A stretch of DNA of 64,000 nucleotides from Impatiens glandulifera. Lineage: Eukaryota; Streptophyta; Magnoliopsida; Ericales; Balsaminaceae. The stretch is taken from assembly GCF_907164915.1 (NCBI RefSeq), contig NC_061866.1:24197905-24261904 (forward strand), given 5' to 3'. Below, piece after piece: positions 1-64,000 of this stretch (position 1 is the first letter of the stretch; each line of letters opens with the position of its first letter). The notes under the pieces are model-generated. The model was not told where the DNA came from. It saw nothing but the letters and a program-made list of their open reading frames with translations, and searched no databases. The translations under genes were made by a program, and so were the position numbers.

Positions 1-2
1 AG

Positions 3-323
3 TATCTTGCAGCTGGCAGTTGTTGCTCTCAAGTTCTGTGGATTCAACAACAGCTCAGGGACTATGGGATTGAGGCTGATGAATCTCTAATTTTCTGCGA
101 CAATACGAGTGCTATCGCAATCACATACAATCCAGTTCTGCATTCTCAGACAAAGCATATTAAAATAAGGCATCACTTCATCCGAGAACACGTGAATTAG
201 AAGCAGATTCGTCTTGAACATGTTTCTACAGATCAACAAACTATAAACATTTTCACGAAACCCCTACCGGAAGCTAAGTTTTCTCACTTTAGAAACATGC
301 TAGGTCTTGTTGATCTTGATTGA
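3..323 (+). pseudogene. E1 pol C-terminus (RNase H), degenerate
   Basis: In the frame starting at base 3 the translation shows the copia RNase H landmarks YLAAGSCC, FCDNTSAIAITYNPVLHS and KHIKIRHHFIREHV, then FTKPLPEAKFSHFRNMLGL and a stop at 321-323. RNase H removes RNA from the RNA:DNA hybrid during reverse transcription. An in-frame TAG at 198-200 lies where B1 has the sense codon GAG, so the polyprotein is broken. The rest of pol is outside the window. Confidence 0.9.
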
Positions 324-809
324 TGTGATTAAGTGCATAAATTGAGGGGGAACGTATTGTTCAAAATGCAACTAAACAGACATGAAAGACAGAGGTCTTA
401 ATTCATCCTAAGGATTCAGGGTTTGAGAAACACAGCTACTTAGACGTACGTCTACTCTAGCAGTTTAATCTTCCTTTGGAATCACTGTCTTGGTTATATT
501 AACCTGCATGGTTAGACAAATACGTCTAAAAGACGTTAGACGTTTTTACGTCATGAGCAAGAGGATGCTCACGTCTAACCAGACACGCGTGTCGCACATG
601 GTGTTATTGCACAATTAGACGTATACGTCTAATAGACTGATTTTCAAAAGGAAGTTGAAAATATGAAAAGGAGAATAAACGTCCAACTACTTGTGTAATT
701 AGACCCTTCATCTTCTGGCTATTTGGACAATTGTTCTTTGCTTATGTTTCTGCTCAAGTGCATTTTCCCGCCGAAAATCAAATCAGTCATTCCTCAAAAG
801 AATTGAAGA
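324..809 (+). other. E1 spacer between pol and accessory gene
   Basis: No coding potential. A purine run (GAGGGGGA, about 343-350) follows the pol stop, at the place where B1, B2 and A have a purine-rich post-pol stem-loop. Several copies of the TTAGACGT/ACGTCTAA motif occur at about 440-640, the same motif that is massively repeated in the E1 LTR. Confidence 0.5.
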
Positions 810-830
810 CACGTGTCTCTCAATATATAA
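810..830 (+). promoter_or_regulatory. E1 internal promoter: G-box and TATA box before the xORF
   Basis: CACGTG (810-815) is followed by TATATAA (824-830), about 255 bp upstream of the accessory ATG at 1086. The leader ends in a CT run (about 1031-1046). The leader is longer than in A, B1 and B2 (about 80-110 bp), so this promoter is less certain than those. Confidence 0.55.
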
Positions 831-1085
831 GGAATGACTAATATTTCTGACAACTTTTGCTTGTACATTTAGTATTAACTGTTCGGTTTCATGCTAATAT
901 TAAATGCTGCATTTATTGGGAATAGACCTTTGAGTTCTTGACGGTAGGAGTAATCATTAGATATTCTCTACATGATTAGACCTTGATATTTATTGAATTA
1001 TTCATTCTAAAGATAAGAGTTCTTTGAAATCCATCTCTCTCTCTCTCGAATTCGAATCGACTAAGCTATTTTTTATCAAGTCGAA

Positions 1086-1868
1086 ATGTCTCTCTTCCGT
1101 CCAAAATCGATTCAAGTGGATTTTAAATTCGTATCCACGCTAAAATCCCCTGGCATGCACAAAATGTTTGAATCTCTGAAAGCCTCTGGGCTAAGAAAGT
1201 TCCTCACCCCTCATGAATTCTATCACGAACAGGTTGTCCGTGAATTCTTCAAAACTGTGGGCTTTTATCAGGACAAAATCGTTGCTGGGATTGTCATGGG
1301 CCAAATGATTTGCATATCCGAAGAGTCATTCGGTATGTTCTTTCAACTTCCCTCCGCAGGTATTCAGGAATTTCCTCGATCTCCTCCTGAAATCATGTTT
1401 ACTATGATAAAAGTCTTCTCTGATTCTCCTCAAATGGACATCTATGAGAAGAAAAATCTTCTGAAAGATGAATTTGCTCTTTTAAGTGAAATCATCTCTA
1501 AATCTCTTCTCGCCAAAAAATCTTCATACCACTTTTGTTCCAAAGTATTCGAGATAATGGTGTCTATCACAAGGGGTGTGCCAGTCAATTGGACAAGCTT
1601 CCTCTTCGGAAATATGGTCAGAATGGTTGTTGCCCGGAAAACGATCTTTAGTTTTGACGGTCCTTTCAGTGCCTACCTCTGTTTTCTTCTGGATCAATTG
1701 GGTAAAAGTTTTCATCTTCCCTCAAAAATTATGAACAATCAGAAGGTTGTGGAATACGTTCTTAGGGTGAAGAAGCTTAAGACCAAGAAAAGAAAGAGAG
1801 ATGTCTCTAACCCTCCTCTAACCGCAGTCTTAGAGACCTCCTACATTGAAGATCATCCTTTCAAGTGA
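1086..1868 (+). CDS. E1 accessory protein (xORF family), intact 260 aa
   Basis: An uninterrupted 260-codon frame lies between pol and the 3' LTR. No enzyme family is recognised. It shares the xORF domain of A, B1 and B2: IQVDF near the N-terminus, SGLRKFL at about 35, VVREFF at about 50, an ISEESF...FQLPS block at about 80, and a VPVNW...LF block at about 160. The C-terminus is basic (KKLKTKKRKRD, about residues 230-240), which could be a nuclear localisation signal. No signal peptide or membrane segment is visible, so it is not envelope-like. A putative promoter lies upstream. The open frame in an element whose pol is broken is notable. Function unknown. Confidence 0.82.
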   Translation: MSLFRPKSIQVDFKFVSTLKSPGMHKMFESLKASGLRKFLTPHEFYHEQVVREFFKTVGFYQDKIVAGIVMGQMICISEESFGMFFQLPSAGIQEFPRSPPEIMFTMIKVFSDSPQMDIYEKKNLLKDEFALLSEIISKSLLAKKSSYHFCSKVFEIMVSITRGVPVNWTSFLFGNMVRMVVARKTIFSFDGPFSAYLCFLLDQLGKSFHLPSKIMNNQKVVEYVLRVKKLKTKKRKRDVSNPPLTAVLETSYIEDHPFK

Positions 1869-2126
1869 TAAGATTAGGAAGAAGGAGAAGAAGAAGATTA
1901 GAATAGATATCATTTTCATTTAAGATGAAATTTTTTGGATCTTTTGATGATGTTTATGCTGTGAAATTATTTTGGTCATTTTGAACAATGTTTTATGTGT
2001 TTCTTCTGAAAACATTCATATATGGGCATTTTCTGATCATAATATTTTGAATGCTATATTTGGGGTTTGTTTATTTATATGATGAATGCGTATTTTAGTA
2101 TATATATGCAGGTTTTAAATTTCATC
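1869..2126 (+). other. E1 accessory gene 3' flank
   Basis: AT-rich, non-coding. A short inverted repeat TTTCAT/ATGAAA lies around 1915-1932. The conserved-loop hairpin found after xORF1 and xORF2 of A, B1 and B2 is not present here. Confidence 0.4.
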
Positions 2127-2142
2127 ATAAAAAGGGGGAAAT
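2127..2142 (+). other. E1 polypurine tract
   Basis: An A5G5-type purine run lies directly before the LTR start TGTTGGG. It has the position and composition of a plus-strand primer for reverse transcription. Confidence 0.85.
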
Positions 2143-2287
2143 TGTTGGGTCAAATTATTTTGACTATGTGTTGAAATAGTTTGACTATTGGGATTTTGAT
2201 GATGAAATGACTTATGCTCTTTGATGCAGGTGTATCAAAATCATAGTTCATGAGACTTGGCTCTAATGAGGCTCTTTAGACCGATTT

Positions 2288-3420
2288 GGCATTAGATGCA
2301 CATAATTAGACGTGTTGTCTAACTCGCGGAATTAGACGTGCAATCTAAGGTATACGGAATTAAATGTGCAGTCTAACTTAGTGGAGTTAGACGTGCGGTC
2401 TAATGTATACGGAATTATACGTGTAGTTTAACTCAGTGGAATTAGACGTGTAGTCTAATTTAGTGGAGTAAGACGTGCAATCTAATGTATATGGAATTAG
2501 ACGTGCAGTCTAACTTAGTGGAGTTAGACGTGCAGTCTAATGTATACCGAATTAGACGTGCAGTCTAACTCAGTCGAGTTAGATGTGTAGTCTAATATAT
2601 ACGGAATTAGACGTGCAGTCTAACTTAGTGGAGTTAGACGTGCAGTCTAATATATACGGAATTAAACGTGTAGTCTAACTCAGCGGAGTTAGACGTGCAG
2701 TCTATTGGATTGTGAAAATTAGACATGTAGTCTAACTCCTTCACACAAGTCTGAAATAGAACCGGAATTAGACGTGTAGTCTAACTCAGTGGAGTTAGAC
2801 GTGTAGTCTAATGGTTAGTGAAAGATTAGACGTGAAGTCTAATTAGTGAAAGTTAGACGTGTAGTCTAACTCCTTCAGACAAGTCTGAAGTAAAACCCGA
2901 ATTAGACGTGCAGTCTAACATAGTGGAGTTAGACGTGCAGTATAATGGTTTGTGAATGATTAAACGTGAAGTCTAATTAGTGAAAGTTAGACAATGTCGT
3001 CTAACTCCTTCAGACAAGTCTGAAGTAGAACCGGAATTGGACGCGCAGTCTAACTCAGTGGAGTTAGACGTGTAGTCTAATTGTTAGTGAATGATTAGAC
3101 GTGAAGTCTAATTAGAGAAAGTTAGACATGTAGTCTAACTCCTTCAGATTAGTCTAAAGTAGAACCGAAATTAGACACGCAGTCTAACTTAGTGGAGTTA
3201 GACGTGCAATCTAATTGTTAGTGAATGATTAGATGTGAAGTCTAATTAGAGAAAGTTAGACGTGTAGTTTAACTCCTTCAGATTAGTCTTAAGTGATTGT
3301 AATTAGACGTAAGTCTAATCCCATTAGACCAGGCGGTCTAATGGATTATGCTCTTAGACGGGGATGTTTTATTTTATTAGACGAGGTCGTATAATTGAAA
3401 TACGTCTAATGCTTAGCTTA
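2288..3420 (+). repeat. Array of TTAGACGTGCAGTCTAA-type palindromes
   Basis: Dozens of copies of a 17-18-bp inverted repeat (arms TTAGAC/GTCTAA, centre usually GTGCA or GTGTA) recur about every 25-30 bp. In 2330-2710 they form a roughly 54-bp higher-order unit. In 2745-3290 the unit is roughly 115-125 bp and adds a second palindrome, TTCAGACAAGTCTGAA. Each copy contains an ACGTG core. Located in the upstream (U3-like) half of the LTR. Confidence 0.93.
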
Positions 3421-4014
3421 AGCAGTATGCTTGAAGCTAGCACCCGCCTACCCACGTGCTATAGCTGTACTCTACTCCTGCTCCAATTTCTATTAAAGAT
3501 TAGTACGATAGCTATATGTAACCAACCAATGAATTCCACATAAGAGAATTTCCTTCATATTACTTGTTTTGCAGGTACATCCCTGATGGAATATTCGGCG
3601 CACAACCAGTTGGCGTACGGCCACGATCCTTGTGCTAAGAACCTACTGTGTACAATGGAGGTTTTCCATTGGAAAAGTGCCACGTATCATTCTAAAGATT
3701 CGACCGTTAGTCTCTGTCCAATAATTATCAATTCTCAAGGACAACGGACAAACGACGAAAACTGACCTGCTAATCTACAATCTCTCGATCATCTTTCTTG
3801 CTGAATCACAGAGAGTGAAATCAAGCCTTTGAACATTCATACTGTGAAGCTACTTTCATGATTGTCTTGTGTATGAATCAAGAGAGAGAAAGAATCAAAA
3901 ACACCATTAGCTGAGTGATATTCTTCATCTTGTAAATTGAACAGAGTGTGTTCTGTTAAATAGTGAACTAAGTGTGTGCAAACTATATTTGATTCTAATC
4001 ATATTATAGTGAAT

Positions 4015-4071
4015 CCTTCCGGTAGTTGGAAGAAGGGGTGACGTAGGAGAGTTTCTCTGAACATCCATAAA
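4015..4071 (+). other. Conserved two-hairpin LTR module (E1 copy)
   Basis: CTTCC/GGAAG forms hairpin 1, followed by GGGGTGACGTAGGAG, a second short hairpin (AGAG/CTCT) and GAACATCCATAAA. Equivalent modules exist in the A, B, G and E2 LTRs. Confidence 0.7.
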
Positions 4072-4287
4072 CAAACTGCTGTGTTCTTTCATTTCCGTCA
4101 TCATACTTCATCTTGAGCTTCAAACCCAAGAAAACAATTCCGCCTTGATTCTGTTTCAAGTGTTTGCAAGGGTTTGCTTAGAATAGAAAATGAATTAAAT
4201 CCCTAACAAGATTTCTTTCAAACCATTTTTCATAAGCCTTCATCAATAGCCAGACCCCCGTCTCTATCGATAAAGCCGATCCTATCA

Positions 4288-4660
4288 GAATCTTTTTAAG
4301 TGGCGGCTAATATTGAGAAGTTGCCACTGTCTTGGAACAATTTCAAAAACTACCTTAAGTACAAGCAAAAGGAGATGAACGTAGAAGAATTGGTGATTTG
4401 TCTACGCATTAAAGATGAAAATAAAATCGCCTCAAAGAAATACTTTAGTCAACATGTATCTAAAGCAAATGGGATTGAGCATGGCAAAGACAATAATAAA
4501 CATAATTCTTTTGTCAAAAACCGAAATCTTAATCCTAAAAGAGAAATTTCTAAGAAGTTCACGGAAAAGTGATTCAATTGCAATGACATGGGTCATAGAT
4601 CTTCCGATTGCAAGAAGACAAGAAGAGTTTGAGAGGCTAACTTAATTCAAGGATTATCGG
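4288..4660 (+). pseudogene. D gag C-terminal part, broken
   Basis: Frame 4300-4572 reads a copia gag C-terminal region (EKLPLSWNNFKNYLK, then MNVEELVICLRI). A CCHC zinc knuckle follows: NCNDMGHRSSDC. Its first cysteine position is a TGA stop at 4570-4572, so the knuckle is destroyed exactly at a zinc ligand. Gag forms the particle and binds RNA. The N-terminal half was separated by the E1 insertion. Confidence 0.85.
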
Positions 4661-5140
4661 ACATGGATCTATGTGTGATGATATCTGAGGTTAACTTGGT
4701 GGGGTATAATCCTCGAGAATGGTGGGTTGATATAGGAGCTACAAGATATGTTTTCTCCAACAAAGAAGTATTTTTAATTCTTGAAGAAACGAAGAATGGT
4801 GAAAATTTGTTCATGGGGAGTTCTGCCACTTCTGACATACAAGGTGAAGGAAAAGTGATGTTAAGGTTGTCTTCAGGGAAAGATTTAACTTTGACTAATG
4901 TGTTGTATGTTCGGAGATTTGGAAAATTTTGATATCCAAATCTCTTTTAAGTAAGCATGGTTTTAGAATTGTGATTGAGTCGGATAAAATTATTTTATCC
5001 AAATGTGGAATGTTTGTAGGTAGAGGTTATGCTACTAATGGGCTTTTTAAGCGCAATGTAATGACAGTTAAGCCAAGTATGAATGAAAATAATAACTCTT
5101 CTATTTATTTATTGTGTCTTCCATTTTATGGCATGGTAGA
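4661..5140 (+). pseudogene. D protease region, degenerate
   Basis: Frame 4663-4932 contains WWVDIGATRYVFSNK, the copia aspartic protease active-site block. The usual Asp-Ser/Thr-Gly reads Asp-Ile-Gly, so the catalytic triad is altered. A frameshift near 4930 leads to 4929-5144, which covers the linker before the integrase zinc region (SKHGFRIVIESDKI). Confidence 0.8.
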
Positions 5141-6090
5141 CTAGGTCATATTAATTATGATTCGATGTATCGATTAATAAAACTGAAGAGTAAACCTACA
5201 TTCGAAATAAATATGAAACACAAGTGTGAAATTTGTGTTAAAGCGAAATTGATGAGATCATCCTTTTAAAACGTTGAAAGAAGCAATAGACCGCTTCATT
5301 TAATTCATACAGATGTGTGTGATTTAAAAGGAACACCAACATGTGGTGGAGGAAAATACTTCATTACTTTTATTCATGATAACACAAAATATTGTTATGT
5401 GTATATTCTTAAATTAAAGATGAAGTCATAGAGAAATTCACTCTCTATAAAAATGAGGTTGAAAACCAACTTGGTAAAAAGATCAAGGTGTTAAGAAGTG
5501 ATAGAGGAGGTGAATATGAATCAACTTTTGCCGAGCTATGTGCTCAACATAGTATAATCCATGAGACAACAACACCTTATTATCCTCAACAAAATGGTAC
5601 GACTGAGAGGAAAAATATAACATTAAAAGAAATGATTAATTCACTCTGGTCTACCACTAAACATGTGGTGAGAAGCTATTTTCACGGCAAATTACTTTTT
5701 AAATAAGGTTCCACGAAAGAAGCAAGATAAGAGTCCAATGAGTTGTGGCATGAAAGAAAACCATCATATGAATACTTACGAATGTGGGGGTGTCTAGCTA
5801 AAGTAGCCGTACCATTACCTAAAAAGGTAAAAGATGGACCAAAAATTGTTGATTTTATATTTATTGGATATGCACATAACATTAGTGTTTATCGTTTTCT
5901 TGTGTTTAAATCGGACATTCTGGATATTTATAAAAATACGATAATGGAATCGAGAAATGCATCATTTTTTAAACATGTACTTCCATATAAGTCTAATGAA
6001 GAACAACGTTCTCCAAAAAGATTTCTTGAACTGGATGAACAAGAAAAGGAGAATGAAGTTGAGGTTGAACTTAGACAAAGTAAATGAGTT
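5128..6090 (+). pseudogene. D integrase, degenerate
   Basis: The GAG-pre-integrase region (WHGRLGHINYDSM) and zinc-binding HKCEICVKAK are visible at about 5128-5250. The catalytic core shows the first Asp in HTDVCDLKG (about 5310), the second Asp in SDRGGEYES (about 5500), and the Glu in PQQNGTTERKN (about 5600). Stops and frameshifts separate these blocks. The C-terminal part (5743-6087) carries the copia integrase tail RMWGCLAKVAVP. Non-functional. Confidence 0.85.
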
Positions 6091-6179
6091 AGAACGAAAA
6101 ATTCATTTGGTCCAGATTTTATTACGTTCATGATGGAAAGTGAACCTTAAACGTATAATGAGGTAATTACCTCGTCCGA

Positions 6180-7000
6180 AAGACCTCAATAGAAAGAGGC
6201 AATTAATAGTGAGATAGAATTTATCTTGAAAAAACATACATGGGAACTAGTGGATCGACCTCAAAGAAATAAACCACTAGGTTGATGATGGATTTTCAAA
6301 AGAAAAATGAAAGCCGGTGGATCAATTGATAAATATAATGCAAGATTGGTGGTAAAAGGATATCGCCAATGAGAAGGTATTGATTATTTTGATACATATT
6401 CTCCGGTTATGAGAATAACTTCTATTCAATTAATTATTGCGATTGCTTCTTTGCGCAATCTAGATGATCATCAAATGGATGTAAGACAACTTTCTTAAAT
6501 GGAGACTTGGAAGAAGAAATTTACATAGATCAACCTCAAGGGTTTTTTGGTCAAGGGCAAGGAAACAAAGTTTATAAATTGGTCTAGTCTTTGTATGGCT
6601 TAAAACAAACTCCAAAACAATGGCATGAGAAATTTGATCATGCTATGATATCAAGTGGATTTAAGATCAATGAATGTGATGAATGTATTTATATTAAATA
6701 AATAAAAAATAGTTATGTCATTTTATGTCTTTATGTAGATGACATACTTATCAGTAGAAGTAATGATAAAATGGTTAAATCAACTAAAGATATGTTAAAT
6801 TCAAAATTTGACATGAAAGATATGGGATTGGATGATGTGATTCTTGGACTCAAAGTGATTAGAATATTGGAAGAGATAGTTCTAAGTCAATCACATTATA
6901 TGGATAAGATTCTTGAAATTTTTAACAAGGATAATTCTACATTAGCTAAGACTACGATAGATACGAGTCAACGTCTATCTAAAAATCGCTGAGAGATTGT
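6180..7000 (+). pseudogene. D reverse transcriptase, degenerate
   Basis: Motifs in order: KARLVVKG-like block at about 6335, HQMDV at about 6470 (a frameshift follows), LYGLKQTPKQWHEKF at about 6590, YVDD catalytic box at 6732-6743, and DMKDMGLDDVILGLK at about 6810. The LKQ glutamine is encoded by CAA here, whereas A, B1 and B2 have TAG at that codon. Several in-frame stops. Confidence 0.88.
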
Positions 7001-7029
7001 TTCTTAATTATAATATTCTCGAATAATTG

Positions 7030-7685
7030 GGAGACTAATGTACTTAATGAGTTGTACAAGATCAGATATAGTCTATGCAGTAAGAAAACTAAGTAGATAC
7101 ACGAGTAATCCGGGTAATAAACATTGGAATGCCATTGTACGATTACTTGGGTATTTGAGAAATACTCGTGATTTTGGTATGCACTACATGACACATCCTA
7201 CTATTATCGAAAGGTACACTAATTCTAATTGGATTTCAAATATGAATGACTCTAAGTCAACAAGTGGATATGTATTTACCCTTGGAGGTGAAGCTATATC
7301 TTGAAAATCTTCTAAGCAAATTGTTATTGCTAGATCCACGATGAAATCTGAATTTATAGCTCTTGACAAGTGTGGTGAAGAAGCTGAATGACTATGTCTA
7401 TTATTAGTAGATATTCCAATGTGGTCTAAGCCCGTACCAACAATTCCTATTCATTGTGATAGTCAATATACAATCGTACGAGATAAGAGTTATATGTATA
7501 ATGGTAAGTCTAGACATATACGTCGTAGACATAATACCATTATACATTTGCTCTCTACTGGAATTATCTCAATTGATTACTTAGAATCAAAAGATGATAT
7601 TATAGATCCACTAACCAAAGGGTTAAATAGAGAGTTGGTGTTAAAGTTCTCATATAGAATGAGACTTAAGCCTACAATATGTTAG
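7030..7685 (+). pseudogene. D RNase H and pol C-terminus, degenerate
   Basis: Frames 7038-7304 and 7419-7685 show [14 protein letters not shown], a copia RNase H region ([18 protein letters not shown]), HCDSQYTI, KSRHIRRRHNTI and the final DPLTKGLNRELV before the stop at 7683-7685. A stop near 7304 and one in WLCLLLVD-like sequence break it. Confidence 0.87.
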
Positions 7686-7758
7686 TATGAAGGGAAACCC
7701 AACCTATGATGACTGAAGATCCCAAGAACTAGTTTCAAAGGAACAACCTAATTGTACT
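7686..7758 (+). other. D post-pol region and left TSD of element A
   Basis: Non-coding D sequence downstream of pol. The last five bases GTACT (7754-7758) are repeated at 55647-55651 on the far side of element A. This defines A as one insertion and joins this stretch to 55652 onward. Confidence 0.9.
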
Positions 7759-8975
7759 TGTTAGGATCGGAATGGCCGATAGGGGACCGGGGTCCGACTA
7801 ATCGGTAATCTCTTACAACACAACACAAATTGGAACTAATCCAGTTAAAGACTAGAACCGCTCTTAACAATACACAGATTGTCACAGACTCTTAAACCGA
7901 GTTCAAGTGCGGAAATGTCTATTTCAATCTGAAGCAACGTACACGATTCAGTTTGGAAGGTATTTAGAATGAGTCAGTTAAGGTGGAGAGAACACCGGTT
8001 CAGTTAAGTTAATGATATTTAGGTTCAATTGAGATACTTAGATGTTTCGGTTAGGTTTAAGTGAGTAAGCCGGAATATGAAAGTAAAGAACACGAGGCAG
8101 AATTTTTTATGGATGTTCGGAGTTTAATCTCCTACGTCACCCCTTCTTCTCAAACAATGAGAAGGATATTCACTAAGGAATATTACACAACCACACTACA
8201 CAATCCGAACGAGTAATAGCTCGTCGATTACACCACTCACACAGTGATGTAATACTTTTACACTTGGTAAAATACACAAATTTCTTAGAACAATTACAAT
8301 TTGAAAAGCAGAACAGTTATAGCAACTTAGGATGTTCTTCGTGCTTGAATATATGATAAGCTTAGATTGATTCTTACTCGCGCGCATTGTATTTCTTGTA
8401 TATGAACTTTTTCGTGGTGATTTCACGCGTGTATCTGTCTTTGGCACCATGAGCTTCTATTTATATGACAAATATGACGACGGTCATAATTTTCTCTCTC
8501 TGCTGGATTGGTCATCTGAAGCCGCGCCGATTAGGTTTACATTGCGTGCACGCTTTACCATTTAGGACACATGGCAGACATGCATTAGCCGTCCGCCTGT
8601 TTCAGTGATTTGCTTGAGATCTTGGAAAATTTAATCATCATTTCTTTTGTTGCATGCTTCTGACTCGGATCACAAACCCTTCTTAGGTTCATCATTCAAG
8701 AGATTCATTACGTCATCTTTCACAGATTTCATCGATTTGTGTATTTTTCTGTTGGCCTTAAGATCTTCCATTTTTGAGCCAACCAGAAATATTCTTCGTC
8801 CGCCTTTTCATTTGAGCCGATCCGGTTTAGGGAAGTAGCACCGTTTTTCTTGATTGTCTGGATCTTTTTGAGACAAGATGTCTCAACCGGTCCGGTGCGG
8901 TTACCTGCAAAAGGAACATTAAGATCGGTTAAGTTCTTTTTTCAGTTAAGATTAACTTACTTAGTTTTTCTAAGA
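7759..8975 (-). repeat. A 3' LTR
   Basis: Same family and length as 54429-55646. The outer end is TGTTAGG on the + strand. The inner end reads CTAAGA instead of CTAACA, a point change in the terminal CA/TG. TATA box (- strand) at 8458-8465. The two-hairpin module is at about 8106-8165. Confidence 0.93.
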
Positions 8976-9330
8976 ATATCTCTTTTTTGATTACTTAGAA
9001 TAAATATTCAAAACTTGTAAGTGTTGGCCGGTTTGAAAATCGTTTTAAAAGTGTTTAGTCGGTTTAAAAATTAACTTACTTAATTTTTCTAACAATTTCT
9101 CCCTTTTTAATTATTTAGAATAATAATTCAAAACTTGTAAGTGTTGGCCGGTTTGAAAATTGTTTTAAAAGTGTTTGTCCGGTTTTTTGAAAGGTTTATC
9201 AAATTCTCCCTTTTTGATGCTTTTAGCCGAAAAATATCAAAACCAGTAATATAAATCGAGATAATATTATATATTATAAAAAATAGTGTTATAAACGAAA
9301 CATAATAATGATTTGAGTTCAAGGTAAATA
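8976..9330 (-). repeat. A: iterated polypurine-tract/LTR-edge units
   Basis: Internal side of the 3' LTR. Units of roughly 125 bp each contain (on the - strand) AAAAAGGGAGAAAT followed by a copy of the LTR start TGTTAGAAAAATTAAG. The unit adjoining 9098 is almost a perfect LTR start but lies outside the LTR defined by the TSD. Confidence 0.8.
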
Positions 9331-11780
9331 AAGTAAATAGAGATGGAGTTCAAGGATTCGGAGGTCCCCTTGTTCTTTTTCTTTGAGTTTTGCCTCCTCT
9401 TCTGCTTTCCCTTCTCTTTCCCTCCTATCCGCATCCATGCACCACCCAGCGATGAGACTTGGTCTTTGGAAAGGAAAAAGGTTGAAGTTGAAGTAACCGC
9501 CATCTGATTTGGGCGGTCGAGGTGCAATGTTGCTTTATGGGGAGTTGTTGATGAAGTTTTGAATATAGTCCTCTTGTGACTCCTGAACCGGCCTCTTTCC
9601 TTGTTGAATTGATGAAATGGTTCTGTTCTTGCATTTCGTTTTCTGGATTGGAGAGGAACTTCGTCCTCTTCTTCCGCCTCGGATGTTGTCCTAAGTTGAT
9701 TGTCGACCGGGTTTGTCGTTTGAATGTTTGCATCAGTAACTTGGGTCAAGAGATTGGTTATCTGAACTTTCTTCCTCTTTTTAGTTTTTCCCTTTGTGGT
9801 GACTCCCTGTAGAGAACGTTTCTTAGCCGCGCCGGTGTTAGACCTCTCGGCTTCGATTTCCTTAGCCGCTTCAGTTTCTGTAAGTTTGAAGGCTAGCTGA
9901 TGGTCATTTTTCTCCAACTCCCTTAATCGTTTTTCCCTTTCGATCTCATCGGCTTAGAACCTCTTGGCCGCTTCAGCGTCGGATCGGATCTGGGCCTCAG
10001 TTACCTCCTCTAACTCCCCAATTTGAACGGTTAAGAGTTGCATCATGTGCAACATTTGGGAGGTAGTGTTGTCAACTTTTTTAATCTTGTTTTTAACTTT
10101 CAAGATCTTGTTGTCAACTTTCATGATCTTGTTATCTGAAGTGGAGTCTATGACCTCGAGGGTCGCTTGCATTTGTGCCATTAATCTCGCAACTGCATCA
10201 TCGATGAAAGCTTGTATTTCGTCCGTAACCAGACATACCGTGTGGGGAGTATGAATTGACATTGATTTTTCCGGTTGTTCTTTGTTAATCGGTATAGCAT
10301 CTTCATGAATAGGATGTGAGAGGGACTTACTTGGTGAGGGTGAGGCTGTTCGGCCATCTTCTTGTTGAGACCTGGCTTGTTTGGATGACTCGCCGATTTC
10401 GGTAGTCGGTAAATGATGGTTGTCGGGTCCCGGAAAGTCATATCGTTCCTTGATTTCTAGCTCGGTTTTCTTCTCCATCTCAGATATCTCAGCATCTAGC
10501 TTGGCAATGATCTCGTGCAATGAGTCCCTTGCCTTAGTTTCCTCATCGTTAAGGACCATATCTTTGGAGGCCTTCAATACTTCCTTTACGGCCCATACCT
10601 TGGCGTTCTTTTCGGCTAGAACACATCTGGACATAGCCAAGGGGATATAGTCTGATTTTGTCAGCCGGAATATTGTTCGCTCCAGTTCTACCAGCCTCAA
10701 GCACTGATCAGATCTGGAAGGAAATATATCGAATGGAAGTTCACTACGGATTCTCCACCAGTCATAGAAAACGTAAGATATCTCGTGTGCCCAATCCCCA
10801 ACCTTCTTGAGGATTCCTCTCACAATGGTTTCGGCTGCATCTGATTCAAAGTGGTGGGATTGTTTCGGAGATTCGGGTGGAGTGAGGACAAAAGCTGATT
10901 TCCCGTGGTCCGGATTATATCATTTGAATGAGCATCAACCCCATCCGTACCTGATGAACTCATATCAATGGTGTTACCTTCCTGAACCGGAGGAATTTCT
11001 TCTTCCTCATTAACAGGTTTTGATGATTCCGGTGTAATGTTAGGAATGGGGTTTTCAACACCCGGATTTATTGTGCTTTTTCAGAATCATTATCCCCTTA
11101 AGACGGAGGACAGGAAGTTGGTATTTCTTCTTCATTATTGACCGCTTCGTTGGTCAAATCATCTAACTGGTCAACTTTATCGCCCTGACCTTCTTCAATA
11201 ATTTTACTCGTCGCCTTGTCATTGTTTGCCCGAGTGACTTCTTTTGCTATGTCTAGTACCACATCTGAAGTCCTTAACTAGACTTTCTCCATTGTATTTG
11301 TAATGTATTTAGGAGGAGATTTCCTAATTTCAGAGTTATGAGTTTGAATACTAACCTGGTCAAAAGTTTTTGCAGCCCGACTTGCAGAAGATTCGGCCTG
11401 CCTTGGAAAAGGGATGTTTTCGGCTGCATCCTTTTCTTTGTTCGGAGAAGAATGAACCGGGATTGGAATCACTATGTTGATGGGTGTTTCTCCATGATCG
11501 AACCAGATGGATGGAGCTAAACCAGATCGGATGGGCGAGGAGATGGTTTGGGAGATGGAGTTTTCTCTAACTCGTGAGACTTACTGGCAGTTTTCTTCGC
11601 AGTCGGCTTTCTGGTTCTCTTAGCCGTACTTTTGAGTCTTCCCTTTTTCTCTTGTATTGCGGTTTGTTTGGCCTTACCCTTCGGTTCGGCTTCTCTAGGG
11701 CCCTCATCCTTCGGGACAGCCGGGTCGGCCTCTTTAGAAGCCTTGGCCCATGGAGCTCTTTCCTTGGCCGATTTCTCGAT
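9267..11780 (-). pseudogene. A xORF4: charged coiled-coil tail of the xORF3 protein
   Basis: Frames 10823-9954 and 9917-9267 (one stop between them) plus decayed upstream pieces (11472-11278) form the long C-terminal part of the third accessory protein. The 289-aa segment has an acidic/basic helical region, then heptad-like repeats NKIMKV, NKILKV, NKIKKV (about 10140-10070) followed by MLHMMQLLTVQIGELEE, strongly coiled-coil in character. The end is Lys/Arg/Glu rich (KKRKK; REREGKAEEEAK in a shifted frame). Homologous to B1 27960-30160 and B2 39869-42120. No enzymatic motif seen. Confidence 0.75.
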
Positions 11781-11803
11781 TTAGGTCCTTACATTCTCAG
11801 CAT

Positions 11804-12474
11804 TCATAATTTTGGAGTTAGATAGGGGTGTACCTTCACCGATTTGGATCTGTAGATATTGAAGAATTTTCTCGATCGGCATAGCGTAGGCTTGAACCCG
11901 ATCTTTTGTCCCAGCAACCACTTCGCATAGTTGCTCGAAGAGTACACACCGGCACAATGGATTTTGTCACTTCGGACTATACCGACCATCATTTCAAGTT
12001 TCAGCCGGGTCATGTTGTCAAAATTTCCTCCTTTTCCTTGTAGGGATTTAGAGATTATATCCATTAACCATCGGAAAACCGGCTTCAGTTACTCTTCTTG
12101 CTGGTGTGATCCACCAAGTCAGCTACGTCTTTTGAAATTGCCAGCCGAACCGCCGTAGAGTCGGCTTTTGATAGATCGGTCTAGAAATCCCTTCCTTCAT
12201 TGGACAAACCAAGAGCTTTAGCAAATAACTCCTCGTTGATCTCAAAAGTTGTGCTGCATACGGTGGCAGTTATGACTCTTTTCCTTAGACTTGCCTGGCT
12301 GAAGAACTCCAGGACTTCATTATGATGAAGAACGAAAGGGCCATTCAGGAAAGTCTCCAAACCCGAGTCCTCCAGATATCCGATCAAGGCTTTGTACTCG
12401 TTGGTTACATTTTCTTCGATTTCGTTGAAGTTGAACTGTAAAATATAGGTGAAAAGTGCGTTATCTCGTCCCAT
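11804..12474 (-). pseudogene. A xORF3: N-terminal xORF domain
   Basis: The ATG at 12474 starts MGRDNALFTYILQFNFNEI. Family motifs follow: SGLETFL, VLEFFSQA, the EINEELFAKALGLSNEG block, then a stop at 12181-12183 and frame changes before VRSDKIHCAGV...NYAKW (about 11990-11930). B1 and B2 read through the corresponding positions. It is probably the N-terminal domain of a single xORF3-xORF4 protein. The promoter with the E2F-like palindrome is just upstream. Confidence 0.82.
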
Positions 12475-12583
12475 GGTGGTTTGAAAGATAGAGTAGAGAG
12501 GATCTTGAGAGATAAGATGCAAGAGTGTTTTGGAAATTTTTAGAGAGAGAGAGCGTGGAATGAATAATGAATCAACTTTTAAT

Positions 12584-12654
12584 TTATATAAGGAGCGGTT
12601 ACTTGATGGTTAAGAAACCGAACCGTCACGTCGTTGCGAGTTTTTGGCGCCAAA
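12584..12654 (-). promoter_or_regulatory. A xORF3 promoter: TATA box and TTTGGCGCCAAA
   Basis: TATATAA on the - strand at 12584-12590, 110 bp before the ATG (12474). The perfect palindrome TTTGGCGCCAAA is at 12643-12654, a match to the plant E2F consensus TTTSSCGS. Further upstream several GGCGGTAA repeats (+ strand sense, about 12670-12745). The same arrangement is found in B1 and B2. Confidence 0.8.
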
Positions 12655-12898
12655 ACTCCCTCCAAAAGTTAATGCGGTAACTGTTGGCGGTAAATTAGGG
12701 TGGTAAATTTGAGCGGTGAACTAGAGGCGGTAAACTATTGGCGGTTGATTTTTGAAGTTTAGCCGAATTTTAATGTTAAGCCGAAATTTTGATGATAAGC
12801 CGGAAAATATGATGTTGAGCCGGAATTTGATGTTAGGCTGAAATAGTTAGAGAAGGTGAATGATTTTGAATTAAGCCGATAATATTGATAAGTGAAGT

Positions 12899-12937
12899 GA
12901 TCACCCGGTCGTACAACAAAATGACCAAGATGACCGG
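12899..12937 (-). other. A hairpin after xORF2, weakened stem
   Basis: The loop sequence GTACAACAAAAT on the + strand (ATTTTGTTGTAC in sense) is flanked by GGTC/GACC. Only a short core stem remains, compared with 12 bp in B1. Confidence 0.6.
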
Positions 12938-12997
12938 AAATGAATCGGTACAATGACAAAAAGAATTATCGACGGCGAAGGTTCATTTCGTCCATCT

Positions 12998-13720
12998 TCA
13001 ATGCCCAATCCTCCATGGTGTAGCCGGTCCGCTTTTGATTCTTGTAATCCAGCTTTCCATCATTTCACTAGTCATCGTGTTTGCCAGGTCTACCGGGATT
13101 CTTGGTCCGAGATTTAGAATGAAGGAACGAATGTACTGGGTAATTTGGGGAGCGAAGCCGATTCTTCTTCTGGGAGCCGCTATATACCCCTTTAGGTTGT
13201 TGAAGATGAGGGTGGCCCAATTTATGGGCGAGTAGTTTGTGATTGCGATCATGATGTCACTCACTTGCTGAGTGTAATTTTGATTCGCCATTCGTCCCAG
13301 GATTGACCGCTGGATCAAGTCTTGGAGGATTTGAAAATGAGGAGCTAGGTCATCTTTCATACCGCAGCATCCAACCTTATGTCTGTTGCTGGAGAAGATG
13401 TGTGCATAGTGCTCATTCGCTTCGACGAGAGGAGTTGGAAAGTCAGAAAACCCTTTGGTTGAAAGGTTGAAAAGATCTACGTACGACTCTTCAGTGAGCC
13501 AGTAGAACTAGTAGTCAATGTAGGTGGTGATGCTTCCATCATCCATTACATGTGCATTGTTCAAGAACTCGTGCACCTCCTCTTCGAGGATGGTGTCCGA
13601 TCCTTCAAGGAATGTTTGTAGACCGGAATAGATCCATGGTTTGACCAGAACATTGTTGAGTCTGTTGTCGAGAACGAATTCGAAGTCAATGATGATGAAG
13701 TTTCGGATTTCCGCATTCAT
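12998..13720 (-). pseudogene. A xORF2: second accessory gene, broken
   Basis: The ATG at 13720 (MNAEIRNFIIIDFEFV). Then SGLQTFLEGSDTILEEEVHEFLNNAHV matches B1 and B2 almost residue for residue, before a TAG at 13508-13510. The second half (13360-12998) shows MKDDLAPHFQILQDLIQRS, NQNYTQQVSDIMIAI, SPINWATLIFNNLK and ends near WITRIKSGPATPW. Two frame breaks separate the halves. Unrecognised function. Confidence 0.82.
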
Positions 13721-13827
13721 TTTGAGAGGAAAGGGGAAAGTTGTGATATAGATATGAAGGTTCAAAATATATATATAGAGAGAGAGATACTTTCAAAGTG
13801 TGATTTGTTTGAAGGGGAATGATGTCT

Positions 13828-13834
13828 TTATATA
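13828..13834 (-). promoter_or_regulatory. A xORF2 TATA box
   Basis: TATATAA on the - strand, 108 bp before the xORF2 ATG at 13720. The leader contains a CTCTCTC/TATA run. Conserved in position with B1 25907-25913 and B2 44179-44185. Confidence 0.75.
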
Positions 13835-14117
13835 GTGCAAGCGGTTATGAGATATTTAATGAGAATATTTTGAAAAATCTCACCCTTTATGTATTGTCAA
13901 TAAATGCTTGATGCCTTTTCAAGATAATAACCTTTTTGGAATTGTACGATGTATGCTAACTAGCCTATCCGGACTAGGCACGCCTTTTGGTTAATGAATA
14001 TGTCTATTCCCAATGAGGATTTGAAATTATTCGTTTTAGGATATTTTCAGAGTTTAGGGATTTTATGTCCTAAAACTGAGCCGAAAAAGGAAATATTTGT
14101 CATTAAAAAAAGTGATG

Positions 14118-14155
14118 TACCGAACCGGTAGTACAATAAAATTACCGGTTCGGTA
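14118..14155 (-). other. A hairpin after xORF1 (13-bp perfect stem)
   Basis: Arms TACCGAACCGGTA (14118-14130) and TACCGGTTCGGTA (14143-14155) are perfectly complementary around the 12-nt loop ATTTTATTGTAC (sense). B1 has CCAAACC/GGTTTGG where A has CCGAACC/GGTTCGG, a compensated difference. Confidence 0.85.
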
Positions 14156-14296
14156 ATGGAAAAGAAGGAGAAGCAAGAGAAAATCAGCATTAGTCGGTTG
14201 AAAAACAAAAGAAGATTAATAATGGGATGGCCCAACTATTGGGGTCTTCTTGGCCTTTGTCTTGTCTCACCTGTCGATCATCTCTTGGATCCTCTC

Positions 14297-14950
14297 CTAT
14301 GTCAACAGCTGGTTCAGGTGGAGAATGATACCCGAGCCATGATAGTTGTTGAAGTGGTTGAACAAACCGCTCAACTGTGGAGCATAACCAGTTTTGTTGG
14401 AGAGAATTAGCTCCTTCAGGTTGTCGAATATGATTCTCGACCAATTCACCCTTGTTCCTTCGGTGATGGTCATCATCATCTCGAAGATGCGTTGGGTGTA
14501 GTTTTCGGACTTGTCCCTGACCATGATGGACTTACTTAAGATCTCGCTAAGAACCTGGTATTCGTTAGCGAGACGACTCTTGGGTCTCCAGGTGTTAACC
14601 GGGGTCATAGAGTCGGAAAAGTGGTGTTTCATCTCTTCGATGAACACCGGGGAGTAGATCTGGTCGGTGACACCTTGGGTTGGCAGCTCGCAAAAATTTG
14701 CGAAATCTGTCGAACTGAAGATGAATAATTTTCCATAGTTTTGAGCAAAGATGACTTCTGGATGTATCACCCTTGCTGTGTCGAAAAACTCATTAACTAA
14801 GGAGTAGTTAATGGCATATCGGTTCTCTAAGAACCTTCTCAGACCGGTGCTCTCAAGAGCTCCGAAGATGCATCGGACTTCATTGTCGTCAGAGTTGGCT
14901 ACCGATTCGAAATCGGCTAGGAGAACCTTTTTAGAGAGAGAGCAAGGAAT
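14297..14950 (-). pseudogene. A xORF1: first accessory gene, start codon lost
   Basis: In frame from about 14930: KVLLADFESV, STGLRRFLENRYAINYSLVNEFFDTA, VIFAQNYGKLFIFSS, DFANFCELPTQGVTD, LANEYQVLSEILSKSIM, YTQRIFEMMMTI, RVNWSRIIFDNLKELILSNKTGYAPQLSG, stop at 14297-14299. The body is open for over 200 codons, but the ATG present in B1 (24846) and B2 (45244) is absent. Confidence 0.82.
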
Positions 14951-15032
14951 TTTTAGAGAGTTTTGCTTAGAGGGTTTTCTTGTGATGAATAGTGTTTTGA
15001 ATAGTGTTTTTAAGTTGGATTAGATTAGCTAC

Positions 15033-15215
15033 TTATATAGTCAGCCAATGGTAAGAATTCTTAGAGATGTCATTTCGTAATTATTATGAGGTTAACTTGT
15101 GTAAGTGTATAATGTTTGTTTCCAATGACAAAGTAATGATGGAAAAAAGATTTTCATCATGGTTTTAAAAATATGGAAGGGATGTTAGTCTTCTTCTTTC
15201 AGTGATGGACACGTG
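15033..15215 (-). promoter_or_regulatory. A xORF1 promoter: TATA box and G-box
   Basis: TATATAA on the - strand at 15033-15039 and a CACGTG G-box at 15210-15215, with a TGACG-type motif beside it. The same order is seen upstream of xORF1 in B2; B1 has a degenerate G-box (ACATGTG). Confidence 0.7.
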
Positions 15216-15603
15216 TCGTCACTTTGATTGAGGTATAGATTGTTTAAAAATTTCATAGGTATAATCATCAAAGCGTGCATGAAAATAGCGGTCAGCTGTC
15301 TCAAGTTAGCCGGAAAAATCCATTTACCGAGATCATGATGCATTTTATCGGATAGTTTTCCATGACATTTGTTCAGCTTTGGAATAAACTATCTGTTTTA
15401 CCAAGTCATTTGAACCGCCCAATATATTTACATGTGATTTGGCAGTGTGAATTTATCAAGCTTAACCGGAGACATCTTTCCGGTTAGCATGTCTGAGTGT
15501 TTAATTTCTTATTGAGGTATGGCTTGAGAAGCGAGAGTTTCTCCCTAAGCTCATGCCCTGGTTTTTCATAAGATTTAGATTTTTGGAAAACATGCAATAA
15601 CAC

Positions 15604-17203
15604 TTAAGGTATAAGTTGTTTACTATCAGTAAGTCCCAAGATATTTCTAAAATAAGAGAACTTAGCTTTCTGTAGCAGTTGGTGAAGATGTCATCCACTT
15701 GTTGTTCGGTTAAGACATACTCCAGCCGAATGTATTTTTGTTGGACGTGTCCCGGATGAAGTGTTGTCTGATATCAATATGCTTCGTTCTTGAGTGGAAC
15801 ACTGGATTGTATGTAATCGCTATTGCACTGGTGTTGTCACAAAAGATTGGAGATTCTTCGGCAGTGATACCGAAATCTCTTAGTTGTTGTTGGATCCAGA
15901 GGAGTTGAGCACAGTAGCTTCCGGCTGCTAGATACTCTACCTCTGCGGTTAAAGTGGCAATTGAGGTTTGCTTTTTGCTATACCAGGCGACGAGTCGGTC
16001 TCCTAGAAATTGGCATGTTCTTCTCGTGCTCATTCGGTCAATTTTGTAGCCTGCATAGTCTGCATCGGAGTAACTAATTAGATTAAAACTTGAATCTTTT
16101 GGATACCATAGACCCACGTCTTGAGTCTTTTTCAGATATTTCAGGATCCTTTTGGCTGCGGTATAGTGTGATTGCTTTGGATTGGCTTGGAATCTTCCGC
16201 ATACTCCAACGGCGAATAGAATGTCCGGTCGGTTGACTGTTAGGTAGAGGAGTGAGCCGATGATTCCTCGGTAGGCTGTTATATCTACCGCTTGACCGTC
16301 CTCGTCTTTATCTAGTTTTACTGATGAGCTCATTGGAGTAGCCGCTTTGGTACAAGTGTCCATTCCAATTTTCTTAAGTAGTTCAGCTGTGTATTTAGGT
16401 TGGCTGATGAATGTTCCGGTGTCAATTTGCCGAACCTGCAAACCTAGGAAGAAACTCAATTCCCCCATCATACTCATCTCAAATCTTTCAGACATTAACT
16501 TTGAAAGGTTGTTACATAGTTTTGGATCGGTTGAACCGAAGATGATATCATCTACATATATTTGAACAAGTAAAATGTGTTCCTTTTTCTCAAATTTGAA
16601 GAGTGTTCTGTCAACCAAACCTATTGTAAATTTGTGATCAAATAAGAATTCGGTTAAGGTATCATACCAAGTTCTTGGAGCCTATTTTAAACTGTAAAGG
16701 GCTTTATCAAACCGGTATACATGACTTATTAGTTCAAGATTCTTAAAACTGGGAGGTTGATCAACATATAACTCTTCACTTAGTCTGTCGTTTGGAAAAG
16801 CACTTTTGACATCCATTTGAAAAACTTTAAAATTTTTGAAAGCCGCAAATGCCAAAAATATTCTAATAGCTTCAACTCTAGCCACAGGAGAAAATGATTC
16901 TTCAAAATCAATTCATTTTTCCTGTTTTTATCCTTGAGCCACTAGCCGGGCTTTGTTCCTCGTAACCAAACCGTCTTCATTGAGTTTATTTCTGAACACC
17001 CATCTTGTTCCTATGACCGATTTATGTTTCGGTCTTGGAACTAGATGTCAGACTTTATTTCTCTCAAACTGGTTTAACTCTTCTTGCATTGATAAAATCC
17101 ATTCGGGATCTAGCAACGCTTCATCTACCTTTTTCGGCTCAATTTGTGATATGAATGTTGAGTTTTCATACCCTTCCAAATTTTGTTGCCTAGTTTGAAT
17201 GGG
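15604..17203 (-). pseudogene. A pol: reverse transcriptase and RNase H
   Basis: A long open stretch (16618-15710) covers RT from FKFEKKEHILLVQIYVDDIIFGS (YVDD at 16547-16558) through FFLGLQV, the connection, and RNase H (SYSDADYAGYKIDR, TAEVEYLAAGSYC, FCDNTSAIAITYN, HSRTKHIDIRQHFIR). Upstream RT pieces (16885-16682) end at a TAG (16682-16684) replacing Gln in SLKQAPR. B1 and B2 have the same TAG. A frameshift in the tail precedes the final SKQLIP and stop at 15604-15606. Confidence 0.9.
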
Positions 17204-18311
17204 TCAAGAGAGGTTACCTATTACAAGTTCAAGAGGATGATTTCTATTCCTTCTGAGGTTAATTCTGGTAGTTTCTTCCAAGCGTCCAGTTAATTGATCA
17301 AGGTTAGACGGATCGGTAGGCTGAGCCGAGTCAGTCCGATCGATTTCCTCAGTTGGCGCTAAGGTGTCAACTTCCTGTGGTAAGGAAACTTGATTAGGAT
17401 GAATCTCAGCATTAATCTCTTGATCATTGACAAACCGTCTGTAAATCGGAACCTCATCTTCATCATTAGAATAAATATTGAAAATTTTCATTCTATTATG
17501 AAGGTCAAAGGGTAATGTAGTATTACGTTCAACCGATTCATCAAAAACAACATGTGAAGTTTCTTCAACAGTTAATGTTCTAGTATTATAAACTCTATAT
17601 GCTTTACATACGGCTAAATAGCCCAACATTAATCCTTCATCAGATTTAGCATCAAACGCGGTCAAATAACTTTTGTCGTTGATGTGAACATAACACTTAC
17701 AGCCAAAGATCCTAAGATACCGGATGTTAGTAACTTCGTCATGGTATATTTCAAATGGTGTTTTAGTAAAACGTTTGGAAATTAAAGACCGGTTTTGAGT
17801 ATAACATGCAGTGTTGATAGCTTTAGCCCAAAATTTTTGAGTAATACACGAATCGGCTATCATAGAACTTGCGGGTTCCTTGAGAGTTCAGTTTCTTCTC
17901 TAAGCCAGAACATTTTGTTGAGGTGTTTTGGCACTAGACAACTCGTGTCTAATACCAGAATCAACAAGAAAAGTAGTTGAAGTACTGTTTGTGAATTCGG
18001 TTCCTCTATCACTTCTGATTCGGTTAATTTAGATAGATTTCTCATTTTGTATTCTTAAAATTAACTTGATCAAGTTCGGTGTAGCTTGACTCTTAGAGGA
18101 TAAAAATGTTACCCAAGTAAATCTAGAGTAATCATCAACAACTACCATGGTAAAAATGCATGTCTCCTAGGTTTGTAACCTTAACCGGTCCAAATAGATC
18201 CATATGCAATAATTCTAAGCATCGTTCGAATTGAAAATTTCCTTTGCTTTTGAAAGATGATATTATTTGTTTTCACATTTGACATGCAGCACATACTTTA
18301 TATTTGGAAAA
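17204..18311 (-). pseudogene. A pol: integrase, broken; 5' side joined at 31815/36704
   Basis: YKVCAACQM (zinc region) begins right at the B1 TSD. The catalytic core (17860-18250) is full of stops. The C-terminal part is open (17863-17204): FWAKAINTACYTQNRSL, NIRYLRIFGCKCYVH, LTVEETSHVVFDESVE. A TGA at 17888-17890 replaces the Arg of RRNRTLKE, as in B1. The reading frame continues across the B1 insertion into 31815 onward. Confidence 0.88.
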
Positions 18312-18316
18312 TGTGA

Positions 18317-18494
18317 TGATAGAAAAATTAAGTAAGTTAATTTCCAAACCGGCCATACATTACGATTTTTAAATATTTATTATAAATAATCAAAAAGGGA
18401 GAAATTGATAGAAAAATTAAGTAAGTTAATTTTCAAACCGGCCATACATTACGATTTTTGAATATTTATTCTAAATAATCAAAAAGGGAGAAAT
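18317..18494 (+). repeat. Two 89-bp tandem units, each an LTR edge plus PPT
   Basis: LTR-like starts TGATAG occur at 18317, 18406 and 18495, spaced exactly 89 bp. Each unit ends with AAAAAGGGAGAAAT, the PPT sequence. The same spacing is in the 3' LTR (30406, 30495, 30584). Confidence 0.95.
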
Positions 18495-18791
18495 TGATAG
18501 AAAAATTAAGTAAGTTAATTTTTGAAACCGGCCAGAAAACTAAACTACTATTAAATCTTATGTGCAAGAACAAATCGACTCGTATAAACTGGCTGGAACT
18601 TCATAAACCGGTTCAGGATCATATAAAAGCAATCCGGCTCCAGATGATCAATCCATGATGAAGAGAAACTGGTCTCAACATATCTCAACATATCTCAACA
18701 TTCTCAACAGACCGGCTAACAAAGAAAAAGTTTACATTCCAAGCCGGATTATACTATGAAAGAGTCAACCGGAAACTACGAACTACAAAGA

Positions 18792-19105
18792 TGACGTAAT
18801 GTGACGAAATAGACGTGTCTTGGGAAAATAAAAGAAGATAAGATCCGGATCAGAAGCATGCAATAAAAACAATGATGAAACAGCTGATCCGAAGATCCGA
18901 CTCATACAGCTGGAAGGTGCATGCCTGACACGTGTCCAAATCTGCCAGCCGGCTACGTCATTCATACCTGAGAGGTATCTGCATGCTTGCCAAGTGTCAT
19001 GAAGTTGAAACGTGCAAGCAACCTCTCTGAACCGGCGTGAATTTGAATTGACCAATCCCACGGTGAGAGAAGAAAGTGACCGTTGGAATGCTCTTCACTA
19101 TAAAA
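18792..19105 (+). promoter_or_regulatory. B1 LTR promoter: TGACG pair, G-box, TATA
   Basis: TGACGTAA (18792) and TGACG (18802) form an as-1-like pair, followed by AGACGTGTCT. A CACGTG G-box is at 18929-18934 and TATAAAA at 19099-19105. Such bZIP-type sites are typical of stress-responsive plant LTRs; activity here is inferred. Confidence 0.6.
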
Positions 19106-19320
19106 GGAAGACGAAGCGACCTCATTAATGACAAGTCACGAACATCTTAAGAGAGAGAAAGAAATCTCACGCGTGATCCAAAACCGTTGTACAATTTACC
19201 GAAAGCTTTGTTTGTGTTGTGTTAGTGTATTACATCAAGAGTGAGTTGGTGTAACCGGCGAGTAGCGAGTTAGGCTCGACCGGCAGTGTAATTGTTGTAA
19301 CTTTGAAAGTTAGTGGAGAT

Positions 19321-19380
19321 CCTTCTCAAAACCTGAGAGGAAGGGGTGACGTAGGAGGGTTTGCTTCGAACATCCATAAA
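19321..19380 (+). other. Conserved two-hairpin LTR module (B1 copy)
   Basis: CCTTCTC pairs with GAGAGGAAGG (hairpin 1), then GGGGTGACGTAGGAG, GGAG pairing with CTTC (one G-U), and GAACATCCATAAA. It lies about 215 nt after the TATA box, so within the transcribed part of the LTR, possibly near the polyadenylation region. Confidence 0.7.
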
Positions 19381-19722
19381 AAATCCTGTCTCGTATCGTT
19401 TATTTAATTCTTGCTTACTTAACTCTAAAACCAAAATACAAACCAAAACATAATCTCACTCCTCAATCAAAACTGGTCCACTCATATCTCTAAAACCGAC
19501 TCCTCATAAACCTCATCCAAGTCGCGTACGTTGCTTCAGACTGAAACAGACATTTCCGCCCTTGAACCCGGTTCAAGAGTTTATGACAGTTTACGTGGTG
19601 CTGAGAAAGGTCATAGTCTCTAACCGGACTATCACCAAAGTGTTGTGTGTTATTGTAAGCGGCCACCCTTACTAAAACCGGAAACACCCCGGTCCCCCAA
19701 GGGCGTCCCCGATCCTAACAAG

Positions 19723-19734
19723 TGGTATCAGAGC
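19723..19734 (+). other. B1 primer-binding site (initiator tRNA-Met)
   Basis: TGGTATCAGAGC lies two bases after the LTR end. It matches the standard plant copia PBS complementary to the 3' end of initiator tRNA-Met. Confidence 0.95.
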
Positions 19735-19765
19735 GAGATTCTTAGCACTCAAGCAACCTAAGAAG

Positions 19766-20870
19766 ATGGGAAGCATGACCCACAACGACAAGCCACCAAT
19801 GCTAAATAGTGAAGCGTTTAGCAGCTGGAAGAAACAGACTTACCTACATCTAATCACGCTGGATGATGAGATGAGCAGAGTTCTGAAGAAGGACCAATCA
19901 AGATCAAGAAGGATATAGATGCATGGACAACTGAAGATCGAAGACGGAGCAACCTGGACAACCATTGCATGAGGCACATCTACAAAGCTATAGACGATAA
20001 CACCTTGAACAAGATATCAGACTGTGAAAATGCAAAGGAAGCCTGGGAAACGATCATTCAGATCCATGAAGGAAACGAAAGAACAAAGGAGAACAAAATC
20101 TTGGTGGCTACACAAAAATATGAAAACATCAGGATGAAACCGGGGGAGAACATGAAGGAATTTAGCAACCGGTTCACCAACGTAGTCAACGAGCATCAAA
20201 CACTCGGAAAGAGATACGACAACCGAAAAGTAATCATTAAAGCCTTAAGATCACTGCCAAGCACATGGGATATCAAAACCATGGTGATGAGGGAATCAAG
20301 CAACCTCGGGCAGATGAAGTTGCATGATGTGTTTGAGGATCTTAAAGCATATGAGTTCGAGATTAAGTCTCGGATCGAAGATAAGGCATCTACGTCAACC
20401 GCAACCAGAGCTTTGGTTACATCGGTGGAACCGAGGTCCAAGTATCAACCGTTCCGGCTCCAGTCAAAAACGCTGATCAGATCAGTGAAGATGTGATGGC
20501 GATGTTAGCTCAGAAATTTGGGAGATTCATGAAGAAGAACCAGCCGCCATCTAACAACAACTTTAATTATAATTATGTAGACAAATCAAATAAAAGATAC
20601 TATAACTGTGATGGTTTTAAACATTTCAGGTTAGAATGTAGGAAACCGAGAAGAGACGACAAAAAACCGAAAGGCAACTATCAAGGCAACAACTACCAAG
20701 GCAACCGGAACCAGGGTAACAAATACCAAGGAAATGACTATCGGAGAAATGACAACCAACGGAACGACTACCGGAGAAACGATAACCAGCAGGTCGATGA
20801 GGGGAAGGAAATACAGAAGGCATTCATTGCATCCGACAATGGAAGCGAATGGGCGTATTCCGACAACGAG
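19766..20870 (+). pseudogene. B1 gag, two frameshifts
   Basis: The ATG at 19766 (MGSMTHNDKPPMLNSEAFSSW). A one-base loss near 19891 and another shift near 20433 split it; 19969-20496 covers the UBN2-like gag core (AKEAWETIIQIHEGNERTKENK, MKPGENMKEFSNRF, LRSLPSTWDIKTMVM). The CCHC knuckle (about 20598-20640) has Tyr for its first Cys (B2 keeps Cys), then YQGN/YRRND repeats (about 20670-20790), probably RNA-binding. Gag builds the virus-like particle. Confidence 0.9.
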
Positions 20871-21335
20871 AATGATGAGGAAAGAGTAACATGCTTCATG
20901 GCAAATGACGAAGAGGTTAGGAGAAGCAACCGACTAAGGAACTCGGAATGGTATCTGGATAGAGGATGCTCGAGACACATGACCGGCAACGATAAGCTGC
21001 TAGCAGACATCACCTATGAAACCGGAGCGGTTATCACGTTTGGTGACAACTCGAAAGGTAGAACTGTGGGCAAGGGTAAGATTGTCCATGGTAACCTGTC
21101 CATAAATAATGTACTACTGGTAGAAAACTTGCATTTTAACTTGTTAAGCATCAGTCAAATGTGTGATGTAGGATACAAAGTTGAGTTTCATAAGAATGCA
21201 TGCTTAGTTAAGAATCATCAAAATGACATCCTTTTAACCGGTAACCGAATGAGAAATATTTACAAAGTTGATTGGAAAACTGATTTTGAAAAATCTGTAT
21301 GCATGATAGCTGGAAATGATCCGAACTGGCTCTAG
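20871..21335 (+). pseudogene. B1 protease region
   Basis: SEWYLDRGCSRHMTGN holds the aspartic protease site. The catalytic Asp is retained (20958-20960), but the following residue is Arg instead of Ser/Thr. Conserved downstream: GKGKIVHGNLSINNVLLVENLHFNLLSISQMCD. A TAG at 21333-21335 ends the frame just before the integrase zinc region. Confidence 0.88.
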
Positions 21336-22552
21336 CATAAACGGCTAAACCATTTAAACTTCAAAACAATAAACTTCATATGTTCTAGGGAATTAGTTCA
21401 CGGTTTTCCAAATGTTAAATTTTCAAAAGATAAAGTATGTGCTGCATGTCAAATGGGTAAACAAATAAAATCATCTTTTAAAAGTAAAGGAAATTATCAA
21501 TCTGAACGATGCTTAGAACTCCTGCATATGGATCTGTTTGGTCCGGTTAGAGTAACCAGTTTAGGAGGCATGCAATATACCATGGTAGTTATTGATGATT
21601 ATTCTAAATTTACTTGGGTAATATTTTTAGCTTCTAAAAGTCAAGCAACTCCAAACCTGATCAAACTGATTCTGAGAATACAAAATGAAAATTTTATTCG
21701 GGTAAACAAAATCAGAAGTGATAGAGGAACTGAATTTATAAACAGCAGATTAACTACTTTTCTTGATGTTTCCGGTATTAGACACGAGTTATCTAGTGCT
21801 AGAATTCCTCAACAAAACGGCCTGGCTGAGAGAAGAAACTGAACTCTCAAGGAATCCGCAAGGTCAATGATAGCCGATTCAAGTATTGCTCAAATATTTT
21901 GGGCTGAGGCTATCAACACCGCATGTTACACTCAAAACCGGTCTTTAGTAACTAAACGATTTTCCAAAACTCCTTTTGAGATATACTATTATCGGATTCC
22001 AAACATACGATATTTTCGAATTTTTGGTAGTAAATGTTTTGTTCACAACAACGGTAAAAAATATTTGACCGCTTTTGATGCTAAATCCGATAAGGGAATA
22101 ATGTTGGGATATTCGGCTGTAAGTAAAACTTATAGGATATATAACATTAGGACTTTAACAGTTGAAGAAACATCCCACGTTGTTTTTGATGAATCGGTTG
22201 AATGAAACACTGCATTACCCTTCGATCTTCACAACAAAATGGAAAATTTCAATATTGATTATAATGATGAAGATGAGATTCCGGTCATTAGACATTTTGT
22301 CAATGATCAAGCGGTTGATGCTGAACATCAGCCTGTTCAAGCTACTTTAACGCAGAAAGTTGACTCTTCAGTCTCAACTGAAGAAATCGGTCGGTCTGAC
22401 TCTGCTCAGCCTACCGATCAGTCTAACCTTGATCAGCCAACCGAAAGCTTGGTAGACACGTCTCGGATAATACTCAGAAGGAACAAAAATCATCCTCTTG
22501 AACTAGTAATAGGTAACATATCCTCACCCGTCCTCTTAAACCCTAACATAAT
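21336..22552 (+). pseudogene. B1 integrase, with stops
   Basis: Zinc region (VCAACQMGKQIKSSF, about 21440-21480); catalytic residues in HMDLFGP (about 21527), RSDRGTEF (about 21716) and PQQNGLAERRN (about 21808), so all three D, D and E are present. TGA at 21840-21842 replaces Arg; TGA at 22203-22205 breaks the tail. The frame 21867-22205 carries the C-terminal region and 22239-22552 the linker to RT. Inserts retroelement cDNA when intact. Confidence 0.9.
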
Positions 22553-23330
22553 TTGGAGCACTATGAAAACTCAGCTTTCATATCACAAATTGAGCCGAAA
22601 AAGGTGGATGAAGCATTGTCAGATCCCGATTGGATCCTAGCAATGCAAGAGAAATTAAACGAATTTGAGAGAAAAAAAGTCTGGTACCTAGTCGCTAGAC
22701 CGAAAAACAAACCGGTTATAGGAACACGATGGGTATTCAGAAATAAACTCAATGAAGACGGTTTAGTTACGAGGAACAAAGCCCGGTTAGTGGCTCAAGG
22801 CTATAAACAGGAAGAAGGCGTTGATTTTGAAGAGTCATTTGCCCCTGTAGCTAGACTTGAGGCCATTAGAATATTTTTAGCATATGCAACTTTCAAAAAT
22901 TTCAAAGTTTTTCAAATGGATGTCAAAAGCGCTTTTCTAAACGGTAAAGTAAATGAAGAGGTGTATGTTAATCAACCTCCAGGTTTCAAAAATTCAGAAC
23001 ATAAAAATCATGTTTACCGGTTAAACAAAGCCCTTTACGGTTTGAAATAGGCTCTAAGAGCCTGGTATGACACGTTAACACAATTCTTGTTTAACCACAA
23101 GTTTATAATAGGCTCAGTCGATAAACCACTTTTCAAATTTGAGAAAAAGGAACACATATTGCTTGTTCAAATATATGTTGATGATATTATTTTTGAATCA
23201 ACCGATCCAAATCTATGTGATAAATTCTCGAAAATGATGACTGACAAATTTCAAATGAGTATGATGGGAGAACTGAGTTTCTTCCTAGGACTTCAGGTTA
23301 AGCAGATCGAGACCGGAACGTTCTAAATAC
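22553..23330 (+). pseudogene. B1 reverse transcriptase, with stops
   Basis: Motifs: [65 protein letters not shown], then TAG at 23048-23050 in place of the LKQA glutamine. The catalytic YVDD is at 23174-23185 and MGELSFFLGLQV follows. A frameshift lies at about 23326. Active-site residues are otherwise intact. Confidence 0.92.
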
Positions 23331-24130
23331 CAGCCGAAGTACACAGCCAAACTACTGAAGAAATTTGGAATGGATACATGCGCTGAGGCGGCTACACCAA
23401 TGAACTCTTCCGTAAAGCTAGACAAAGATGAGGATGGTCAAGCCGTTGACATCACAGCATATCGGAGAATGATTGATCCCTACTCTACTTAACAGCTGGT
23501 CGACCGGACATCTTGTTTGCTGTTGGAGTATGCGGGAGATTTCAAGCAAATCCAAAGCAATCACATTACACTACGGCTAAAAGAATACTGAAATATCTGA
23601 AGGGAACTCAAGATGTGGGACTTTGGTACCCAAAAGACTCAAGTTTCAACCTCATAAGTTACTCAGACGCGGATTACGCATGATGCAAAATTGATAGAAA
23701 GAGTACAAGTGGAACATACCAATTCCTGGGTGACCGGCTAGTCACATGGAGCAGCAAGAAATAAACCTCAGTTGCAACATCAACCGCAGAGGTAGAGTAC
23801 CTAGCATCCGGAAGCTGTTGTGCACAACTCCTCTGGATTCAACAGCAGCTAAGGGATTTTGGTGTAATAGCTGAAGAATCACCAATATTTTGTGACAACA
23901 CCAGCGCGATAGCGATTACATACAATTCGGTGCTGCACTAAAGAACGAAACACATTGATATAAGACATCATTTCATCCGGGAACATGTTCAGGAGAAACA
24001 CATCCGGCTGGAATATGTCTCAACCGAGCAACAAGTAGCTGATATCTTCACCAAACCGCTACAAGAAGCTAAGTTTTCTCACTTAAGAAACATTCTAGGA
24101 CTTACTGATGTAAAGCAACTTATACCATAA
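23331..24130 (+). pseudogene. B1 RNase H and pol C-terminus, degenerate
   Basis: Homologous throughout to the A and B2 RNase H (SYSDADYA, TAEVEYLASGSC, FCDNTSAIAITYN, STEQQVADIFTKPLQEAKFSHLRNILGL, KQLIP then stop 24128-24130), with several stops and frame changes. Confidence 0.88.
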
Positions 24131-24187
24131 TCATACATGCATACTGCTTACATACATCATCATGAAAAACCGGGATATATGTTCAGG

Positions 24188-24205
24188 GAGAAGCTTTCGC
24201 TTCTC
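24188..24205 (+). other. Post-pol stem-loop
   Basis: GAGAAGC-TTTC-GCTTCTC, a perfect 7-bp stem 58 nt after the pol stop, preceded by a purine run (CAGGGAGAA). Related but weaker inverted repeats lie at the same place in A (about 15526-15543) and B2 (about 45880-45902). Confidence 0.6.
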
Positions 24206-24758
24206 AAACCATATTCAAATAGGCCATTAAATATTCAAGGATGCTAATTGGGAAGAAGTCTCCGGTTAAGCCTGATCACTTCATGATATCAAATCACACG
24301 TATACTTACTACGCGGTTGAAATGACCTGGCAGAAGTGGAAAAACTTAATCCAAAGCTGAAATAATGTTGATGCGAGTCAACATTTCTTCACACCGGAAT
24401 AAACTATCCAACTAAAATTGATCACGGAAAACCGATTAGTATGAATGCATCCTGGTTTAGATAAACTGAACTCTTCCGGTTAACTTGGGACAACTAACCG
24501 TGTTTTCATGCATACCTTGAGAAATGAAGTCTGTAATTCATAAAATAGTTTACCTCAATCGAGATGACGACATGTGTCCATCATCAAGAGAGGGAAACTA
24601 ACATCTTGTCAATATATTTATTGTCATCATGAATATCTTAGTAATGATTAACTTTGCATTGAAAATAAACATTGTACAGTTCAACAAGTTAAAGCCTATT
24701 AACTAATTAATGACATCACTAAGCATGCTTAACCTATTGATCTAGCCGAACCCCTGGC
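24206..24758 (+). other. B1 spacer between pol and xORF1
   Basis: No coding potential. Contains TGACG and the CACGTG-like ACATGTG around 24563-24580 at the position where A and B2 have perfect G-boxes. It probably forms the upstream regulatory region of xORF1. Confidence 0.5.
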
Positions 24759-24765
24759 TATATAA
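24759..24765 (+). promoter_or_regulatory. B1 xORF1 TATA box
   Basis: TATATAA, 87 bp before the ATG at 24846, followed by a CA/CT-rich leader. The same sequence context (CCCCTGG before the TATA) occurs in B2. Confidence 0.78.
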
Positions 24766-24845
24766 ACAACACGTTGATCCTCACAACACTTCACAAAAAT
24801 CACTATTCACAAAAAACTCTCTTGAGCTAAAACTATCTCAAGATC

Positions 24846-25583
24846 ATGAACTCCGACCCACTCGCAAAGAAAATCCTGTTGGCCGATTTCAATTCTATTT
24901 ATCAATACGAAGACCATGAAGTCAAAGAAATGTTCCTAGCCGTTGAAAGAACCGGGCTAAGAGGATTTTTGGAGAACAGATTCATCCTCGACTACTTGGT
25001 AGTCGACGAGTTCTTCGAAACTGCAAAAGAGGTGCATCGAGACATAATCGTTGCACGAGTTTATGGTCAGACCTTCCTATTCAGCGAGACGGATTTTGCT
25101 GAATACTGCGGTTTACCCACTGAAGGAGTAACCAACCTTACTTACTCTCTGGTGACCATTGAGGAAATGTGTCATCGGTTCTCCAACTCCGACATCCCGG
25201 TTAGACCCTGGGGTGCTAAAAGCCAACTCTCTCACAAGTACCAGCTTCTATGTGAGATTCTGGGAAAGTCAGTTCTTGGTAGAGAGAAAAGCTATTACTA
25301 CACCCAGAGGCTCTTCGAGATGATGATTGCCGTTACGGTTGGGACACCGGTAAACTGGTCTTGGATCATCTTCAGCAATCTGAAGAAGATGATTCTCTCA
25401 AACAAAACCGGTTATGCTCCTCAGCTAAGCAGTTTATGTGCTAGTCTGGATATCCACTCCGGACCATTCGTCACTCTCCATCCGAAACACGTGCTCACGA
25501 AGGAGAGAATCTAGGAGCTGATCGACCGGTGGGAAGCAGCAAAGGCCAAGAGGAATCAAGCTGTCGGTTCATCAAATGTTTAA
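24846..25583 (+). pseudogene. B1 xORF1: first accessory gene, one amber stop
   Basis: The ATG at 24846 gives 222 codons (MNSDPLAKKILLADF...) to a TAG at 25512-25514. Reading on, ELIDRWEAAKAKRNQA continues to the natural stop at 25581-25583, as in B2. B2 has CAG at this codon, so this is a single C-to-T change. Motifs: RTGLRGFLENRF (35-46), VVDEFFETA (52-60), LFSETDFAEYCGLPTEGV (75-95), YTQRLFEMMIAV (about 155), VNWSWIIFSNLKKMI (about 170). No signal peptide, no membrane segment, no known catalytic motif. Function unknown; own promoter upstream and hairpin downstream. Confidence 0.85.
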
Positions 25584-25609
25584 ACTTTCTTCATCTCTTT
25601 TCCCATTCT

Positions 25610-25643
25610 CCAAACCGGTAATTTTGTTGTACTACCGGTTTGG
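25610..25643 (+). other. B1 hairpin after xORF1 (11-bp stem)
   Basis: CCAAACCGGTA (25610-25620), loop ATTTTGTTGTAC (25621-25632), TACCGGTTTGG (25633-25643). It lies 26 nt after the xORF1 stop, in the expected 3' UTR. The loop is identical to that after B2 xORF2. Confidence 0.9.
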
Positions 25644-25906
25644 TACTTTTCATTAATGAAAATCATTTCTTTCATTTTCGATCAAAACAAAGAAATTCTA
25701 AAAGAAATGATCAACATTAAATGCGCCGTATCAAACCAAATCAAATCAGTCTTGAAAACAGAAATATTCGCTCTCCAAGAAGCATGCTTGATCCAATTAG
25801 ACCATACATGACTTTATCCTCTTGAAAACTGATAAGGCATTTATGACCAGACATAAACGGTCTGATTTTTCAAATATTCTCATTAAATGCAACCAACCGC
25901 CCACAC

Positions 25907-25913
25907 TATAAAA
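25907..25913 (+). promoter_or_regulatory. B1 xORF2 TATA box
   Basis: TATAAAA, 104 bp before the ATG at 26011. A CT-rich tract (CTTCTCTCTCTAAG, about 25960) lies between. Confidence 0.78.
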
Positions 25914-26010
25914 GAGGCTTCATCCCTCTTCATCAAAACACACTTCAGATACTCTTCTCTCTCTAAGCTTCAAGAACTTCATTCGACCTTCATTTTTATT
26001 CCCTTCCAAA

Positions 26011-26771
26011 ATGAATGCCAAGCTAAGAAACACAATCATTGTCAACTTCCGTGAAATGTTGAACGCCCGGTTTCTAGAAACCATCTTCGCACCGATTGTA
26101 GAATCGGGACTTCAAGGCTTTCTTGAAGGATCGGACACCATCCTTGAAGAGGAGGTGTTTGAGTTCTTCAACAACGGGCACATCTTTGACGATAGTAGCA
26201 TAAGGACCATCATTGACGGGAGATTTCTTCGGATCACCGAAGAACATTTTGCTCAGTTCTTCGACCTTCCAACCGAAGGATTTTCCGACTTCCCAACGCC
26301 GTTCTTTCCGGCTAAGGAAGACTACGGCTTCATCTTCTCCTCATCCATCGATCCAATCGATGACCACGGAGAGAAGGATGACCTTGCTCCTCAATACCAA
26401 GTTTTTCATGACTTGGTTCAGCGGTCTATCATGGGCCGAATGCCCAACCAGAACTATAACTAGGAGGCTTCGACATCATGATAGCCATCGTCCGCAAATC
26501 GCCCGTAAACTGGGCTACCTACCTCTTCAACAACTTGAAGAAGTTTGTTTCTGCTCCAAGGGGAAGGATCGGTTTTGCTCTTCAAATCACCCGATACTTG
26601 GAGGTTCATCGTCGCAACCTCGGGCCCGGTGTTCCCGTCGGACCGGCCAACATCATGACTATATCAATGCTAGACAGATGGATATCGAGGATTGAGGAAC
26701 GAACACCCGACAACACTGTGGACAAGTGGGTTGACAGAATGATTGAGGGGGAGTGGCTCGATCTTCTCTGA
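26011..26771 (+). pseudogene. B1 xORF2: second accessory gene, one stop and a frame change
   Basis: MNAKLRNTIIVNF start. Motifs: SGLQGFLEGSDTILEEEVFEFFNNG (residues about 33-57), FLRITEEHFAQFFDLPTEGFSDF (about 75-97), KDDLAPQYQVFHDLVQRSIMGRM. TAG at 26461-26463 (B2 has an Arg codon), then the frame 26478-26771 with SPVNWATYLFNNLKKFVSAPRG, LDRWISRIEER and the final GEWLDLL. About 253 residues in all. Paralogue of xORF1 and xORF3. Function unknown. Confidence 0.85.
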
Positions 26772-26786
26772 TTCTATGTATTTTCC

Positions 26787-26823
26787 GGTTTTCTGGTCAT
26801 TTTTGTTGTAAGACCAGAAAACC
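26787..26823 (+). other. B1 hairpin after xORF2 (12-bp perfect stem)
   Basis: GGTTTTCTGGTC (26787-26798), loop ATTTTTGTTGTAA, GACCAGAAAACC (26812-26823), 15 nt after the stop. Stem unrelated in sequence to the xORF1 hairpin, loop almost the same. Confidence 0.9.
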
Positions 26824-27010
26824 ACTTAATCTCCTTATGTTTCGGATATATCTATAAATTTCACATTATTAAAGTCTTCGATTTTTTACATTAATCTTCG
26901 TTCGGGTTCTACTCTGAATAAACAAAAGACTTCATGTTAATCAAAGCTTCCGGCTAACAAAATTTCCGGTAAATCAAACTATCAAACAATGTTTGAAAAA
27001 GTTCAAAAAT

Positions 27011-27172
27011 TTACCGCCCACAGTTTTACCGCGCACGAAATTACCGCCCATAATATTCTCCGCATTTACCGCCTAAAGTTACTGCACTAACTTTTGGAGG
27101 GAAATTTGGCGCCAAAACTCAAAACCAAGTGACGGTTCAATTTCTAACCGTTCCAAACCGCACCCTATATAA
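27011..27172 (+). promoter_or_regulatory. B1 xORF3 promoter: TTACCGCC repeats, E2F-like palindrome, TATA
   Basis: Four to five TTACCGCC-type repeats (27011-27073), TTTGGCGCCAAA (27105-27116) and TATATAA (27166-27172), 114 bp before the ATG at 27280. The palindrome fits the plant E2F site TTTSSCGS on both strands. CT-rich leader (CTTTCTCTCTCT, about 27200). Confidence 0.8.
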
Positions 27173-27279
27173 GTTCAAAACAGTTCATTATTTACACAAG
27201 CTTTCTCTCTCTAAAATCTTAAACTCTCTCTGATTTCCGATCATCGTTGTTCTTCATCCTCTCTATTCACAATCTTATC

Positions 27280-27959
27280 ATGCCTCTAGATAAAGCACCA
27301 TTTCAATACATGTTGCAGGTCGATTTCAACGACATCGACGAACACGCTGCGGAAGAAAACAAGGTCGTGCTACAATCATTGAGAGATTCTGGACTAGAAA
27401 CATATCTTTCTGGTCCGTTCATCGTGCACCCGACGGAAGTTGTGGAGTTCCTGGCGACAGCGACTCTAACGAAGAGGACGGTATCTGCCACCGTGAACGG
27501 CAAAACGGTTAATATCACGGAGGAGATCTTCTCAGAAGTGCTCGGTTTGCCAAATACCGGGCTGGACTTCAAAACAAGCTTGACAGATGCAGAATCCAAC
27601 GCGGTCCGGTTGGCCATATCAGCTGATGACAAGAATTTGGTGACTCACTCCAGACGGAAGAACAAACTCAAGCCGGAGTTCAGATGGATGCTGAACATAA
27701 TCTCAAGATCACTTCAGGGCAGAAGAGGCAACTTTGATAACCTGACCAAGCTGAAGTTGAAGATGTTGATGGCGATTGTCCGTAGTGACAAGATCGACTG
27801 GGGAACCGTTCTGTTCGAACAGTTCTGCGATATGGTGGTAAAGAAGGATGGCGGGTTCAGGCTTACGCCATACAAATAGGGAAGATCCTACATTTTTTTC
27901 AAGTTGAACTCGGTAAAGGTGAACCGCTCCCATCCGGTAATCTTTTAAACTCTGAGTAG
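27280..27959 (+). pseudogene. B1 xORF3: N-terminal xORF domain of the large accessory protein
   Basis: The ATG at 27280 (MPLDKAPFQYMLQVDFNDI). Motifs: DSGLETYLSGPF, VVEFLATA, VNITEEIFSEVLGLPNTG, LKPEFRWMLNIISRSLQG, VRSDKIDWGTVLFEQFCDMV. The main frame stops at 27877-27879 after a shift. The alternative frame continues to a TAG (27957-27959) directly followed by the ATG of the tail. B2 has a Gln codon in place of this TAG, so the ancestral gene was one long ORF. Confidence 0.84.
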
Positions 27960-30160
27960 ATGAGCAAGAAAACTGCTAAAGCGGCTAGGCCGAAGTCATC
28001 TAGAACAAAATCATCAAAAGGAACCAGCTCGTCTGCACCGGTTGGTGAAAGTTCAGAACAAGCCAATCCTAAGGGAAAGGCGGTTCAAGCCGAAGCCCAG
28101 CAGAAGAATGGAAGAAAGAAGAAGTCGGTAAAGAAAAGCACTCAGAAACCGGTAGATTCCGGGAAAAACAATATCTTTTGACAACTCACCAAAGAGAACT
28201 GTAGATGTCTTCCAGCTGATCCCAATCAACATAGTTCATCCAAACCCAGCCGAATCCTCATCATCAAGGCAAACCGAACCCTCGGGGAGCCAAGAAACTC
28301 AGTCAAAGTCGAAGGAAATTTCGACTACAGAGGTTAGTGTTCATTCTGAAAACTCCAAGTCCCCGAACAAAAACCTCGATGAAATAATGGTCGACGTAGG
28401 TTTAAGAACCTCAGAGGTCATAGTGGACGTGGTCCAAAACATTGCTCATGAAACCGAAGACGACGTGACAAGTCTTCTCAAGCCAGTTGATCGGGTTGAG
28501 GTACCCGGTCAGAGTGAAATCCATGCGGTCGAAGAAACGGCCAACACAGAAAACATCATTCCTCCGGCTCAAGAGGGAAATATCGAAGAAAAAGATCCAT
28601 CCGGTTCGGCTGGGGACAAATCCGTTCCAACCGAAACAACGCTCCAATCGGCTCAAGATGGGCCAACCAACTCAACAATCACACCTGAAGGTTCATCTCG
28701 GGTTAACAAGGGAAAAGAAGTTATGCGTGAGGACTCTCTAGTGCAAAGAGACCATGAAACTCAAACTGTTCTACAACCTGAAATCATACCGGAAGCCGAG
28801 GTTTCTATCTCAGCAGAGAAAGAGGAAGAAATGTTTCAAAAGTTCATCCAGGATATGAACATGGAAGCTGAAGACCTGGCCACGTCTTATCATCTATGGG
28901 TCAGGCATGATCCCTGATTTCAACGGGAATGAGTACTGGGAGAAACTCGTAGCTCTGGAAGAGGAGGCTCTCAAGGTAACCGGTTCCGACGTTATTCAGG
29001 CCGCATATGCTAAAACCATGGTAATGGAAGAATACGCAAAGTTACAAGCGGTAACTGATGCCATGAAGAAGGCTGAAGGAGCAGAACTAACTCCAATGGA
29101 GTTAAGAATGCTTAAGCGGTTTATGAAAGTGCGGAATGACCTTACTCGAAAGATTGACCAGCTAGAGGCAGAATGGAAAGAGGAGTGCAAAACTGTTCTA
29201 ATGCACGCCGATCAATTTCGAAGCAAACCTATCTTTCACACCGGAGAGTCCTCCAAGACAGCAGAAGAACGGAGCAATATTCCTCCACAGACTAATCAGG
29301 CTCCGGGACTTGAGCAAGTGAAGGAATTGGTTGTTGACACGATTATCTCTTGTCTCCACAAGTACAATATTGCTACGGATGAGAAAATTGCAACCGTTGA
29401 AACCAATCTAACCGAAACCGTCCGGGCATCCATTCACTCAAATATTGTTGAAACCGTTCAAACATCGATCAAGTCAATGATCGCCGAATCTGTTCAAACC
29501 GCAACCGCTCCTTTTGATCGATATGATGCAGGCTATGGCAGCTCAGATTGAGGAGCTGTCTAAACTGCAAGCTAATAAGGCTCAAGAGCAGATTCGTGCT
29601 GATGTCGAAACATGCAGGAGACTTCAAGACGAAGAGGAGGAGAGAGAACGATTAAGAAAAAGGAAATTGAAGACAAAGATCATGAGTTGGCTAAGAAACA
29701 CAATGATGAAGAAAAGGCTGCTCAAGCAGAATCCACACCGGCTCAAGCCTATCACTCAATGAAAACGAGGAACAAGAACAAACGTAAGGCGGTTGAAACT
29801 CTAATGAAACAGGTGGAACGAAGCGGTCTAGAAGAGTTTCAACCGGTCGGACAATTTGAACAACCTCTAGATGAAGAAGAAGAGGAAGACGCTGCACGAC
29901 TCAACCGGCGAAAGGAGAAAGCATTTGAAGCATCAACCACACTTCCGAGCTCCGGTCCAATCGTTGCAAAACCATCTCGCCCACCCAGACTAGTAAGCGG
30001 CGGTTTCGGGTTCAAAAAACGAACTCCCGGTATATCAAGTATATTTGCCGGATGGCAAATTGACGCTGAAAGAAGAGATAGGGAGTGGAAGACGAGAGAG
30101 GAGGAAGAAAGGAAGCGGAAAGAAAAAGAAAACGAAAAGGGGGGACCATCCAAACCTTAG
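27960..30160 (+). pseudogene. B1 xORF4: long charged coiled-coil tail
   Basis: Consecutive open pieces in shifting frames: 27960-28181 (Lys/Ser-rich basic linker), 28387-28917 (acidic, Glu/Val/Thr-rich), 28907-29551 (helical; LTPMELRMLKRFMKVRNDLTRK, then ETVRASIHSNIVETVQTSIKSMI), 29612-30160 (KTRNKNKRKA, acidic DEEEEED run, REEEERKRKEKENEKGG, stop). It resembles scaffold or nuclear coiled-coil proteins only in composition; no family recognised. The last third is duplicated at 33965-35054. Confidence 0.78.
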
Positions 30161-30405
30161 CTCATCTTCTCTCTTATGAACATTTTAGTTATACTACTTA
30201 CTGGTTGTTTTATTTCAGAACTCAGCTTATTCCGTTAACTTTTTAAAGCACTGACTTAATTACACACCCTTTGAAAAATCAACTCGTTTTGAAATTTTTC
30301 TTAAGAAAAACATCAAAAAGGGAGAAATTGCTAAAAACATTTTTCAAACCGGCCGTACACTACAAGTTTTGAATATTTATTCTAAATAATCAAAAAGGGA
30401 GAATT
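30161..30405 (+). other. B1 3' non-coding region and PPT unit
   Basis: After the xORF4 stop, an AT-rich stretch, then one diverged PPT/LTR-edge unit (from about 30312: AAAAAGGGAGAAAT then TGCTAAAAAC) and the functional-looking PPT AAAAAGGGAGAATT ending at 30405. Confidence 0.8.
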
Positions 30406-31809
30406 TGATAGAAAAATTAAGTGAGTTAATTTTCAAACCGGTTATACATTACAATTTTTGAATATTTATTCTAAATAATCAAAAAGGGAGAAATTGATAG
30501 AAAAATTAAGTAAGTTAATTTTCAAACCGGCCATACATTACGATTTTTAAATATTTATTCTAAATAATCAAAAAGGGAGAAATTGATAGAAAAATTAAGT
30601 AAGTTAATTTTTGAAACCGGCCAGTAAACTAAACTACTATTAAATATTATGTGCAGGAACAGATCGACTCGTATAAACCGGCTGGAACTGTATAAACCGA
30701 CTGAGGATCATATAAAAGCAATTCGGCTCCAGATGATCAATCCATGATCAAGAGAAACCGATCTCAACATATCTCAACATATCTCAACATTCTCAACAGA
30801 CCGGCTAACGATGAAAAAGTTTACATTCCAAGCCGGATTATACTATGAAAGAGTCAACCGGAAACTACGAACTACAAAGATGACGTAATTTGACGAAATA
30901 GACGTGTCTTGGGAAAATAAAAGAAGATAAGATCCGGATCAGAAGCATGCAATAAAAACAATGATGAAACAGCTGATCCGAAGATCCGACTTAGACAGCT
31001 GGAAGGTGCATGCCTGACACGTGTCCAAATCTGCCAGTCGGCTACGTCATTCATACCTGAGAGGTATCTGCATGCTTGCCAAGTGTCAGGAAGTTGAAAC
31101 ATGCAAGTAACCTCTCTAAACCGGCGTGAATTTGAATTGACCAATCCCACGATGAGAGAAGAAAGTGACCGTTGGAATGCTCTTCACTATAAAAGGAAGA
31201 CGAAGCGACCTCATTAATGACAAGTCACGAACATCTTAAGAGAGAGAAAGAAATCTCACGCGCGATCTAAAACCGTTGTGTAATTTACCGAAAGATTTGT
31301 TTGTGTTGTGTTAGTGTATTACATCAAGAGTGAGTTGGTGTAACCGGCGAGTAGCGAGTTAGGCTCGACCGGTAGTGTAATTGTTATAACTTTGAAAGTT
31401 AGTGGACATCCTTCTCATAACCTGAGAGGAAGGGGTGACGTAGGAGGGTTTGCTCCGAACATCCATAAAAAATCTTGTCTCGTGTCGTTTATTTACTTCT
31501 TGCTTACTTAATTCTAAAACCAAAATACAAACCAAAACATAATCTCACTCCTCAATCAAAACCGGTCCACTAAAATCTCTAAAACTGACTCCTCATAAAC
31601 CTCATCCAAGTCGCGTACGTTGCTTCAGACAGAAACAGACATTTCCACCCTTGAACCCGGTTCAAGAGTCTGTGACAGTTTGCGTAGTGCTGAGAAAGGT
31701 CATAGTCTCTAATCGGACTATCACCAAAGTGTTGTGTGTTGTTGTAAGCGGCCACCTTTACTAAAACCGGAAACACTCCGATCCCCCAAGGGCGTCCCCG
31801 ATCCTAACA
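30406..31809 (+). repeat. B1 3' LTR (1404 bp)
   Basis: Same length and structure as the 5' LTR, including two extra 89-bp units; TATA 31188-31194; ends CTAACA at 31809, followed by TSD TGTGA and element A sequence. Confidence 0.95.
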
Positions 31810-31814
31810 TGTGA

Positions 31815-33349
31815 TGTTTGGAAAACCATGAACCAATTCCTTAGAACATATGAAGTTTAAAGTTTTGAAGTTTATATGGTTTAGTCGTTTGTGTCAGAGC
31901 CAATTCAGATCATTCCTAGCTATCATGCAAACAAGTTTTTCAATCTTAGTTTTCCAATCTACTTTGTAAATGTTTCCTATTCTGTTTCGGTTAAGAGAAT
32001 GTCACCTTGATGATTTTTAACTAAGCAAGCATGTTTATGAAATTCAACCATATACCCTATGTCACACATTTGACTAATGCTTAATAGGTTTAAATGCAAG
32101 TTTTCTACTAAAAGCACATTGTTTATAGATTGATTGTCATGGACAATCTTACCCTTGCCCACGCTCTACCTTTTGAGTTGTCGTCGAAAGTTATCATTGC
32201 TCTGGCTTCATAGATGATATTAGCTAATAGTCCACTGTTTCCGGTCATGTGTCTTGAACACCCTTTGTCCAAGTACCATTCAGAGTTTTCTAACCGCTTG
32301 CTCCTCTTGACCTGAAAAAAAATAAATATTTACACCTTTCTGGTACCCAGATTCAGTTGAGTCCGTGGTTGATTAGTCCCTTTGGGATCCAAACATTAAT
32401 AAATCGGATAACTTCTTGTCTATTGAATAGTACCTTATGTTGTCGTGATGGTGATGGTGTATGAGTTCTATATGAACGTGTGTCGGTTTGTCTGTTTGAT
32501 GACCGGTTGACTTTCCTTCTCTCAGGATGAAGCCATTTCTCTGATTCGATTGGACCTACATATTTTATTTCTTTTTCCGGTTTTAAATCACGTTCTTTTT
32601 CATTATCGGTTGAAAAACTCTTCACAAATCATACAAAGGGAAAATTGTCTTTTGTGAGTTTCATCACGTTGGGAGATTTCTGGTTGGCAGATCTGTCGTT
32701 TTTGTATCCGAGACCAAATTTGCATTTGGGATGTCTTTTATATTTGCACATCTGATTCACCGCTTCACGAGATTTTTCCCAAACAGACGTGATATATTTT
32801 GTTCTTTCATCTTTTTTAGTTACTGGTTGAACTGTCTCCTTGAGCTTCTCAATCTCTAAGGATAGTTCGGTCGGTTCATATACTGTGGTTTCGCTTGGCT
32901 CACCAGCGGTACCACTTGAATCTTCGGTTTCATGGATTGACCGAGTAGGTATATAAGCAGACAAGTTTCTGAACTCAGTGATCATGTCATTGAGTGTAGT
33001 AACTAGATCTTCTTTAGTAAATTCTTCAGAGGAAAGTCAAATACCTCTTTTTCATGTTCCATGAAGCATGTAACTCATTCTTCGTCATTTTCAGGGTCAG
33101 AGTAAGCCCAATCACTCCACCGTCAGATGTTATGAGTGCCCTCTGGATCTCATTTCCTTCACCGGTTTCCATTCGTTGCCGGTCATTCCTTTGATATTCA
33201 TTTTTCTGATTGTCGTTTCTTTGATAGTCGTTTCTCTAGTTGTCGTTTCTTTGATAGTCGTTTCTCTGGTAGTTATTCCTATGGTAGTTGCTCACCGGTT
33301 TCCGGTCGTCTCATCTTGGCCTTCTACATTCCGACCTGTAATGACCAAA
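31815..33349 (-). pseudogene. A gag C-terminus, spacer and protease (copy 1)
   Basis: On the - strand: gag after the zinc knuckle with YQRND repeats (33300-33130), acidic spacer (32985-32629), IESEKWLHPERRKVN and VWIPKGLINHG (32625-32353), the protease region ending with GKGKIVHDNQSINNVLLVENLHLNLLSISQMCD (32162-31977), then GAG-pre-integrase up to the B1 TSD. Frameshifts and stops throughout. The reading continues at 18311. Confidence 0.86.
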
Positions 33350-33354
33350 ACTGT

Positions 33355-33961
33355 TGTTAGGATTGGGGTCGCCCTTGGAAGACCGGGGTGTTTTGGTTTA
33401 GAAGGGTTGACCGCTTACAACACAACACACTCTGATTGGTGATAGTCCGGTTAGAGACTAAATCGTTCTCAACACTACGCAAACTGTCAAAGACTCTTGA
33501 ACCGAGTTCAATGGCGGAAATGTCTGTTTCAGCTTGAAGCAACACACACGACTTGGATGAGGTTTATGAGGAGTCGGTTTAAGGAGTATGTATATACCGG
33601 TTTTGATTATAGGAGTAGGATTATATTTCGGTTAATGTATTTCGGTTTTAGAGTAAATAAGCAGGAAATAAGCAAAAGACACGAGACAAGATTTTTTATG
33701 GATGTTCGGAGAAAACCCTCCTACGTCACCCTTTCTTCTCAGATTATGAGAAGGATCTCCACTAACTTTCAAAGTTACAACACTTACAATGCTGGTCGAG
33801 CCTAACTCGCTACTCGCCGGTTACACTAATTCACTCTTGATGTAATACAATAATACATTACAATAAAGCTTTCGGTAAATGAAACAATAGTTTAGGATCG
33901 CGCGTGAGATTTCTTTCTCTCTCTTAAGATATTTCAGAACCGTAATAAATGAAGTCGCTTC
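33355..33961 (-). repeat. Truncated B2-type LTR at the duplication junction
   Basis: TGTTAGG start after TSD ACTGT (33350-33354); 607 bp of the LTR, including the two-hairpin module (about 33690-33752), then cut off by the duplication breakpoint. Confidence 0.92.
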
Positions 33962-33964
33962 AAG

Positions 33965-35054
33965 AGTATGAAGGAGCAGAACTAACTCCAATGGAGTTCA
34001 GAATGCTTAAGCGGTTTATGAAAGTGCGGAATGACCTTACTCGAAAGATTGACCAGCTAGAGGCAGAATGGAAAGAGGAGTGCAAAACTGTTCTAATGCA
34101 CGCCGATCAATTTCGAAAGAAACCTATCTTTCACACCGGAGAGTCCTCCAAGACAGCAGAAGAACGGAGCAATATTCCTCCACAGACTGATCAGGCTCCG
34201 GGACTTGAGAAAGTGAAGTAAGTGGTTGTTGACACGATTATCTCTTGTCTCCACAAGTACAGTATTGCTACGGATGAGAAAATTGCAACCGTTGAAACCA
34301 ATCTAACTGAAACCGTCCGGACATCCATTCACTCAAATATTGCTGAAACCGTTCAAACATCGATCAAGTCAATGATCGCCGAATCTGTTCAAACCGCAAC
34401 CGCTCCTTTGATCGATATGATGCAGGCTATGGCAGCTCAGATTGAGGAGCTGTCTAAACTGCAAGCTAATAAGACTCAAGAGCAGATTCGTGCTGATGCC
34501 GAAACAGGCAGGAGACTTCAAGACGAAGAGGAGGAGAGGGAACGATTAAGAAAAAGGTAATTGAAGACAAAGATCATGAGCTGGCTAAGAAATACAATGA
34601 TGAAGAAAAGGCTGCTCAAGCAGAATCCACACCGGCTCAAGCCTATCACTCAATGAAAACGAGGAACAAGAACAAACGTAAGGCGGTTGAAACTCTAATG
34701 AAGCAGGTGGAACGAAGCGGTCTAGAAGAGTTTCAACCGGTCGGACAATTTGAACAACCTCTAGATGAAGAAGAAGAGGAAGACGTTGCACGACTCAACC
34801 GGCGAAAGAAGAAAGCAGTTGAAGCATCAACCACACTTCCGAGCTCCGGTCCGATCGTTGCACAACCATCTCGCCCACCCAGACCAGTAAGCGGCGGTTT
34901 CGGGTTTAAAAAACGAACTCCCGGTATATTAAGTGTATTTGCCGGATGGCAAATTGACGCTGAAAGAAGAGATATGGAGTGGAAGGCGAGAGAGGAGGAA
35001 GAAAGGAAGCGGAAAGAAAAAGAAAACGAAAAGGGGGGACCATCCAAACCTTAG
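33965..35054 (+). pseudogene. xORF4 C-terminal part, duplicated copy
   Basis: Near-identical to 29075-30160 (LTPMEFRMLKRFMKV..., KTRNKNKRKAVETLMKQVERSG, DEEEEEDVARLNRRKKK, stop after GGPSKP). TAA at 34219-34221 and TAA at 34558-34560 differ from copy 1. No promoter or N-terminal domain, so it is a passenger of the duplication. Confidence 0.88.
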
Positions 35055-35299
35055 CTCATCTTCTCTCTTATGAACATTTTAGTTATACTACTTACTGGTT
35101 GTTTTATTTCAGAACTCAGCTTATTCCGTTAACTTTTTAAAGCACTGAATTAATTACACACCCTTTGAAAAATCAACTCGTTTTGAAATTTTTCTTAAGA
35201 AAAATATCAAAAAGGGAGAAATTGCTAAACACATTTTTCAAATCGGCCGTACACTACAAGTTTTGAATATTTATTCTAAATAATCAAAAAGGGAGAAAT

Positions 35300-36698
35300 T
35301 GATAGAAAAATTAAGTAAGTTAATTTTCAAACCGGTTATACATTACAATTTTTGAATATTTATTCTAAATAATCAAAAAGGGAGAAATTGATAGAAAAAT
35401 TAAGTAAGTTAATTTTCAAACCGGCCATACATTACGATTTTTAAATATTTATTCTAAATAATCAAAAAGGGAGAAATTGATAGAAAAATTAAGTAAGTTA
35501 ATTTTTGAAACCGGCCAGAAAACTAAACTACTATTAAATATTATGTACAGGAACAGATCGACTCGTATAAACCGGCTGGAACTGTATAAACCGGCTGAGG
35601 ATCATATAAAAGCAATTCGGCTCCAGATGATCAATCCATGATCAAGAGAAACCGGTCTCAACATATCTCAACATATCTCAACATTCTCAACAGACCGGCT
35701 AAGTTGAAAAAGTTTACATTCCAAGCCGGATTATACTATGAATGAGTCAACCGGAAACTACGAACTACAAAGATGACGTAATGTGACGAAATAGACGTGT
35801 CTTGGAAAAATAAAAGAAGATAAGATCCGGATCAGAAGCATGCAATAAAAACAATGATGAAACAGCTGATCCGAAGATCTGACTTAGACAGCTGGAAGGT
35901 GCATGCCTGACACGTGTCCAAATCTGCCAGTAGGCTACGTCATTCATACCTGAGAGGTATATGCTTGCCAAGTGTTAGGAAGTTGAAACATGCAAGTAAC
36001 CTCTCTAAACCGGCGTGAATTTGAATTGACCAATCCCACGGTGAGAGAAGAAAGTGACCGTTGGAATGCTTTTCACTATAAAAGGAAGACGAAGCGACCT
36101 CATTAATGACAAGTCACGAACATCTTAAGAGAGAGAAAGAAATCTCACGCGCGATCCAAAACCGTTGTGTAATTTACCGAAAGCTTTGTTTGTGTTGTGT
36201 TAGTGTATTACATCAAGAGTGAGTTGGTGTAACCGGCGAGTAGCGAGTTAGGCTCGGCCGGTAGTGTAATTGTTATAACTTTGAAAGTTAGTGGAGATCC
36301 TTCTCATAACCTGAGAGGAAGGGGTGACGTAGGAGGGTTTGCTCCGAACATCCATAAAAAATCTTGTCTCGTGTCGTTTATTTACTTCTTGCTTACTTAA
36401 TTCTAAAACCAAAATACAAACCAAAACATAATCTCACTCCTCAATCAAAACCGGTCCACTAATATCTCTAAAACCGACTCCTCATAAACCTCATCCAAGT
36501 CGCGTACGTTGCTTCAGACAGAAACAGACATTTCCACCCTTGAACCCGGTTCAAGAGTCTGTGACAGTTTGCGTAGTGCTGAGAAAGGTCATAGTCTCTA
36601 ATCGGACTATCACCAAAGTGTTGTGTGTTGTTGTAAGCGGCCACCCTTACTAAAACCAGAACCACTCCGATCCCCCAAGGGCGTCCCCGATCCTAACA
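35300..36698 (+). repeat. B1 3' LTR, duplicated copy (1399 bp)
   Basis: Starts with the same extra PPT units and ends CTAACA before TGTGA (36699-36703). It is a third B1 LTR, created by duplication and not by transposition. Confidence 0.94.
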
Positions 36699-36703
36699 TG
36701 TGA

Positions 36704-38240
36704 TGTTTGGAAAACCATGAACCAATTCCTTAGAACATATGAAGTTTAAAGTTTTGAAGTTTATATGGTTTAGTCGTTTGTGTCAGAGCCAATTCAGATC
36801 ATTCCTAGCTATCATGCAAACAAGGTTTTCAATCTTAGTTTTCCAATCTACTTTGTAAATGTTTCCTATTCTGTTTCCGGTTAAGAGAATGTTACCTTGA
36901 TGATTTTTAACTAAGCAAGCATGTTTATGAAATTCAACCATATACCTTATGTCACACATTTGACTAATGCTTAATAGGTTTAAATGCAAGTTTTCTACTA
37001 AAAGCACATTGTTTATAGATTGATTGTCATGGACAATCTTACCCTTGCCCACGCTCTACCTTTTGAGTTGTCGTCGAAAGTTATCATTGCTCTGGCTTCA
37101 TAGATGATATCAGCTAATAGTCCACTGTTTCCGGTCATGTGTCTTGAACACCCTTTGTCCATGTACCATTCAGAGTTTTCTAACCGCTTGCTCCTCTTGA
37201 CCTGAAAAAAAATAAATATTTACACCTTTCTGGTACCCAGATTCAGTTGGGTCCGTGGTTGATTAGTCTCTTTGGGATCCAAACTTTAATAAGTCGGATA
37301 ACTTCTTGTCTACTGAATAGTACCTTATGTTGTCGTGATGGTGATGGTGTATGAGTTCTATATGAACGTGTGTCGGTTTGTCTGTTTGATGACCGGTTGA
37401 CTTTCCTTCTCTCAAGATGAAGCCATTTCTCTGATTCGGTTGGACCTACATATTTTATTTCTTTTTCCGTTTTTAAATCACGTTCTTTTTCATTATCGGT
37501 TGAAGAACTCTTCACAAATCATACAAAGGGAAAATTGTCTTTTGTGAATTTCATTCCGTTGGGAGATTTCTGGTTGGCGGATCTGTCGTTTTTGTATCCG
37601 AGACCAAATTTGCATTTGGGATGTCTTTTATATTTGCACATCTGATTCACCGCTTCACGACATTTTTCCCAACCAGACGTGATATATTTTCTTCTTTCAT
37701 CTTCTTCAGTTACTGGTTGAACTGTCTCCTTGAGCTTCTCAATCTCTAAGGATAGTTCGGTCAGTTCATATACTGTGGTTTCGCTTGGCTCACCAGCGGT
37801 ACCACTTGAATCTTCAGTTTCATGGATTGACCGAATCAGTATATAAGCAGACAAGTTTCTGAACTCAGCGATCATGTCGTTGAGTGTAGTAACTAGATCT
37901 TCTTTAGTAAATTCTTTAGAGGAAAAGTCAAATACCTCTTTTTCATGTTCCATGAAGCATGTAACTCTTTCTTCGTCATTTTCAGGGTCAGAGTAAGCCC
38001 AATCGCTCTACCGTCAGATGTTATGAGTGCCTTTGAGATCTCATTTCCTTCACCGGTTTCCGTTCGCTGCCGGTCATTCCTTTGATATTCATTTTTCTGA
38101 TTGTCGTTTCTTTGATAGTCGTTTCTCTGGTTATCGTTTCTTTGATAGTCGTTTCTCTGGTAGTTATTCCTATGGTAGTTGCTCACCGGTTTCCGGTCGT
38201 CTCGTCTTGGCCATCTACATTCAGACCTGTAATGACCAAA
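36704..38240 (-). pseudogene. A gag C-terminus, spacer and protease (copy 2)
   Basis: Same content as 31815-33349: gag tail 38240-37893 with NYQRND-type repeats, spacer with EFRNLSAYI and EIEKLKETVQPVTEEDERRK (37953-37519), SEKWLHLERRKVN (37515-37243), protease end (37052-36783). The zinc-knuckle half GHYRSEC lies at the B2 junction; its other half is at 53539. Confidence 0.87.
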
Positions 38241-38245
38241 ACTTT

Positions 38246-39451
38246 TGTTAGGATTGGGGTCGCCCTTGGAAGACCGGGGTGTTCCGGTTTAGAAGGGTTG
38301 ACCGCTTACAATACAACACACACTCTGATTGGTGATAGTCCGGTTAGAGACTAAAACCGTTCTCAACACTACGCAAACTGTCAAAGACTCTTGAACCGGG
38401 TTCAAGGGCAGAAATGTCTGTTTCAGCTTGAAGCAACACACACGACTTGGATGAGGTTTATGAGGAGTCGGTTTAAGGAGTATGTATATATCGGTTTTGA
38501 TTATAAGAGTAGGATTATATTTCGGTTAATGTATTTCGGTTTTAGAGTAAATAAGCAGGAAATAACCAAAAGACACGAGACAAGATTTTTTATGGATGTT
38601 CGGAGAAAACCCTCCTACGTCACCCTTTCTTCTCAGATTATGAGAAGGATCTCCACTAACTTTCAAAGTTACAACACTTACAATGCTGGTCGAGCCTAAC
38701 TCGCTACTCGCCGGTTACACCAATTCACTCTTGATGTAATACAATAATACAGTACAATAAAGCTTTCGGTAAATGAAACAATAGTTTAGGATCGCGCGTG
38801 AGATTTCTTTCTCTCTCTTAAGATATTTCAGAACCGTAATAAATGAAGTCGCTTCGTCTTCCTTTTATAGTGAATGACATCCCAACGGTCATCTTCTTCT
38901 CTCACCGTGGGATTGGTCAGTTTGAAACCACGTCGGTTCAGAGATGTTGCGTGCACGTTTTTACTTCTTAACACTTGACAAGCATGCATATACCGGTCAG
39001 GTATTGATGACGCAACCGACTTCCAGTTTTGAACACGTGTCAGACATACACCTTTCGACTTTTTAAGTCGGATCTTCGGATCAGTAGATCATCATTGTCT
39101 TTATCGCATGCTTTCTGATCCGGATTTTATCTTCTTGCATTTCCCAAGAGACATCTGTTTTGTCATATTACGTCATCTTGTAATTCTAAGTTTCCGGTTG
39201 ACTTCGTTCGTAATATGGTCCGACTGGAGAATGAACTTTTCTTTGTTAGCCGGTCTATTTAAGATGTTGAAGTCGGTTCCTCTTCATCATGACTTGATCA
39301 TCTGGAGCCGGATTGCTTTGATGTATTCTTCAGCTGATTTATGCAGTCTCCAGCCGGTTTATACGACTCGGTCTGTTCCTGCACATGAAAGTTGATAGTA
39401 GTTTAGTTTTCTGGCCGGTTCAAAAATTAACTTACTTAATTTTTCTTATCA
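38246..39451 (-). repeat. B2 3' LTR (1206 bp)
   Basis: TGTTAGG outer end, TTATCA inner end. It contains no extra 89-bp unit, unlike B1. TATA (- strand) in TTTTATAG near 38866-38872; two-hairpin module about 38585-38650. Confidence 0.94.
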
Positions 39452-39770
39452 ATTTCTCCCTTTTTGATTATTTAGAATAAATATTCAAAAATCGTAATGT
39501 ATGGCCGGTTTGAAATTAACTTACTTAATTTTTCTTATCAATTTCTCCCTTTTTGATTATTTAGAATAAATATTCAAAACTTGTAATGTATTGTTGGTTT
39601 GAAAATTAACTTACTTAATTTTTCTTATCAATTTCTCCCTTTTTGAATTTTTAGAATAAATATTCAAAACTTGTAATGTATGGCCGGTTTTGAAAAATGT
39701 TTTCAACAATTTCTCCCTTTTTGATGTTTTTCAAAGAAAAATTTCAAAACTTGTTGGTTTTTCAAAAGAT
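39452..39770 (-). repeat. B2: three PPT/LTR-edge units inside the element
   Basis: Repeats with AAAAAGGGAGAAAT and TGATAAGAAAAATTAAG (sense strand) at about 39452, 39537 and 39628, then a diverged one. In B1 two such units are part of the LTR; here they stay internal. Confidence 0.88.
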
Positions 39771-39868
39771 GTTTAGCATAATCATAAATTTGAGATCAAG
39801 AGAAGTGACTGAGTTCTAAAATAAAATGTTAATAAATAACATGGATAAGTTGTGCATAAGAAGATAAG

Positions 39869-42120
39869 CTAAGGATTTGATGATCCCCCCTTTTCTTTTT
39901 CCTTTTGCCTTTCTTCCTCCTCTTTCCATTCTCGTTCTCTTCTTTCCGCGTCAATTTGCCATCCGGTGAATACACTTGATATACCGGGATTTCGCTGGTT
40001 GAACCGGAAGGCACCGCCTATTGGTCTAGGTGGATGAGATGATTGTGCAATGATCGGACCGGAACTTGTAAATGCGGTTGATGTCTCAACTGCTTTCTTC
40101 TTCCGCGGGTTAAGTTGTGCAACGTCCTCTTCTTCTTCATTTAGGGGTTCCTCGAGCTGACCAGCCGGTTGATACTCTTCAACACCGCTTTGTTCTACCT
40201 GATACACCAAGCTCGCAATCTTCTTTCTTTTATTCTTGTTCCTTGTTTTCATTGAGTGCGAAGCTTGTGCTGGTGTGGTTTCCGGTTGAGCGTCCTTTTC
40301 CGCCTCATTGACTTGCTTGGCCAACTCGTGGTCCTTGTCTTCGGTTTCTTTTCTTAACCGTTCCCTAGCATCTTCTTCGGCTTGAATTCTACGAGTTGTT
40401 TTGGCATCCAGACGAATCTTCTCTTGAGTTCTATCCGCTTACAGCTTAGACAACTCCTCAATCTGAGCTGCCATATCTTGCATCATTTCAAGCAGGGGAG
40501 CGGTTGCTGTTTTAACAGACTCGTCAATCATTGTCTTGATTAATGTTTGAACCGTTTCGATAATTTCAGAGTGAATGGATGCCCGGACGGTTTCAACCAG
40601 ATCGGCTTGAACGGTTGCAATTTTGGCATCTGTAGCAATGTTGTACTCGTTAAGGGAGGAGATGATTGTGTCAACAACAACTTCGTTTATTTGCTCAAGT
40701 CCCGGAGTCTGATCAGTCTGAGATGAAGGTCTGCTCCCGTTGTTCTCTTGTTCCGTTTCATGCATCTGATGCTTCTTTTTCCTGTTTTCTGCCGACTTGG
40801 AAGATTCTCCGGTATTGAAGATTGGTTTTCTTTGAAAATGATCGGCATGCAACATAAGATTTTTGCACTCCTCTCTCCATTCTGCCTCTAGCCGGTCAAC
40901 ATTGCGGGCGAGATGATCCCTTACTGTCTGAAACCGCTCAATCATTCTTGACTCCATCGGAGTTAGTTCCGCTCTTTCTGCCTTCTTAAAGGCATCATTT
41001 ACCGCTTGCAACTTGGCGTATTCCTCCATCATAGGAGTTTTAACATATGCGGCTTGGATGACTTCGGTACCCGTGACCTTGAGGGCTTCCTCTTCTAGTG
41101 CCAAGAGTTTCTCCCAATATTCATTTCCGTTAAGATCAGGGATCATGTCTGAAAGCTTCGTTTCACAACGCAACCTGACCCATAAGTGATACGGGGTGGC
41201 CAGCTCTTCGGCCTCCTTATTCATATCCTAGATGAAAGATTGGAACATCGCTTCTTCTTCTGCTGCTGAGATAGATACCTCGGCTTCGGGTGATATTTCA
41301 GACTGTCTGGGGCCGGTTTGTAGTGCACTTTATCCTCTCACCGGAGAACTTTCAATGAGGACTTCTTTACCTTTGTTAACCTGAGATGGACCTTCAGGTG
41401 TGATCGATGGGTTTGTCGGCCCATCTTGAGCCAGTTGAGGATTTGATTCGGTTGGAACAGATTTGTCCCCAACCGAACCGGATGGTACCTTTCCTTCGTT
41501 GTTTCCTTCCTAAGCCGGAGGAGTGATGTTTCTGAGTTGGCCGTTTCTTCGACCGGATGAATTTCAGGCTGGCCGGTTGCCCCAACCTGATCAGTTTTCT
41601 AGAGAAGACTTGTGACATCGTCTTCCGTTTCATGAGTAGCATTTTGGACTACGTCCTCTATGACCTTTGATGTTCTCAATCCCACATCGTCGATTATATC
41701 GTCAAGGTTTTTGGTTGGAGATTTAGAGTTTTCGGATTGAGCGCTAACCTCCATAGCCGAATTCTCCTTTGATTTGGAATGAGTTTTTTGGCTCCATGAG
41801 GGTTTGGCTTGCCTTGATGAAGGAGAATCAGCTACGTTTGGACAGACAGTGTTGAGCGGAATCGGCTGAAGTAGCTATTTAGTTCTTTTTGGTGATTTCT
41901 CCGAGGATAAAGTTTTCTCGCAGTCTTCCGGTTTCTTGACGCTTTTCTTCTCCGATTTCTTTACCCTTCCCCTTTTCTGCGGGACTTCTATTTGTATAGC
42001 CTTTCCCTTTGGATCGGCTTATTTCGAACTCTCACCAGCCGGTGCAACCGAACTGACTTTTTTTGCGGATTTAGCCCTTGTAGCTTTCGGCCTGGCCGTC
42101 TTAGTAGTTCTTTTGCTCAT
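39869..42120 (-). pseudogene. B2 xORF4: coiled-coil tail
   Basis: Begins MSKRTTKTARPK (42120), continuous with xORF3 through a Gln codon. Pieces: basic linker, acidic centre (41642-41394), the 261-codon helical piece 41224-40439 (LTPMESRMIERFQTVRDHL..., ETVRASIHSEIIETVQTLIKTMI), 40324-39869 ending GGSSNP. A TAG at 41228-41230 replaces a CAG present in B1; a TAA at 40439 replaces CAA. Confidence 0.8.
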
Positions 42121-42801
42121 TTGCTCAGAGGTTAAAATATTACCGGATGCGAGAGGTTCACCTTCACCGATTTCGACTTGAAGGAACCGTAGGATCTTCC
42201 CAATCTACATGGCGTAGGCTTGAACCCGACCGTTCATTTTCACTAACATTTCGCAGAACTGTTCGAACAGAACAGTTCCCTAATCAATCTTGTCGCTGCT
42301 AACAATCGCCATCAGCATTTACAGCTTCATCTTTGTCAGATTATCGAAATTTCCTCCTTTACCCTGAAGCGGCTTGGATATGATATCCACCAGCCATCTG
42401 AACTCTGGCTTAAGTTTGTTCTTCCGGCTGGAGTGAGACACCAGATCCGTGTCATCACTTGAGATGGCTAGCCGGACAACATTAAATTCCGCAGCCGATA
42501 AGCTTGACTTGAAGTCCTTCCCAGTATTCGGCAAACCGAGAGCTTCCGAGAAGAGTTCTTCTGTGATGTTAACTGCCTTGCTGTACACGGTGGCGGAGAC
42601 TATCCTCTTCGTCAGAGTCTCCGTTTCCAGAAACTCTTCAACTTCCGACAGATGCACGAAGAACGGGCCATAAAGGTAGGTTTCTAACCCAGAATCCCTT
42701 AAGGATTGAAGCACAACTTTGTGTTCTTTTGCAGCGTGTTCATCGATGTCGTTGAAATCAACCTGCAAGATGTATTTGAAAAGTGTTTTATCTGATTCCA
42801 T
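42121..42801 (-). pseudogene. B2 xORF3: N-terminal xORF domain
   Basis: The ATG at 42801 (MESDKTLFKYILQVDFNDI); open for 160 codons with SGLETYLYGPF, VEEFLETE, VNITEELFSEALGLPNTG, LKPEFRWLVDIISKPLQG; a stop at 42319 and further stops before the join to the tail. Promoter as in A and B1. Confidence 0.84.
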
Positions 42802-42909
42802 GACGAGATTATGTAACGAAGAAGTTGAAGATCAGAGAGGATCGGAATGCAAGAGAGTGCTTGAGTTTTTTAGAGAGAGAAAGTGTGAGCAAATAATGAA
42901 ATGTTTGTC

Positions 42910-43075
42910 TTATATAGGGAGCGGTTTTGAACGGTTAGAAGTTGAACCGTCACTTCATTCTGCGTTTTGGCGCCAATTTTCCCTCCAAAAGTTACTGTAG
43001 TAACTTTAGGTGGTAATTGCGGAGAATAACTATGGGCGGTAAATTTTGTGGGCGGTAAACCGTGAGCGGTAAACA
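42910..43075 (-). promoter_or_regulatory. B2 xORF3 promoter: TATA, TTGGCGCCAA, GGCGGTAA repeats
   Basis: TATATAA (- strand) at 42910-42916, 109 bp before the ATG; TTGGCGCCAA at 42967-42976; GGCGGTAA repeats (+ strand) at about 43035-43075. Confidence 0.8.
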
Positions 43076-43228
43076 TTGAATTTTCAGATTTGTTTTGATA
43101 TTTGATTTTCTTGACCGGAAAATTTTGTTAACCGGAAGCTTTGGTTAACCGGAAATCTTTTATTTACTCAGATCAGAACCGGAAAGAAACTTATGATAGA
43201 AACCGGAGACTTAAAGATATGAAATTCT

Positions 43229-44071
43229 TTATATTAAGCCGAAACAAAAGAAGATGAAGTGGTTATCTGGTCGTACAACAAAATGACCAGAATAACCGGA
43301 AACTACACAAATTTTAAGAAGATCGAGCCACTCCCCCTCGATCATTCTGTCAACCCATTCATCCACGGTGTTGTCGGTTCGTTCCTCAATCCTCGATATC
43401 CATCTGTTCAGCATGGGTCGAGTCATGGTGTTGGCCGGTCCGACAGGAACACCGGGTCCATGGTTGGAACGATGAACTTGCAGGAATCGGCTAATTTGGG
43501 GAGCGAAACCGATCCTTCCCCTTGGAGTTGAAACAAGTTTCTTCAAATTATTGAAGAGATATGAAGCCCAGTTTATGGGCGATTGTCTAACGATGGCTAT
43601 CATGATATCAAAAGCCTCCCGGTTATAGTTTTGGTTAGGCATTCGGCCCATGATAGACCGCTGGACCAAGTCATGAAATACTTGGTATTGGGGTGCAAGG
43701 TCATCCTTTTCTCTGTATTCATCAACCGAATGAATGGAGCTGGAAAATATGAAGGCATAGTCTTCTTTGACCGGAAAATACGGCGTTGGAAAATTCGAAA
43801 ATCCTTCGGTTGGAAGTTCGAAGAAGTATGCAAAGTGCTCCTCGGTGAGCCGATGAAATCTTCCGTCAATGATGGTCCTTATGCTGTCATCATCAAGTAT
43901 GTGCCCATTGTTGAAAAATTCATACACCTCCTCTTCGAGGATGGTGTCTGAACCCTCGAGAAACTGTTGTAACCCAGATTCTACGATTGGTGAGAAGATG
44001 GTTTCTTCAAACCTAGAATTCAACACTTCATAGAAGTCGACGATAATGGTGTTTCTCATTTCAGCATTCAT
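43229..44071 (-). CDS. B2 xORF2: intact accessory frame, 280 aa
   Basis: The ATG at 44071 opens a frame that stays clear to 43229. Motifs: IIVDF, SGLQQFLEGSDTILEEEVYEFFNNG, FHRLTEEHFAYFFELPTEGFSNF, KDDLAPQYQVFHDLVQRSIMGRM, INWASYLFNNLKKLVS, NRWISRIEER, GEWLDLL. B1 stops after GEWLDLL; B2 has lost that stop and reads about 30 codons into the 3' hairpin. No membrane segment or catalytic signature. The best preserved xORF2. Confidence 0.85.
   Translation of the reverse strand: MNAEMRNTIIVDFYEVLNSRFEETIFSPIVESGLQQFLEGSDTILEEEVYEFFNNGHILDDDSIRTIIDGRFHRLTEEHFAYFFELPTEGFSNFPTPYFPVKEDYAFIFSSSIHSVDEYREKDDLAPQYQVFHDLVQRSIMGRMPNQNYNREAFDIMIAIVRQSPINWASYLFNNLKKLVSTPRGRIGFAPQISRFLQVHRSNHGPGVPVGPANTMTRPMLNRWISRIEERTDNTVDEWVDRMIEGEWLDLLKICVVSGYSGHFVVRPDNHFIFFCFGLI
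43261..43297 (-). other. B2 hairpin after xORF2
   Basis: GGTTATCTGGTC (43261-43272), loop GTACAACAAAAT, GACCAGAATAACC (43285-43297): a 12-bp stem with one bulge. B1 has TTTT/AAAA where B2 has TTAT/ATAA, a compensated change. Confidence 0.88.
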
Positions 44072-44178
44072 TTTCAAGAGAAGATTTGAACAGAGAGTGA
44101 ATGAGTTTTTGAGGATTCGAGCTTAGAGAGAGAAGACAATATTTGAAGTGTGATTTGATGAAGAAGGATGAAGCCCCC

Positions 44179-44185
44179 TTTTATA
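44179..44185 (-). promoter_or_regulatory. B2 xORF2 TATA box
   Basis: TATAAAA on the - strand, 108 bp before the ATG at 44071, with a CTCTCTCTAAG leader tract. Confidence 0.76.
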
Positions 44186-44445
44186 ATACAGGCAGTTGGT
44201 TGCATTTAATGAGAATATTTGAAAAATCAGACCGTTTATGTATAGTCATAAAGGCTTATCAATTTTCAAGGGAATAATAGATTGTCTAGTCTATTCGGAT
44301 TAAGCATGCTTCTTGGAAAGCGAACATTTCAGTTATCAAGACTAATTTGATTTTATTTGGTGTAGCGCATTTAATGTCTTTTATTCCTTTAGGATTCCTT
44401 TGTTTTCGACCGAAAAGGAAAGATAAGATTTTCATTAATGAAACG

Positions 44446-44482
44446 TACCAAACCGGTAGTACAACAAAATTACAGGTTTGAT
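44446..44482 (-). other. B2 hairpin after xORF1, one mismatch
   Basis: CCAAACCGGTA, loop GTACAACAAAAT (44459-44470), then TACAGGTTTG: the B1 stem with a C-to-A change in one arm. The loop is unchanged. Confidence 0.75.
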
Positions 44483-44507
44483 GATTGAGGAAAGAGATGA
44501 AAAAGAT

Positions 44508-45244
44508 TTAGACATTAGATGAACCGGCAGGTTGATTCTTCTTAGCCCTTGCATCTTTCCACCGGTCGATTAGCTCCTGAATTCTCTCCTTCGTAAGCAC
44601 GTGCTTCGGGTGAAGAGTGACGAAGGGCCCGGAATGGATGTCCAGACTTAAACAGAACCCGCTTAGCTGAGGAACGTAGTCGGTTTTGTTTGAGAGAATC
44701 ATCTTCTTCAGGTTGCTGAAGATGATCCAGGACCAGGTCACCGGAGTCCCAACCGTGACTGCAATCATCATTTCGAAGAGCCTCTGGGTATAATAATAGC
44801 TCTCCTCTCTACCCAGAACGGACTTTCCCAGAATCTCACAAAGAATCTGGTACTTGTGAGATAGTTGACTCTTAGCACCCAGGGCTTAACCGGGATGTTG
44901 GAGTTGGAAAACCGATGACACATTTCTTCAATGGTCACCGGGGAGTAAGTGAGATCGGTTACCCCTTCAGTGGGTAAACCGCAGTATTCAGCGAAATCCG
45001 TCTCGCTGAATAGAAAAGATTGACCGTAGACTCGTGCCACGATAATGTCTCGGTGCACTTCTTTTGCTGTTTCGAAGAACTTATCGACTACCAAGTAGTC
45101 GATGATGAATTTGTTCTCCAAAAATCTTCTTAGCCCGCTTCTTTCAACGGCTAAGAACATGTCCTTGATTTCGTGGTCTTCATATTGGTATATGGAGTTG
45201 AAGTCAGCCAACAAAATTTTCTTGGCGAGTAGATCGGAGTTCAT
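44508..45244 (-). pseudogene. B2 xORF1: first accessory gene, one frameshift
   Basis: The ATG at 45244 (MNSDLLAKKILLADF). Open to about 44880, where a small deletion shifts the frame. The second part (44771-44508) carries TPVTWSWIIFSNLKKMILSNKT, HPKHVLTKERIQELIDRW and the natural stop at 44508-44510. Here the codon that is TAG in B1 is CAG. About 246 residues when read through. Confidence 0.86.
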
Positions 45245-45322
45245 GTTCTTGTGATAGTTTTAGTTCAAGCAATCTTTGTGAATAGTGAATTTTGTGAAGT
45301 TTTGTGAAGAGTGAAGGGTTGT

Positions 45323-45518
45323 TTATATATCCAGGGGTTCGGCTAGATTAGTAGGTTAAGCATGCTTAGTGATGTCATCGATTAATTAATAGGCTTTAAC
45401 TTGTTGAAGTGTATAATGTTTATTTCCAATGAAGAATTAATAATTACTAAGGATATTTATGATGACAATAAATCTATTGACAAGATGTTAGTCTCCCTCT
45501 CTTGATGATGGACACGTG
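45323..45518 (-). promoter_or_regulatory. B2 xORF1 promoter: TATA box and G-box
   Basis: TATATAA (- strand) at 45323-45329, 79 bp before the ATG; CACGTG at 45513-45518 within GACACGTGTCGTCATC, as in A. Confidence 0.75.
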
Positions 45519-45957
45519 TCGTCATCTCGATTGAGGAACACTTTTTTATAGATTATAGGCTTCATTTCTTAAGGTGTGCATGAAAACGCGGTTAGTTGTC
45601 CCAAGTTAACCGGAAAAATTCAGTTCATCTAAACCATGATGCATTTATACAAATTGGTTTTCCATGACCGGTTTTAATTGGATATCTTATTCCGGTGTGA
45701 AGAAATATTGAATCGCATCCACATTTGTTCAGCTTTGGATTTAACTTATCCGCTTTACCACGTCATTTGAACCGCTTAGTATGTATACATGTGATTTGAT
45801 ATCATGAAGTGATCAGGCATAACCAGAGACTTCCTCCCGGTTTGCATCCTTAAATGTTTAATGGCCTATTTGGATACGGTTTGAGAAGCAAGAGTTTCTC
45901 CCTGAACGCATACCCCGGTTTTTCATGATAAAGTATATAAACAACATGCATGGATGA

Positions 45958-47637
45958 TCATGGTATAAGTTGCTTGCTATCAATAAGTCCTAAAATATTT
46001 CTGAAATGAGAAAACTTGGCTTCCTGTAGCGGTTTGGTGAAGATGTCAGCTACTTGTTGCTCAGTTGAGACGTATTCCAGCCGGATGTGCTTCTGTTGAA
46101 CATGCTCCCGGATGAAATGATGTCTTATGTCAATGTGTTTCGTTCTTGAGTGCAACACCGAATTGTATGTAATCGCTATTGCACTGGTGTTGTCACGGAA
46201 TATTGGTGATTCTTTAGCTATTACACCAAAATCTCTTAGTTGATGTTGGATCTAGAGGAGTTATGGACAGCAGCTTCCGGCTGCTAGGTACTCTGCCTCT
46301 TCGGCTGATGTTGCAACTGAAATTTGCTTCTTGCTGTTCCATGAGACAAGCCGGTCTCCCAGAAATTGGCAAGTCCCACTTGTACTATTTCTATCGATTT
46401 TGCATCCTGCGTAATCCGCGTCTGAGTAACTTATGAGATTAAAACTTGAATCTTTTGGGTACCAAAGTCCCACATCTTGAGTCCCTTTCAGATATTTTAA
46501 GATTCTTTTAGCCGCGGTGTAGTGTGATTGCTTTGGATTAGCTTGAAATCTCCCGCATACTCCGACTGCAAACAGAATGTCTGGTCGGCTGGTTGTTAGA
46601 TAGAGCAGAGATCCAATCATTCCTCGATATGCCGTGATGTCAACAACTTGACCATCCTCATCTTTGTCTAACTTTACGGAAGAGCTCATTGGTGTAGCCG
46701 CCTCAGCACATGTGTCCATTCCAAATTTCTTCAGCAGTTCGGCTGTGTACTTTGGCTGGCTTATGAACATTCCGGTTTCGATCTGCTTAACCTAAAGTCC
46801 TAGGAAGAAACTCAGTTCTCCCATCATACTCATTTGAAATTTGTCAGTCATCATTTTTGAGAATTTATCACATATCTTTGGATCGGTTGATCCAAAAATA
46901 ATATCATCAACATAGATTTGAACGAGTAATATATGTTCCTTTTTCTCAAATTTGAAAAGTGTTTTATCGACTGAACCTATGGTAAACTTGTGATCAAATA
47001 AGAATTGCGTTAATGTGTCATACCAGGCTCTCGGAGCCTATTTCAAACCATAAAGGGCTTTGTTTAGCCGGTAAACATGATTTTCATATTCTGAATTTTT
47101 AAAACCTGGAGGTTGATTAACATACACCTCTTCATTTACTTTACCGTTTAGAAAAGCGCTTTTAACATCCATTTGAAAGAATTTGAAAATTTTGAAAGCT
47201 ACAAATGCTATAAATATTCTAATGGCCTCAAGTCTAGCTACAAGAGCGGATGATTCTTCAAAATCAATGCCTTCTTCCTATTTATAGCCTTGAGCCACTA
47301 ACCGGGTCTTGTTCCTCGTAACTAAACCGTCTTCATTGAGTTTATTTCTGAATACCCATCGTGTTCTTATAACTGGTTTGTTTTTCGGTCTAGGGACTAG
47401 GTACCAGACTTTATTTCTCTCAAACTCGTTTAGTTCCTCTTGCATTTCTAGGATCCAGTCGGGATCTGACAACGCTTCATCCACCTTTTTCAGCTCAATT
47501 TGTGTAATGAAAGCTGAGTTTTCATAGTGTTCCAAATTTTGTTGCCTAGTTCGGACGGGTGAGGATATGTTACCTATTACTAGTTCAAAAGGATGACTTT
47601 TGTTCCTTCTGAGGATTATCCGAGACGTGTCTTCCAA
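45958..47637 (-). pseudogene. B2 pol: reverse transcriptase and RNase H
   Basis: [28 protein letters not shown] then TAG (a Gln codon in B1), [25 protein letters not shown] at 47038-47040 in LKQAPR, YVDD at 46903-46914, MGELSFFLGL. RNase H 46770-45958: SYSDADYAGCKIDR, EEAEYLAAGSCC, SRTKHIDIRHHFIREHV, FTKPLQEAKFSHFRNILGL, KQLIP, stop. Best preserved RNase H of the window. Confidence 0.92.
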
Positions 47638-48660
47638 GCGTTCGGTTGGCTGATCAAGGTTAGACTGATCGGTAGGCTGAACAGAGTCAGGCCGACCGAT
47701 TTCTTCAGTTGAAACTAAAGAGTCAACTTTTTGCGGTAAAGCAGCTTGAACAGGCTAGGGTTCAGCATCAACCGCTTGATCATTGACAAAACATCTATAA
47801 ACTGGAACTTCATCTTCATCATCAGAATACATATTGAAATTTTCCATTCTGTTGTGAAGGTCGAAGGGTAATGTAGTGTTTCTTCAACCGATTCATCAAA
47901 AACAACGTGAGATGTTTCTTCAATTGTTAAAGTTCTAGTATTATAAATTCTATATGCCTTACTTACAGTTGAATATCCTTACATTATTCTTTCATCGGAT
48001 TTAGCATCAAAAGCGGTCAAATAACTTTTGCCTTTGTTGTGAACAAAATATTTACTACCGAAAATTCTAAAATACCGTATGTTTGGAATTCGATCATAGA
48101 ATATCTCAAAAGGGGTTTTAGAAAAATGTTTAGTTACTAGAGACCGGTTTTGAGTATAGCATGCGGTATTGATAGCCTCGGCCCAGAATTTTTGAGCAAT
48201 GCCCGAATTGGCTATCATTGACCTTGCGGCTTCCTTGAGAGTTCGGTTTCTTCTCTCAGCCAGACCATTTTGTTGAGGATTTCTGGCACTAGACAACTCG
48301 TGTCTAATACCGGAATCATCAAGAAAAGTAGTTAGTTTTCTGTTTGTAAATTCAGTTCCTCTATCACTTCTGATTTTGTTTACCCGAATAGATTTTTTAT
48401 TTTGTATTCTCAAAATCAGTTTAATCAGGTTTGGTGTTACTTGATTTTTAGAGGCTAAAAATATTACCCAAGTAAATTTAGAATAATCATCAATAACTAC
48501 CATAGTATATTGCATGCCTCCTAGACTTGTTACTCTAACCGGACTAAACAGATCCATATGCAGGAGTTCTAAACATCATTCGGATTGATGATTTCCTTTA
48601 CTTTTGAAAGAAGACTTTATTTTCTTACCCATCTAACATGCATCACATACTTTAATTTTT
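47638..48660 (-). pseudogene. B2 integrase
   Basis: The frame 48557-47979 (192 codons) spans the core: MDLFSPVRVTSLGG, YSKFTWVIFLASKN, RSDRGTEFTNRKL, PQQNGLAERRNRTLKEAARSMI, FWAEAINTACYTQNRSL. The Arg that is TGA in A and B1 is intact here. D, D and E are all present. C-terminal tail and linker broken by a stop near 47979 and indels. Confidence 0.9.
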
Positions 48661-48755
48661 GAAAACTTGACATTTGGAAAACCGTAAACTAATTCCCTAG
48701 AGCATATGAAGTTTATTGTTTTGAAGTTCAAATGGTTTAGCCGTTTGTGCCAGAG

Positions 48756-49223
48756 CTAGTTTGGGTCGTTTCCAACTATCATGCATACGGGATTTTCAAA
48801 CTTAGTTTTCCAATCAACTTTGTAAATGTTTCCCATTCGGTTACCGGTTAATAAAATATCATTTTGATGATCTTTAACTAAGCATGCATTTTTATGAAAC
48901 TCAACTTTGTATCCTACATCGCACATTTGACTTATGCTTAACAGGTTGAAATTCAAGTTCTCTACCAATAATACATTATTTATAGACAGGTTACCATGGA
49001 CAATCTTACCCTTGCCCACAGTTCTACCTTTCGAGTTGTCACCAAATGTGATAACTGCTCCAGTTTCGTAAGTGATATCTGCTAGTAGTCCACTGTTACC
49101 GGTCATGTGTCTTGAGCATCCACTGTCCAGATACCATTCCGAGTTCATTAACCGGTTGCTTATCCTAACCTTTAAGAAAAAGATATTTACACCCTTTTGG
49201 TACCCATATTCAGTTGGGTCCAT
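48756..49223 (-). pseudogene. B2 protease, largely intact
   Basis: SEWYLDSGCSRHMTGNSGLL with the complete Asp-Ser-Gly triad, followed by VITFGDNSKGR and GKGKIVHGNLSINNVLLVENLNFNLLSISQMCD. The only copy in this window with an unaltered protease triad. The flanking frame is broken, so the polyprotein is not continuous. Confidence 0.88.
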
Positions 49224-51077
49224 GGTGGATTAGTCCCTTTGGGATCCATACTTGAATAAGTCGGATCACTTTCCCGGTATTAGTTCTTATGGTATCTAGC
49301 TTAACTTCTTGATCTTTGCTCAAGAACGCCTTATATCGAGGTGATGAGTGTTTTTAAGGTTGAGGTGCAATTGTTTTATTTTCGTTTATCTTCTATCCGA
49401 TTGACTTTCCTTCTCTCAGGATGAAGCCATTTTTCCGATTCGGTTGGACTTACATACTTTGGTTCCGGTTTTATGACAGTTTCTGCCTCATTATTGGTTG
49501 AAGAGCTCTTGACAAATCTTACGAAAGGAAGATTGTCTTTTGTGAGTTTCATCCAGTTAGATTGATTTGATTTGTTTGACTTTGTATTGTTTGTATTCAA
49601 CACCAAATTTACACTTATGATGCCTTTTATATTTGTACATCTGATCTACGGCTTTACGGGATCTTTCCCAAGCAGCCGTAAAATACAGTGTTCATTCATT
49701 TTCTTGAGTTACCGGTTGAACTATCTCCTCATTCTCTAAGGATAGTTTAACCAGTTCATATACTGTGGTTTCGCATGGCTCACCAGCGGTACCACTTGAC
49801 TCTACGGTTTTATGTTCTACTAGAGTCGGTATATAAGCAGATATGTTTCTGAATTTAGCGACCATTTCGTTGAGTGCAGAAATCAGATCTTCCTTAGTAA
49901 ATTCATCAGAAGAGAAATCAAATACCTCTTCGTCGTTTTCCATGAAGCATGTTACTCTCTCCTCATCATTTTCGTTATCGGAGTACGCCCATTCACTTCC
50001 GCCGTCGGATGCGATGAATGCCTTTTGTATTTCCTTTCCTTCATCGGCTTGCTTGTTTTCATTTCTTCGGTAATCGTTTCGTTGGTTGTCATTTCTCCGG
50101 TAATTGTTCCCTTGATAGTTGTTACCTTGATACCGGTTACCCTAGTAGTTGTTGCCTTCGTAGTTGCTTTCCGGTTTTCGATCATCTCTTCTTGGTTTCC
50201 TACATTCTGACCTAAAATGTCCAAAACCATCACAGTTATAACATCTTTTATTTGATTTATCAACATAATTATAATTGAAATTGTTGTTAGATGGCGGTTG
50301 GTTCTTCTTCATGAATCTCCAAAATTTCTGAGCTAGCATCGCCATCACATCTTCACTAATCTAGTCAGCGTTTTTGACTGGAGCCGGAGCGGTTGATACT
50401 TGGACCGCCGGTTCCACCGATGTAACTAGAGCTCTAGTTGCAGTTGACGTAGATGCCTCGTCTTCGATTCGAGTCTTGATCTCGAACTCATATGCTTTCA
50501 GATCTTCGAACACATCATGCAGTTTCATCTGCCCAAGATTTCTTGACTCCCTCATCACCATGGTTTTGATATCCCATATGCTCGGCAGTGATCTTAAAGC
50601 TTTAATAATTACTTCCCGGTTGTCGTATCTTTTTCCGAGTGTTTGTAGTTCGTTGACCACACTGGTGAACCGGTTGCTGAATTCTTTCATGTTTTCTCCC
50701 GGTTTCATCCTGATGTTCTCATATTTTTGAGTAGCCACCAAGATTTTGTTCTCTTTTGTTCTTTCGTTTCCTTCAAGGATCTGAATGATCGTCTCCCAGG
50801 CTTCCTTTGCATTATCACAATCTAATATTTTGTTCATTGTGTTATCGTCTATAGCCTTGTAGATGTGTCTCATTCAATGGTTGTCCAGGTTACTCCTTCT
50901 TCGATATTCAGTTGTCCATGCGTCTATCTCCTTGTTGATCTTGATTGGCCCTTCCTTCAGAACTCTGCTCATCTCATCATCCAGCGTAATCAGATTAAGA
51001 TATATATGTTTCTTCCAACTACTAAACGCTTCACTGTTTAGCATTGGTGGCTTGTCGTTGTGGGTCATGCTTCCCAT
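49224..51077 (-). pseudogene. B2 gag and gag-protease spacer
   Basis: The ATG at 51077 (MGSMTHNDKPPMLNSEAFSSW); TGA at 50874-50876 and TAG at 50361-50363 (CAG in A and B1); core 50873-50364. CCHC knuckle CYNCDGFGHFRSEC intact (about 50200-50245), then YQGNN/YRRNDNQ repeats interrupted by a TAG near 50145. Spacer with EFTKEDLISALNEM (49943-49692) and SEKWLHPERRKVN (49606-49376). Confidence 0.9.
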
Positions 51078-51108
51078 CTTCTTTGGTTGCTTGAGTGTTA
51101 AGAACCTC

Positions 51109-51120
51109 GCTCTGATACCA
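51109..51120 (-). other. B2 primer-binding site
   Basis: GCTCTGATACCA on the + strand, i.e. TGGTATCAGAGC in sense, two bases inside the 5' LTR. Confidence 0.95.
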
Positions 51121-51619
51121 CTTGTTAGGATCGGGGTTGCCCTTGGAGGACCGGGGTGTTCCGGTTTAGAAGGGTTGACCGCTTACAACACAACACACGC
51201 TCTACTTGGTGATAGTCCGGTTAGAGACTAAAACCGTTCTCAACACTACGCAAACTGTCACAGACTCTTGAACCGGGTTCAAGGGCGGAAATGTCTGTTT
51301 CAGCTTGAAGCAACACACACGACTTGGATGAGGTTTATGAGGAGTCGGTTTAAGAAGTATGTATATACCGGTTTTGATTATAGGAGTAGGATTATATTTC
51401 GGTTAATGTATTTCGGTTTTAGAGTAAATAAGCAGGAAATAAGCAAAAGACACGAGACAAGATTTTTTATGGATGTTCGGAGCAAATCCTCCTACGTCAC
51501 CCCTTCTTCTCAGATTATAAGAAGGATCTCCACTAACTTTCAAAGTTACAACACTTACAATGCCGGTCGAGCCTAACTCGCTACTCGCTAGTTACACCAA
51601 TTCACTCTTGATGTAATAC

Positions 51620-52819
51620 TGTTAGATAAAATTAGATCGGTTAAATAAAACTTAACAAAAACAAACTTCTTGTGCAGGAACGGTCAAGTTACTCAACCGG
51701 TTAAGTTACTCAACCGGTCAAGCAACCCAACCGAACAAAAACCTGACCGAACAAGAAGATAAGACCGGTCAAATCAGAAGGCCAAAATCATTAAACACTC
51801 GGTCAATCTGAAGTCATGGAAAAACCGGAAGTCATTCGGTTAACATAAACAACCGACCAGTACAAATAGATACTTCGAGTATCTATTAAGGATGATACCA
51901 AAGGGACAGACTTTAGTATTGTCATATTCATACAAGTCTGAAGATAATCTGCAGGCTGTAGAAGATCGTCCGGCAGGATCTTTCCACTCCAGGATAAATC
52001 AGAGGCGCAATCCTCTAGGTACAGGCAACTGTCCAACCGACAGTTGCCATATTGAGTAAAAGACAAACCTAGCCGGTTTGACCTATACACTGAAGCTTAG
52101 ACCGCCAGGTCTGAAGCCTAGACCGCCAGGTCTGAATCAAGACCGCCAGGTCTGAATCACTGAACCTTTGCTCAACCAATCAGATTCAAGGAAATAAAAT
52201 GTGACCGTTGGCACATTTCACCTATAAAAGAAGGAATAGAAGAGGAATAAACGCAGCACAAGAAACAAGTCAACGAATCCTACCAACTACAAGCTCTAAG
52301 ATTTATTGCAAGTTTATTTTTGTACAAGGTTTAGAGCCTAAGTGTTTATTTGAAGAGTGATTACAATTTCGGTTAAAATTGTACGAGTATTATCGAGCAG
52401 AAAATAAGTCTCGATCGGATTGTGTTTGTATATTCCTTAGTGAATATCCTTCTCGCGGTTTTGAGAGGAAGGGGTGACGAAGGAGTTTATCTCCGAACAT
52501 CCATAAAAACCTGTCTTGTTATTTACTTTCTGTCATTCTTACATTCTAACCGATTCTAACTAAACCGACTTATTGAGTTCCAAAACCGACCCACCCAACT
52601 CCAAAACCAACCTCATCCAAATCTGGTTCTGCCTATCCTGTGTATGTGTGCTGCTTCAACATGAAACAAACCACTTCCGCACTTGAACTCGGTTCAAGGG
52701 TTTGTGAAAGTTTGTGTAGTATTGAAACCCCGGTGTTAATCTCTAACCGGATTAACCACCAATCTTTGAGTGCAAACCGGTCAGACCCCGGTCCGCCAGC
52801 CGCGACCTAGATCCTAACA
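51620..52819 (+). repeat. Solo LTR G (1200 bp)
   Basis: TGTTAG...CTAACA with TSD AATAC on both sides (51615-51619, 52820-52824), inserted in the B2 5' LTR. TATA at 52223-52229 and two-hairpin module at 52448-52507. No internal domain remains, so an unequal LTR recombination removed it. Related to, but distinct from, the A and B LTRs. Confidence 0.95.
52099..52153 (+). repeat. Three AGACCGCCAGGTCT palindromes
   Basis: Copies at 52099-52112, 52120-52133 and 52140-52153, arms AGACC/GGTCT, in the U3 part of solo LTR G about 70 bp before its TATA box. Confidence 0.92.
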
Positions 52820-53538
52820 AATACAATAATACAACTAAATAAAGCTTTCGGTAAATGAAACAATTGTTTAGGATCGCGCGTGAGATTTCTTTCTCTCTCT
52901 TAAGATATTTTAGAACCGTAATAAATGAAGTCGCTTCGTCTTCCTTTTATAGTGAATGAGATCCCAACGGTCATCTTCTTCTCTCACCGTGGGATTTGTC
53001 AGTTTGAAACCACGCCGATTCAGAGATGTTGCGTGTACGTTTCAACTTCCTGACACTTGGCAAGCATTCATATACCGGTCAGGTATTGATGACGCAACCG
53101 GCTTGCAGTTTTGAACACGTGTCAGACATGCACCTTTCGACTTTCTGATTCGGATCTTCGGATCAGTAGATCATCATTGTCTTTATCGCATGCTTTCTGA
53201 TCTGGATCTTATCTTCTTATATTTTCCCAAGAAACATCTATTTCGTCATATTACGTCATCTTTGTAATTCTGAGTTTCCGGTTGACTCTTTCGTAATGTG
53301 GTCCGGCTGGAGTATAATCTTTTCTTTGCTAGCCGGTCTGTCAATGATGTTGAAGCCGGTTCCTCTTGATCATGACTTGATCATCTAAAGTCGGATTACT
53401 TTGATGTATTCTTCAGCAGGTTTATGCAGTCTTCAGCCGGTTTATACGACTCAGTATGTTCCTGTACATGAGAGTTAATAGTAGTTTAGTTTTCTGGCCG
53501 CTTCAAAAATTAACTTACTTAATTTTTCTATCAACTGT

Positions 53539-54382
53539 CACAGTTAAAACATCTTACATTGGATTTGTCAGCATAATTATAGTTGAAGTTGTTGTTCTAT
53601 AGTTGATTCTTCTTCATGAATCTCCCGGATTTATGTGCTAGCATGGCCATCACGTCTTCACTAATCTGGTCAGCGCTTTTGACGGGAACTAGAATGGCTG
53701 ATACAGGAACCGCTGGCTCCACCAATGTCACTAGAGCTCTGTTTACGGTTGATGTTGCTGCTTCGTCTTCGATCCGAGATTTCATCTCGAATTCATAAGC
53801 TTTCAGGTCCTCAAATACATCGTGCAGTTTCATCTGTCCAAGGTTGAATGATTCCCTCATCACCATGGTCTTTATGTCCCATGCACTTGGTATAGATCTC
53901 AATGCTTTCACAATGATTTCCCGGTTTTCATATGTCTTTCCAAGTGTATACAACTCGTTGACCACACTAGTGAACCGATCAATAAATTCATTCATGTTTT
54001 CTCCCGGCTTCATCTTGATGTTCTCATACTTTTGAGTTGCCACCAAGAGTTTGTTTTCCTTAGTTCTTTCGTTTCCTTTATGAACCTAAATGATAGTTTC
54101 CCAGGCTTCCTTTGCGTTTTGACAATCTTTGATTTTGTTGAACGTGTTATCGTCTATAACTTTGAAGATGTGTCTCATGCAATGGTTGTCCAGATTATTT
54201 CTTTTTCTATATTCAGTCGTCCATGTTCCACTCTCCTTTTCAATTTTTATCGGTCTATCCTTTAGGATGGTTTTCATATCATCATCTAGTATTATCAGAT
54301 GTAGGTACATCTGAGCCTTCCAACCGCTGAATGTTTCGCTATTTAGCATCGGTGGCTTATCGTTGTGGGTCATGCTTCCCAT
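53539..54382 (-). pseudogene. A gag N-terminal part
   Basis: The ATG at 54382 (MGSMTHNDKPPMLNSETFSGW); TAG at 54086-54088 where B1 has CAG; core 54046-53597 (MKPGENMNEFIDRF, LRSIPSAWDIKTMVM, GQMKLHDVFEDLKAYEFEM); a second stop after KKNQL; the first half of the CCHC knuckle ends at the B2 insertion. Across the insertion the CX2CX4HX4C spacing is completed by 38240 downward. Confidence 0.92.
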
Positions 54383-54414
54383 CTTCTTTCGGTTGCTTGA
54401 GTGTTAAGAACCTT

Positions 54415-54426
54415 GCTCTAATACCA
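54415..54426 (-). other. A primer-binding site, one mismatch
   Basis: TGGTATTAGAGC in sense, i.e. one change from the initiator tRNA-Met PBS found in B1 and B2. Confidence 0.9.
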
Positions 54427-54428
54427 CT

Positions 54429-55646
54429 TGTTAGGATCGGGATGGCCGATAGGGGATTGGGGTCCGACTAATCGGTAATCTCTTACAACACAACACAAAT
54501 TGGAACTAATCCGGTTAAAGACTAGAACCGCTCTTAACACTACACAGATTGTCACAGACTCTTGAACCGAGTTTATGTGCGGAAATGTCTATTTCAATCT
54601 GAAGCAACGTACACGATTCGGTTTGGAAGGTATTTAGAAGGAGTCGGTTAAGGTGGAGAGAACATCGGTTCGGTTAAGTTAATGATATTTAGGTTCGGTT
54701 GAGATACTTAGATGTTTCGGTTAGGTTTAAGTGAGTAAGCCGAAATATGAAAGTAAAGAACACGAGGTAGAATTTTTTATGGATGTTCGGAGTTTAATCT
54801 CCTACGTCACCCCTTCTTCTCAAACAATGAGAAGGATATTCACTAAGGAATATTACATAACCACACTACACAATCCGAACGAGTAACAGCTCGTCGGTTA
54901 CACCACTCACATAGTGATGTAATACTTTTACACTTGGTAAAATACATATATTTCTTAGAACAATCACACTTTGAAAAGCAGAACAGCTATAGCAACTTAG
55001 GATGTTCTTCGTGCTTGAATATATGAAAAGCTTAGATTGAGTCTTGCTCGCGCGCGTTGTATTTCTTGTATATGAACTTTTTCGTGGTGATTTCACGCGC
55101 GTATCTGTCTTTGTTACCATAAGCTTCTATTTATATGGAAAATATGACAACAATCATAATTTTCTCTCTCCGCTGGATTGGTCATCTGAAGTCGCGTCGG
55201 TAATGTTTAAATTGCGTGCACGTTTTGCCATTTAGGACACATGGCACACATGCATTAGTCGGCCGCTTGTTTCAGAGATTTACTTGAGATCTTGAATAAT
55301 TTAATCATCATTGCTTTTGTTGCATGCTTCTGACTCGAATCACGGACCCTTCTTAGGTTTATCATTCAAGAGATTCATTACTTCATCTTTCACAGATTTC
55401 ATCGAGTTGAGTATTTTCCCGTTGGCCTTAATTTCTTCGATTTTTGAGCCTGACGGAAATATTCTTCGTCCGCTTTGTCATTTGAGCCGATCCGGTTTAG
55501 AGAAGTAGCACCGTTTTTCTTGATTGTCCGGATCTTTTTGAGATAGGATGTCTCAACCGATCCGGTGCGGTTACCTACAAAAGGAACATTAAGATCGGTT
55601 AAGTTCTTTTGTCCGATTAAGATTAACTTACTTAGTTTTTCTAACA
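54429..55646 (-). repeat. A 5' LTR (1218 bp)
   Basis: TGTTAG...CTAACA; TATA box (- strand) at 55128-55135; two-hairpin module at about 54775-54836. Flanked by TSD GTACT (55647-55651) and D sequence. Confidence 0.95.
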
Positions 55647-56057
55647 GTACTAAACTTAGTAGATTGCTATGGGTGAATAATTCTACGATAAAATAGTATT
55701 TCAGGAAAGGATAAATACACGGGCTTTTAATGATTCTTTGTGAACAAAGAGATTATCTATGTGAGATAGAAGTGGGGCCGCTTCGAAAGAATTGCATGAC
55801 TCAATTCAAGAACCTCTCACTGAACTAGGCGATTGTTCATGGCCAAAAAGAACACAATCATGAGAACTGACATGTATCAAGAAGAATTCTATGTGAAAGT
55901 GTATAATTGTTTACACAAAAGGTAGAATAGTTCAAGGACATCGTATCTACTAATCGGATAATAAAGTTATATACTTTCATTAGGGAAGGTTCAAAGAGTT
56001 ACACCTACCTATCCTATGTAGAATTCAACTGTTGAACTTTTCTCCGGGTTAATATTT
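55647..56057 (+). other. D 3' non-coding region
   Basis: Continues 7753 after the A insertion. No open frame of note; it leads towards the D polypurine tract. The last five bases (56053-56057, TATTT) are the left TSD of solo LTR F. Confidence 0.75.
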
Positions 56058-57254
56058 TGATAAAAAAAATTAAGTAAAGTTAATTTTTGGAAGCGGCCAG
56101 AAAAACTAAACAACTATTAACTTCTATGTGCAGGAACAGATCGAATTGCACAAACCGGCTGGAGCCTCATAAACCGGCTGAAGAACAATTCAAATAAATC
56201 TAGTTCCAAGTGATCAAGTCAAGATCAAGAGGAACCGGTTTCAACATTCTCAAGGGACCGGCTAGCAAAGACAAGTCTACATTCCAGCCGGACTATACTG
56301 TGTAAGAATCAACCGGAAACTAAAATCTACTGAGATGACGTAATATGACGAAATAGATGTGTCTCGAAGAGATAAACGAAGATAAGATCCGATCAGAAGC
56401 ATGCGAGAAAAACAATGATGATTTACTGATCCGACTTCGACAGCCGTAAGGTGCATGCCTGACACGTGTTCGAATCTGCAAACTGACTACGTCATCTTTA
56501 CTTGAGGAGTGTCTGCATGCTTACCAAGTGTTGAGGAAGGTGAAACGTGCAAGTAACCTCTCTGCACCGGCGTGACTCTAGATTAACCAATCCCACGGTG
56601 AGAGAAGAAAGTGACCGTTGGGATCATCTTCACTATAAAAGGAAGACGAAGCGACCTCATTAATGACAAGTTACGAAAATCTTAGAGAGATAAAGAAATC
56701 TCACGCACGATCCAAAACCGTTGTGTCATTTACCGAAAGCTATTATTGTGTTGTGTTATTGTATTACATCAAGAGTGAGTTGATGTAACCGGCGAGTAGC
56801 GAGTTAGGCTCGACCGGTAGTGTAATTGTTGTAACTTTGAAAGTTAGTGGAGATCCTTCTCATAACTTGAGAAGAAGGGGTGACGTAGGAGGGTTTGCTC
56901 CGAACATCCATAAAAAATCTTGTCTCGTGTCTTTTCTTTTATTTCCTGTTTAGTCACTTAACCTAACTACAAACCAAAATAATCTTACTCCTTAAATCAA
57001 AAACCAGTTCATACACTCCATCTAATCGACTCCTCGTTAATCTCATCAAAGATAAGTCGCATACGTTGCTTCAGACTGAAACAGACATTTCCGCCCTTGA
57101 ACCCGGTTCAAGAGTCTATGACAGTTTGCGAAGTGCTGAGAACGGTTATAGTCTCTAACCGGACTATCACCAAAGTGTTGTGTGTGTTGTAAGCGGCCAC
57201 CCTTCCTGAAACCGGAAACACCCTGGTCCTCCAAGGGCGTCCCCGATCCTAACA
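56058..57254 (+). repeat. Solo LTR F of the B family (1197 bp)
   Basis: TGATAA...CTAACA with TSD TATTT (56053-56057, 57255-57259). TATA 56634-56640; two-hairpin module about 56854-56914. It starts at the last PPT/LTR-edge unit, without the extra 89-bp units of B1. Confidence 0.95.
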
Positions 57255-57390
57255 TATTTCAATTTTCATTAATATAAGGGATTGTTGGCATTAAACTAAT
57301 TCCATTAATTAAATGGAAATGATATTTGAGCAATGAAATTCACACCAAATTCAAATGTGAATTGTGTGTGAAATTAATACAAATAAAATT

Positions 57391-57903
57391 TGGTGGGTTA
57401 AAATTTTTAATTGATTTAAAGTAACTTAACAATTTTGATTTGATGATTGATGAAATGGTTTTCGATAATAAGTGGATAAAACTAAGTTCAATAATAGTTA
57501 GTCATATCAAATATATAAATATATATTTAGATATCAACATATTCTGAGTAGTGGCATGTACACCTACTTGTCATGCTGGTGACTTGGGTTCAAATCTCAC
57601 TAGACGCATAATTAATAATTGTATTTTTTTTAATTTGCAGGCACAGCTAAAAGTCAACGCACGGTGTTAGACGTGTTGTCTAACCAGTGGTGTTAGACTT
57701 GCTATCTAACTAGTGGAGTTAGACGTGCAGTCTAACTAGTGGAGTTAGACGTGCAGTCTAACCAGTTGTGGTTAAACGTGGGGGTCTAACTAGTTGTGGT
57801 TAGACGTGTGGTTAGACGTGGGGTCTAATGTATGGTAGACGTGGGGGTCTAATGTGTGGTTAGACATGGGGGTCTAATGTTAGATAGGGCGTCTAATGCA
57901 GAT
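57391..57903 (+). repeat. E2 5' LTR, 3'-truncated
   Basis: Starts TGGTGGG (TGTTGGG in the 3' LTR), includes the tRNA-like module and TTAGACGTG palindromes, and breaks off after GGCGTCTAATGCAGAT, which in the 3' LTR continues for about 1 kb. Confidence 0.9.
57541..57607 (+). other. tRNA-Asp-like module in E2 5' LTR (diverged)
   Basis: Matches the copy at 58916 with several changes in the A-box half (GAGTAGTGGCATGTA); B-box-like GGTTCAAATCT is retained. Confidence 0.6.
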
Positions 57904-58764
57904 AAGTATGTTGAGGTTTGTCGAATGCAAATCCGGTTTAGGATTTGATGGCAATGACTCAGACAAGTCTCGTGAAAAGTTATACCCAGAAACTGACAAG
58001 TTTAAGTCTATAAACTTTGTCAAAGGAAGCTTAACTAAGAACGAAATCGATCCAAGCTGTAATGAGTTAACTTTAAAGGATGAGATTACTTATGTTCCGC
58101 CAACTGTTAGTTGGCTGAAACTTAAGATGAAAGCAGCCAATAAGTCTAACATATTAAAACTTGACAGGAAGTCAAGGAGTTTTAGACAAAAATGATCTTC
58201 TAAGATTAACAGTTCAACTGCTAGTAGGAAGACGTCTGCTAAGCCTAAATAATACGCACCGATCACAACGCAACATGAGAAATCCATAAAAATAATCAAA
58301 GTATGGATTCCCAAGGGACTAATAAGCCATGGACCCAAAGAAAATTGGGAACCAGATTTATTGTCTTCAAATGCAGGTAAAACAGGAAAATAGCTTGGAA
58401 GAGCCAAACGGCTTCTGGACAGCCCGCTGCTCGGAGTATTGCATATGACAATCAGCAGCCTGAAGTGGCTGACATCTTCTCAAAACCACTTCTCGAGTCT
58501 AAGTTTTCTTACCTTAGAAATATTTTTAGGATTGTTAGATTATGATAATGCCTGGATTATGTTTAAATCATGAACTCAACTAGTTTTGATAATTTGGTTT
58601 AAATAATCAAAAAGAGAGAAATTGTTGGGTTGAAATTTTTAATGTTTAAACTGGTTTTGATAATTTAGTTTAAATAATCAAAAAGGAAGAAATTGTTGGG
58701 TTAAGATTTTTAATGTTTAAACTGGTTTTGATAATTTAGCTTAAATAATTAAAAAGGGAGAAAT
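57904..58764 (+). pseudogene. E2 internal remnant: gag-protease spacer fused to RNase H tail, PPT units
   Basis: 57904-58330 reads a spacer protein ending VWIPKGLISHGPKENW, the block that in A and B2 precedes the protease. Directly afterwards (about 58455-58540) comes QQPEVADIFSKPLLESKFSYLRNIF, the end of RNase H. Three PPT/LTR-edge units of about 80 bp follow (58600-58764). Everything between spacer and RNase H is deleted. Confidence 0.85.
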
Positions 58765-58915
58765 TGTTGGGTTAAGATTTTTAATTGATTTAAAATAACT
58801 TAATAATTTTGATTTGATGATTGATGAAATGGTTTTTGATAATAAGTGGATAAAACTAAGTTCAATAATTGTTAGTCATATCAAATATATAAATATATAT
58901 TTAAATATCAACATA

Positions 58916-58983
58916 GTCTGTGGTGTAGTGGTAAGTACACCTGCCTGTCATGCTAGTGACCTGGGTTCAAATCTCACCAAACG
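58916..58983 (+). other. tRNA-Asp(GTC)-like module in E2 3' LTR
   Basis: A-box-like TAGTGGTAAGTA, anticodon-loop-like CTGTCAT and B-box GGTTCAAATCT have tRNA spacing. The anticodon and T stems have mismatches, so it is not a functional tRNA gene; it resembles the head of a tRNA-derived SINE. Confidence 0.65.
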
Positions 58984-59039
58984 CATAATTAATAATTGGG
59001 TTTTGTTAATTTGCAGGCACAGCTAAAAGTCAATGCACG

Positions 59040-59440
59040 GTGTTAGACATGCAGTCTAACTAGTGGAGTTAGACGTGGGGGTCTAACTAGTTATGGTTAG
59101 ACGTGGGGGTCTAACTAGTTATGGTTAGACGTGGGGGTCTAATGTGTGATGGGGCGTCTAATGCAGATTACGTCTAATCAGATCAACGACCGAGATGAGG
59201 CGTCTAATAGACTGTTAGATGGGGGCATCTAAGTAGATGGACGGCCAAGATGGACGTGGGGGTCTAATGTGTGGTTAGACGTATGGTTAGACGTGGGGTC
59301 TAATGTTTGGTTAGACGTGTGGTTATACGTGGGGATCTAATGTTAGATGGGGCGTCTAATGCAGATTGCGTCTAATCAGATCAATGACCGAGATGAGGCG
59401 TCTAATAGACTGTTAGATGGGGGCATCTAAGTAGATGGAC
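59040..59440 (+). repeat. E2 palindromic motif array
   Basis: Repeated TTAGACGTGGGGGTCTAA, TTAGACGTGTGG and GGCGTCTAATGCAGATT units, the G-rich variant of the E1 array. Confidence 0.88.
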
Positions 59441-60046
59441 GGTCAAGATGATCAGATGGGGGAATCTAAGAAGATGGACGGACAAGATGAGGTGTCTAAG
59501 TAGATGAACCTCTAAGATGATCAGATGGACAGCTAAGATGATTTGATGGGCATCTGAAGGCAGATGCTCTTCCAGACAACTGGCAGCAGATTCTTCCAAG
59601 CAGCTGACAGCAGAGCTCAAGAAATGAATAACCGCCACGTATGCCATAATTCAAATTGCTTGTACTGCATTGTACTACCACGGTCTCAAAAATCTTTTTC
59701 TGCTGTACTACCCAGTACCTCATGGATAGTACATCCAACGGAAAGATGACATGTGTCCAAAAGAAGGATTTGATCGTTGAAGCTTTTCAAGAATAAATTG
59801 CTGCCTAAGACAACGGAAAAATTGTTGGCTGAAAAATACAATAAAGAGAGAGCTGTTTCATTTTTCATTCAAGAAAGTTCCTGAAATCAAATATATCATT
59901 TATCATCTAGCTTTGAATACATTGTATTACATACTGTCTTTTCTGTGAGAAAACTTCAGTGTTGTAAGTTGAACAAAGGTTGTTTTGTTCAACAGAAAGT
60001 TAGCTAGATTAGTGAACTGTATTTGATTCAAAGAAGTATAGTGAAT

Positions 60047-60104
60047 CCTTCCGGTGGTTGGAAGAAGGGGTGACGTAGGAGAGTTTGCTCCGAACATCCA
60101 TAAA
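60047..60104 (+). other. Conserved two-hairpin LTR module (E2 copy)
   Basis: CCTTCC with GGAAG (loop GGTGGTT), GGGGTGACGTAGGAG, GGAG with CTCC, GAACATCCATAAA. Confidence 0.7.
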
Positions 60105-60883
60105 CAACTTCTTGTATTCTTTACTTTTTGCCATTAATCTTTCATTGGTTCAAAGCTTCAAATCCGACGAACATTTCTGCACTTGAATCTGTTTTAAGAG
60201 TTCGAAGGATTTGCGAAGAATAGAAAGAGATATTAATCCCTAACATGATTTATATCAAACCGTTTATCCGAAGTCATCATCAATAGCCAGACCCCCGTCT
60301 CTATTGGTGTCGCCGATCCTATCAAAATTCAAATGAAATTCACATGAAATTTAAATGTGAATTTAAAGTGAAATTAATTCAAATGAAATTCAAATCAAAT
60401 TCATTGTGAATTAAATTTGTTTGATTGTAACAAATAACATTAATGTCTTGAGTGAGGCAATTAACCAATTGTGTTAATTAATATTGTAACTACAAAATAC
60501 TTATTGTTGGATGTAATTTGCAAGGATGATAAAATGGCAAGTATGGATAACCGATGGATGAATCGATGATGAATTAGTGGTTGTTGGATTAAAAAATTGA
60601 TTATGAGTTTAATTTTCAATTATAAATATACATTAATCTTGTATTTCTCTCCACACATTATCTTATCACTTCTCACTTAAGAATTCTAAAAGTCTTCCCT
60701 TGTTCTTGTGAGTATTCTTGTTAGTGTTCTTCGCGTTTCTTTACTCGACCATTTATGTGCGAAACGCGGTGATTGTGATTCAGATACTTTTATCTAGTTC
60801 GTTGTTGTAGTGGTTTTTCTGTGCTAAACCATTGCAGGTTCCGTTGTACCATGGGAAGCAGCCACCGACGAAATTCTCCAACA

Positions 60884-62469
60884 CAAACATGAGATGGTAA
60901 AACTGTTTTAAAGGGAACTTAGATTTTACATGACTCAAAGCAAACGAGAAGACTTTTCTTCCTCTCATTGCATAATCTATTGTATTTGTTTTATTATTAT
61001 TTTATTTTATTCATATATTATTTACGTTACGAGATAAGATTACCAACATTATTAATGAATTAATCAAAGTAATATTAGAAGAATGGTCAAAGGGAAAAGA
61101 CCAAAATACTTTATCAAAATATTCAAGAAACGGATCGATACTGAATTTAACAAAAACAAGTCAATATATAAGTTTAGAATTACAGTTCAATCAATTCTCT
61201 CCATTTGCTCACAAACCCCTCATAGAAAACTCTAAAAATAAATACAAAAGTCTTAGTTTCTTCTTTTATAATCATAAACTCCCTCTTGTCAAAATCAATC
61301 ACTCATAGCAACTTTGTAAATTTATTAAGAAATAAGTACTCAATTATTGTAAATTTATTAAGAAATAAGTCCTCAACTGTTCAATTATTCCTTCCAACAT
61401 TTTAAATTAAAATGGTTATAATTTTCTGAATTAAAAATAAACGTATGTACTTTCTAAATTGTTCACTTCTCTCCGTCCCTCGTCTTCCTATTCAATAATT
61501 GAAAAAAAAAAATTGCCCCTTTTCCCTTTTATTTCTCTTCTTTTATTTTACTGTCTTCCATCTTTCATTATCTACAACAATTTTGCTCAATCTCTTTTTC
61601 ATTTTTTTTTTAAATATTCAATTTATCCAACACTTTATAATTAAATTTGACCTGATACGGTCAATTTTAAATTAATTCTTAATTTTATTCTCCTTACAAT
61701 GAATATTAATTTGTATAAAATATTTTCAAATTAAATTTATTTACTTGTAATTTTAAAAATTATACCTTGAATATAAAATTGATCATTAAAATTTTGGATC
61801 TATCAATTATTTCTATATACAAAATAAATTATTATAAAAGTTATGACATTGTCAATCTTTAATTAAGTAACTTAAGTTAGTGGCAGAGAAATCTAACTTG
61901 AGGTTTCTTATAAATTTATAGTTTTTTTTGGCTAGATCATTATTATATTTTTAATAAAGTTTATACACAATTATCTTTTTGAACAATATAATATTCCTTT
62001 TTGAGGAAACAAAACACATGTGATTGAAATAATATGGACGAACAACTAGACTCATGTATTGACTTGTTTATTTGAAATTATAATCATATTTGACCAAAAT
62101 AAAATGATCACAAAATTTTAGTATAATATGATTTAAAATTTTATAAAATAAAATTATTTACCTTTTAACTCACAACTTTATTAAATTCAATAATATCTTA
62201 ACATTAAATAAATATTAAATTAATATCATAAATATGATTTGAAAAATAAATATTCCTTTTTTCATTTCTATTTTATAGTCTTTGAGAATTGGAACAAACT
62301 ATGTAAAATATCTTGTTCTCTGATGGATGGTCCATAGTCATTCATAACTATATATTAGGTGGGTTAGAAAATTTAACGAAATGAACAAGACATAATAAAG
62401 TTTGCAAAAATGTTTTTTTCGGGTTGAATGATGAAAATATTTCTTCACAAAGAAAAACCTGATAAAATT
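60884..62469. other. AT-rich intergenic DNA right of the nest
   Basis: No gene, LTR or tRNA recognised. Short open frames are AT-rich noise. The first bases (CAAAC, 60884-60888) would be the right TSD of D; its partner is outside the window. Confidence 0.6.
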
Positions 62470-62655
62470 TGAAAATGACCCGCGTGACATGATAATGTTT
62501 GCAAAATGACCTCGTGTGACGCGACGCTTTTCGCGTCACGCGAATGAGTGCATCGTAAGTAATTTTTACAAATATTATCACATCATGCGAGGTCATTTTT
62601 ACAAAAATTATCGCGTCATGCAAAATCATTTTTCAAACATTATCGCATCATTCTA
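62470..62655. repeat. Degenerate CGCGTCA/GTCATTTTTACAAA repeats
   Basis: About five imperfect units combining GCGTCATGCGAGG-type and TTTTTACAAAxATTATC-type pieces, in both orientations. They include the inverted repeat GTGACGCG/CGCGTCAC (about 62516-62539). They stand out from the surrounding AT-rich DNA by CpG content. Confidence 0.7.
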
Positions 62656-62785
62656 GAATATTTTTATTTTCTTTTAAAAGAATCATTTTTTCCAACTTTA
62701 TTAGATCTGAGTTATTTCTCAAGATAATGTTATTAAATTTCAAAGTAGTGTCTCTCACATAGAGCATTATTTGAAAACAATTTTT

Positions 62786-62787
<2 letters not shown>

Positions 62788-62818
<31 letters not shown>
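62788..62818. repeat. (AT)n microsatellite
   Basis: About 15 uninterrupted AT dinucleotides. Confidence 0.97.
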
Positions 62819-63111
62819 CCCACTTATTTTCTTTGTATATCTTTCTCTTTTCTTAGTAACCAATCACCTCCATCAAATGTTTTACATTGTCCTAAACGCT
62901 TCAATATCAAACAATCAAGTAAATAATTATTCCCATGAAGGGAATTGAAATATCTAAGAAATTTAAAATCGGATTTTGCATAAGAAGCATTAAAAAGAAA
63001 AACTGTATTCAAATGTAATAATAATACCATCTATTTTCTATGTTCTTGTAGACCTATCGTCTTTAGTATCATTTACAAAAGTCGATAAGATCGGAACAAG
63101 CTGCTGCTTGT

Positions 63112-63621
63112 TCATATGGATATGTTAAGATCAATTTTGGGCCTCTTGTCTGTTTGGGGCAATGGAACAGTAGTGTGACATCGAGGACATTGTGGATTGT
63201 TCTTCAATATAAGCACATAAAGAAGACAACTTGGGCAGCCAACAGCTAACGAAGAGGAAATCGGTTTCTTCTCCACCTCCTCATCTACTTCCATACCTGT
63301 TTCCTTAATGGAAGATGAGGAATTCGAATTAGAGGATGAATATTTAGATCTCTTCTTATAATTGCTTTCATTCTTGGCTCTTTCAAGGGCACACTTAACC
63401 TTGTCAAGAGTACACACACTCTGGTAACAGGACGATGGCGAGGATGATGATGATGTTGAGAGCCTGAGCTTCAAGCCAATATCATCTAAGAGATTGAGTG
63501 ATTTCTTTGTTTGGGGAGGGAAGTTTATTATGTCCTCTTGTTTGGCTTTACTCTCTGATGAAGACAAAGATGGTGAAGATGAATTAGGTGAGTTGCATTT
63601 TTGGATGTATACCTTCCCTGA
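63112..63621 (-). CDS. EAR-motif, zinc-ribbon protein (GIR1-like), last exon
   Basis: 169 codons after a good intron acceptor (TTGATTTACAG, exon from 63621). Residue numbers are for this exon: Ser-rich start (SGKVYIQKCN), EAR-type repression motif LKLRL at 50-54, CTLDKVKCALERA helix (70-82), zinc-ribbon-like pairs C129-x2-C132 and C145-x2-C148 (VGCPSCLLYV, NPQCPRCHTTV), C-terminal KIDLNISI. The paired cysteines resemble the C-terminus of Arabidopsis GL2-interacting repressors, known for recruiting TOPLESS-type co-repressors; the family link is from memory. The apparent Met-starting extension into 63675 (hydrophobic) is intron. Probably a nuclear transcriptional co-repressor. Not part of the retroelements. 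Confidence 0.75.
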   Translation of the reverse strand, partial: SGKVYIQKCNSPNSSSPSLSSSESKAKQEDIINFPPQTKKSLNLLDDIGLKLRLSTSSSSSPSSCYQSVCTLDKVKCALERAKNESNYKKRSKYSSSNSNSSSSIKETGMEVDEEVEKKPISSSLAVGCPSCLLYVLILKNNPQCPRCHTTVPLPQTDKRPKIDLNISI

Positions 63622-64000
63622 CTGTAAATCAAGCAAAATCAAAATCAGAAGAAAGACAAGACAAAAAACATTCATTCTTGTTTAATTGGCTCATGACCAG
63701 AATAATAAACTCTTGGATATAGAGATCTTTAGTCTCAGGATTTTGATTAAATGATTTTATGCATTATACATGTATCACCACCATACTTTAAAAATAATTC
63801 CTATAATGAATTATGATAAGGTTTGAAATCTCAGTAAAGGATGAAAGATGATCCAAATAGTGATAGTTGTGATTTGATTTAATCAATAAACAATCACAGC
63901 TAGCCATTTAAATAGATATAACTTGTACCATCGAAACCTAAGCTTAAACCGAAATCATCATAAGAACATGTGAAATTCAAACTTCTTCTTGAATTTTCCT
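63622..64000 (-). other. Intron of the GIR1-like gene, 5' exon outside the window
   Basis: AT-rich sequence upstream (on the - strand) of the acceptor. No convincing donor site or first exon was seen up to 64000, so the first exon is probably beyond the right edge. Confidence 0.55.

Follow-up and report, generated by a model that had tools for sequence, protein, structure and literature searches.

The window, the whole 64,000-nucleotide stretch of Impatiens glandulifera DNA analysed here, holds four elements with accessory genes, designated A, B1, B2 and E1 (Table 1). The host element is a Ty1/copia LTR retrotransposon, with LTRs, a copia gag and an integrase placed before RVT_2. A Mutator-like VANDAL transposon was also considered as the carrier and is ruled out by the copia gag, the integrase, the reverse transcriptase and the LTRs. 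Three accessory ORFs had been assigned to B1 in a preliminary description of this DNA. The first is open, but the frame of the second is broken in B1 (it is open in B2, within 43229-44122) and the third is merely the front of a longer frame, which among the matches listed reaches at least 963 aa without inner stops and at least 1054 aa in a row with two.

Table 1. Features of the accessory-gene elements in the window (position 1 is the first letter of the window).
Feature	Position	Strand	Remarks
E1 spacer	320..1085	+	9 TTAGAC; E2F-type TTTCCCGC 764-771; CACGTG 810-815; TATATAA 824-830
E1 accessory gene, 260 aa, open	1086..1868	+	no TTAGAC; dN/dS 0.176, 820 pairs
Tandem TTAGACGTG/CAGTCTAA arrays	2304..3294	+	start of E1 3' LTR, soon after polypurine tract (2129)
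Element A accessory block	12181..15039	-	three TATA boxes; E2F-type palindrome 12643-12654
B1 5' LTR	18317..19724	+	LTR pair 95.5% identical, JC 0.046
B1 gag-pol, Ty1/copia order, decayed	19870..24128	+	PF14223, gag_pre-integrs, rve, SH3_retrovirus, RVT_2
TATA box 1	24759..24765	+	TATATAA; present in 37/39 copies
B1 accessory gene 1, 222 aa, open	24846..25514	+	dN/dS 0.142, 741 copy pairs
Hairpin after gene 1	25610..25643	+	11-bp stem, loop with TTTTGTTGTA
TATA box 2	25907..25913	+	TATAAAA; present in 35/39 copies
B1 accessory gene 2, broken frame	26011..26770	+	dN/dS 0.158 over 26011-26460
Hairpin after gene 2	26787..26823	+	12-bp stem of differing sequence, loop as in gene 1 hairpin
E2F-type palindrome TTTGGCGCCAAA	27105..27116	+	upstream of TATA box 3
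TATA box 3	27166..27172	+	TATATAA; present in 35/39 copies
Gene 3 conserved front domain	27280..27879	+	dN/dS 0.272, 721 pairs; PF20167 31.5 bits
Gene 3 charged tail, frame broken in B1	27880..30160	+	
B1 3' LTR	30406..31813	+	compared as LTR pair
Element B2 accessory block	42319..45329	-	three TATA boxes; E2F-type site 42966-42973

Each accessory gene of A, B1 and B2 had been described as preceded by a TATA box, and all nine boxes lie where they had been placed. In B1 they stand 87, 104 and 114 bp before the ATGs of genes 1, 2 and 3; on the minus strand of A, TATATAA is found at 15039-15033, 13834-13828 and 12590-12584, and the minus-strand boxes of B2 occupy 45329-45323, 44185-44179 (TATAAAA) and 42916-42910. 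Gene 1 of A lacks an ATG at the aligned start. The CT-rich leaders held for genes 2 and 3 (C+T 0.59-0.67 vs 0.51-0.59 upstream), but leader 1 is barely enriched (0.52-0.53 vs 0.49-0.51). Nor can the boxes be read as nine independent positions, since A, B1 and B2 are homologous copies (by region, identity outside the boxes is 55-80% for A-B1 and 74-92% for B2-B1); they count as three. In dinucleotide shuffles, the chance of a TATAWAW word in the 60-135 bp slot was 0.021-0.093 per promoter, and roughly 1e-4 for the three B1 boxes if independent.

Conservation was followed in A/B-type copies, of which 37 were taken from at least 42 among the matches listed; the remainder were the window's own row, a pair of ~1.4-kb copies and another pair of fragments that adjoin taken copies. 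The boxes persist in the great majority of copies (Table 1), so the loss from other copies that would have spoken against the preliminary description is not observed. Mean diversity over the 39 copies was 0.0075, 0.058 and 0.039 for boxes 1, 2 and 3, vs 0.048, 0.119 and 0.143 for the local A/T columns. Jointly the boxes are more conserved than these columns (combined P 0.002), but singly the contrast is uneven (P 0.09, 0.15 and 0.012), and among 1423 noncoding heptamers they rank 9, 293 and 105 in conservation. The spacing to the ATG is 80-89 bp for box 1 and 102-115 bp for box 2, each in 38 of 39 rows, and 113-116 bp for box 3 in 34 of 39. Between A and B1, 20 of the 21 TATA columns are identical (P 0.004). 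A core promoter element is thus conserved at a fixed distance from the gene in the B type. The E1 box, described as looser, is indeed present 262 bp before the ATG, but a canonical box occurs in only 14 of 41 rows of its family and is absent from 27; this sample comprised 40 rows taken from at least 147 among the matches listed, chosen across the identity range with full-length rows favoured.

Further signals flank the genes. The hairpin after gene 1 is maintained among the copies, pairing being kept in 432 of the 468 cells that the 12 tested pairs comprise (slid controls 47-203), a count that includes an outermost pair outside the stem, paired in 22/39. For the hairpin after gene 2 the corresponding figures are 410 of 466 over 13 tested pairs (slid controls 131-244), including an outermost pair outside the stem (3/34) and one inner pair at 22/36. 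B1 gene 3, which adjoins the 3' LTR, has no downstream hairpin with a TTTTGTTGTA-type loop, and the loop word was not found downstream of the E1 ORF. At the TTTGGCGCCAAA site, an E2F-like core is kept in 33 of 39 copies and the full palindrome in 22. E2F-type sites are not in excess in the window (6 consensus matches vs 3.5 expected), so their position alone is notable; such sites suggest expression in dividing cells, which may be timed to S-phase. Separate transcription of the accessory genes fits these observations, because the TATA boxes are conserved, their spacing is constant, E2F-type sites lie upstream and hairpins follow genes 1 and 2.

The description of these genes as cargo finds no support. 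Genes 1, 2 and 3 are paralogous (24-28% identity), hold equivalent positions in A and in B and evolve under purifying selection; they thus seem to have belonged to the element for a long time. The predicted structure of the gene 1 protein (pLDDT 78.7, pTM 0.77) has as its best Foldseek match a DNA-bound structure, VANC21, and is predicted to share its fold; beyond VANC21 no row reached E 0.1 (best 50 of 124 and best 50 of 383). Among solved structures there were no credible sequence relatives (best E 0.73), solved and predicted viral structures gave no match at E <= 0.001, and a plasmid collection gave none. A Pfam-A search of 11 accessory proteins with E up to 10, where weak matches were mostly filtered, matched four families, DUF1985 not among them. 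A weak profile match to PF20167 (Transposase_32) appeared in five of the 11, the best at 31.5 bits and every score below the curated gathering score of 45 bits. The gene 3 tail piece 28156-28917 had no Pfam match and the piece 28859-29551 only matches below cut-off.

In E1, TTAGAC, often within TTAGACGT, reaches 11.13/kb in the upstream spacer vs 0.34/kb in the ORF, is rare from the ORF to the LTR and recurs in the LTR arrays. From the polypurine tract on, E1 and seven further copies carry 10-67 motifs in ~1.23 kb, the start having been set by ORF distance in five of these eight loci, where the tract was unmatched or unused. Both strands carry further motifs beyond the arrays, and the motifs are better conserved than the sequence around them (motif columns vs local controls, P 0.0004 over 420-740 and 0.004 over 320-1085). 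As regards motif presence alone, this is a VANC-like pattern, that is, a short motif both tandem and dispersed in the noncoding DNA of its own family. In the B type, AACCGG/CCGGTT is matched 11 times in the B1 5' LTR vs 0.51 in shuffles, and an 89-bp array is present in the LTRs. Its contrast is weaker than in E1, with AACCGG at 4.58/kb in the spacer (3.60 once the gene 1 hairpin is left out) and 2.07/kb in the ORFs, and in the B LTRs its columns are only slightly more conserved than others (diversity 0.098 vs 0.116).

An account that would join these observations is that a Ty1/copia lineage carries accessory genes downstream of pol and ahead of the 3' LTR, a single one in the E type and three paralogues in the A/B type, and that every one of them is a compact Pol II transcription unit driven by a TATA promoter of its own. 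A 3' hairpin accompanies each of genes 1 and 2, whereas gene 3, as the last, would end at the LTR. The proteins would be VANC-like DNA-binding factors, the E1-type one reading TTAGAC in the pre-promoter spacer and in the arrays at the LTR start, where it would counter DNA methylation family-specifically and allow a silenced LTR to fire again. We lean, by a little, towards this account as a whole. More tentatively, this very abundant lineage may constitute a multi-gene anti-silencing system, with up to three diverged VANC-like paralogues acting in trans on family-specific arrays; own promoters, partly of E2F type, would allow each protein to be produced even from an element with a silent LTR.

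The same anatomy, an own promoter with motifs clustered both in the LTR and ahead of that promoter, would be expected if the proteins were DNA-binding transcription activators of the LTR and internal promoters that leave methylation untouched. In foamy viruses, a TATA promoter inside the retroelement drives accessory genes before the 3' LTR and the transactivator is made from it, a comparable arrangement; there, unlike here, a single promoter of an animal virus serves a transactivator, and no homology is implied. The match of the gene 1 model to a DNA-bound structure suits activators as well, but the single solved relative is an anti-silencing protein, and we regard this explanation as unlikely. 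Slightly less likely still is that the boxes are AT-rich spacer words inherited by descent, the genes being expressed from the LTR transcript through splicing or re-initiation. Boxes 2 and 3 are unexceptional singly, many E1 rows have no canonical box, and of 110 AT-rich heptamers near the boxes 48 keep at least six identical bases between A and B1 and 28 all seven; against this stand the joint conservation of the boxes in both comparisons, the constant spacing, the E2F-type sites at a fixed distance and the hairpins after genes 1 and 2.

Particle or RNA roles for the proteins (packaging, RNA chaperone, envelope-like), with motif clusters arising from unrelated LTR repeat growth, appear very improbable. 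Tandem repeats arise easily in LTRs, as the 89-bp array of the B type illustrates, and nucleocapsid and envelope chains appear as weak Foldseek hits with E of 0.72 or higher, but among the matches listed only VANC21 fell under E 0.1 and the E1 motifs extend, conserved and on both strands, outside the arrays.

Plant genomes fill with LTR retrotransposons in the face of methylation, and how this comes about is still to be explained. Should VANC-like anti-silencers indeed be expressed from their own promoters, the retrotransposon would itself supply the means of undoing its silencing, and a class of plant transposon proteins lacking a function would gain a working hypothesis. The protein and its candidate target (TTAGAC or AACCGG DNA) can both be named, so a single binding assay can test it. 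Were the multi-gene reading true, sequence-specific anti-silencing would extend beyond Mutator-like DNA transposons as a wider modular weapon, and the 'putative plant transposon protein' families would be partly explained. To our knowledge, PF20167, which bears that description and to which the likeness is a weak one, has no tested function.

Like the VANC proteins of Arabidopsis VANDAL elements, the gene 1 protein is transposon-encoded and has the predicted fold; gene 3 likewise combines a conserved domain with a long further region, and short motifs, differing between families, form frequently tandem clusters in the noncoding DNA of the family concerned. Unlike VANC, the carrier is a Ty1/copia LTR element rather than a Mutator-like one, there are up to three paralogues without a DUF1985 sequence match, the motif of the B type is found in coding DNA too, and the function is a putative one. 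The passages returned by a limited full-text search describe no retrotransposon-encoded VANC. PMD proteins are also transposon-related plant proteins and have a motif pattern similar to that of the accessory proteins, none of the 11 of which matched PMD in Pfam. In PMC8616336, PMD proteins (transposons, MAIN/MAIL1) are proposed as a counter-silencing device of presumably Ty3/gypsy origin. Extra ORFs beside gag-pol are known from plant LTR elements, for instance from Ty3/gypsy ones and, with a dsRNA-binding-like product, from sunflower Tekay. PMC12844716 (January 2026), which treats such ORFs, leaves methylation modulation by those of Tork and Athila still to be investigated. By its description there, the extra protein differs from those found here, where the carrier is a Ty1/copia element and several paralogues are present, a conserved TATA box preceding each of them.

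The window contains nested Ty1/copia elements, and the host genome measures 654 Mb. In B1, copia gag, integrase and RVT_2 domains are followed by three accessory ORFs (genes 1-3) and a long charged tail and then by the 3' LTR. B2 and A are homologues of B1 on the minus strand, and E1, which runs from position 1, is a distant relative with one accessory ORF in view. ORFs 1-3 are paralogous, with a mutual identity of 24-28%. The accessory proteins are under selection, as manifested by codon positions and by dN/dS values of 0.142 (gene 1), 0.158 (gene 2), 0.272 (gene 3) and 0.176 (E1 gene).

Elements, repeats and signals, in window coordinates
Feature	Positions	Identity	Remarks
B1	18317-31813	LTRs 95.5%	
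A LTR pair		92.9%	JC 0.074
A's two LTRs with their contents	7748-55644		enclose B1, B2 and the direct duplication
4.9-kb direct duplication	29074-33961 and 33969-38855	97.4%	inside A's LTR pair
Gene 3 run-on into charged tail	27880-30160		963-aa frame without inner stops among the copies listed
Hairpin after gene 1	25610-25643		loop TTTTGTTGTA, U-rich
Hairpin after gene 2	26787-26823		same loop; stem unrelated to that after gene 1
Tandem arrays, palindrome-like TTAGACGTG/CAGTCTAA unit	2304-3294, 57663-57898, 59054-59490		last two part of another E1-LTR-like stretch
89-bp tandem repeat opening B LTRs	18317-18534, 30341-30623		contains a polypurine-tract-like word and AACCGG
CACGTG (G-box)	810-815		just ahead of E1 TATA; in 29/41 rows

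The preliminary description proposed that each accessory gene has its own TATA promoter, and boxes are indeed present in B1 at 24759, 25907 and 27166 (boxes 1-3), and likewise at the stated positions in A, B2 and E1. In an alignment of B1, B2 and 37 further copies of the B family, TATA[AT]A occupies the expected place in 37, 35 and 35 of the 39 rows, respectively. The spacing to the ATG is 80-89 bp for gene 1 and 102-115 bp for gene 2, each in 38/39 copies, and 113-116 bp for gene 3 in 34/39. Taken singly, the boxes are only moderately special: their conservation ranks 9, 293 and 105 among 1423 noncoding heptamers, and a comparison with A/T columns nearby gives P values of 0.09 for box 1, 0.15 for box 2 and 0.012 for box 3. 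Jointly, they do stand out (P 0.002 in the same comparison). Between A and B1, 20 of 21 TATA columns are identical (P 0.004), although the two elements also agree at six bases or more in 48 of the 110 AT-rich heptamers nearby, and at all seven in 28. Shuffling puts the chance of one box in the right slot at 0.02-0.09. The initial argument from nine independent positions is not borne out, as the boxes amount to three events. The layout extends only weakly to E1, because a canonical box is found in 14 of 41 family rows, with variants in the remainder, and its conservation is not unusual (rank 561 of 758). An E2F-type palindrome lies about 60 bp upstream of box 3, its core being retained in 33/39 copies. 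In E1, with different flanks, TTTCCCGC lies 60 bp upstream of the TATA box, exact in 26/41 rows, though its columns are conserved only to a middling degree (rank 190 of 758). TTTSSCGC, which we take as the E2F consensus for site matching, occurs at only four places in the 64 kb, the sites before box 3 (B1, A and B2) and before the E1 box, a count not clearly above chance for this window.

Hairpins follow genes 1 and 2 of B1; none of this kind was found downstream of gene 3. Stem pairing is kept in 432/468 cells (gene 1) and 410/466 (gene 2), against at most 203 and 244 in slid-partner controls, some excess being expected since the stems were defined from the sequences tested. Pattern matching picked up a loop word after gene 1 in 32 of 39 rows and after gene 2 in 29. 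The loop resembles plant poly(A) far-upstream elements. Gene 3, last in the row, could use the LTR signal, and genomic RNA would have to get past the poly(A)-like hairpin signals. In B2, the loop is kept after genes 1 and 2, on stems that run without interruption for 3 and 7 pairs, respectively; in A, it is kept after gene 2 only, with 7 pairs.

At least the gene 1 protein has a predicted VANC-like fold, VANC21 being the best match of its model. VANC21 is reported to recognise a motif of nine bases that is present, often tandemly repeated, in the noncoding DNA of the family encoding it; VANC expression induces methylation loss, and the targets of a related VANC are other families (PMC5735166; PMC10398659). 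Since VANC21 binds such a motif, over-represented words were sought here. TTAGAC is the top word in E1 noncoding DNA (67 vs 2.5 expected) and ranks fourth in the upstream spacer alone, after overlapping words of TTAGACGT and kin. Against shuffles, it reaches 9 vs 0.51 upstream, 58 vs 1.78 in 1869-3900 and 0 vs 0.36 in the ORF. Over 41 E1 copies, the upstream spacer holds 351 in 31.5 kb, in every row, and the ORF 11 in 32.1 kb; from ORF to LTR there are just 15 in 11.4 kb, of which a single row accounts for 14. Within 420-740, the motif columns are better conserved than the DNA around them (0.068 vs 0.142, P 0.0004). The E1 tandem arrays lie downstream of the polypurine tract, at the 3' LTR start, where E1 and seven more copies each carry 10-67 motifs over ~1.23 kb. 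The B family has AACCGG near the top of its word lists, at rank 1 for B2 spacers, 2 for the B1 LTR, 3 for B1 spacers and 7 for A. It occurs 11 times in the B1 5' LTR vs 0.51 in shuffles, and 3 and 2 times in A's LTRs vs 0.31 and 0.39. Its density in B is 4.58/kb in spacers (3.60 excluding the gene 1 hairpin) and 2.07/kb in ORFs, with little extra conservation in the LTRs. These words are hardly shared between the two families. Given these respective distributions, E1 matches the VANC pattern closely and B in part only.

We lean slightly towards the accessory proteins being DNA-binding anti-silencing factors, which would be made from their own promoters, independently of a silenced LTR, and would open LTRs and spacers within the family that encodes them. 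Of the steps in this scheme, the promoter-like conservation, the selection, the hairpins and the motif distribution are observed and the fold is predicted, while accessory-gene transcription, DNA binding, demethylation and timing are inferred. The nearest rival would have them act as plain transactivators. With regard to anti-silencing, VANC is described in Mutator-like elements, and no retrotransposon-encoded VANC was found in the limited part of the literature covered. A review presents PMD proteins as a possible transposon tool against silencing (PMC8616336), and a further paper raises the question of an influence of additional ORFs in LTR elements on methylation (PMC12844716). First-look candidates, which are word-level matches and not gene counts, number 19075 for the E1 gene and 17626 for gene 3; even so, this genome clearly contains accessory genes in very large numbers.
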